DNA of 35,116 nucleotides, taken from the NCBI GenBank assembly GCA_902826815.1, contig CADEGF010000011.1, forward strand, positions 94,819 through 129,934, read 5' to 3'. The notes beneath the pieces are model-generated. The model saw only the letters and a list, made by a program, of their open reading frames with translations, made no database searches and was not told the DNA's origin. The stretch comes from an uncultured Mycobacteriaceae bacterium. GTDB taxonomy: Bacteria; Actinomycetota; Actinomycetes; Mycobacteriales; Mycobacteriaceae. The number at the start of each line of letters is the position of its first letter. Position 1 is the first letter of the stretch. Shown here piece after piece: positions 1 to 35,116 of the stretch. Both the position numbers and the translations under genes were made by a program.

Positions 1-239
1 AGCAGCCCAACCAATGCCAGCCCGAGCACCGCGCCTGCGAACGCCGCGGGGTGCGGCGACGAACGCCGGTCCTCATTTGGCGCCTCGGCTGCGTCGATCA
101 CCGGCTCCTCCAGGACCTCGACCTTGCGGCGCGGAGCGCTGGCCTTGAGCGCGATTCCGCGCGCCGCGAGTGCGGCGTCGAGATCGGGGAACGCCTCCGG
201 CGGGGTCAGCCGACGAGGCGGATTCTGGTCATTGATCAC
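1..239 (-). CDS. Partial hypothetical protein with hydrophobic segment, runs off the left edge
   Basis: A minus-strand reading frame opens with GTG at 239 and is still open at base 1, giving about 79 residues. The N-terminal part is polar (INDQNPPRRLTPPEAFPDLD, then a basic stretch with SAPRRKVEV and an acidic stretch), and the last visible residues (PAAFAGAVLGLALVGLL) form a likely transmembrane helix. It reads as a cytoplasmic tail followed by a membrane anchor, with the rest of the protein outside the window. The start overlaps the end of the preceding small frame by 11 bases, which hints at a two-gene unit. I do not recognise the family, and the GTG start is a best guess without a strong ribosome-binding site. 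Confidence 0.5.
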   Translation of the reverse strand, partial: MINDQNPPRRLTPPEAFPDLDAALAARGIALKASAPRRKVEVLEEPVIDAAEAPNEDRRSSPHPAAFAGAVLGLALVGL

Positions 240-453
240 GGGTCGAAGTCGGGACGCCTTTCGCATCGGGCTTGATTTCGATCAGGCTATCCCGGGTGAA
301 CGGCAGCAGATGGCCACTCGGACTTAAAGGTTCTATAAGAGAATTGTCGGTAGCGTCAATCATTTGCTGGATCAAACAAATAAGCATGCGATTTTCGCGA
401 ATGCCTGTGCGTTCATCGAATTCTCTGCGATGTGCCTTTCGTTGCCGAGGCAT
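229..453 (-). CDS. Hypothetical 74-residue protein
   Basis: This small minus-strand frame sits directly upstream of the truncated membrane-protein gene and overlaps its proposed GTG by 11 bases. The product is soluble, basic at the N-terminus, with a hydrophobic patch (LICLIQQMID) and a C-terminal half resembling a compact domain (HLLPFTRDSLIEIKPDAKG). Base composition is noticeably more AT-rich than the surrounding genome, as in horizontally acquired or decaying sequence. There is no clear ribosome-binding site at the ATG at 453; a second ATG at 387 is possible. I do not recognise a family. The amino-acid pattern looks protein-like, but the frame is short and could be chance. Confidence 0.35.
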   Translation of the reverse strand: MPRQRKAHRREFDERTGIRENRMLICLIQQMIDATDNSLIEPLSPSGHLLPFTRDSLIEIKPDAKGVPTSTRDQ

Positions 454-600
454 CCGCGTAATACACGCTCGAGAACGGCGTTTTCATGCAAGCGGCAGCG
501 CGTTTTGCTTGAAGCTAGCCTCGCGGCGTTGCAGTAAGACGCCGTCGCTCTGACAATTTTGACGGTGCTAACGGCACTCATATTCCGTTTGCCGTATTAG

Positions 601-792
601 CCGTCATCAGCCAATCAATTCGCAACATCGGCAGGCCCGAGTTCGGTTCATCATTGCGCCCGCCATGTCGGCCGTGTCGGTGCGCTGGCGGTCTCGCTGG
701 GAGTGGGCTGCGCCGTAGGGCCAGCGGTCCCTCACTCGTCACGTGACTATTCAACGCGGATGCAGATGCTTGCGATTGCAAGCAAATGTTGA
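601..792 (+). pseudogene. Decayed N-terminal export leader (GRVGALAV type)
   Basis: In the plus frame after the stop at 598-600 there is an open stretch whose translation contains HVGRVGALAVSLGVGCAVG (about 664-720). This closely matches, from general knowledge, the N-terminal leader motif GRVGALAVALGxG of large exported mycobacterial proteins. The stretch has no ATG, GTG or TTG before the motif, and it runs into a stop (790-792) soon after. I read it as a leftover leader fragment of a deleted exported-protein gene. Frameshifting or deletion has removed both the start and the body. Confidence 0.45.
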
Positions 793-833
793 CGCCCATT
801 TGTCGCAAACAGCTCACCGGACTTCCGAAAAGC

Positions 834-873
834 ACTACGCGTGGCCGACCCGGTGGGGCCGACCACGCGTAGT
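834..873. terminator. Hairpin downstream of first PGRS gene
   Basis: A perfect 11-bp inverted repeat, ACTACGCGTGG at 834-844 and CCACGCGTAGT at 863-873, is separated by an 18-base loop. It begins 18 bases beyond the stop of the minus-strand PGRS gene. There is no clean U-run, which is common for mycobacterial terminators. The flank of the second PGRS gene (about 5686-5713) is similar in sequence but keeps only a small hairpin. Confidence 0.55.
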
Positions 874-890
874 GGCTACTGCTTGAGCGG

Positions 891-3281
891 TTATCCGCCG
901 ATGCCGGCGCCATCCCCACCGTCGGGACCGTTGTCGACATTGCCGGGGGTCGTGCCGCCGCCTCCGCCAGTGCCGCCGGTGCCAGGCTGACCGACACCCA
1001 GGCCACCGCCGCCGCCGTTACCTCCGGCAGTAAAGCGACCGATCACTCCATTGATGACTCGGGTGACGATGTTGGTGTTGATCGCACCGGGCGCGTTGCC
1101 GCCGGCGCCGCCGCCGCCGCCTTTGCCCGGACCCAGCAGGCTGAAGCCGTTACCACCGCGACCGCCCGGACCGGCGATCTCGCCGTTAGTCACCGCGTCG
1201 GCACCGCGGCCACCCTCGCCACCCTGGGCTTCTCCGGTGACTGAGACGGCATCACCGCCGGGGCCACCACCGCCAGCGATGGTGCCTTCGCCACCTCCGC
1301 CACCTTCGCCACCTTCGGCGTTGGCGAGTGAGCCAGCGAAGCCGCCGCGTCCGCCGCCGCCGCCGAAGGTGTCGCCGTCGCCGCCGCCACCGCCCTGGCC
1401 ACCGGTGGCCTGGCCGAGCGCAAGAGCCCAGCCGCCCCAGCCGCCTGAGCCGCCAGCGAAATCGCTGTCGCCGCCGGTTCCGCCCTCACCGCCCTCCGAG
1501 GACAGAAGCCCGAGCGCGCCGCCGCCGGGGCCACCCCGGCCTCCGAACAGGCGACCGAATCCGCCGTCGCCACCTTCACCAGCGATCGACACCAGGGACG
1601 AGGGTATGAAGGGGAAGCTCGAACCAAGCGAACCTGCGCCGCCGCCAGCACCGCCAGCACCGCCGATCCAGTCGCCATCTCCGCCGTCGCCGCCAGGTCC
1701 GCCGGTCTCGACAGTGAGAGTGTCGGGAAGAAGTCCGGCTAGCTCGGGCGGGATGGTGATGGGCAGATCGCTGATGTCGGCGATTGTGAAGATGCCCTTG
1801 CCGCCGGTGCCACCGGCGCCGCCGATCAAGCCGCTTCCGCCGTCACCTCCGGACGCGTCGGAGGTAACGCCGCCCAAAGCTGCTAATGCGGCCAAGATGT
1901 TGTCAGAGGTCCTGGTCCCGCCGTTACCGCCGCGACCGCCAACTAGCTGGCCTGCTCCGCCGCCACCGCCATCACCGGCGGACGGAAGGAAGCCGTCCGC
2001 ACCGCCACCGTCGCCGCCGCGGCCACCGAACAGTCCGCCGCCGCCGAGACCACCCTCGCCGCCGTTGCCCTGAACGAAAGCGAGCCCGGCGAGGGTAGCG
2101 CCATCACCGCTTGCGGATCCGAAGCCGCCCAAACCTCCGCGACCACCGGTGAACGCACTGGTGCCGCCTTCACCGCCTTCGCCGCCGCTGCCTTCTCCGT
2201 TCCCGGTCCCTGCACCGCCGACGCCGCCTTCGCCGCCGAAGAGACCACCGTCGCCGGCTGCGCCACCATCTCCGCCTCTACCGACGCCGGTGGCGCGCTG
2301 ACCGATCGGAAAGCCGAAAAGGGTAAGGGTTCGGGTGTTATCGGCACTCCCGGTTCCCGCGCCGCCGGCGCCGCCGGCGCCTGAGAAGCCGAAGGCGCCT
2401 CCGCCTCCGCCGACGCCGCCATCGCCACCTTGGGCGACTTTGCTCTCGTTGGTAGCGTCGTTGGTTGCAGCGCCGCCGGTTCCACCGGTGCCACCGAAGC
2501 CGAACAACCCGGCCAGGCCACCGGTGCCGCCGACGCCGCCGGTTGCTGCCGCGTTCTCGGCTGTGGCTGCGCCGCCGGTCCCACCAGTACCGCCGGCGCC
2601 GAAGAACACTCCGCCGGCGCCGCCATCGCCGCCGGCCTTACCAACAGCAGCGGTATTGCCCGTCTTTGTATCGGAAAAGCCGTCTCCGCCTCGGCCACCG
2701 TTACCGAAAAGCCCAGCGGCGCCACCGGCGCCACCCTTGCCGCCGTTGTATGCAGCCACTCCGGCGCCGCCGGCGCCGCCGTTGCCGATGAGTCCGCCCT
2801 TACCGCCGGCACCACCGTTCGCGCCCGCGCCGCCATTACCAAGTAGCAGACCGCCGTTGCCACCTGTGCAATTGGTCCCGCAGGTAGCAGCATCGGCGTT
2901 AAGGCCGTTGCCGATGAGCAGACCGCCGGGGCCAACCAGATTCAGAGGGTCAAGCGCTTCGGTCAATGCGCCGAATTGAGTTGCGCCGTCACCGAGTGCG
3001 CCAATTCCGGCGCCGAACAGTGCTTCGCCGCCAGCAGCCGCGTCGCAGAACGGGCCTGTTACGCACGGTGCGGCCTGCGCAGTGCCGCTGCTGCCGACAC
3101 TCATCTCATCCAGACCGGCCAGACCAGCTAGCGGTCCGACGGCGAAAGCGCCACCGGCGATTGCGGCACTCAAGACGGCGCCGCCTGCGAATCGCTTGGC
3201 CGCGAGGTTCCTGACCTCGGCGTGCTTCGGCCGACCTCGAAGCGCTGGTGGAACTGCAGTGTTATTCGGCTTGATCGTCAC
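891..3281 (-). CDS. Secreted PGRS repeat protein without a PE domain (796 aa)
   Basis: The start is GTG at 3281, preceded by a good Shine-Dalgarno (AGGGGAG). The N-terminus has a basic segment (KRFAGG), a hydrophobic core (about residues 30-52) and a likely cleavage region near TAQA-APC, so the protein is probably exported. Next comes a conserved cap with four Cys (APC-TGPFC and CGTNC) and [16 protein letters not shown], which resembles the GRPLI/PGRS junction of PE_PGRS proteins. The remaining ~650 residues are GGxGG/GNGG repeats interrupted by short unique inserts, for example around [17 protein letters not shown]. The C-terminus carries the conserved [18 protein letters not shown]. No N-terminal PE domain is present, so ESX export is not indicated. 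A shorter paralogue lies at 5730-7388. Role unknown; probably surface or wall associated. The family call is firm, the function is not. Confidence 0.9.
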
Positions 3282-3338
3282 TGGTCTCCCCTTAACCTGG
3301 AATGCCCATCTGTTTGAGCTGGTTTGACCCAGCTTGAT

Positions 3339-3356
3339 GCGGACCTTAGCAAAGGC
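3339..3356 (-). promoter_or_regulatory. Shared extended -10 promoter element of PGRS gene 1
   Basis: GCGGACCTTAGCAAAGGC (plus strand) is identical to the element at 7451-7468 upstream of the paralogue. On the minus strand it contains TGC-TAAGGT, an extended -10 (TGnTAnnnT), and an imperfect palindrome CCTTTGCTAAGG. It lies 58 bases before the GTG, implying a leader of roughly 50 bases. The upstream -35 regions do not match between the two genes. Confidence 0.6.
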
Positions 3357-3454
3357 TGAGAGAGATCACGAGCAAATCTCAGTTTTATTTCGGGCGCGTC
3401 GATTTTTTCTCAGGTTGTCCGTTGCAAAGCGTGTTCGTCTCGCTGCGCGGCCGT

Positions 3455-3460
3455 TACCAT
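3455..3460 (+). promoter_or_regulatory. Putative -10 of a leaderless transcript
   Basis: TACCAT fits the mycobacterial -10 consensus TAnnnT and ends 7 bases before the ATG at 3468. No Shine-Dalgarno is visible there, so a leaderless mRNA starting at the ATG is likely. Confidence 0.45.
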
Positions 3461-3467
3461 TCGGCCC

Positions 3468-3998
3468 ATGTCGGACTCTGCTGAACCTGCTCGTGAGGCT
3501 GCTTCTTCGCCGAGCCGTCTCCGCGTCAACACATCACCTGACCGTGCCTTATTGGTGGTGGCGATCATCGCTCTCATCGCGATCAGCCTGGCCGCTTGGG
3601 CACTGATGCGACCCGCGCCGGGCTCCGATCCGGACTACAGCGACGCACAGCGTGCGGATGCGAAGACGAAGGTGTGCGCGGCGTTCGATGTCGTGCGCAG
3701 GGGCGTCAACGTGAACACGAGTCTGTCCGTTCCCGGGGGACGCGATGACGTCGCGGGAAGTCTCGCTGTGGCGGCCAACGCCCGCCTCTCGGCCTACGTC
3801 GGCGGGCTCTACCTGCTGGACCGTCTCGACCCCGCAACACCGCCTGAGACAGCTGACCCAATTCGCGGATTCGCCAATCTCCTAACGGATATCGGCGCTG
3901 CGGCGACTGCCGGCGCTTCGGATTCAGATCCTGACCAGGCTGCGCGATTGAAGGATGCGGACGCCGCCAACACGAAGATCGGCGGGCTCTGCAAGTAG
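3468..3998 (+). CDS. Single-pass membrane-anchored hypothetical protein (176 aa)
   Basis: The layout is a ~27-residue cytoplasmic tail, one transmembrane helix (about residues 28-48, LLVVAIIALIAISLAAWAL), and an exported domain rich in Ala and Asp with two Cys (in TKVCAAFD and at the penultimate position, GGLCK) that could form a disulfide. This type II anchored layout is common among conserved mycobacterial proteins of unknown function. The gene is divergent from the first PGRS gene and appears to be transcribed alone from a leaderless promoter. I assign no function. Confidence 0.8.
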   Translation: MSDSAEPAREAASSPSRLRVNTSPDRALLVVAIIALIAISLAAWALMRPAPGSDPDYSDAQRADAKTKVCAAFDVVRRGVNVNTSLSVPGGRDDVAGSLAVAANARLSAYVGGLYLLDRLDPATPPETADPIRGFANLLTDIGAAATAGASDSDPDQAARLKDADAANTKIGGLCK

Positions 3999-5005
3999 TA
4001 GACACCTGTCGAGTCCCGCTTCACCGGGTGGGCCGATCGGCATCGGCCGGTGATACCGGGCGACTCAGTGCGGCCCGTCCAACGCGAGTTCTGCGCGCTA
4101 ACGAGCTTGCGTTGCACCGCTTGCCTCGGCTGCGGGCGACGGAAGCAAGCGGTGCCCCGATGAAATGTTGCTGCCGTTGCGGATGCGCCTCTGCACTCGC
4201 GTATTTCCACGTGAATCCCCACGAGAAATGGTGGCGGTTCATTGCTGGAGTTGCGGCGCCTCGATGTTCCTCGCTAGTTCGCTGCACTACGTAGTTCCGC
4301 TTCGGAGAACTTAAGCTCCCTCTCAGGTTGGGGGTTCAAGATCGCAACATCCACTCTGGTCGGCAAACTCCATTGCTTGTCCTCAGCGAGCAACATAAGT
4401 CGACAAATGGCCGTTTACTGTACAACGCCGAAACCGCACATAGGCCCAAAAAACACAAAATCCGCCCTACCAGATGGGTTTGTCGGGCCGGAAATAGTAA
4501 ACGCGCTGGTCAGCGGGATGCGGGCCGACGCATAAGTTCGACTAAGAACTCGCCGTGCGCTCAATGCGCAGGACCAAAGGACCAATCGAGGGGAGTCTGC
4601 AACTGGGCAAAGCGGTCGACCAGGTGCGTGCTGCCTGCGACGTGCTGCCATATGGACGGCACCCGGACGTGTGCGTAGGTCCTCGGAGCGGTGACGGTGC
4701 GACCGAGGGATCGAACCGCGTGCGCTGCCGAGCTCCAGCGATCTCGGAAGCGTCGTGTTTGCGTGACCACATCCGGCAACGGTGGTGACGATGAATCTGC
4801 CGAGGCAGAGGCCAACCTTCGTGCCGAGTGCAAATCGGTCAAGATCAGTGAGAGCCGAGGTCAGCCCCGTGCGGCACCGGGCCACAGCCGGAACCCGCGT
4901 ATCCCACAGGGGTAGTTCTACGAATTCAAAGAATCGTCGTCCGAAAGCCAGCTAACTAGGTACTTTTCCCTCACTCGGGAGATTCTCGAAGCAGGAGGGA
5001 CAACC
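3999..5005. other. Gene-poor stretch, about 1 kb
   Basis: No frame here combines a convincing start, ribosome-binding site and protein-like composition. Short frames exist on both strands (for example minus 4561-4842), but their translations are low-complexity or Arg/Ser-rich and look like shadows or decay products. Visible structure is limited to an inverted repeat at 4115-4154 and the promoter/RBS region of the next gene near 4961-5005. GC is lower and patchier than in the core genome on the right. Confidence 0.5.
4115..4154. repeat. 10-bp perfect inverted repeat with 20-base loop
   Basis: CACCGCTTGC (4115-4124) is the exact reverse complement of GCAAGCGGTG (4145-4154). It lies about 120 bases after the membrane-protein gene ending at 3998, so it could act as a terminator, though there is no U-run. 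It could equally be a remnant of a mobile-element end. Confidence 0.5.
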
Positions 5006-5455
5006 ATGAAGACTTTGGGCATCGCGTCCGCGGCACTCGCCGCTGCCGCTTGCATCGCCGTCGGACCGGCCGCACTGGCCTCGGCCGATCCTGAATTGAA
5101 CGGGACGTACACGCTTACCGTCGACGAGACTCAGGCCACCTCGAGCGGGGGCCCCACGTTGGCGAACCCCAAAGTCGACACGGCCCAGTGGGTTATCACC
5201 TCTTGTGGCGCGGGCTGCGCCCATGTCGCCATCCCGGGCGCCCCCAACATCGCGGGCGCCAACGGCGGTGACTTGCGACTGGTCAACGGCCGATGGGAAA
5301 TGACACAGGAAACCACCTTGATGCACTGCGGCGAGGGCCCGGACGTCACGACTGTCACGTCCCTTGATGCAGCGACGCTCCAAGGAACAAAAGCGATCGA
5401 CAATCACTGTGTCGGCGTCGTGATCACTTCGCCGGCGACCCTGACCCCCGCGTAG
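5006..5455 (+). CDS. Small secreted protein (149 aa)
   Basis: The ATG is preceded by a strong Shine-Dalgarno, AGGAGGGA at 4994-5001. A Sec signal peptide (residues 1 to about 27, hydrophobic core ASAALAAAACIAVGPAAL, cleavage near ASA-DPE) leads to a mature domain of about 120 residues. The mature part opens LNGTYTLTVDET and holds four Cys (SCGAGC, MHCG, NHCVG), consistent with two disulfides in a beta-rich exported fold. The layout matches conserved mycobacterial secreted proteins of unknown function. It is monocistronic: a hairpin at 5470-5501 follows the stop and the next gene is on the opposite strand. Confidence 0.85.
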   Translation: MKTLGIASAALAAAACIAVGPAALASADPELNGTYTLTVDETQATSSGGPTLANPKVDTAQWVITSCGAGCAHVAIPGAPNIAGANGGDLRLVNGRWEMTQETTLMHCGEGPDVTTVTSLDAATLQGTKAIDNHCVGVVITSPATLTPA

Positions 5456-5469
5456 CGCGCAGTACATCT

Positions 5470-5501
5470 GAAAGGCGCCGGCACTGCGACCGGCCCCTTT
5501 C
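5470..5501 (+). terminator. Hairpin terminator after the secreted protein gene
   Basis: GAAAGG-C-GCCGG (5470-5481) pairs with CCGGC-C-CCTTTC (5490-5501) with one internal mismatch and an 8-base loop. It begins 14 bases after the stop codon. There is no U-tract, as is usual in this group. Confidence 0.55.
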
Positions 5502-5729
5502 GCGCGCAATCAAGGTTGTCCGTCTGCGGTGTCACCGCTGAAGTGCGCGCGCAGATCGCACGTGGTTGCCCGTCCAATGTGTGGATGTGCCCGATCATGT
5601 TGGCGTTCAACATCATTCCACAGTGCTGCCGATGCGGCGAACATCCAATCCTCCCGATCTGGACCGCAAGGCGATCGAGTCGGGCGGGGTCGACCACGCG
5701 GAGTGGACTACGACTTATCGGGTCATCTG

Positions 5730-7388
5730 CTAGGTGCCTGCGCCGGCCTGTCCGTCGGGGCCGTTGTCGACATTGCCAGGTGTGGTGCCGCCGGAGCCAG
5801 CGGCGCCGCCGGTGCCGGGCTGGCCATCCCCGTTGCCGCCGTTGCCGCCGTTTCCTCCGGCCGTGAATCGACCGAGCACGCCGTTGATCACCCTCGTGAC
5901 AATGTTGCTATTGGCCGCGCCAGGGGCGTTGCCGCCGTCCCCACCCTTGCCGCCCAGGGCCGGGCCGAGCTGGCTGACGCCGTTGCCGCCCTGGCCGCCC
6001 GGGCCGGCGATGTCACCGTTAGTGACGGCGTCGGCGCCTACGCCGCCCCTTCCGCCTTCGGCCTCACCAGTCACTGTGTCCGCGTCGCCGCCGTCGCCGC
6101 CGCCACCGGCCACGGTGCCTTGGCCACCGTTGCCGCCGCGGCCGCCGAGCGCGTCGCCTTCGACCGCAGAGGCGTCGCCGCCTCTACCGCCGTTGCCGCC
6201 GAAGAGGGTGTCGGTCCCGCCGCCACCGTCTCCGGCGTTGCCGGCGTCGGAGCCCCCGTCACCAGTCGCACTGCCAGCACCGCCGTCGCCTCCGGCACCG
6301 CCCGCGAAAGCACCCTCGGCGCCGTTCCCGCCTGGGCCGCCCGACGCCTCGCCGTCAACGGAATTGGCCACTCCGCCAACACCTCCGGCGCCACCCGTGA
6401 ACCAACCCGCAGCGCCGTTTCCGCCATCTCCGCCAGCTGCGTCATCGCTGCCGACACCGTTACCGACGCCGCCTGCACCGCCGCCGCCGCCGAACATGCC
6501 GCCGCCGCCGTCGCCGCCCTTACCGCCGAAGACGAAATGACTGGTGGAATCGGTCGTGTTGGATGCGGCACCGCCCAAGCCGCCTGTGCCACCGAACCCG
6601 AAGAATCCAGCGCCACCGCCCATGCCGCCTTTGCCGCCGGTCGCGTCCGCGTCTTCGGCGGTAGCCGCGCCGCCGGTGCCGCCGTTACCGCCGAAGCCGA
6701 AGAACGATCCGCCGGCACCGCCGTTGCCGCCAGCTACCCCCAGGGCTTCGGTGGTACCAAACGTGTTGTCGGCCAGACCGTCGCCGCCTCGGCCGCCATT
6801 GCCGAACAGACCGGCCGCACCGCCGTTGCCGCCGATGCCACTGCCGTTGGCCATATCCGTCACGGCGGCACCGCCAATGCCGCCGTTGCCGATGAGCCCG
6901 CCCTTACCGCCGTCGCCCCCATTGAAGCCGGCGCCACCGTTGCCGAGGAGGAGGCCGCCGTCGCCGCCGTCGCAATCGAACTGACATGCCGAGTTGAGAT
7001 CTTGTGCGTCAAGGCCGTTACCGATCAACAGGCCACCCGGGCCGACCAGGTTCAGCGGGTCGAGAGCTTCGGTCAATGCGCCGAAGGCGGTAGCGCCGTC
7101 GCCGAGTGCGCCAATTCCGCCGCCGAACAGCGCTCCGCCAACAGCGACCGCATCGCAGAAGGGCCCTGTCGTGCATGGCGCGGCCTGCGCGGTGGCCGTG
7201 CTGCCGACGTTATCGAGGCCGGCCAGACTAGCCAGCGGGCCGGCTGCAAACGCGCCGCCAGCGATAGCCGCGCTCAAGACGGCGCCGCCCGCAAACCGTT
7301 TAGCCGCGCGGTTTCTGGGCGTCGCATGCTTTGGATTGGCGCGAAGTGACGGAGGAACGGTGGTGGTGGTGGCCATTTCGAACGTCAC
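5730..7388 (-). CDS. Secreted PGRS repeat protein without a PE domain (552 aa)
   Basis: This is a paralogue of the gene at 891-3281. The GTG at 7388 aligns with the GTG of the first gene (both begin GTGACG). The conserved parts are a basic N-terminus with [20 protein letters not shown], the likely cleavage region TAQA-APC, the cap with APC-TGPFC and a second Cys pair (CQFDC), [16 protein letters not shown], the Gly-rich repeats, and the C-terminal motif [18 protein letters not shown]. It lacks about 240 residues of repeats compared with the longer copy, consistent with repeat contraction or expansion. It carries no PE domain. A later ATG (7376) is a possible alternative start. Function unknown; an exported, surface-exposed glycine-rich protein is inferred from the leader and repeats. 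Confidence 0.9.
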   Translation of the reverse strand: MTFEMATTTTVPPSLRANPKHATPRNRAAKRFAGGAVLSAAIAGGAFAAGPLASLAGLDNVGSTATAQAAPCTTGPFCDAVAVGGALFGGGIGALGDGATAFGALTEALDPLNLVGPGGLLIGNGLDAQDLNSACQFDCDGGDGGLLLGNGGAGFNGGDGGKGGLIGNGGIGGAAVTDMANGSGIGGNGGAAGLFGNGGRGGDGLADNTFGTTEALGVAGGNGGAGGSFFGFGGNGGTGGAATAEDADATGGKGGMGGGAGFFGFGGTGGLGGAASNTTDSTSHFVFGGKGGDGGGGMFGGGGGAGGVGNGVGSDDAAGGDGGNGAAGWFTGGAGGVGGVANSVDGEASGGPGGNGAEGAFAGGAGGDGGAGSATGDGGSDAGNAGDGGGGTDTLFGGNGGRGGDASAVEGDALGGRGGNGGQGTVAGGGGDGGDADTVTGEAEGGRGGVGADAVTNGDIAGPGGQGGNGVSQLGPALGGKGGDGGNAPGAANSNIVTRVINGVLGRFTAGGNGGNGGNGDGQPGTGGAAGSGGTTPGNVDNGPDGQAGAGT

Positions 7389-7450
7389 AGGCTGTTCCCA
7401 TCGATTGCCGCAGTGGTGGTGCCGTGCAGGACTGGTTAGACCGTCTAGTT

Positions 7451-7468
7451 GCGGACCTTAGCAAAGGC
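7451..7468 (-). promoter_or_regulatory. Shared extended -10 promoter element of PGRS gene 2
   Basis: The 18 bases are identical to 3339-3356 and sit at nearly the same distance (63 bases) from the start codon. The minus strand reads TGC-TAAGGT, an extended -10. The flanking bases upstream have diverged, so conservation is restricted to this element. Confidence 0.6.
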
Positions 7469-7610
7469 CTTCGCAGTTCGGAGGCATCATCATCAAGATC
7501 GCATGAATGCATGCCGAATCGGTCTTTTCGGTCGATTTTGCCTGCTAATCTGCGGTATCTGTGCGCCGGCGGTGCCGCGCGACCCGTTTCGATCGAAGGG
7601 GGTGCGACGG

Positions 7611-8045
7611 ATGCGAACGCTTGTTGCCACCGTCGGATTCACGCTCGTCTTATCCGTCGCCGGATGCGGGAGCGAGGCGGCGAACACCGAGACGACGAGT
7701 CCGACCTCGCCAACCACAACAACGACGACGTCGGCGTCGCCTGTGTCCGGTGCATCGCCAACGTCTAGGCCCGCCGCCCCGTCGCCGGGCACGGCGAAGC
7801 CGGGCCCCGGAACTAGTGCGCCGGCAGTGGCCCCTCCTGGGCCTGGTAATACGGATTTCGGCGGGACGTGTGAGGGGCAGGAGCACTGCCCGGGGGTGGA
7901 TCCTGCACCGCCACCTGGCAATACGGATTTCGGCGGGACGTGTGAGGGGCAGGAGCACTGCCCGGGGGTGGACCCCGCGCCACCGCCCGCCGATACCGAT
8001 TTCGGCGGCAGCTGCGAGGGCGCGGAGGTTTGCCCAGCCGGGTGA
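7611..8045 (+). CDS. Lipoprotein with three 24-residue Cys-containing repeats (144 aa)
   Basis: I place the start at ATG 7611 (GAAGGGGG Shine-Dalgarno just upstream), because it gives a typical lipoprotein signal: MRTLVATVGFTLVLSVAGC, lipobox VAGC. A longer frame reaching back to 7449 would bury that signal. After the lipidated Cys comes a Thr/Ser/Pro-rich linker (about residues 24-75), then three tandem repeats built on NTDFGGTCEGQEHCPGVDP. Units start at 7845, 7917 and 7989 with a 72-bp period. Units 1 and 2 are nearly identical at DNA level; unit 3 is diverged and truncated at the C-terminus. Each unit has a CEGxExC pair that could form a disulfide or bind a metal. Family unknown; it is divergent from the second PGRS gene. 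Confidence 0.85.
   Translation: MRTLVATVGFTLVLSVAGCGSEAANTETTSPTSPTTTTTTSASPVSGASPTSRPAAPSPGTAKPGPGTSAPAVAPPGPGNTDFGGTCEGQEHCPGVDPAPPPGNTDFGGTCEGQEHCPGVDPAPPPADTDFGGSCEGAEVCPAG
7845..8045 (+). repeat. 72-bp tandem repeat within the lipoprotein gene
   Basis: Two nearly identical 72-bp units (7845-7916 and 7917-7988) and a third diverged unit (from 7989). The period is in frame, 24 codons. The near-identity of units 1 and 2 points to a recent duplication. Confidence 0.85.
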
Positions 8046-8074
8046 TAACGCGTGCGACCGAACGGCCACCAGAA

Positions 8075-8107
8075 CGGGCGACGCGAATCGAACCCGCGTA
8101 GCTAGTT
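8075..8107 (-). repeat. Displaced tRNA-Gly 3' fragment, candidate attachment site
   Basis: These 33 bases match 9091-9123, the T-arm, variable region and acceptor 3' part of the intact tRNA-Gly, with a single mismatch (C at 8084 versus G at 9100). The orientation is the same, and the fragment lies on the 3' side of the tRNA, where an integrase of the tRNA-targeting type would leave the distal attachment copy. No integrase gene is seen in the 1 kb between them. Confidence 0.7.
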
Positions 8108-8425
8108 CTGCGGGCAACAACCAAGATCATGATGTCGCGCACCTAGTTTCGATGCTTCGGCTGATGTGGCCGAACCACGATCGACATGGTGGCGCTACGG
8201 CTAAGCGGACGCCGTCGGAGCCAGAGGCGCGTGCCGCCGTAACCCTGGCCGCGACCATCGCTCAGCGGCATCGGGACGGCTGGGTGGTCCAGCGCCGATA
8301 GCCGCGCGTCTTCTTGTAGTTGGTTCGTGCCTTTGCGCGCTGGGTCGATCAAAGATCAGGGAAACCCTTATCGTTGCCCTGACTTCGTCTAGTGTCGAGC
8401 GCAGCAAACCGAGGGGAATGACACC
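8108..8425. other. Non-coding or decayed stretch before the small secreted gene
   Basis: No confident gene. A plus-strand frame ending at 8301 (C-terminal translation TLAATIAQRHRDGWVVQRR) looks weakly protein-like but has no supported start. A TAGTGT at 8390-8395 may be the -10 for the next gene. Confidence 0.4.
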
Positions 8426-8815
8426 ATGATCAAGTATTGCTCCGCGCTTACGCTGCTTGCCGGCGTCGGCGCGTGGTCCGTCGTGTCGTTCGCTCCAATC
8501 GCCGGTGCTGACGATCCGCCATGTGAGCAGCGGCCGCCAGACCAACAGGAGCAGTGCCAGCAGAACCCGGGCGCCGGCATTGCCAACCAAGTCATCGACG
8601 AGGTCACCGACCAGGTCACCGACGGCGTGAAGAACGGGCCAGTCAAGCCGCTCATTGACCCGCAAACGGGCAAGCCCAACGCCGGCCAAGCCGGCCTGCG
8701 CGTACTCATTAATGGCGTTGATACCTGCCTGCCGGTCGGGGTACCTGCTCCTTTAGGAGCCGATGTGCGAATTGTTCCGGGCGATATGACCGGCCACTGC
8801 ATAGTAGGTCCGTAG
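8426..8815 (+). CDS. Small secreted protein (129 aa)
   Basis: The start ATG follows GAGGGGAA, a good ribosome-binding site. A Sec signal peptide covers residues 1 to about 29 (KYCSALTLLAGVGAWSVVSF, cleavage near AGA-DDP). The mature protein begins with an acidic, Gln/Pro-rich segment containing two Cys (PPCEQRPP, EQCQQNPG). A helical stretch rich in Val, Thr and Asp follows (NQVIDEVTDQVTDGVKNG), and the C-terminal part has two more Cys (DTCLPVG, GHCIVGP). The arrangement is typical of conserved mycobacterial secreted proteins of unknown role. It lies inside the segment bounded by the tRNA-Gly fragment and the tRNA itself, so it may be cargo or a chromosomal gene trapped there. Confidence 0.8.
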   Translation: MIKYCSALTLLAGVGAWSVVSFAPIAGADDPPCEQRPPDQQEQCQQNPGAGIANQVIDEVTDQVTDGVKNGPVKPLIDPQTGKPNAGQAGLRVLINGVDTCLPVGVPAPLGADVRIVPGDMTGHCIVGP

Positions 8816-9085
8816 GGCAGAACTGAATCGGCCGGCGCCGCGGATGTCGCCGAAATCTGCATCAGGGCTATAACTTTCGACCCACAGGAACGCGCTCCTG
8901 CCGTTCCGCCTGAAGTTCCATGCGCTCCGCCACACGACGCGAGGTAAACCATCTCGGACTGGCGACCATATCCACCCTGCCGCGACAGCACATCGACACG
9001 GCCAGGGAACCGCAGGCAGTAGGTACGAAGTAGGTACCGCGCGAGCCAGTCGAACGCCTGTTCATCGGCTCTGCGCTGGTCTTGT

Positions 9086-9159
9086 TGGAGCGGGCGACGG
9101 GAATCGAACCCGCGTAGCTAGTTTGGAAGACTAGGGCTCTACCATTGAGCTACGCCCGC
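9086..9159 (-). tRNA. tRNA-Gly (anticodon TCC)
   Basis: The minus strand folds as a full cloverleaf: acceptor GCGGGCG/CGCCCGC, D-arm GCTCAATGGTAGAGC, anticodon stem CTAGT/ACTAG with loop CTTCCAA (anticodon TCC), and T-arm GCGGGTTCGATTCCCGT. It ends with discriminator T and encoded CCA (9086-9089). Its 3' half is duplicated at 8075-8107. Confidence 0.97.
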
Positions 9160-9251
9160 GTGTACAGCAGCACCACACTGTACCGGCGGCAATCCAACCA
9201 AATCCAATTAAGGGTTCGGCGTGCCTGGGCCGTAGTATCTGCGGTGGTCCG

Positions 9252-9331
<80 letters not shown>

Positions 9332-9376
9332 GCACCGTCCGACCCGTCGACCAGACATATAAGAGGAGCACCAGAC

Positions 9377-10858
9377 GTGAAGAGCACCGTCGAGCAGTTG
9401 AGCCCCACCCGGGTTCGCATCAATGTGGAGGTGCCCTTCACCGAGCTGGAGCCCGACTTCGACCGGGCATTTTCCCAGCTCGCGCAGCAGGTCCGGCTGC
9501 CCGGCTTCCGTCCTGGCAAGGCCCCCCGCAAGCTGCTCGAGGCCCGCATCGGCCGCGGCGCCGTGCTCGAGCAGGTCGTCAACGACGCCCTGCCCAGCCG
9601 CTACAGCGAGGCCGTCACCACCACTGAGGTGAAGCCGCTCGGCCAGCCCGAGATCGAGATCACCAAGCTCGAGGACGGCGAAGAGCTTGTCTTCACCGCC
9701 GAGGTCGACATCCGCCCCGACGTCACCATCCCCGATCTCGAGGCGCTCAAGATCGAGGTCGACCCCATCGAGGTGAGCGACGAGGACGTCGACACCGAGC
9801 TGCAGAACCTGCGCGCCCGCTTCGGCACCCTCACCGGCGTCGAGCGTGCCGTCGAGGACGGTGACTTCGTCTCCATCGACCTGTCCGCGTCCGTCGACGG
9901 CAAGGACGTGCCAGACGCCAAGACCGAGGGCCTGTCCCACGAGGTCGGCTCCGGCCAGCTCATCGAGGGCCTCGACGACGCGCTCGTCGGCCTCAAAGAC
10001 GGGGAGACCAAGGTCTTCACCACCACGCTGGCCGCAGGCGACCACGCCGGCGAAGAGGCGCAGGTGACCGTCACTGTCAAGTCCGTCAAGGAACGCGAGC
10101 TGCCCGAGCCCGACGACGAATTCGCCCAACTGGCAAGCGAATTCGACACCATCGACGAGCTCAAGGCCAGCCTCAAGGATCAGGTCGAACGGGTCAAGCG
10201 CGTGCAGCAGGCCGAGCAGATCCGCGACAAGGCACTCGAGACTCTGCTCGACGAGATCGAGATCCCGCTGCCCGAGAAGATCGTGCAGGCGCAGATCGAC
10301 GACACCGTGCACAACGCGATCCATCAACTCGACCACGACGAGGACGCCTTCGCCAAGGCACTCGAGGCCCAGGGCAGCAGCCGCGAAGAGTTCGACAAGG
10401 ACAACAAGGAGAACTCCGAGCGCGCCGTCAAGACCCAACTCGTGATGGACGCCATCGCCGATCAGCTCAACGTCCAGGTCGGCCAGAACGACCTGACCGA
10501 GCGGTTGGTGCTGATGTCGCGGCAGTACGGCCTCGAGCCGCAGCAGCTGCTGCAGTACCTGCAGGAGAACAACCAGCTGCCGGTCATGTTCGCCGACGTG
10601 CGCCGCGGCCTGGCCGTCGCCGCCGTCGTGCATGGCGCCACCGTCAGCGACACCGACGGCAACGTGATCGACACCACCGAGTTCTTCGGGCCGCCCGCAA
10701 GCCCGGACCCGGCCGACCTCGCCGCCCAGATCGCCGCGCAGGTAGAACAGGCCGGCGCTGGCGCCGATGACGCGGCCGACGCCTCCGACGACGAAGCCGA
10801 CGCCTCCGACGACGAAGCCGACGCCTCCGACGACGAAGCCGACGACGACGCGAAGTGA
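9377..10858 (+). CDS. tig: Trigger factor (ribosome-associated chaperone and prolyl isomerase)
   Basis: Trigger factor binds the ribosome exit tunnel and shields nascent chains. The 493-residue product has the three expected parts. The N-terminal ribosome-binding domain contains the [17 protein letters not shown] segment (F-R-x-G-K signature). An FKBP-like PPIase domain spans about residues 160-245 ([10 protein letters not shown] through [13 protein letters not shown]). A long helical chaperone domain completes the fold. The GTG start is preceded by AGAGGAG. The C-terminus carries an unusual acidic tail with three perfect 7-residue repeats (DASDDEA), so the protein is somewhat longer than the usual 430-470. 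Position upstream of clpP1-clpP2 matches the mycobacterial order. Confidence 0.97.
10778..10840 (+). repeat. Three 21-bp tandem repeats encoding the acidic tail of trigger factor
   Basis: Three perfect units (10778-10798, 10799-10819, 10820-10840) encode DASDDEA three times, in frame and followed by DDDAK and the stop. Perfect DNA identity indicates a young, probably length-variable expansion. Confidence 0.9.
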
Positions 10859-10910
10859 TGCTCTGAGCGAACGCGGGCCTGTCAGGGAGTGCACCGCGCG
10901 CCAGGTTGGT

Positions 10911-10916
10911 TAGTGT
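10911..10916 (+). promoter_or_regulatory. Candidate -10 for clpP1P2
   Basis: TAGTGT fits TAnnnT and lies 37 bases before the preferred GTG of clpP1. No convincing -35 or ClgR box is visible at the correct spacing, so this is only a candidate. Confidence 0.3.
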
Positions 10917-10952
10917 TCGGTGAGAAGCAAAGAAGAAAGCAGGTATCCAGTC

Positions 10953-11564
10953 GTGACTGACATGCGTTCGAACGGGGCAGGGTTCAATCTCGTCGACTCC
11001 GTCTATGAGCGCTTGCTTGCCGAGCGCATCATCTTCCTGGGGTCACAGGTCGACGACGACATCGCGAACAAGCTGTGCGCGCAAATCCTCCTGCTGTCCG
11101 CAGAGGATCCCACCAAAGACATCCACCTCTACATCAACTCGCCCGGCGGCTCCATCAGCGCCGGCATGGCCGTCTACGACACGATGGTGCTCGCGCCGTG
11201 CGACGTCGCCACCTACGCCATGGGTATGGCCGCGTCGATGGGTGAGTTCCTGCTCGCCGCGGGCACCAAGGGCAAGCGCTATGCGCTGCCGCACGCCCGC
11301 ATCCTGATGCACCAGCCGCTCGGCGGCATCACCGGTGGTGCGGCGGACATCGCGATCCAGGCCGAGCAGTTCGCGGTCATCAAGAAGGAGATGTTCCGCC
11401 TCAACGCCGAATTCACCGGGCAGACGCTGGAGCGCATCGAGGCCGACTCGGACCGCGACCGCTGGTTCACCGCGCCAGAGGCCCTCGAGTACGGCTTCGT
11501 CGACCACATCATCACCAGCGCCAGCATCAACGGCTCAGGCCCCACGGCAGGACTAGACAAATGA
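10953..11564 (+). CDS. clpP1: ATP-dependent Clp protease proteolytic subunit 1
   Basis: Serine peptidase subunit that assembles with ClpP2 into the mixed mycobacterial ClpP1P2 barrel fed by ClpX or ClpC1. Catalytic residues are visible: Ser in [11 protein letters not shown], His in HARILMHQP, and Asp in SDRDRWF. The [18 protein letters not shown] motif forms the oxyanion region. I use GTG 10953 (VTDMRSNG), which matches the M. tuberculosis N-terminus VTDMRSN; an upstream GTG at 10920 in the same frame would add 11 residues. The stop overlaps the clpP2 start (ATGA), so the two are translationally coupled, as expected for subunits needed in equal amounts. Product 203 residues. Confidence 0.96.
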
Positions 11565-12208
11565 CCGATCACACCGACCCCCGCCTGCAGCCGCAGGCCC
11601 GCTACATCCTGCCGTCGTTCATCGAGCATTCGAGCTTCGGCGTCAAGGAGTCCAACCCGTACAACAAGCTGTTCGAGGAGCGCATCATCTTCCTCGGCGT
11701 GCAGGTGGACGACGCGTCGGCCAACGACATCATGGCGCAGCTGCTGGTGCTGGAGTCGCTTGATCCCGACCGCGACATCACCATGTACATCAACTCGCCC
11801 GGCGGCTCGTTCACGTCGCTGATGGCGATCTACGACACCATGCAGTACGTCCGCGCCGACATCCAGACGGTGTGCCTCGGCCAGGCCGCGTCGGCTGCCG
11901 CCGTGCTGCTCGCCGCGGGCACCCCCGGTAAGCGCCTCGCGCTGCCGAACGCCCGCATCCTCATTCACCAGCCCGCGCTCTCCGGCGTCATCCAGGGTCA
12001 GTTCTCCGATCTGGAGATCCAGGCCAAGGAGATCGAGCGGATGCGCACGCTGATGGAGACGACGCTGGCGCACCACACCGGCAAGGACGCCGAGCAGATC
12101 CGCAAGGACACCGATCGCGACAAGATCCTGACGGCCGAGGAGGCCAAGGAGTACGGCGTGATCGACACCGTGCTGGAGTACCGCAAGCTGTCTGCTCAGA
12201 CGGCCTAG
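11561..12208 (+). CDS. clpP2: ATP-dependent Clp protease proteolytic subunit 2
   Basis: Second ClpP ring of the heteromeric mycobacterial protease. The 215-residue product shows catalytic Ser in [13 protein letters not shown], His in NARILIHQP and Asp in [13 protein letters not shown], with [18 protein letters not shown] before the active Ser. The N-terminus ([17 protein letters not shown]) is the short propeptide region typical of ClpP2. It shares four bases with the end of clpP1. The stop lies four bases from the stop of the convergent secreted-protein gene, so transcription from both sides must end within coding sequence or at an unseen site. Confidence 0.96.
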
Positions 12209-12212
12209 CGGA

Positions 12213-12905
12213 TCACCAGGCGAGCGGCACGGCGGCGGTGCCTGCGGCGAGGGCACCGGGCGCGAAAGCCGCCACAGCGCCACCGGTGATCACTGCAGCC
12301 GCGATCCCGACGGCGACCGCGCGTGCCGTCTCCAGCCACTCCGGACCGCCGGGGCCGCCGAAGAGGTCGGTCAGCGGATGGACGGCCACCCCGCGTGGCG
12401 CTGCGTACACCGTTGGCCACTGTCCCGTCTTATCGAGCGTGCCGGTGCCGGGATTGAAGACCCAAATTTCGTTTGCCTCGGTGAGGTAGGCGACACGCAC
12501 CCGCGACGGTTCCAGCGCCTTACCGTTCGTGTCAGCCGCCAGAACCCGTTGCTCCTTGACGTTGTTGCCCTGGAAGAACGTGACCTTGTGGGTGAACGTT
12601 CCCGGCAGATCCGGGATGGAGTAGGGAGCGACGGTTTCGACCTTCGGCGTGGAGTTCTGGACCGTGACGGGCTTGTTCGGGTCGGGGACGGTCATGCCCG
12701 GCGCGCTCGGGAGTGGCTGGGCGTCCGACACTGTGGCTTGGCCCTGCACGGTGTTACCGGGCACGATGATCGGGGCCGGGGGAGCCGGCGTATCCCCGTC
12801 ATCGGCATATGCCGGTGGGCTGGTGACCACAAGGCCAGTGGCCACCGCGCCGGCGACGAACGAAAGCAAACCATGGCGGCGGAATTGCCGCGATCCGTTG
12901 TGCAC
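12213..12905 (-). CDS. Secreted hypothetical protein with hydrophobic C-terminus (230 aa)
   Basis: The start GTG follows GAGGAGAA at good spacing. The N-terminus has an FRRHG basic region and a hydrophobic core (LLSFVAGAVATGLVV), with cleavage near AYA-DDG. Next is a Pro-rich linker (residues about 36-90) and a compact domain (about 90-185) containing THKVTFFQGNNVKEQRVLA and EIWVFNPGTGTLDKTGQW. The tail (about 190-230) is two Ala/Gly-rich hydrophobic stretches that could insert in a membrane. I do not recognise the family. It occupies the position between clpP2 and mmuM where M. tuberculosis, as I recall, has a major-facilitator gene (Rv2459). Confidence 0.8.
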   Translation of the reverse strand: MHNGSRQFRRHGLLSFVAGAVATGLVVTSPPAYADDGDTPAPPAPIIVPGNTVQGQATVSDAQPLPSAPGMTVPDPNKPVTVQNSTPKVETVAPYSIPDLPGTFTHKVTFFQGNNVKEQRVLAADTNGKALEPSRVRVAYLTEANEIWVFNPGTGTLDKTGQWPTVYAAPRGVAVHPLTDLFGGPGGPEWLETARAVAVGIAAAVITGGAVAAFAPGALAAGTAAVPLAW

Positions 12906-13107
12906 GAGCTTCTCCTCATCGACCGAGTTGGACGACGCTGAGAGGTCTCGCCGCCAGCAACGTCCCCATTACACGCCCCGATCGTTGACGAGGTAGCAAA
13001 TAAGGAGAAATTGCATTCAACTCACAGCAAGCTCGGAGCGGCGAGTGTATGGGCTGCGTACGCGAACGGCGCGAATCTGTACCTAGGCCATACAGTCGAG
13101 GCCGCTC

Positions 13108-13998
13108 TCAGCGCAGAGTCAACTCCGATGCCAACGCTGCGATGTCGTCAGGCATCACCCGGCAGCAGCCGCCGACGATGCGTGCGCCTGCAGCCACCCA
13201 TTGCAATGGCAAATCCGCCGACCACCGCGACGTGCCAATCCATCTGCGGCCTGACCCATCCCACACCTCGCCACTGTTGGGGTAGACGATGACGGGCTTG
13301 TCGGTCACCTCGCGCGCGACCTGAATCGCGGGCAGCACATCGGCAGGCGCGCAACAGTTCACCCCCACCGCGACGATCTCCGGCACGTCTGCGACCGCGA
13401 ACGCCTCCGCCAGCGGCTGCCCCGCACGCGTCTGCACACCGTCGATCGTGTAGCTCAGCCACGCAGGCACACCGAGCCGTTGCACCAGGCCCACCAACGC
13501 GTCTGCTTCGTCGATATCGGGCACCGTTTCGATCGCCAACACGTCGGCTCCCGCGTCGGCCAGGATCTCCAGCCGGGGCAGATGCCACTGCGCGAGCTCC
13601 GCGACCGTCAGCCCGTATCGGCCGATGTACTCCTCGCCGTTAGCCAATGCCGCGCCGTAGGGCCCGACCGACGCCGCCACCCAGCGACCGTCTCCGCCGA
13701 CCTGATCGCGGGCCGCCGCCGCAAGCTCCACGCTGCGCCGCATCAGCCGTTCGGCGTCATCGCGTGAGATTGCGCCTGCCGCGAAACCGTCGAACGACGC
13801 CTGGTAGCTGGCCGTCGTCGCGATCGCCGCGCCCGCGTCGTAAAAGGCTCTGTGAGCAGCAACTATCTCGTCCGGCGCATCGAACAGCAACCGCGCCGAC
13901 CACAGGTCGTCGGACAGGTCATGGCCGCGCGCCTCGAGTTCGGTCGCCAGCCCGCCATCGCTGATCAGCACGGTATTGTTGGAAGCTTCGAACGCCAC
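13108..13998 (-). CDS. mmuM: Homocysteine S-methyltransferase
   Basis: Transfers a methyl group from S-methylmethionine (or S-adenosylmethionine) to homocysteine to form methionine. The 296-residue TIM-barrel protein begins with the family signature ISDGGLATELEARGHDL. It contains the zinc Cys in VGVNCCAP and the C-terminal pair in GGCCRVMPDD. The length is normal for the family. The start is GTG at 13998; no strong ribosome-binding site is seen. It is divergent from clpX, as in M. tuberculosis, where the same gene lies between clpP2 and clpX. Confidence 0.94.
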   Translation of the reverse strand: MAFEASNNTVLISDGGLATELEARGHDLSDDLWSARLLFDAPDEIVAAHRAFYDAGAAIATTASYQASFDGFAAGAISRDDAERLMRRSVELAAAARDQVGGDGRWVAASVGPYGAALANGEEYIGRYGLTVAELAQWHLPRLEILADAGADVLAIETVPDIDEADALVGLVQRLGVPAWLSYTIDGVQTRAGQPLAEAFAVADVPEIVAVGVNCCAPADVLPAIQVAREVTDKPVIVYPNSGEVWDGSGRRWIGTSRWSADLPLQWVAAGARIVGGCCRVMPDDIAALASELTLR

Positions 13999-14112
13999 TT
14001 CGCAACTCTACGATCTGCTCTCCGGATAACCTCTCGGTCCGATAACGGCGGCGACACGCCAAGGACTCGGCGGTGCGTCGTGGGGGTTGTGAGACGCGTG
14101 AGGCGTTATGTT

Positions 14113-14141
14113 TTGCAATGCTCTGCAACTACAGCTAAATA
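14113..14141 (+). promoter_or_regulatory. Candidate clpX promoter
   Basis: TTGCAA (14113-14118) and TAAATA (14136-14141) are spaced by exactly 17 bases in the mmuM-clpX divergent region. This would leave a leader of about 130 bases before clpX. Inferred from sequence only. Confidence 0.35.
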
Positions 14142-14280
14142 CCACCGACGCGATTCGCCTTTATCGGTCGCACCGCGCCGGAAAGAGCGGGTAGCGTCGG
14201 GTCAACGCCCGAGGCGACCTAAGACTTGACCGTGTACGACCGCAAAAGAGACTGCGACAGGAAGTAGGGACTTCACCACC

Positions 14281-15561
<1,281 letters not shown>

Positions 15562-15575
15562 CTTTTTCGGCCGAG

Positions 15576-15625
15576 CAGACGCGAAACCCCCCAATTTCGT
15601 GACGAAATGGGGGTTTTCACGTCTG
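15576..15625. terminator. Bidirectional terminator between clpX and desaturase
   Basis: The outer arms CAGACG (15576-15581) and CGTCTG (15620-15625) enclose a central stem. Its core is ATTTCG/CGAAAT with a 3-base loop, flanked by six C (15587-15592) facing five G (15609-15613), then a T-run on the plus strand and an A-run on the other side (a T-run for the opposite strand). It can serve clpX and the convergent desaturase gene. Confidence 0.85.
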
Positions 15626-15732
15626 TTCGAAAATGGCGTGAATGCCCTGGTCGCGGGCGATCGCCGAACTGGGCAGCCGCGATTGGGCGTGGGCCGGCTG
15701 GCGCGTGGGCCAGCTCGCGCGGGGGCGACTGA

Positions 15733-16821
15733 TCAATCCTTGGCAGCTGTCGTGAAGCGATCGGGCAGCGCGAGCCGATGGATGATGCGGAGCGTGCGCA
15801 GGTATTGACGAGGTAGCGGCCCCGTGGTGTACGGCAGGTCGTACTTGTCGCACAGGGCCCGGACTTCGCCGGCAATGGCAGGCAATCTATTGCTGGGCAG
15901 GTCGGGGAACAGGTGATGCTCGATCTGATAGCACAGATGCCCGCTCAGGAATGCGAGCGTGCGCCCGGCGTCGAAATTGGCGCTGCCGATCATCTGCCGG
16001 AGATACCAGTCCGCCATCGTCTCGTCCTTGACCACCGTCGGCTCGAATTTCTCTGCGCCGTCAGGGAAGTGGCCACAGAAGATCACGAGGTAGGCCCACA
16101 CGTTCCTGATCACGTTCGCTGCGGTGTTGGCGGTCAGGGTGCGTCGCCAACGGCGCCCCCCGAGCGCGGGGAATACCAGGTAGTCCTTGGCCGCTTGGCG
16201 AGCGATTTTGACGACCATCGCTCTGCCTTCAGCCGACCGACCCGCTGCAGTCGAAGCACGTTCCTGACTTGCGTACAGCCCGTGCAGGGCGATACCCCAT
16301 TCGAAAGTCAACGCGAGCAGCACATTTCGCAGCGGCTGCAGAAGGTGAGCCCGTTTCCAGGGTTGGTCGCGGGTGACCCGCATGACGCCGAAGCCGATGT
16401 CCTCGTCCATTCCCAGGACATTGGCGTACTTGTGGTGGGTGTAGTTGTGCGAATAGCGCCACTGAGAGGACGGGCCCGCCATGTCCCACTCCCAGGTATT
16501 GGAATGGATCTCCGGATCGTTCATCCAATTCCATTGGCCGTGGCCGACGTTGTGACCGATCTCCATGTTCTCGATGCTCTTCGCGAGCGCGAGCGCGACG
16601 GTACCCACAATCCAGCTGCGCCTCGTCCGGCTTCGATTGATCACGATCCGGGCGACCACGTCCAGCGTCCGCTGAAGAGCAATCGTGCGATGTATGTAGG
16701 CCGCGTCCGACGAACCGAGCGTGTCCTCGACGTCGGTGCGAATTCGATCGAGCTCGCGACCGATCGCTTCGATGTCGGCGTCGGTGAGATGTGTGTAGCT
16801 GCTGACGTGGCTGATAGCCAA
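15733..16821 (-). CDS. Membrane fatty-acid (acyl-CoA) desaturase, DesA3-like
   Basis: Di-iron membrane desaturase that introduces a double bond into acyl chains with O2 and electrons from a reductase. All three His boxes are present: HNVGHGQW, HNYTHHKY and QIEHHLFPDLPSNRL. I prefer TTG 16821, which has GAGGA eight bases upstream and yields AISHVSSYTHLTDADIE. This aligns, from memory, with the start of M. tuberculosis DesA3 (Rv3229c); the GTG at 16905 would add 28 residues of unlikely sequence. The product (362 aa) stops shortly after LALPDRF and lacks the basic C-terminal extension of DesA3. No reductase partner (Rv3230c type) is next to it. Confidence 0.9.
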   Translation of the reverse strand: MAISHVSSYTHLTDADIEAIGRELDRIRTDVEDTLGSSDAAYIHRTIALQRTLDVVARIVINRSRTRRSWIVGTVALALAKSIENMEIGHNVGHGQWNWMNDPEIHSNTWEWDMAGPSSQWRYSHNYTHHKYANVLGMDEDIGFGVMRVTRDQPWKRAHLLQPLRNVLLALTFEWGIALHGLYASQERASTAAGRSAEGRAMVVKIARQAAKDYLVFPALGGRRWRRTLTANTAANVIRNVWAYLVIFCGHFPDGAEKFEPTVVKDETMADWYLRQMIGSANFDAGRTLAFLSGHLCYQIEHHLFPDLPSNRLPAIAGEVRALCDKYDLPYTTGPLPRQYLRTLRIIHRLALPDRFTTAAKD

Positions 16822-17086
16822 AGCGAGGTTCCTCGGATTGACGGGTCGGGCGCATCGTGCCGATACGCGAGGGGCCTGTTCCGTCCAATCCGTCGACGCG
16901 CTCACTTGCCGAGTGCGCCGACAACTTCGTCATCCGGTGTCGTCGGGGCCCACGGTCCGGGCCGGAAACCTTTCCTGTGATCGAGTCTACGGCAGCCGGG
17001 GTCTGCTGCAGATCGGCGGCGAAACGCGATCGAGGGGCGTCGTACCCCTCGAACAACGCCCCTGCGACCCCATGGTGCGCCGTGTG

Positions 17087-17230
17087 CTACCTGACCGGAA
17101 CGTTTTTGTCTCTTTCGTCAATAACTGGTTCCGCGTCGTCCTGGCCGGGGTCGAGCCTGTCGCTCACCGAGGCGAACAAGCACCACAACAGGTAGGCCGC
17201 GACGGCGGCGAACTGCAGGTTTGTGACCAT
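17087..17230 (-). CDS. Small single-pass membrane protein (47 aa)
   Basis: ATG at 17230 is preceded by AGGAAAGAG. The product opens with one hydrophobic helix (LQFAAVAAYLLWCLFA, residues about 5-20) and continues with a charged cytoplasmic or periplasmic tail (DRLDPGQDDAEPVIDER). It stops at 17087-17089. The gene lies between the glycosyltransferase and the desaturase on the same strand, 85 bases downstream of the former. No known family recognised; the good ribosome-binding site and clean membrane topology support it being real. Confidence 0.55.
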   Translation of the reverse strand: MVTNLQFAAVAAYLLWCLFASVSDRLDPGQDDAEPVIDERDKNVPVR

Positions 17231-17315
17231 GTGTCCACTCTTTCCTGGCAGTGTTCTGCCTGCACGCGTAGTCGGCTACTCGAATGCGGTGGCCGTCCGA
17301 ACGGGTCGGCGCAGC

Positions 17316-18614
17316 TCATGACGTCACCGCGCGCTCTCCGACGACCTCGTCGATCAGGGCTGCGATCTCGGCCACGCCATCGCGCTGGGCATACGCCACC
17401 TCGAGTTCGCGGGCGCGGCGCAGGTAGCGGCCGTCGCCGAGTACCTGGCGCACTGCATTGCGGACCGCCTTCGCGGTGGGTGCGCCGGTCCGCAGGTCGA
17501 TACCCGCGCCGGACCATGCCACGCGCGCCGCCACCTCAGGTTTGTCCTCGGTATTGCCCGCGACGACCAGCGGCACACCGGTCGACAGTGCGCGCTGCAC
17601 GGCGCCGTAGCCGCCGTTGGTCACCATCACGTCGACCTTCGGGAGCAGCAGGTCGTGCGGAAGGTACTCGGCGACATAGGCATTGGGCGGCAGCGCGAAG
17701 TCCAGTTCCGATACGTGCGGCCCACCGGTAGTGGCGACCACCATGACGTTCTCGTCGGCGAGCGCCTCGATGGTCGGCTGCAGCAGCCGGCTGAAGTCGG
17801 TGTTGTCGACGGTGCCCTGGGTGACGTGCACGACGGGGCGGTCGCCGTCGAGCTTCGGCCACCAGACCGGCGGCCGGAACCTCACCGTGGGCGACGGATA
17901 CACCATGCCGACGTAGCGGACATTGGGGGCCAGATCTCCGCGCGGATAGTCGAACTCGGGCACCGTCGGCGCGATCAGGCGGTCGGCCAGCACGCCGGAG
18001 TCCAGCAGGAACGTCGGCAACTCGCGGGAGTTCAGCCGGTGCAGCTGGTAGTTGGCGGCCTTCTGCGACGGACGCAACAAGACCTTCTGCGACAGCTTGT
18101 TCAGCGTCCAGTTACGTACCCGGCCGAAGGCACCCGTCGACGGCGGCAGCCCCAGCCCGGCCGGTGCGGTGTCGCGGCTGCTGAGCATCAGCGGGGTCGT
18201 CGAGTACAGGAGCACGGGCGGGCGCGCGGAATGCTGTCCGAGCACGAACGGCAGCACGCCGAAGAAGCCGTAGTCGGCAAGGATTGCGTCGAACCGCTTC
18301 TGCGCCAACAACTCCGACAGCGCGTTCGCCTGGTGCGGCATCGGCGCGACGAACAACCGGACGATGTCGAAGTTGAGCCGCTTGACGCCGCTGGTCTCCT
18401 CGCGGCCGCTGTCGGATTCCAGCAGGGCGAGGTCGAGGTCGCCCTTCGGTGGCAGCGTCGCGGGCGTCGCACCGACAGCGCGGATCTCGTCGGCGCGGTC
18501 GGCGCCGGATAGCACGGTGACTCGATCTCCGCGGCCGACCAGCCCCCGTGCCACGTTCAGCAGAGGTCCGAAGTGCCCGACGGGCGACAGCGCTGCGATG
18601 AGGATTTCTGGCAT
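17316..18614 (-). CDS. Family 1 glycosyltransferase (UDP-glycosyltransferase/MGT-like)
   Basis: Transfers a sugar from a nucleotide sugar to a lipid or small-molecule acceptor; the exact acceptor is unknown. The GT-B fold is apparent: an N-terminal domain beginning ILIAALSPVGHFGPLLNVARGL, and a C-terminal donor-binding domain with VHVTQGTVDNTDFSRLL, YLPHDLLLPKVDVMVTNGGYG and GVPLVVAGNTEDKPEVAARV. The sequence NGGYGAVQRAL corresponds to the family's donor-site H/NGG motif. ATG 18614 gives 432 residues, a usual length; the open frame continues upstream into the end of tupC and is not used. The gene follows tupC after a 52-base gap on the same strand, so it may be co-transcribed, although it has no obvious link to tungsten metabolism. 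Confidence 0.88.
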   Translation of the reverse strand: MPEILIAALSPVGHFGPLLNVARGLVGRGDRVTVLSGADRADEIRAVGATPATLPPKGDLDLALLESDSGREETSGVKRLNFDIVRLFVAPMPHQANALSELLAQKRFDAILADYGFFGVLPFVLGQHSARPPVLLYSTTPLMLSSRDTAPAGLGLPPSTGAFGRVRNWTLNKLSQKVLLRPSQKAANYQLHRLNSRELPTFLLDSGVLADRLIAPTVPEFDYPRGDLAPNVRYVGMVYPSPTVRFRPPVWWPKLDGDRPVVHVTQGTVDNTDFSRLLQPTIEALADENVMVVATTGGPHVSELDFALPPNAYVAEYLPHDLLLPKVDVMVTNGGYGAVQRALSTGVPLVVAGNTEDKPEVAARVAWSGAGIDLRTGAPTAKAVRNAVRQVLGDGRYLRRARELEVAYAQRDGVAEIAALIDEVVGERAVTS

Positions 18615-18666
18615 GCGATCGATGCTCGACGACCGCCGTTTCGCAAGCTTGGAGGTTGGGTGGAGA

Positions 18667-19725
18667 TCAGGTGGAGATCGCAGGTAGACAGACCGCAACG
18701 GGCAGCACGGCGCTGAGGGCCGGCTCGAACACCACCCGTGCCGTGTCACCCGGCAGCGGCGCCGGGCAGTCGATCGGCAGCTGGGCGAAAAGCGACACCG
18801 CGCCCTCGAGCGCGAGCACGCGATGGCCCGGTCCCGGGGTGACGCGCGTGACCCGCACCGGAATGCCGCCGTCATCGGAGTTGATCAGGCGCACCCCGCA
18901 GGCGAACACCGCCACCGTGGCGGCCCCGGCCGGCCCGCGATGCACGAGCCCGGTCGGGGCATCGCCGACCACAACCGCGCCATCGGGGGACACCGTCGCG
19001 TCGACCAGATTGTCGTAGCCGACCAGCGCGGCGACACTCGCGTCGGCGGGCCGCAGCGTCAACGCCTCCGGCGTGCCGACCTGATGCACGCTGCCGTCCA
19101 CGACCACGACGACCCGGTCGGCGAAGCGCAGCGCCTCCTCCGCCCGGTGGGACACCTGCACCACCGTGGACAGACGGTCGGCCAACGCCAGCTCGAGGTC
19201 GGCGAAGAAGGCCGATCGGGTCTGCGGGTCGAGGCCGGCGGCCGGTTCGTCCAGCAGCAGCACCGAGGGATCGAGCGCAAGCGCGCGGGCGAGGTTGACG
19301 CGCTGCTGCTCGCCGCCGGACAGGTCGGGTGCCCGGCGATCGGCCAGATGCCCGACTTGAAGCCGCTCGAGGGCCGCCGTCGCCAGCACGGCGCGCTCCC
19401 TTCGCGGCACCTTCCGCCAGCGCAGCGGCAGCTCGACGTTGCGCCGCACCGAGGTGCTCAGCAGTCCGGGCTGCTGGGTCGCATAGGCCACCCTGCGGCG
19501 CAGCTCCACCCCTCCGCGGGCGGTGCTGACACCGTCCAGCGTGACCGTGCCTGAAGTCGGCCGGTCCACACCGGCGAGCAGCCGCAGCAAGGTGGTCTTG
19601 CCTGCGCCGTTCGGGCCGAGCACCGACACATGCTCACCGGCGCCGACGTCGAGATGATCGACCCGAAGAACCTCGCAGCCGCCCCGGACCTGGCGAACCT
19701 GCCGCAGGTTCAGGTCCGCGCCCAT
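18667..19725 (-). CDS. tupC: Tungstate ABC transporter ATP-binding protein
   Basis: ATPase powering oxyanion import through TupB. Visible motifs are Walker A GPNGAGKTT (about residues 37-45), Q-loop ATQQPG, signature LSGGEQQRVNLARAL, Walker B VLLLDEPAAGLD, and the switch His in VVQVSHRAEEAL. A C-terminal domain of about 110 residues (after ASVAALVGYDNLV) resembles the extension seen in molybdate/tungstate ATPases and could bind oxyanion or regulate transport. The start ATG 19725 lies inside the end of tupB (16-base overlap) with GGGGGG just upstream, giving tight translational coupling. 352 residues. Assignment to tungstate rather than molybdate rests on TupA. Confidence 0.9.
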   Translation of the reverse strand: MGADLNLRQVRQVRGGCEVLRVDHLDVGAGEHVSVLGPNGAGKTTLLRLLAGVDRPTSGTVTLDGVSTARGGVELRRRVAYATQQPGLLSTSVRRNVELPLRWRKVPRRERAVLATAALERLQVGHLADRRAPDLSGGEQQRVNLARALALDPSVLLLDEPAAGLDPQTRSAFFADLELALADRLSTVVQVSHRAEEALRFADRVVVVVDGSVHQVGTPEALTLRPADASVAALVGYDNLVDATVSPDGAVVVGDAPTGLVHRGPAGAATVAVFACGVRLINSDDGGIPVRVTRVTPGPGHRVLALEGAVSLFAQLPIDCPAPLPGDTARVVFEPALSAVLPVAVCLPAIST

Positions 19726-20366
19726 GACGCCCCCCGATGCTGCACGGACGCCAGCACGCCGTTGACCACGAAGGCCAGCGTGATCAGGATCGCGCCGTAG
19801 ACGAGCGCGGGCACGAAGTCGCCACGGCCGACGTGCTCCACGATCGCGGTCGTCATCACCTGGGTGTGCCCGTGGATGTTGCCCCCGACGATGGTCGCCG
19901 CGCCGACTTCCGAGATCGCGTGCCCGAACCCGGCCATCGCCGCTGCGAGCAACGGCACCCTCGCCTCGATCCACATCCGCAGCACCAGCTGGGCCCGGTT
20001 GGCTCCGAGCGCGCGCAGCTGATCGGGCAGCGCAGCGGGGAGCAATTGCATTGCGGCCATTGTGATCCCAGCGATCAGCGGGGTGGCGATCAGCACCTGC
20101 GCGACGATCATGCCCTGCACCGTGTAGATCAGGCCGAGACCGCCGAGAGGTCCGCTGCGCCAGAGCAGCAGCGCGACGACGAGCCCGACCACGACCGTCG
20201 GCAGCGCCATCCCGGTGTTGACCACCGCGGTCAACAGCCGCCGCCCCGGCAGCCGGGCCAGTGCGAGCGCGGTGCCCAACCCGATTCCGATCACCGCCGC
20301 GATCAGCGTCGCCGTGACCGACACGAATGCCGACCGTGCGAGCACCTCGTAGATGGGCTCGGCCAT
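19710..20366 (-). CDS. tupB: Tungstate ABC transporter permease
   Basis: Membrane channel subunit, 218 residues, with five or six hydrophobic helices (for example SVTATLIAAVIGIGLGTALALA, TGMALPTVVVGLVVALLLW and AILITLAFVVNGVLA). The cytoplasmic EAA-type coupling loop reads RALGANRAQLVLRMWIEARVP, followed by GFGHAISEVGAATIVGGNI, which is typical of TupB/ModB permeases. The length equals that of known TupB proteins. It starts 12 bases after the tupA stop, and its 3' end overlaps tupC. Confidence 0.92.
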   Translation of the reverse strand: MAEPIYEVLARSAFVSVTATLIAAVIGIGLGTALALARLPGRRLLTAVVNTGMALPTVVVGLVVALLLWRSGPLGGLGLIYTVQGMIVAQVLIATPLIAGITMAAMQLLPAALPDQLRALGANRAQLVLRMWIEARVPLLAAAMAGFGHAISEVGAATIVGGNIHGHTQVMTTAIVEHVGRGDFVPALVYGAILITLAFVVNGVLASVQHRGASWART

Positions 20367-20378
20367 CGGCTCAGTACC

Positions 20379-21218
20379 TCAGTTGGGCGCGTCGGGGAAG
20401 AACAGCGGCTGTCCGTACTTGTCTACACCGAACTTCGCGATCCTCTCCTGCACCGGCGCGGAGCGGATCCACTCCGAAAACTCTTCCGCGCAGGCGACAT
20501 TGGTGGTGCCCTCGTGATCGACGACAATCACGTGGTACGGGTTCTGCAGGTCGTCCGAGCCTTCGAATTCGATCTGGGATGCCAGCCCGCTGGTCGCGAG
20601 GAAGGTGCCGCGGTCGCTGAGCGTGTAGGCCTGCTTCTGGCCCGCGATGGTCAATGTCTCGCCCATCCCTTGGCCGGTCTCGATGTACCAGGGGCCCGAC
20701 GGCTCGATGCCGGCCTGCTTCCACAGGCTCATCTCCTTCGCGTTCGTGCCGGAATCGTCGGCCCTCGACGCGAACGGCGACTGTTGCTTCGCAATGAGCG
20801 CCAACGCATCCGCGGCGTGCTGGGCGTCGCCGATGTGGGCGGGATCGCCAGGCGGACCGACGAGCACAAAGTCGTTGTGCATGACCGGCTCCCGGCTCGA
20901 GCCGTGCCCCTCGGCCATGAACGTTTCCTCGGCCTTGGGCGAGTGCACGAGAAGCACGTCGGCGTCGCCGCTTTCGCCCATCTTCATCGCTTGCCCCGAG
21001 CCGACGGCGACGGTCTTCGGCACGCAGTCCGAGTTCTGCTCGAATGTGGGCAGGATCGCGTCGAGCAACCCGGAGTCCTGGGTACTGGTCGTGGTGGCCA
21101 GGATCATGTCCCCGCCGGCCTTCGCTGTCTCCTCCGTGCCACCGGACTGCTCGCTGCTGCAGCCGGGTACGACGAGCAGGCCCGCGACGAGCAGACCCGC
21201 CATCTGCAGCCGGCTCAT
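20379..21218 (-). CDS. tupA: Tungstate-binding lipoprotein of ABC transporter
   Basis: Periplasmic receptor that captures tungstate. ATG 21218 has GAGGT at proper spacing and gives a lipoprotein leader (LLVAGLLVVPGC, lipobox VPGC). The mature protein begins with ILATTTSTQDSGLLDAILP. The TTTS-Q-SG segment is the TupA family signature and supplies oxyanion ligands in characterised tungstate-binding proteins. A second ligand segment is SRADDSGTNAKEM. It is 279 residues, as usual for TupA. The start codon overlaps the stop of the upstream 22-codon frame (ATGA). The family is distinct from molybdate-specific ModA, which makes tungsten the likely substrate. Confidence 0.92.
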   Translation of the reverse strand: MSRLQMAGLLVAGLLVVPGCSSEQSGGTEETAKAGGDMILATTTSTQDSGLLDAILPTFEQNSDCVPKTVAVGSGQAMKMGESGDADVLLVHSPKAEETFMAEGHGSSREPVMHNDFVLVGPPGDPAHIGDAQHAADALALIAKQQSPFASRADDSGTNAKEMSLWKQAGIEPSGPWYIETGQGMGETLTIAGQKQAYTLSDRGTFLATSGLASQIEFEGSDDLQNPYHVIVVDHEGTTNVACAEEFSEWIRSAPVQERIAKFGVDKYGQPLFFPDAPN

Positions 21219-21283
21219 GCGGTGACCTCGCAGGCTCGGTCTCCGCATTCCGTGCAGATGATTCGCTCGCAAGCTTCGCTCAT
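21215..21283 (-). CDS. Cys-rich 22-residue micropeptide, coupled to tupA
   Basis: A 22-codon frame lies exactly between the HTH-PBP regulator and tupA. Its ATG (21283-21281) overlaps the regulator stop as ATGA, and its TGA (21217-21215) overlaps the tupA ATG as ATGA. The peptide has four Cys at positions 5, 10, 13 and 18 (C-x4-C-x2-C-x4-C) around the core IICTECGDRAC, resembling a minimal metal-binding knuckle. No Shine-Dalgarno is seen at its own start, so translation would rely on reinitiation. It could be a functional metallopeptide, a Cys-sensing leader for tupA, or only a coupling device; the precise double overlap argues that it is translated. Confidence 0.5.
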   Translation of the reverse strand: MSEACERIICTECGDRACEVTA

Positions 21284-22203
21284 GCTGCCGCCAGCCGGGA
21301 TTCGCCGCTGCGGCTCAGCTCGTAGCCGCTGAGCCCGGACACCCGCTGGTGCACCGACGCGGAGGCGAGCACGTCGAGCAACGGGACGAGTAGCCCCACC
21401 GCGCTCGGGGTCACTACGAGCTCGAAGTCCTCCCACTCCACGGGGACAAAATCCGCGTCGACGGCCTCGGCCGCCGCGCGAACGGCCAGCCCCGCGTCGA
21501 CCGCGCCGACGGCCACCGCCACGGCGACGCCCAAGTGGGAATCGCAGCCCTCGCCCTCCGGCGCAGGGACGGCACCCGCCTCCCGTAGCAGCCGGTTCAG
21601 TAGCAGCCGCGACCCGGTGCCGGGCGGGCGCCAGGCGAGCCGAACGCCGTCGAGGTCGGCCACGCCGCGGATGTCCAACGGGTTGCCCTTCGGCACCACG
21701 ATGCCCTGCTCGCGCTTCCACAGATGCACCAGCCGGGCGGGCTCGCCACCGAGCACCCTGCGGGCGAACACGTCGTTGTACCTGCCGGTGCGGGCGTCGC
21801 GCAGGTGTACTGCCGCGGCGTCGACCGTCCCTTGAGCGAGCATCGCCAGCCCGGCCACGCTGCCGCGGCCACCGACGGCTCGTTCGACGCCCCCGCCGGT
21901 CGTGGACAGCAGCAGGTCCAGAGCGGGGTCATCGCTGCCCGCCAGCCGAAGCATGCCTTGGTGTGCGCCCATCATCAGGGCCGCGGCGACACCGTCGGCC
22001 GCCACTACCGCGCGCGACCTGGGCGCACCGCCGATCACCCCGGCGTCGCGCAGGATGCGGTGTGCGCGTGCGGCGGTGCCGGGCGCGCAGCCCAGTTGCC
22101 GGGCGAGTGCGCGGACGGTGGGCACGGAATCGCCGGGATCCAGTCGGCCGGTGAGAACGTCGGTGGCGATCGCCTCGGCGACCTGCTGTGCCGTCTGTAT
22201 CAT
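21280..22203 (-). CDS. GntR-type HTH regulator with PBP-like ligand domain
   Basis: Likely transcriptional regulator of the tungsten/pterin gene train. An N-terminal winged HTH (about residues 1-65: AIATDVLTGRLDPGDSVPT, VRALARQLGCAPGTAARAH) is followed by a periplasmic-binding-protein-like domain (about 90-290). The latter contains REQGIVVPKGNPLDIRGVAD, RPPGTGSRLLLNRLLREAG and AVDADFVPVEWEDFELVV. The same domain ends the adjacent MoeA fusion, suggesting that both bind a related ligand (oxyanion or pterin). ATG 22203 lies six bases after TACCCT, a TAnnnT -10, consistent with a leaderless transcript in addition to read-through. Its stop overlaps the micropeptide start. 307 residues. Confidence 0.85.
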   Translation of the reverse strand: MIQTAQQVAEAIATDVLTGRLDPGDSVPTVRALARQLGCAPGTAARAHRILRDAGVIGGAPRSRAVVAADGVAAALMMGAHQGMLRLAGSDDPALDLLLSTTGGGVERAVGGRGSVAGLAMLAQGTVDAAAVHLRDARTGRYNDVFARRVLGGEPARLVHLWKREQGIVVPKGNPLDIRGVADLDGVRLAWRPPGTGSRLLLNRLLREAGAVPAPEGEGCDSHLGVAVAVAVGAVDAGLAVRAAAEAVDADFVPVEWEDFELVVTPSAVGLLVPLLDVLASASVHQRVSGLSGYELSRSGESRLAAA

Positions 22204-22209
22204 CCGAAC

Positions 22210-22215
22210 AGGGTA
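22210..22215 (-). promoter_or_regulatory. Putative leaderless -10 for the HTH-PBP regulator
   Basis: On the minus strand TACCCT ends six bases before the ATG at 22203. There is no Shine-Dalgarno at this start. An internal promoter here would let regulator and tup genes be expressed apart from the upstream enzymes. Confidence 0.45.
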
Positions 22216-22219
22216 CAGA

Positions 22220-24154
22220 TCACCGGATCCGACGACCAGTCTCTTCCGTGCCGTAGCCCCCGAGCCGGCGCACCGAGGCTTGAAACTCCGCGGATTCCAG
22301 CAGGCGCCACAGCGGCACGAGCATCGGATCGGTGAGGGTCGCCGCCTCCACCACCAAGTCGTAGGGCTCCTGCACCATCGGCACGAAGTCCAGCCCGAAC
22401 GCCTGCGCGGCCGCGAGGATGCCGAGGCCGCAGTCGGCGCGCCCGGCCGCCACCGCCGCGGCGACTGCCAGGTGTGTGGGCTCCTCGCGCGCGTAGCCGC
22501 GGATCGTGGCCGGGTCGATCGCGAACCGCCGCAGTTCCTGGTCGAGCAGCATCCGGGTGCCCGCACCCCGCTGCCGGTTGACGTAGGAAAGCTCGCCGCC
22601 GGCCAGGTCCGCGAGCCCGGCCACGCCGCGCGGATTGCCTGAAGGAATGATCAGGCCCTGGTCGCGATGCACCAGCCGCACCACGGCCAGGTCCCGGTCG
22701 CCCATCATCTCGTCGAGGTAGGGCAGCGTGTACTCCCCGGTTGCCGGGTGCAGCAGGTGCGACCCGGCGAGGTGGCACAGCCCGTCGCGCAACGCCACCA
22801 GGCCGCCGAGCGAGCCGACGTTGGTCGAGACCAGGCTCAGCGTCGGATCCGACGACCGCAGCTCCGTGGCCACCAGGTCGAGGACCAGGTCGTGCGATCC
22901 GATCGCGACGATCGTGCGCTCGATCTCCGGCAACCGCCGCAGCAGCTGCACCGACACCTGCTCACCCGCGTGGTGGCCTTCGACGCCAGCCGGCACCAGC
23001 AGCAGCCCGTCCGCTCGCACCAGCGACGTCAGCACCCCGGCGCCGCGGGGCAGCGGCGACGCCACCACCTGGCCGCCAACCGACCCGAGCCGCACCCTCA
23101 CCCAGTCGTCCATCCCCACCACCGAGGGCAGCTTGCGCGCGAGCCGGGCAGACGCCTCCGGCCGGTGCGGCGGTGGCGCCCCCTCCAGCCCCGCGAGCAG
23201 CGGCGCGACGAAGATGTCGAACGTCAGGGCGGCCGACACCGGGTAGCCGGGCGCACCGACGACCGGCGTCGCGTCGACGGCGCCCAGCACCACCGGGTGG
23301 CCGGGCCGGACCGCGACCCCGTGCACCGCGAGCACGCCGAGGTCCGCCACGATGCGGGCCGTGTAGTCGTCGCGTCCAGCGCTGGAACCGGCGATCACGA
23401 TCACCAGGTCTGCGGTCGCGGCCGCCGCGCGCACGGCGGCGCTGATCTGATCCACCACGTCGGGCTGGATCGGTGTCGCCCACGCCTCGCAGCCCGCCTC
23501 CTGGGCCTGTGAGACCAGCATCAGCGAGTTGGTGTCGAGGATCTCGCCCAGCTGTGGCGGCGACCCGACCGCCACGATCTCGTCCCCGGTCGGGATCACC
23601 GCCACCCGCGGTTGGCGGCGCACCTGCAGCTCGGTCGCGCCTGCGGCGGCCGCAGCGGCAACGTCGACGGGGCGCAGCCGATGCCCTTCCGGCAGCAGCA
23701 GTTCGCCGGCACTGACGTCCTCGCCGATCGACCGCACGTGCTGGTAGGGCGGGACCGCGGCCTGGATCTCGGCGGCCTGCCCTTCGGCGGCGGTCACGTA
23801 GTGCACCTGTTCGCGCATCACCACCGCGTCGAACCCGTCCGGCATCGGGTCGCCGGTGTCGACCACCTGGTAGTCGCCGGATTCGAGCCGCAGCGGTGTG
23901 GTGGGCGAGGCGCCCGCGGTGGCCCTGGCGACGACACAGATGCCGTCCATCGCGGCGACGTCACCGACGGGTGAGGAACGGGTAGCCCATACCGGCTCGG
24001 CGGTGACCCGGCCGACCGCCTCGGCCAGCGCGACTGTGACGGCCTCGACCCGCTGGGGACAGCCGGCGGCGGCGCAGGCGTCCAGCCACGACCGCATCGC
24101 AGCGTCGGCGGGGACGTCGCTGATGAACGGGCTGTTGTCGGTCGGCTCCGGCAC
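22220..24154 (-). CDS. MoeA-PBP fusion, molybdenum/tungsten insertase with substrate-binding domain
   Basis: MoeA inserts Mo or W into adenylylated molybdopterin. The N-terminal ~400 residues form a MoeA module: GDVAAMDGICVVA, DTGDPMPDGFDAVVMRE, RSIGEDVSAGE, VAVIPTGDEIVAVG, EILDTNSLML and VIVIAGSSAGRDDYT, with VGAPGYPVSAALTF near the active site. From about residue 425 a PBP-like domain follows (HDLVLDLVATEL, RDQGLIIPSGNPRGVAGL, RQRGAGTRMLLDQELRR), paralogous to that of the next gene. Total 644 residues. The GTG start lies 11 bases after the stop of the other moeA. The PBP part may deliver or sense the oxyanion, or give metal selectivity; that is inference. Confidence 0.9.
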   Translation of the reverse strand: MPEPTDNSPFISDVPADAAMRSWLDACAAAGCPQRVEAVTVALAEAVGRVTAEPVWATRSSPVGDVAAMDGICVVARATAGASPTTPLRLESGDYQVVDTGDPMPDGFDAVVMREQVHYVTAAEGQAAEIQAAVPPYQHVRSIGEDVSAGELLLPEGHRLRPVDVAAAAAAGATELQVRRQPRVAVIPTGDEIVAVGSPPQLGEILDTNSLMLVSQAQEAGCEAWATPIQPDVVDQISAAVRAAAATADLVIVIAGSSAGRDDYTARIVADLGVLAVHGVAVRPGHPVVLGAVDATPVVGAPGYPVSAALTFDIFVAPLLAGLEGAPPPHRPEASARLARKLPSVVGMDDWVRVRLGSVGGQVVASPLPRGAGVLTSLVRADGLLLVPAGVEGHHAGEQVSVQLLRRLPEIERTIVAIGSHDLVLDLVATELRSSDPTLSLVSTNVGSLGGLVALRDGLCHLAGSHLLHPATGEYTLPYLDEMMGDRDLAVVRLVHRDQGLIIPSGNPRGVAGLADLAGGELSYVNRQRGAGTRMLLDQELRRFAIDPATIRGYAREEPTHLAVAAAVAAGRADCGLGILAAAQAFGLDFVPMVQEPYDLVVEAATLTDPMLVPLWRLLESAEFQASVRRLGGYGTEETGRRIR

Positions 24155-24165
24155 GGGAGGTCAAC

Positions 24166-25401
24166 CTACCTGTACATCGTCACGGTCACGGTCGACCCGG
24201 CGTCGAGGCCGGTGGCGGCCTCGGGGATAACAACGTAGCCGTCGGCGCTGGTGAGCAGGGACAGCAGCGCGGAGAACCCGAACAGTGGTGTCGCGACGCG
24301 GTCGGGTTCGTCGCTCAGCCGCACCTGCACCACATCGAGGCGGCCCGCGGCCGAGGCGACATCGCGGGACAGCGCCGCCGCGGTGGTCGGCTCAGGGGGA
24401 GTGACGGTGAGGCCGGCGACGCGGCGCAGCACCGGCAGCCCGACCATGCGGAACACCACAATGGCCGACAGCGGGTTGCCGGGCAGCCCGATCACCGGCA
24501 CGCCGTCACACTCCGCCAGCAGCGTCGGCTTACCCGGTTTGATCGCCAGCCCATGGCAGTAGACGCCGGGCGGGCCCAACGACGCCACCGCGTCTGCGGT
24601 CTGGTCGCGGGCGCCGACCGACGACCCGGCCGACACCACCACCAGATCGCAGTCCTGCAACGCGGCCTGCAACGTCTTGGTCAGTGCCTCGGCGTCGTCG
24701 GTCACAATTCCACGCAGCGACGGTTCGCCGCCCGCCTCGGTGACCATCGCGGCAAGCGCCGACGCGGTGGCGTCGCGCACCTGACCGGGGCTCAGCCGCA
24801 CGGTATCGGGCGGCACCACCTCGTCGCCGGTGGACACGATCGCCACCCGCGGGCGGGCGTGTACCGACACCTCGGTGACGCCGGCCGCGGCGAGCATGCC
24901 GAGGTCCTGGGCGCGCAGCGGCCTGCCTGCCGGCGCGATCTCGGCGCCGACCGCAACGTCCTCGTCGGCCCGCACGACACCCTCGCCAACAGCGACCGGC
25001 CTGCTCACCTCGATCACGCCGGGCATGGTGACCTGGGTGTACTCGACCATGACCACGGCGTCGGCGTCAGTCGGGATCGCCGCGCCGGTCGGGATCTGCA
25101 CCGCCGTCCCTGCGCGCACGGCGATGTCGGCGGCGGCGCCCATCCGCACCGCTCCCGCGAGGTCGAGGTAGGCGGGAAGCGAGTCGCTGGCGCCGTAGGT
25201 GTCGGCCGCCCGCACCGCATAGCCGTCGACGGTCGAGCGGGCGAAGCCGGGCAGCGCTGACCCCGAAACCACCGGCGCGGCAGGCACCCGGCCCAGCGCC
25301 GCGTCGCGGGGCACCGTCTCGATGCCGGTGCGTTGCGACGGCCGGAACCCGGCCAGCGCCTGCGACACCCGTTGGGCCGTGAAGAACTCGCGGCCGGTCA
25401 C
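24166..25401 (-). CDS. moeA: Molybdopterin molybdenum/tungsten transferase MoeA
   Basis: Single-domain-set MoeA of 411 residues, the usual length. Motifs are RSTVDGYAVRAADT, TGAAIPTDADAVVMVEY, VRADEDVAVGAEIAPAGRPL, VAIVSTGDEVVPPDT, VVVSAGSSVGARDQT, KPGKPTLLAECDGVPVIGLPGNP, and a C-terminal domain IV ending VTVTMYR. GTG 25401 overlaps the stop of the formate dehydrogenase beta gene (GTGA). Organisms using both Mo and W often have two MoeA paralogues; the presence of a second MoeA immediately downstream fits a W-dedicated copy here. Confidence 0.93.
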   Translation of the reverse strand: MTGREFFTAQRVSQALAGFRPSQRTGIETVPRDAALGRVPAAPVVSGSALPGFARSTVDGYAVRAADTYGASDSLPAYLDLAGAVRMGAAADIAVRAGTAVQIPTGAAIPTDADAVVMVEYTQVTMPGVIEVSRPVAVGEGVVRADEDVAVGAEIAPAGRPLRAQDLGMLAAAGVTEVSVHARPRVAIVSTGDEVVPPDTVRLSPGQVRDATASALAAMVTEAGGEPSLRGIVTDDAEALTKTLQAALQDCDLVVVSAGSSVGARDQTADAVASLGPPGVYCHGLAIKPGKPTLLAECDGVPVIGLPGNPLSAIVVFRMVGLPVLRRVAGLTVTPPEPTTAAALSRDVASAAGRLDVVQVRLSDEPDRVATPLFGFSALLSLLTSADGYVVIPEAATGLDAGSTVTVTMYR

Positions 25402-27128
25402 TCGTCTGGTGTCTGCCGCGGCTGCGGGCGCGCCACGGCGCCGCCGCGCTGCCGTCCCATCACGCTGACCACCGGGCCCATCGCCACCTGGCCGAGACCG
25501 CAGATCGAGGTCTTGCGCATGGTCAGCTCGAGCTCCAGCAGCCGGGCCCGTCGACCCTCGTCGAGTTCGCCGCCGGCCCGCAGGGTATCGGCCAGCAGGT
25601 CGTGAGCCTTGGTCGAGCCGACCCGGCACGGCACGCACTTGCCGCACGACTCGTTGCGGAAGAAGCGCAGCACATTCGTGGCCGCCGCGAGCGAGTCGGT
25701 GCCCTCGGCGATCACCACCACCGCACCGGAGCCCAGCATCGAGCCGGCGTCGGCGAGCGTGCCGAAGTCGAGCGGCACGTCGAGGTGTTCGGGTCCGAGG
25801 AAGTTCGACGACGCGCCGCCGGGCTGCACCGATTCGAGCGCCGCGCCGCCGGCCACCCCGCCTGCGAGATCGAGCAGGTCGCGGATGGTGGTGCCCATCG
25901 GGACGCAGTACACGCCGGGACGTTCCACGTGACCGGACACGGCGAAGAACTTCAACCCGTCGCTGTCGCCGATGCCCTGGTCCTGCCACCACTGCGCCCC
26001 GCGGGACACGATGATCGGCACGTCGGCGAACGTTTCGACGGAGTTCATCAGCGTGGGTCGGCCCCACAGGCCCCACACGCCGGGGAACGGTGGCTTGTTG
26101 CGCGGCTCGCCGCGATGGCCCTCCATGCATTCGAGCAGCGCGGTCTCCTCGCCGAGGATGTAGCCGCCCGGCGAGGTGAAGATGTCGAGGCTCAGCCTGC
26201 GGCCGCTGCCCAGCACGTCGTCTCCGATCAGCCCCTGCTCGCGCAGGTGCTCGATCTCGGCGTGCAGCACCGCCTCCTCAGGGCCGTACTCGTGCCGGAT
26301 GAAGACCCAGCCTTCCTCGGCGCCGGTGACGACCATGCCCATCAGCAGGCCCTCGAGCACGAGATGCGGTTGCTCCGCGAGCAATTGGCGGTCCTTGAAG
26401 GTGCCAGGCTCGGATTCGTCGGCGTTGCAGATCGCGTACTTGACGCCGGTGCCGTCGAGGGTCTCGGCGTCGCGCACCAGCTCCCACTTCTTGCCGGTCG
26501 GGAAGCCCGCGCCTCCCATCCCGCGCAGGCCGGAGGCTTGCAAGGTGTCGATCACCTGCTGCGGGGTGACCTCCCCGGACAGCAGGGAGCGCAGACACTG
26601 GTAGCGCGGCTCGCCGGGGCCGTAGGGGTCGTTGGGCCAGCCGCCCTCCGGACCGTAGGCCACCACGGCCCCGAGGTCGTCGTCGCCTCCGCGCTTGGCG
26701 TCGACCAGCGCGTCGACGTCATCGAGCCGGGTGGGCTGTTCGTCGACGGTGGCTGCGGGGGCGATGTCACACCGGCCGGGGCAGGAGATCTCCACCAGCT
26801 CCACGTCACCGGCGTCGCCGTACTGCTCGCGCAACTGCGTGATCCGGTCGTCGGCCCCGTTGAGCCAGCAGGTCAGGTCGTGGCAGACCCGGACGGTGAC
26901 GCCTGCCGGCGCCTCGGTGCGGAAATGCGGATAGAAGGTGACCAGGCCCTCGATTTCGTAGAGCGGCCGCTTCTGTTGCCGCGCAAGCGCTTCCAATTCC
27001 TCGCGCGGTAGCCAGCCGAGGCGGCCCTGGATCTCCATCAGCATCGGGATCAGGCTCGGACCCCGGAACTTGCCTGCCCGCCCTTCGACGCCGGGAACGG
27101 CCGGCTGGGGGTTGGTCGTGACCGTCAC
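25398..27128 (-). CDS. NAD-dependent formate dehydrogenase beta subunit (NuoE-NuoF fusion)
   Basis: Diaphorase module passing electrons from the alpha subunit to NAD+. The N-terminal thioredoxin-like [2Fe-2S] domain (about residues 15-150) has Cys 82, 87, 116 and 120 (VCHDLTCW, SCPGRC). The NuoF-like part has the NADH/FMN motif GLRGMGGAGFPTGKKW (200-215), NADESEPGTFKDR, and GGYILGEETALL. A [4Fe-4S] site is formed by ESCGKCVPCRVG plus Cys 543. The 576-residue length closely matches the beta subunit of the tungsten formate dehydrogenase FDH1 of Methylobacterium extorquens (about 572 aa as I recall). GTG 27128 overlaps the alpha-subunit stop (GTGA). Subunits fused this way are separate genes in the fds-type enzymes. 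Confidence 0.93.
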   Translation of the reverse strand: MTVTTNPQPAVPGVEGRAGKFRGPSLIPMLMEIQGRLGWLPREELEALARQQKRPLYEIEGLVTFYPHFRTEAPAGVTVRVCHDLTCWLNGADDRITQLREQYGDAGDVELVEISCPGRCDIAPAATVDEQPTRLDDVDALVDAKRGGDDDLGAVVAYGPEGGWPNDPYGPGEPRYQCLRSLLSGEVTPQQVIDTLQASGLRGMGGAGFPTGKKWELVRDAETLDGTGVKYAICNADESEPGTFKDRQLLAEQPHLVLEGLLMGMVVTGAEEGWVFIRHEYGPEEAVLHAEIEHLREQGLIGDDVLGSGRRLSLDIFTSPGGYILGEETALLECMEGHRGEPRNKPPFPGVWGLWGRPTLMNSVETFADVPIIVSRGAQWWQDQGIGDSDGLKFFAVSGHVERPGVYCVPMGTTIRDLLDLAGGVAGGAALESVQPGGASSNFLGPEHLDVPLDFGTLADAGSMLGSGAVVVIAEGTDSLAAATNVLRFFRNESCGKCVPCRVGSTKAHDLLADTLRAGGELDEGRRARLLELELTMRKTSICGLGQVAMGPVVSVMGRQRGGAVARPQPRQTPDE

Positions 27129-30019
27129 CGTGCGGATCCTCCGACAAACGCGCTCTCGCGGTCTCCGGCCGGCGCGATCTTGACCGCGCAGAACTTGAAC
27201 TCCGGGATCTTGCCGACCGGGTCGATCTCGTCGATCGTCAGCAGGTTGGCCGCGGCCTCGCGGAAGTGGAAGGGAATGAACACATTTCCGCGCGCTTCGC
27301 GGTGCGAGACCTTCACGTGCAGCACGATCGTGCCCCGGCGCGAGGTGACTCGGGCCATCTCGCCGTCGACGAGACCGCGCTCGGCGGCGTCGTCGGGGTT
27401 GACGTAGACCTCCGCGCGCGGCGAGATCGCGTCCAATGCGAAGGAGCGGCGGGTCATCGACCCGGTGTGCCAGTGCTCCAACAGCCTTCCGGTGTTCAGC
27501 ACGAACGGGAACTCCTCGCTCGGCAGCTCCTTGCCGGGCAACCACTCAGCAGGTACCAGATGGGCGAGCTCGTCGGTGGTGTTGAACCGCTCGTCGAACA
27601 GCACCACGGTGCCGTCGTCGTGCTCGGGGTCCTCGATCGGATACAGCTTGCCGTACGCGCCGAGGTTGTCGTGGCGCAGGTTGGCGTAGTCCGGCATCAA
27701 CGGCACCATCTCGTCGAAGATCTCGCTCGGCGACGAGTAGTTCCAGTCCAACCCCACCCGACGGGCGATGTCCTGGATGACCTCCCAGTCGACGCGGGCC
27801 TCACCGGGCGGGTCGAACACCTTGCGGCCCAACTGCACCCGCCGATCGGTGTTCGTGTAGGTGCCGTCCTTCTCCAGATACGACGAGGCAGGTAGAACCA
27901 CGTCGGCGAACTCCGCTGTCTCGGTGAGGAAGATGTCCTGCACGACCAGGAAGTCCAACTGGGACAATGCCTTTCGCACTTTGTTGATGTTGGGGTCGGA
28001 GAGGAACGGGTTCTCGCCGAGCATGTACATCCCGCGCACACCGCCTGCGAGGATCGACTTGATCACCTCGGTGACCGTCAGCCCCTTCTCGGGATTGAGT
28101 TCGGTGCCCCACGCCCGCTCGAACTGCGCCCGGACCTTGCTGTCGGTCGCCGACTGGTAATCCGGGTAGAACATCGGGATCAGCCCGGCGTCGGATGCGC
28201 CCTGCACGTTGTTCTGGCCGCGCAGCGGATGCAGCCCGGTGCCCGGCCTGCCGACGTTGCCGGTGATCGCGCACATCGCGATCAGACAGCGGCAGTTGTC
28301 GGTGCCGGTGGTGTGCTGGGAGATGCCCATGCCCCAGTAGATGACGCCTGCGCTCGCCTCTCCCCACAGCCTGGCGATCTCGCGGATCTGCTCGGCGTCG
28401 ATGCCGGTGATCTGCGCGGCCAGTTCCGGAGGATAGGCCTGCACCGTCTTGGCCAGCTGGTCGTAGTTGGAGGTCCGGTTCGCGATGAAGTCGCGGTCGA
28501 CCAGGCCGAGCCGGATCACCTCGTGCATGATCGCGTTGTAGAGCGCCACATCGGTGCCGGGTTTGATTTGGCAGAAGATGTCGGCATGGTCGGCGACCGT
28601 GCCTGCCCGCGGGTCGATGTAGACGATCTTGGTGCCGCTGCGGCGCGCCTGTTTGAAGAACGACGACGCCACCGGGTGGTTGGCGGTCGCGTTGCTGCCG
28701 GTGATGATCGCGACGTCGGCGTTCGCGATGTCGCCGTAGGTGGTCGAAACCGCGCCGGAGCCAACACCTTCGAACAGTGCCGCGACACTGGACGCGTGGC
28801 ACAGCCGGGTGCAGTGGTCGACGTTGTTGCTGCGGAAGCCGGTGCGGATCAGCTTCTGGAAGAGGTAGGCCTCCTCGTTGGAGCACTTGGCCGACCCGAA
28901 GCCGGCGATGCCGTCGGAACCGCTTTCCGCATAGATCGCACCGAGCCGGCTCGCGACGAGGTCGAGCGCCTCCTCCCAGCTCGCCTCCCGGAAGTGCGGC
29001 ATCACCTCCTCGTAGGGCACCAGGCCGCCGGCCTTGCGCCCACGCTTGTCGCGGCGTCCGTTTCCGCCGTCCGCCTTCACATCCGACGACAGCGGCCCCT
29101 TGGGATAGGAGTCGGCGATGCGGATCAGCGGCTTGGTGAGCCGCTGCGGTGACGCCGCGTAGTCCCAGCCGTAGCGGCCCTTCACGCACAGTCGGCCCTG
29201 ATTGCCGGGCTGGTCGCGCCCCTCGGCGAACGAGATGGCGCCGCGCTCGCGGTCGACGTAATAGGTCAGCGCGCAGCCGACGCCGCAGTACGGGCACACC
29301 GTGTCGACCGCGTCGAGCGCCGCGCGGGGCTGGATCGGGATGTTGTTGATGGGTTTGTTGGTCAGCGCCCCTGTCGGGCACGCCGCCACGCACTCGCCGC
29401 ACGTGACGCACGACGACGCGCCCATCGGGTCGTTGAGGTCGAACGCGATGCGCGTGGAGTAGCCCTTGCCGCTGCGGCCGATGACGTTGTTGCCCTGGAT
29501 GTCATCGCAGGCGCGCACGCAACGGTCACACAGGATGCAGGAATCGTGGTCTACCGCGATCACCGGATTGGACATGTCGGTGCCGCGGGCTGGTCCGGCA
29601 AGCAGGTCGGCGACGCCGATGACGTCGAGACTGTCGGCGACCGCGATCAGCTCGTTGTCGGCGGTCGTAGTCTGCTTCGGGTCGTCCTCGCGCGACGGCT
29701 GATCGGCGACCAGCAGTTCGGTGAGCACCCTGCGTCGGTTCAGGATCTCCGGCGTCGCGGTGGCGACAGTCATGCCCTCCTCGCACGGTCGGATGCATGC
29801 CGCCGCGTCGACCCGCCCGCCGACGTCGACCACGCACATCCGGCACACGCCAACAGGGTCGTAGCGTTCGTCGTGGCACAGCGCCGGGATGTCGATTCCC
29901 ACGTCGCGGGCCGCCTGCCAGATCGTCGTGCCTTCGACGACGGTGAGGCTTGCGCCATCGATGGTCAGCGACACAGTGCGCTGCTCCACGTCGGTCCGGC
30001 CGGGACTGGTGAGGGTCAT
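27125..30019 (-). CDS. Formate dehydrogenase alpha subunit (bis-pterin W/Mo, active-site Cys)
   Basis: Oxidises formate to CO2. The 964 residues contain an N-terminal [2Fe-2S] ferredoxin domain (Cys 48, 59, 62, 75) and two [4Fe-4S] clusters (161, 164, 167, 171 and 204, 207, 210, 214). A cluster near the pterin follows (CPYCGVGC 242-249 plus Cys 278), then the large bis-pterin domain. The metal-ligand position is Cys 407 in HCTRLCHASS, followed by the conserved His, so it is not a selenoprotein. The NuoG-like HxxxCxxCxxxxxC cluster motif is not seen between Cys 79 and 161. A charged linker (about 311-334) precedes the catalytic part. ATG 30019 overlaps the AOR stop. Tungsten use is inferred from the neighbouring genes. 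Confidence 0.93.
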   Translation of the reverse strand: MTLTSPGRTDVEQRTVSLTIDGASLTVVEGTTIWQAARDVGIDIPALCHDERYDPVGVCRMCVVDVGGRVDAAACIRPCEEGMTVATATPEILNRRRVLTELLVADQPSREDDPKQTTTADNELIAVADSLDVIGVADLLAGPARGTDMSNPVIAVDHDSCILCDRCVRACDDIQGNNVIGRSGKGYSTRIAFDLNDPMGASSCVTCGECVAACPTGALTNKPINNIPIQPRAALDAVDTVCPYCGVGCALTYYVDRERGAISFAEGRDQPGNQGRLCVKGRYGWDYAASPQRLTKPLIRIADSYPKGPLSSDVKADGGNGRRDKRGRKAGGLVPYEEVMPHFREASWEEALDLVASRLGAIYAESGSDGIAGFGSAKCSNEEAYLFQKLIRTGFRSNNVDHCTRLCHASSVAALFEGVGSGAVSTTYGDIANADVAIITGSNATANHPVASSFFKQARRSGTKIVYIDPRAGTVADHADIFCQIKPGTDVALYNAIMHEVIRLGLVDRDFIANRTSNYDQLAKTVQAYPPELAAQITGIDAEQIREIARLWGEASAGVIYWGMGISQHTTGTDNCRCLIAMCAITGNVGRPGTGLHPLRGQNNVQGASDAGLIPMFYPDYQSATDSKVRAQFERAWGTELNPEKGLTVTEVIKSILAGGVRGMYMLGENPFLSDPNINKVRKALSQLDFLVVQDIFLTETAEFADVVLPASSYLEKDGTYTNTDRRVQLGRKVFDPPGEARVDWEVIQDIARRVGLDWNYSSPSEIFDEMVPLMPDYANLRHDNLGAYGKLYPIEDPEHDDGTVVLFDERFNTTDELAHLVPAEWLPGKELPSEEFPFVLNTGRLLEHWHTGSMTRRSFALDAISPRAEVYVNPDDAAERGLVDGEMARVTSRRGTIVLHVKVSHREARGNVFIPFHFREAAANLLTIDEIDPVGKIPEFKFCAVKIAPAGDRESAFVGGSAR

Positions 30020-31833
30020 ATAGTGTGCTCCGTTCCTGCAGCGGTGTGCGCGAGGCTCGTGGCGAGCGGCCGGCCCTGCGGGTCGAGGCCGCGTTCGGTG
30101 TAGTAGGTGTCGATCATGGCGCGCAGTCGGGCGGCGGGCAGTATCGCCGTACGACCCGACCCGAGCTCGAGCGGGGTGTCGAGGAACCGTTCGGGAAGCC
30201 AGTCGTCGGCCGGGGTCCAGCCCTCGCGGAGGTTGAAGGCGCGCTTGGCCAGCACGATGCGTCGCGCGGTCTCGTGCAGTTCGTCGGCGTCGACGTCCCA
30301 GCCGGTGACCGTCGACAGCAGCCCGGCCCACTCCGCGAACGGTTCGGTGAACACCCCGCGCAGAAACTTGCACAGGATCAGCGAGTCCATCACGGCCGCG
30401 CGGTCCTCGGTTTCGATCGCCGCGCGGACGTGCTCGCTGCCGCCGCGGATGCGGTCAAGACCGCCCTTGAGGTCGGCCTCGTAGGCGCCGGACCGATTGT
30501 GGTCGGCTCCTCTGGCGTTGACCGCCAGACCCAGGGCCATCGACTGCATGGTTCGGGGTTCGTAGCCCGGCATTTCCATGCCCTTGACGTGCGGGGCGAA
30601 CGCGGCCGAGCCGTGGCCGACGACGTCGGCGGCCCGGCGGGAGCCCTCGGCGAGCAGCGCGCCGAGGCCGGTCCGAGAACCGATCTCGTCGAGCACCCGC
30701 AGCAGGGCAGCGCCGTCGCCGAAGCGCAGCCATGGCGCGTCGAGCAGCCCACGGTCGACGCACTCCATCGCCCAGGCGATGGTGCCGCCTGCGGAGATGG
30801 TGTCGAGCCCGAGCGCGTCGCAGCGCGCACTCGCCTCGAGCACCTGGTCCGGGTCGGACACCCCGCACATCGGCCCGAGCGCGAAGACGTTCTCGTACTC
30901 CACCCTGGCTGTCTTGCCGCCCTTGGCGGCATAGATGTGCTCGCAGCCGATGGTGCAGGAGGCGCAACTGTTCCTGGCGACCGACCGGCTGTCCGCCAGA
31001 TGCTCTGCGGACAGCATGGTCGCCTCTGCGAAGGTGGCGGACTGGAAGTTACGGGTCGGCAGCGTGTTGATTGCGTTGAACGCCAACAGGTTTGCCAGTG
31101 TGCCGAGTTCGCGGTACTTCGCGGTGGCCGGGCCGAACGACCGCTGGCGCAGGTCCTTGGCCGCCGCCAGCACGCCATCGTGGTCGGCGATCGCAGGCCT
31201 GGTGCTGCCGGCCACGGCGATGGCCTTGATGTTCTTCGCGCCCATCACCGCGCCGAGACCGCCGCGCCCGGCGTGCCTGCCGTCGTGGGAGATCGTTGCG
31301 TACCGCACGCCGCGCTCGCCCGCCGGACCGATGCAGGCCGCCCGCCAGCGCCTGCCGTGCTGCGCACGCAGGGATTCCTCGGCGTCCGACGCGGACATGC
31401 CCCACTGCGGCGCCGCGTCGACGAGCCGGACACCGTCGGCCCCGATCAGCACGTGGGCCGGCGCCTGCGCCCTGCCCGTGAGCACGATCGCGTCGTGGCC
31501 GGTGAACTTGCCTGCGATGGCGAAGTGGCTGGAGGCCAGCGCGTCGGTGAGCAGACCCGTCAGCGGCGACTTGGCCACCACCGCGAATTTCGCGCTCGTC
31601 GTCAGCGGGGTGCCCACCAGCGGCGAGAAGACGAAGGCGAGCGGCGCGGCGGGACCGAGCGGGTCGACACCGGCCGGTGCCAGCTCGGTCATCAACCAGG
31701 CGCCGAGGCCCGCCCCACCCAGATAGTCGCGCAGCACCTGTTCGGGCAATTCGATGGTCGTGGTGGAGCCGTCGGCGACATCGACCACCAAGGCATTGCC
31801 GAAGTAGCCGCCGGGCGCACCGAGGTGTGTCAT
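30016..31833 (-). CDS. Tungsten-containing aldehyde oxidoreductase (AOR family)
   Basis: AOR enzymes interconvert aldehydes and carboxylic acids on a tungsto-bispterin. The 605-residue product has all expected features. GRGGLGAVMGAKNIKAI (about 189-205) contacts the pterin. Three [4Fe-4S] Cys lie at 290, 293 and 297 (CASCTIGC) and the fourth at 488 (DSLILCKFLRG). E312-Y-E314 and His 445 (ARGADHNRSGAY) align with the catalytic Glu and His of Pyrococcus AOR. ATG 31833 overlaps the mobA stop, and the stop overlaps the formate dehydrogenase alpha start. No small Fe-S or FAD subunit of the Aromatoleum AorAC type is adjacent, so the electron acceptor is unclear. Substrate unknown; formaldehyde is attractive given the downstream formate dehydrogenase. 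Confidence 0.94.
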   Translation of the reverse strand: MTHLGAPGGYFGNALVVDVADGSTTTIELPEQVLRDYLGGAGLGAWLMTELAPAGVDPLGPAAPLAFVFSPLVGTPLTTSAKFAVVAKSPLTGLLTDALASSHFAIAGKFTGHDAIVLTGRAQAPAHVLIGADGVRLVDAAPQWGMSASDAEESLRAQHGRRWRAACIGPAGERGVRYATISHDGRHAGRGGLGAVMGAKNIKAIAVAGSTRPAIADHDGVLAAAKDLRQRSFGPATAKYRELGTLANLLAFNAINTLPTRNFQSATFAEATMLSAEHLADSRSVARNSCASCTIGCEHIYAAKGGKTARVEYENVFALGPMCGVSDPDQVLEASARCDALGLDTISAGGTIAWAMECVDRGLLDAPWLRFGDGAALLRVLDEIGSRTGLGALLAEGSRRAADVVGHGSAAFAPHVKGMEMPGYEPRTMQSMALGLAVNARGADHNRSGAYEADLKGGLDRIRGGSEHVRAAIETEDRAAVMDSLILCKFLRGVFTEPFAEWAGLLSTVTGWDVDADELHETARRIVLAKRAFNLREGWTPADDWLPERFLDTPLELGSGRTAILPAARLRAMIDTYYTERGLDPQGRPLATSLAHTAAGTEHTI

Positions 31834-32711
31834 CCGCCCGCGTCCGCCGAGATGAACGAGACGATGTCGCCCGCCTGCAATGGCGTCTGCGCATCGCCGT
31901 GGAGCTGATCGCCGTTGATCGCGGCCAGCACATGGCGGTTCAACGTCAGCCCGAGCTGCTCGGCGGCCGCGCCGATGGTGGCTGCTCGGGCCTGGCGCGG
32001 CCCGCGGATGCCGTGCTCGGTGGCCAGCGCGCCGTAGCACTCGACGACGACTGCGGGCGCAGGCCGGGCACGCGCAGCGCGGTAGTCGTCGGGGGTGTTG
32101 ACGTTGAGCACGGAGTGCAGTTCTGGGTCGGCACGGGCCAGCCGGGGGTTGGCGAGCAACGTGGCCTCGTCGAGCTGGTGCACGTCGACCTCTTCGAAAA
32201 GGTGCGCGGGGCGCATCCGCTGCGCTTCGATCAGCTTCTCGACGCGGGGCGCGAGGTCGGTGCGGTAACCGGCCGCCATCGGTTGCCGGTAGCCGCCAAC
32301 GAAGGGCAGCACCACGTCCGTGGATGCCTTGGGGTCGAAGCCGTGCAGCACCGCGGTCACGAAGGCCGAGTGCAGGAAGGGCAGGTCGGTGGAGCAGATG
32401 AAGGCCACCGGCGCGTAACCGGCCGCGGCGGCCAGCCCGACGGCCAGGCCCTGCATCGGTCCCCGGCCTTCTTCCGGGTCGGTGTGCACCAACACCTGCG
32501 GGTCGAGGCTGGGCAGCTGCTGTCCTGGGGCACGGACGACGATCACCGGGCCGTCGACCGCGCGACCGACGATGCCCGTTACGCGCCGCAGCAGGGTCGA
32601 ACCGTGCCACTCGAGCGCCGCCTTGGCCGTGCCCATTCTCGACGAGCGGCCCCCGGCGAGCACAACACCTGCCGTCAAGCCGGGGGGTTGCAACCCGTCA
32701 GCGTTTGTCAT
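31830..32711 (-). CDS. MobA-MoaD fusion: molybdopterin guanylyl/cytidylyltransferase-like plus sulfur carrier
   Basis: The N-terminal part (about residues 10-205) is a MobA-like nucleotidyltransferase (VVLAGGRSSRMGTAKAAL, FICSTDLPFL, NVNTPDDY) expected to attach a nucleotide to molybdopterin. The C-terminal ~80 residues (from AVVVECYGALATEHG) form a ubiquitin-like MoaD/ThiS domain ending exactly in DAGG. That Gly-Gly end is the site of adenylation and thiocarboxylation in free MoaD. The fusion would combine sulfur donation for the dithiolene with the nucleotide-addition step. The Shine-Dalgarno AAGGAGGTGA is near perfect, the best in the cluster, as expected for a lead gene. The stop overlaps the AOR start. 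293 residues. Confidence 0.88.
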   Translation of the reverse strand: MTNADGLQPPGLTAGVVLAGGRSSRMGTAKAALEWHGSTLLRRVTGIVGRAVDGPVIVVRAPGQQLPSLDPQVLVHTDPEEGRGPMQGLAVGLAAAAGYAPVAFICSTDLPFLHSAFVTAVLHGFDPKASTDVVLPFVGGYRQPMAAGYRTDLAPRVEKLIEAQRMRPAHLFEEVDVHQLDEATLLANPRLARADPELHSVLNVNTPDDYRAARARPAPAVVVECYGALATEHGIRGPRQARAATIGAAAEQLGLTLNRHVLAAINGDQLHGDAQTPLQAGDIVSFISADAGG

Positions 32712-32884
32712 CAGGGCTCACCTCCTTGCGTTGCCGGTCAGCGGGCGGTTTGCAGCGCTTGCTCGACGGCGTTGACCACTTCGTAAGCAAGCGTATGCCG
32801 ACTGTCAGCCCAGGTGTCCGCGACGTCTCCAGCCTAGCCGCCCGGCAGATCTCGCCCTGCCAAGGACGCGGGGTCACGGCTGCG
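32712..32884 (-). promoter_or_regulatory. Leader/promoter region of the tungsten gene train
   Basis: On the minus strand TAGGCT (32836-32831) fits a -10, giving a leader of about 110 bases before the strong AAGGAGGTGA site of mobA-moaD. Within the leader a frame without a usual start codon reads DVADTWADSRHTLAYEVV and continues to a TGA near 32732; only an internal GTG could start a 13-residue peptide. No known molybdenum-cofactor riboswitch fold could be recognised by eye. Confidence 0.35.
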
Positions 32885-34012
32885 CTACGACTGCGGGTCC
32901 ACCACCTGTACCACTCCGGCGGACACGCCCGCGATGAACAGCCTGCCGGTGGTTGCGTCGACCCCGAGTGTGTAGGGGTTCTGGACGGTCGGAAGGCGCT
33001 TGACCTCGCGCGGCGTCGGCTGGCTCATGTCGTAGCCGACGACCTCGTTGGTGCCCGAGGAGGCCACCCACAGCAGGTCACGGGTCGGGTCATAGGCGAT
33101 CCCGTACGGGCCGCCCGGCTGGGCGATTTCGCCGACCTGATGCGGGGTCGGCAGCGGCTCGAACACCCGAATGGCGTCGCCCCTGGTGTCGGCGGCGATC
33201 AGCCGGCCGTGCTTGTCGGCGACGAGGTGCGTCGGCCCCTCACCGGCGGGCACCGACCCGACGATGCGCAGGTTTCGGGTGTCGTAGACGGTCAGGTCGT
33301 TCTTGCGGACGTCGATGAGCCCCATGGATTCGCCGACCGCGGCCAGACCGGCGGGTTGCACGCTGCCGGCGAAGACCTTCACGACCTGAAGGCCCCGCAG
33401 CACGGAAACGGTTCCGCCGTGCTCGTTGGCGACGTAGACGGACCCGTTCGCGGCCTGCGCCGCGTCGTGCGGCACGACGCCGGTGACCACCTGCGGCAAC
33501 GCCCGCCCGCTCGGCAGTTCGACCCGTACCAGCGCGTTGGCGCTCTCGACCGGGACCAGCACGGGCCCGCCCGGATCGGCCAACTGCAGATGTCGGACGA
33601 AGCCCGGCAAGGGAATCCGGTTGACGACGTCGCCGGTGTCGGCGTTCATCAACACGAGTTCGTTGGGATCGCGCTTGGCGATCGCGACCATCCGGGTCGC
33701 CGCATCGACGACGACGCCTTCGGGCGCGGTGCCGACCGGGACCAAGCGTCCGGGGATCGGCGCGGTCTGCGGCGGCGCCTTCTGCGGTTCGGCAGGCGGC
33801 GGCAGACCGTCGGCGGGTGGCGGGTTGCCCTCTGTCGGCACCTCGCTGGGCATGACGGCCGGGGGTGCCTCCGTCGGCGCAGCTAAGGGAGACGACGCGC
33901 CGGTATCAGCCGGGAGCTGTTGTGAACAACCTCCGACAATGAGGACTAACGCCACTGATGCAGCGAGCCACCGCATACCTGAAAACACGTCTCGGTTCCG
34001 GGTTCGGTTCAC
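32885..34012 (-). CDS. Lipoprotein with YncE-like beta-propeller (375 aa)
   Basis: The N-terminus carries a lipoprotein signal (WLAASVALVLIVGGC, lipobox VGGC), followed by a Pro-rich linker (about residues 30-85). The rest is a repeat-built beta-propeller. Blades contain motifs such as PEGVVVDAATRMVAIAKR, GSVYVANEHGGTVSVL, PTHLVADKHGRLIAADTRG, PYGIAYDPTRDLLWVASSG and PYTLGVDATTGRLFIAGV. These resemble YncE/NHL-type surface propellers. Function unknown; extracellular ligand or protein binding is likely. The GTG at 34012 and the ATG at 33976 both keep the signal; neither has a strong ribosome-binding site, so the start is uncertain. It lies upstream of the tungsten genes on the same strand, separated by 173 bases. 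Confidence 0.82.
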   Translation of the reverse strand: MNRTRNRDVFSGMRWLAASVALVLIVGGCSQQLPADTGASSPLAAPTEAPPAVMPSEVPTEGNPPPADGLPPPAEPQKAPPQTAPIPGRLVPVGTAPEGVVVDAATRMVAIAKRDPNELVLMNADTGDVVNRIPLPGFVRHLQLADPGGPVLVPVESANALVRVELPSGRALPQVVTGVVPHDAAQAANGSVYVANEHGGTVSVLRGLQVVKVFAGSVQPAGLAAVGESMGLIDVRKNDLTVYDTRNLRIVGSVPAGEGPTHLVADKHGRLIAADTRGDAIRVFEPLPTPHQVGEIAQPGGPYGIAYDPTRDLLWVASSGTNEVVGYDMSQPTPREVKRLPTVQNPYTLGVDATTGRLFIAGVSAGVVQVVDPQS

Positions 34013-34075
34013 GTGTGCCGCGTCACATCCGAATCCGCGTCACCGCCGAATTGCGCCGCCGACGGCCGGCTAGCG

Positions 34076-34918
34076 TCAGAGCACAGTCAGTGCGGTGTCG
34101 GCGGCGAGCTTGACCGCCTCGGACACCGGAAGCTGCCGAAACGACGTCGACAGGATCTCCACACCCCACGGCCCGTCGAAGCCCTTCTCGCGGAGCAGCG
34201 CGACGAGGCCGTGAAGGTCGAAACTTCCCTCACCGCACAGGAGTCGGCGGTCGACGGTGTCTTCGAACAACGTCCCGACGACCTCGGGTGCGGCGTCGTT
34301 GAGTTCGACGCCGAAGATGTGGTGCGGCTTGAGGACGTCATTCAACTCGGAAAGCGGTGTGTTCGCCCGGAAGACGTGCCATGCGTCGACGACCAGTCCG
34401 GCCGCGGGATGGTTAGCCGCCTCGACGATTTCGACGCCCATCGGCACGGTCGTGATCGCCGAGAACGGCATCGTCTCGATCGCGACCCGCGTTCCGCGGT
34501 CGGCTGCCTCGTCGGCGAGGTCACGAAGCGGTGCGATGAGAGTGCGTGGATCGTCGATCGTCGGGCCATTCTGCGAGCCGATCTTGATGAATGCGGGCGA
34601 CAGCACGTCGGCCGCGTCCATCAACAGGTCACGCGTCGCGTAGGTGTGCCCCGGTTCCCCGCGCGGAATCCACCAACGCTCGATGAGCTCGATCTCGATG
34701 TGGGTCAGCCCGTGCGCGGCGGCCAGCTCGTTCAACGCCTCGTACCCGATCGTGTCGCGGACGACGGCGAGGTCGTCGGCGATCAGACCGAACCCGCGAT
34801 AGCCCGCATCGGCAACCGCCGCAACGCGTTCGGATATCGGCACCGGGCTGGTGGCGGGTGTGTCCATCGGCGACGTTGCGCCCGCACTGGTCCACGCGGT
34901 GGCGACGAGGTCAGGCAT
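34076..34918 (-). CDS. Sugar phosphate isomerase/epimerase-like TIM-barrel protein
   Basis: AP-endonuclease-2/xylose-isomerase-like TIM barrel of 280 residues. Probable metal-ligand segments are HIEIELIERWW, VAIETMPFS, LVVDAWHVFR, FGVELNDA and WGVEILS, arranged along successive strands as in this superfamily. Members isomerise or epimerise sugars, inositols or hydroxypyruvate; the substrate here cannot be told. The ATG at 34918 lacks a good ribosome-binding site but overlaps by eight bases a 19-codon leader frame that has a strong one, so translation may be coupled. The lipoprotein gene follows after 63 bases. Confidence 0.85.
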   Translation of the reverse strand: MPDLVATAWTSAGATSPMDTPATSPVPISERVAAVADAGYRGFGLIADDLAVVRDTIGYEALNELAAAHGLTHIEIELIERWWIPRGEPGHTYATRDLLMDAADVLSPAFIKIGSQNGPTIDDPRTLIAPLRDLADEAADRGTRVAIETMPFSAITTVPMGVEIVEAANHPAAGLVVDAWHVFRANTPLSELNDVLKPHHIFGVELNDAAPEVVGTLFEDTVDRRLLCGEGSFDLHGLVALLREKGFDGPWGVEILSTSFRQLPVSEAVKLAADTALTVL

Positions 34919-34970
34919 GGCGGATCGGGTCCATGCGCGCGGACAATCGCGTGCTGCACTTTTCGCTCAT
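34911..34970 (-). CDS. 19-codon leader frame upstream of the isomerase gene
   Basis: ATG at 34970 is preceded by GAGGAGG at ideal spacing (34976-34982). The 19-residue product (MSEKCSTRLSARMDPIRHA) ends in a TGA that overlaps the isomerase start region by eight bases. It carries one Cys and several Arg. This could be a regulatory leader or a way to load ribosomes for the isomerase, which has no strong site of its own. Confidence 0.4.
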   Translation of the reverse strand: MSEKCSTRLSARMDPIRHA

Positions 34971-35047
34971 CAGGGCCTCCTCAATCCGCGCGAGCGTGCA
35001 CAGTTGTACGCAGAACCGCGGCGTGTCGCGTGCAAACGCGCACGCTC

Positions 35048-35101
35048 GCGGTGCTGGGTTAGCGGTGCTGGGTTAGCGGTGCTGGGTTAGCGGTGCTGGG
35101 T
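35048..35101. repeat. 14-bp tandem repeat, about 3.9 copies
   Basis: The unit GCGGTGCTGGGTTA occurs at 35048, 35062 and 35076 and, cut short, at 35090. The copies are perfect. The period is not a multiple of three and the unit contains stop codons in some frames, so it is probably intergenic. Confidence 0.92.
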
Positions 35102-35116
35102 GCCTTGGACGGGGCC

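Follow-up and report, generated by a model that had tools for sequence, protein, structure and literature searches.

The window (the whole stretch of DNA analysed, 35,116 nucleotides from an uncultured Mycobacteriaceae bacterium) carries ten protein genes, all on the minus strand and spanning positions 18667-32711, which encode MobA-MoaD, AOR, FdhA, FdhB, MoeA, MoeA-PBP, GntR-PBP, TupA, TupB and TupC. We consider that they probably form a tungsten operon imported from another actinobacterium, which sits at a former fdhD site and would work as follows. The acquired operon would have taken the place of the resident fdhD (in many congeners also of fdhF). TupABC would bring in tungstate, and MoeA-PBP and MoeA would insert the metal into molybdopterin, supplied by chromosomal Moa enzymes together with the MoaD domain. 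The MobA domain would add GMP to give the bis-MGD cofactor needed by the formate dehydrogenase (FDH); for AOR, the pterin would be used in its plain form. AOR is predicted to convert aldehydes to acids, and FdhAB to use NAD+ in oxidizing formate to CO2; between them the two enzymes could carry formaldehyde to CO2. GntR-PBP, likely a local regulator, would probably sense tungstate or a cofactor precursor and control the operon.

The features are listed in Table 1. The original prediction named a minus-strand gene train, and all ten of its protein genes are present. Two assignments were refined by profile search: both MoeA proteins are there but the second is a MoeA-PBP fusion, and FdhB, rightly called a beta subunit, is a NuoE-NuoF-type fusion. 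Overlaps of 4 bp join MobA-MoaD to AOR and AOR to FdhA (both ATGA), and FdhA to FdhB and FdhB to MoeA (both GTGA). The remaining junctions range from a 16-bp overlap to a 16-bp gap, with the exception of that between gntR-PBP and tupA, which contains a repeat. In MobA-MoaD, the guanylyltransferase is followed by a C-terminal ThiS/MoaD sulfur-carrier domain with a Gly-Gly end, and all 28 complete actinobacterial relatives keep this terminus. The PBP domains of GntR-PBP and MoeA-PBP are 35% identical. A search for Moco or Wco riboswitches in the window with Rfam, at gathering thresholds, returned two tRNAs only, and the inverted repeats found 5' of mobA-moaD are weak.

Table 1. Features of the operon and its surroundings (window positions).
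Feature	Position	Strand	Evidence or remark
Glycosyltransferase, resident flanking gene	17316..18614	-	relative between clpX and fdhD in 8/24 stretches
Left junction: conserved sequence 5' of glycosyltransferase gene meets module	18645..18690		aligned with G014, G152, G038
tupC, ABC ATPase, 352 aa	18667..19725	-	PF00005 2.9e-32
tupB, permease, 218 aa	19710..20366	-	NF038017 212.2 bits, above cut-off 100
tupA, tungstate receptor, 279 aa, lipoprotein-like N-terminus	20379..21218	-	PDB 3lr1 7.2e-64; 5my5 4.2e-50
MIRU-like repeat, forms 22-codon reading frame	21215..21283	-	one of seven genomic copies
GntR-type HTH + PBP_like domain, 307 aa	21280..22203	-	PF00392 1.8e-10; PF12727 6.8e-47
moeA-PBP fusion, 644 aa, RPGH loop	22220..24154	-	NF011068 683.9 bits (cut-off 534); PF12727 6e-67
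moeA, metal insertase, 411 aa, KPGK loop	24166..25401	-	PF03453, PF00994, PF03454
fdhB, NuoE-NuoF-type diaphorase fusion, 576 aa	25398..27128	-	PF01257, PF01512, PF10531, PF10589
fdhA, formate dehydrogenase alpha, 964 aa	27125..30019	-	TIGR01591 786.8 bits (cut-off 666.25)
AOR, single large subunit, 605 aa	30016..31833	-	PF01314 1.7e-105; PF02730 1e-63
mobA-moaD fusion, 293 aa	31830..32711	-	PF12804 3.5e-29; PF02597 5.8e-05 (24 bits, cut-off 22.5)
Possible right junction CTCCAGCCTAG	32827..32837		also directly 5' of fdhD in G152
Secreted beta-propeller-like protein, resident flanking gene	32885..34012	-	66-71% identical gene beyond fdhD in 6/24 stretches

The repeat had been read as a micropeptide gene, which we reject: its frame is a copy of a dispersed 65-bp repeat with seven copies in the same genome (80-100% identity), and it is absent from the gntR-PBP/tupA junction in all three relatives compared (L007, L026 and L009). 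MIRU-like elements occur scattered in several copies, each preserving a start-stop overlap at its two ends. The repeat is of this kind, with seven copies, five of which have paired start-stop overlap motifs (ATGA or GTGA) 65 bp apart.

The operon occupies the place where congeners keep fdhD. This slot is common but not universal: of the 24 stretches examined, 5 have fdhD away from the clp genes. At the left junction the match to congeners extends to about 18680, and with one of them (G038) to about 18690, placing the tupC stop codon within DNA that is conserved in module-free congeners. The match at the possible right junction is short and may be due to chance. The beta-propeller-like flanking protein has no NCBIfam match and its label is our own.

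No fdhD match was obtained in the genome itself, while the gene is present in 191 of the other 197 genomes sampled from the genus; a tblastn search of the window for a remnant, allowing E values up to 10, returned short chance matches only. Neither is the module "self-contained", as had been proposed: by profile search, none of the ten operon proteins is MoaA, MoaC, MoaE, MoeB, MobB or FdhD, and MoaA is encoded outside the module on another contig (C18). In Methylorubrum extorquens, deletion of fdhD is reported to abolish both the activity and the tungsten content of MeFDH1 (PMC13197769). The FdhD supply that this enzyme, the best studied of its type, needs was not found here, which does not alone exclude a working FDH. 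Among 29 module-bearing actinobacterial genomes, all have MoaA and 16 have FdhD. Since a match occurs in 4 of 5 isolates but in 12 of 24 MAGs, the absence of FdhD elsewhere is partly uncertain; Allosalinactinospora lopnorensis is a module-bearing isolate without a match, and the isolate Haloechinothrix alba carries the module with a weaker FdhD match.

The module may have been acquired but its FDH be inactive in this genome, fdhD having been lost with the insertion while AOR and tungstate uptake were kept. The missing gene, the M. extorquens deletion and the FdhD relatives in most module-bearing isolates speak for such a loss. However, fdhA is intact, with a dN/dS of 0.165 against the closest locus (L007), a value whose span includes time before the transfer; 13 of the 29 module genomes lack an FdhD match and still encode MoaA; and the FdhA active-site motif is alike in genomes with and without FdhD. 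On balance we regard an inactive FDH as rather unlikely, although it is the likeliest of the rival readings. A different solution, which we think improbable, is that the module encodes an FdhD-independent maturation of tungsten FDH, in which MobA-MoaD would replace FdhD in sulfur supply and cofactor hand-off by means of its free Gly-Gly sulfur-carrier tail adjoining the guanylyltransferase. We give it lower weight because four of the five module-bearing isolates have an FdhD match. If true, the module could replace a resident fdhD-fdhF locus in one step. In any case, a unit in the fdhD slot of one genome where no fdhD was found offers a natural test of the need for FdhD in Mo/W formate dehydrogenases.

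The assignment of tungsten follows from homology and from kept residues, and the proposed reading, in which the operon takes up tungstate, carries out cofactor steps and encodes two W-type enzymes, appears well supported at the sequence level. The AOR domain AFOR_N scores 215.2 bits (cut-off 29.8) and AFOR_C 353.7 bits (cut-off 27), and the protein reaches none of the NCBIfam AOR equivalog cut-offs. Its best PDB match is 1aor (2.1e-101), Pyrococcus furiosus AOR being the closest. Aligned residues C290, C293, C297, C488, E314 and H445 are kept; for comparison we used the four cluster cysteines, Glu313 and His448 of the P. furiosus enzyme, which we take to be its cluster and catalytic positions. 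FdhA shows the traits of the FDH1 type: the best PDB chain is M. extorquens FDH1 (7e5z/7vw6, 971 bits), 355 bits ahead of the next (616.5); its active site has Cys407-His408, Cys407 aligning with the tungsten ligand Cys436 of FDH1; and its beta subunit is of the NuoE-NuoF type. TupA carries the predicted TTTS signature and the other tungstate-site residues H59, R118, T124 and D170 (Desulfovibrio alaskensis numbering). TupA and TupB fall below the curated NCBIfam cut-offs (NF041772, 204.5 bits against 400; NF041773, 114.1 against 320), models which may suit other lineages better, and TupC and MobA-MoaD are also below theirs (WtpC and MobA).

These enzymes could instead use molybdenum, TupABC being a molybdate/tungstate transporter. 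One pathway is common to Moco and Wco, and in D. alaskensis TupA has nM affinity for molybdate as well (PMC5517513). Further, the Arg of the tungsten-specific M. extorquens MoeA1 (KPGR loop) is in neither MoeA (KPGK in MoeA, RPGH in MoeA-PBP), which counts against tungsten, and the Lys form is described as molybdate-type (PMC13197769). Against this, FdhA groups with the tungsten FDH1, tungsten use has been assumed for organisms with class I-IV AOR-family enzymes (PMC13328260), and MoeA-PBP is linked to TupA, which accompanied it in 86% of the cases of one survey (PMC11733289). We therefore judge molybdenum to be quite unlikely and favour tungsten as the metal.

Within the genus, the module was found in one of 198 sampled genomes, its own, and the same holds for this type of AOR, for TupA and for this type of FdhA. 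A single further TupA match was marginal (E 3.2e-4), and four other genomes have an AOR of a distant type without TupA. That it is a module of mycobacteria, as had been suggested, is not supported. Its closest DNA is in an Actinophytocola MAG (L007), with 84% identity over 11.4 kb, and dN/dS against this locus is 0.16-0.29 for the 8 genes examined. MAGs make up the closest kin, a point against our reading. The same order of genes is seen in other Actinomycetota, and the grouping is therefore not due to chance: in loci L007-L035 it is kept for MobA-MoaD (27/27), FdhA (25/26), FdhB (18/18), MoeA (16/16) and MoeA-PBP (16/16). The co-conservation of AOR and TupA holds only in part, which counts against the reading: tupA follows in 7 of 13 informative loci, and a Nonomuraea locus has no TupA within 8 kb. 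The AOR tree also gives the operon AOR a foreign kinship, and the G+C content is 70.6% in the module, compared with 66.0% over the remaining window. The module thus looks to have been acquired from elsewhere in Actinomycetota. That a foreign piece was joined to this genome by assembly or binning is very improbable: the draft has 141 contigs and the window stops at a contig end, but both flanks are syntenic with a congener (G014), conserved recipient DNA is shared at the left junction, and a repeat of the same genome sits inside the operon.

A plasmid trait was not supported: of the 86 PLSDB records with an AOR relative, 85 show less than 60% identity, and the remaining one (73.5%) is an 11.85-Mb Nonomuraea record, probably a chromosome. 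By DNA similarity, the best PLSDB match to a tig-clp segment of this genome was Tsukamurella (75.7% over 65% of the segment), and Pfam and NCBIfam profiles of ten frames from the genome pointed to no particular genus. Three loci (L017, L021, L033) have an extra stretch between moeA and moeA-PBP; a Tup relative was considered, and in L033, the sole one examined, it encodes an exporter-type ABC protein and no Tup relative.

In many Actinomycetota, one inherited unit combines metal uptake and late cofactor steps with two W-type enzymes, and the role of tungsten beyond the anaerobes may be underestimated. For the aerobe M. extorquens, FDH1 has been published as a tungsten enzyme accompanied by a moeA1-mobB-tupBCA cluster (PMC13197769, PMC10869683). 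As described there, it shares with our operon the FdhA family with the W-ligand Cys, the diaphorase beta subunit, a dedicated MoeA with TupABC, and an aerobic host. Its MobA and MoaD are reported at separate loci, whereas here they are fused within the operon, and it requires MobB and FdhD, neither of which is in our operon. AOR, MobA-MoaD and MoeA-PBP share the operon here, while the available portions of those accounts make no mention of AOR for the FDH1 cluster. The class I tungsten oxidoreductase (WOR) of the obligate aerobe Brevibacillus massiliensis (PMC13328260) is likewise reported as a single large subunit of the AOR family in an aerobic host, but our AOR is co-operonic with an NAD-type FDH. 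In MoaD-AOR neighbourhoods, MoaD has been taken to serve the tungsten cofactor (PMC1779556); here too MoaD adjoins AOR, but it forms one protein with MobA, and the row continues with FdhAB, two MoeA and TupABC. The fusion and transporter link described for MoeA-PBP of the archaeal MoeA1 type (PMC11733289) are the same as here, where the protein in addition has a GntR-PBP regulator as its neighbour, encoded separately and similar to it in the PBP domain. Imported pterin-cofactor genes have been reported in Mycobacterium, gained horizontally from Betaproteobacteria for Moco (cited in PMC6147048), whereas here the operon is actinobacterial and of tungsten type. A looser form of the unit occurs in Acidobacteriota.

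Domain searches bore out the original prediction of a minus-strand gene train, ten genes from MobA-MoaD through TupC, and the operon is real, conserved, apparently imported and of tungsten type, a variant of already known kinds. The first five genes are linked by 4-bp start-stop overlaps (ATGA twice, GTGA twice). FdhA is a Cys-type formate dehydrogenase (FDH) with Fe-S domains at its N-terminus, FdhB is a fusion of NuoE-NuoF type, and MobA-MoaD has a Gly-Gly C-terminal end in all 28 complete relatives. An Rfam search of the window found no riboswitch at threshold.

Features located in the window and elsewhere in its own genome (G000)
Feature	Position	Strand	Basis or remark
mobA-moaD, aor, fdhA, fdhB, moeA, moeA-PBP, gntR-PBP, tupA, tupB, tupC	32711 down to 18667	-	ten protein genes; domain searches
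Further MoeA relative	G000:C24:28123-29486 (L158 10126-11474)		matched as two pieces in different reading frames, perhaps by frameshift, insertion or misassembly
Fourth MoeA relative, divisome protein Glp	G000:C8:21628-22911 (L159 9598-10914)		SepX/GlpR nearby

A scan of 84,980 species genomes for AOR gave 148 relatives, 80 of which were kept; 29 of these loci (L007-L035) are labelled actinobacterial and match at 68% or more. Among those with sufficient sequence, mobA-moaD precedes aor in 27 of 27, fdhA follows aor in 25 of 26 (the exception is L019), and fdhB (18/18), moeA (16/16) and moeA-PBP (16/16) are in the expected place. The proposed co-occurrence of AOR and TupA stood in part, tupA being in place in 7 of 13 informative loci and not in the rest. 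Nonomuraea gerenzanensis has the first six module genes, with no tup match within 8 kb past them. Among the 51 remaining kept loci, AOR has an FdhA relative of at least 48% nearby in 10; in nine of these (eight labelled Acidobacteriota, one Acidimicrobiia) fdhAB lies on the strand opposite AOR, while planctomycete L067 has the order mobA-moaD, aor, fdhA. The MobA match in the nine opposite-strand loci (L042, L046, L059, L060, L066, L073-L076, the last labelled Acidimicrobiia) ends before the MoaD part. Since AOR and FDH are paired across differing arrangements, their gene neighbourhoods suggest that they serve one pathway. The simplest guess would be formaldehyde to formate to CO2, but it is a guess only, because the window AOR is nearer to Pyrococcus furiosus AOR (343.6 bits) than to P. 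furiosus formaldehyde oxidoreductase (271.3 bits).

P. furiosus AOR is also the best solved relative of the window AOR, which retains all four cysteines of the cluster together with the Glu and His; 26 actinobacterial relatives keep the same six residues, save one Gln replacing Glu. The Glu and His align with the catalytic Glu313 and His448 of the P. furiosus enzyme. The solved chains closest to FdhA are two Methylorubrum extorquens FDH1 sequences (971 bits vs 616.5 for the next), one of them named tungsten-containing, and Cys407 aligns with Cys436, the W ligand of FDH1 according to PMC10869683. The tungstate-type signature claimed for TupA was confirmed at residue level: T9-T11 and S12, with H59, R118, T124 and D170, as listed for Desulfovibrio alaskensis TupA in PMC5517513, are all present in the alignment. 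MoeA-PBP exceeds its family cut-off, and a published survey gives TupA as accompanying this fusion in 86% of cases (PMC11733289). Against the tungsten reading, TupA, TupB, TupC and MobA do not reach NCBIfam equivalog cut-offs, and both window MoeA proteins lack the Arg-bearing loop attributed to the tungsten-specific MoeA1 of M. extorquens in PMC13197769.

The module did not prove to be a mycobacterial trait. AOR-family matches occur in 5 of 198 sampled genus genomes, own one included, with the window AOR standing alone in type: the other four score 206-230 bits vs 355, are 32-34% identical to it, carry Tyr at the position of His445 and lie far from it in the tree. TupA was found in the own genome only, besides one marginal match at 3.2e-4. 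FdhA relatives of some sort occur in 196 of the 198, the best outside the own genome being 39% identical over the catalytic part. The module DNA is 84% identical to an Actinophytocola MAG (L007) across 11.4 kb. A tree of AOR, built by a quick method from 50 of 85 rows with SH-aLRT support only and with long outgroup branches flagged, groups the window with L007 and L030 (support 95), inside a ten-row clade (support 100) alongside Haloechinothrix, Allosalinactinospora and Kribbella. G+C is 70.6% in the module vs 66.0% in the remainder of the window. Five near kin, L007, L008, L013, L026 and L030, are MAGs labelled Dino_bin, by name from one sampling project. The distant AOR subfamily of the four congeners (L161-L164), with Tyr for the conserved His, adjoins a PF01212 lyase in the two loci examined (L162, L164), and L162 also has genes for an aldo/keto reductase and an amino-acid permease close by.

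The predicted micropeptide was rejected as a gene. Its 22-codon frame (21215-21283) is one of seven dispersed copies in the own genome (80-100% identity), with five further matches, weaker and shorter; in L007, L026 and L009 gntR-PBP joins tupA directly and the repeat is absent. It was probably inserted after the module reached the window's lineage. In five of the seven copies the spacing between ATGA motifs is 65 bp, with GTGA instead at one end of one copy. The repeat resembles MIRU elements.

The most interesting part of the case is the absence of FdhD. According to PMC13197769, M. extorquens FDH1 requires fdhD, mobB and moeA1, deletion of any one abolishing activity and W content, whereas a PF02634 search of the own genome (99.91% complete) gave no FdhD match. 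Matches, some weak, were found in 191 of the 197 other sampled genus genomes. The six without one also lack the module, so fdhD loss occurs independently of the module too, and the link between the two in the own genome rests on their shared place. The own genome encodes nine further PF00384 proteins, all below the cut-offs of TIGR01701 (FdhF/YdeP) and TIGR01591 (Fdh-alpha). They comprise one narG, two nuoG, one NasC/Fdh-alpha-like protein whose end is CysJ-like, and five others of the family; for four of these five the best sub-cut-off match is Fdh-alpha.

All 29 module-bearing actinobacterial genomes have MoaA and 16 have an FdhD match, two of them fragments (G231, G235) and two weaker (G213, G214). 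Matches occur in four of five isolates, Allosalinactinospora lopnorensis being the exception, and in 12 of 24 MAGs. Gaps in MAGs could explain part of the absences, though MoaA was missed in none. The FdhA active-site motif is alike in genomes with and without an FdhD match, and the pattern of matches requires at least five changes on a 27-row AOR tree. With an FdhD from the genus as query at 1e-5, none of the 80 loci, many of them short, showed FdhD close to AOR. By these counts FdhD does not belong to the module, and some carriers may be FdhD-less.

The open-access literature, mostly as titles and abstract openings, gave no description, for mycobacteria or any other aerobic actinobacteria, of a tungsten unit joining AOR, FDH and TupABC. 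Where PMC6147048 and PMC10609526 mention mycobacteria, the subject is the transfer of Moco genes and a structure of XdhC, and the nearest published work is two 2026 papers (PMC13197769, PMC13328260).

In congener G014, counterparts of the window's flanking genes (clpP1, clpP2, clpX, a desaturase and a glycosyltransferase gene) are followed by fdhD and then a beta-propeller-like gene; the window has the 14-kb module, in place of fdhD, between its glycosyltransferase and beta-propeller-like genes. In 24 fdhD stretches from 24 genus genomes (G014, G055, G019, G136 and 20 from the list of FdhD matches; a second fdhD of G136, on contig C8 beside another FDH, was left out), fdhD adjoins the clp group in 19 and lies elsewhere in five. 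Its neighbour in 11 is a gene 78-100% identical to fdhF of G055, itself a TIGR01701 match. Upstream of the glycosyltransferase gene, sequence conservation reaches about 18680, and the tupC stop codon falls inside the conserved part. At the other end, the few bases of 32827-32837 match sequence 5' of fdhD, which may be chance. Congeners also conserve tandem GTGGAGATC units upstream of the glycosyltransferase gene (18660-18679), possibly a regulator site.
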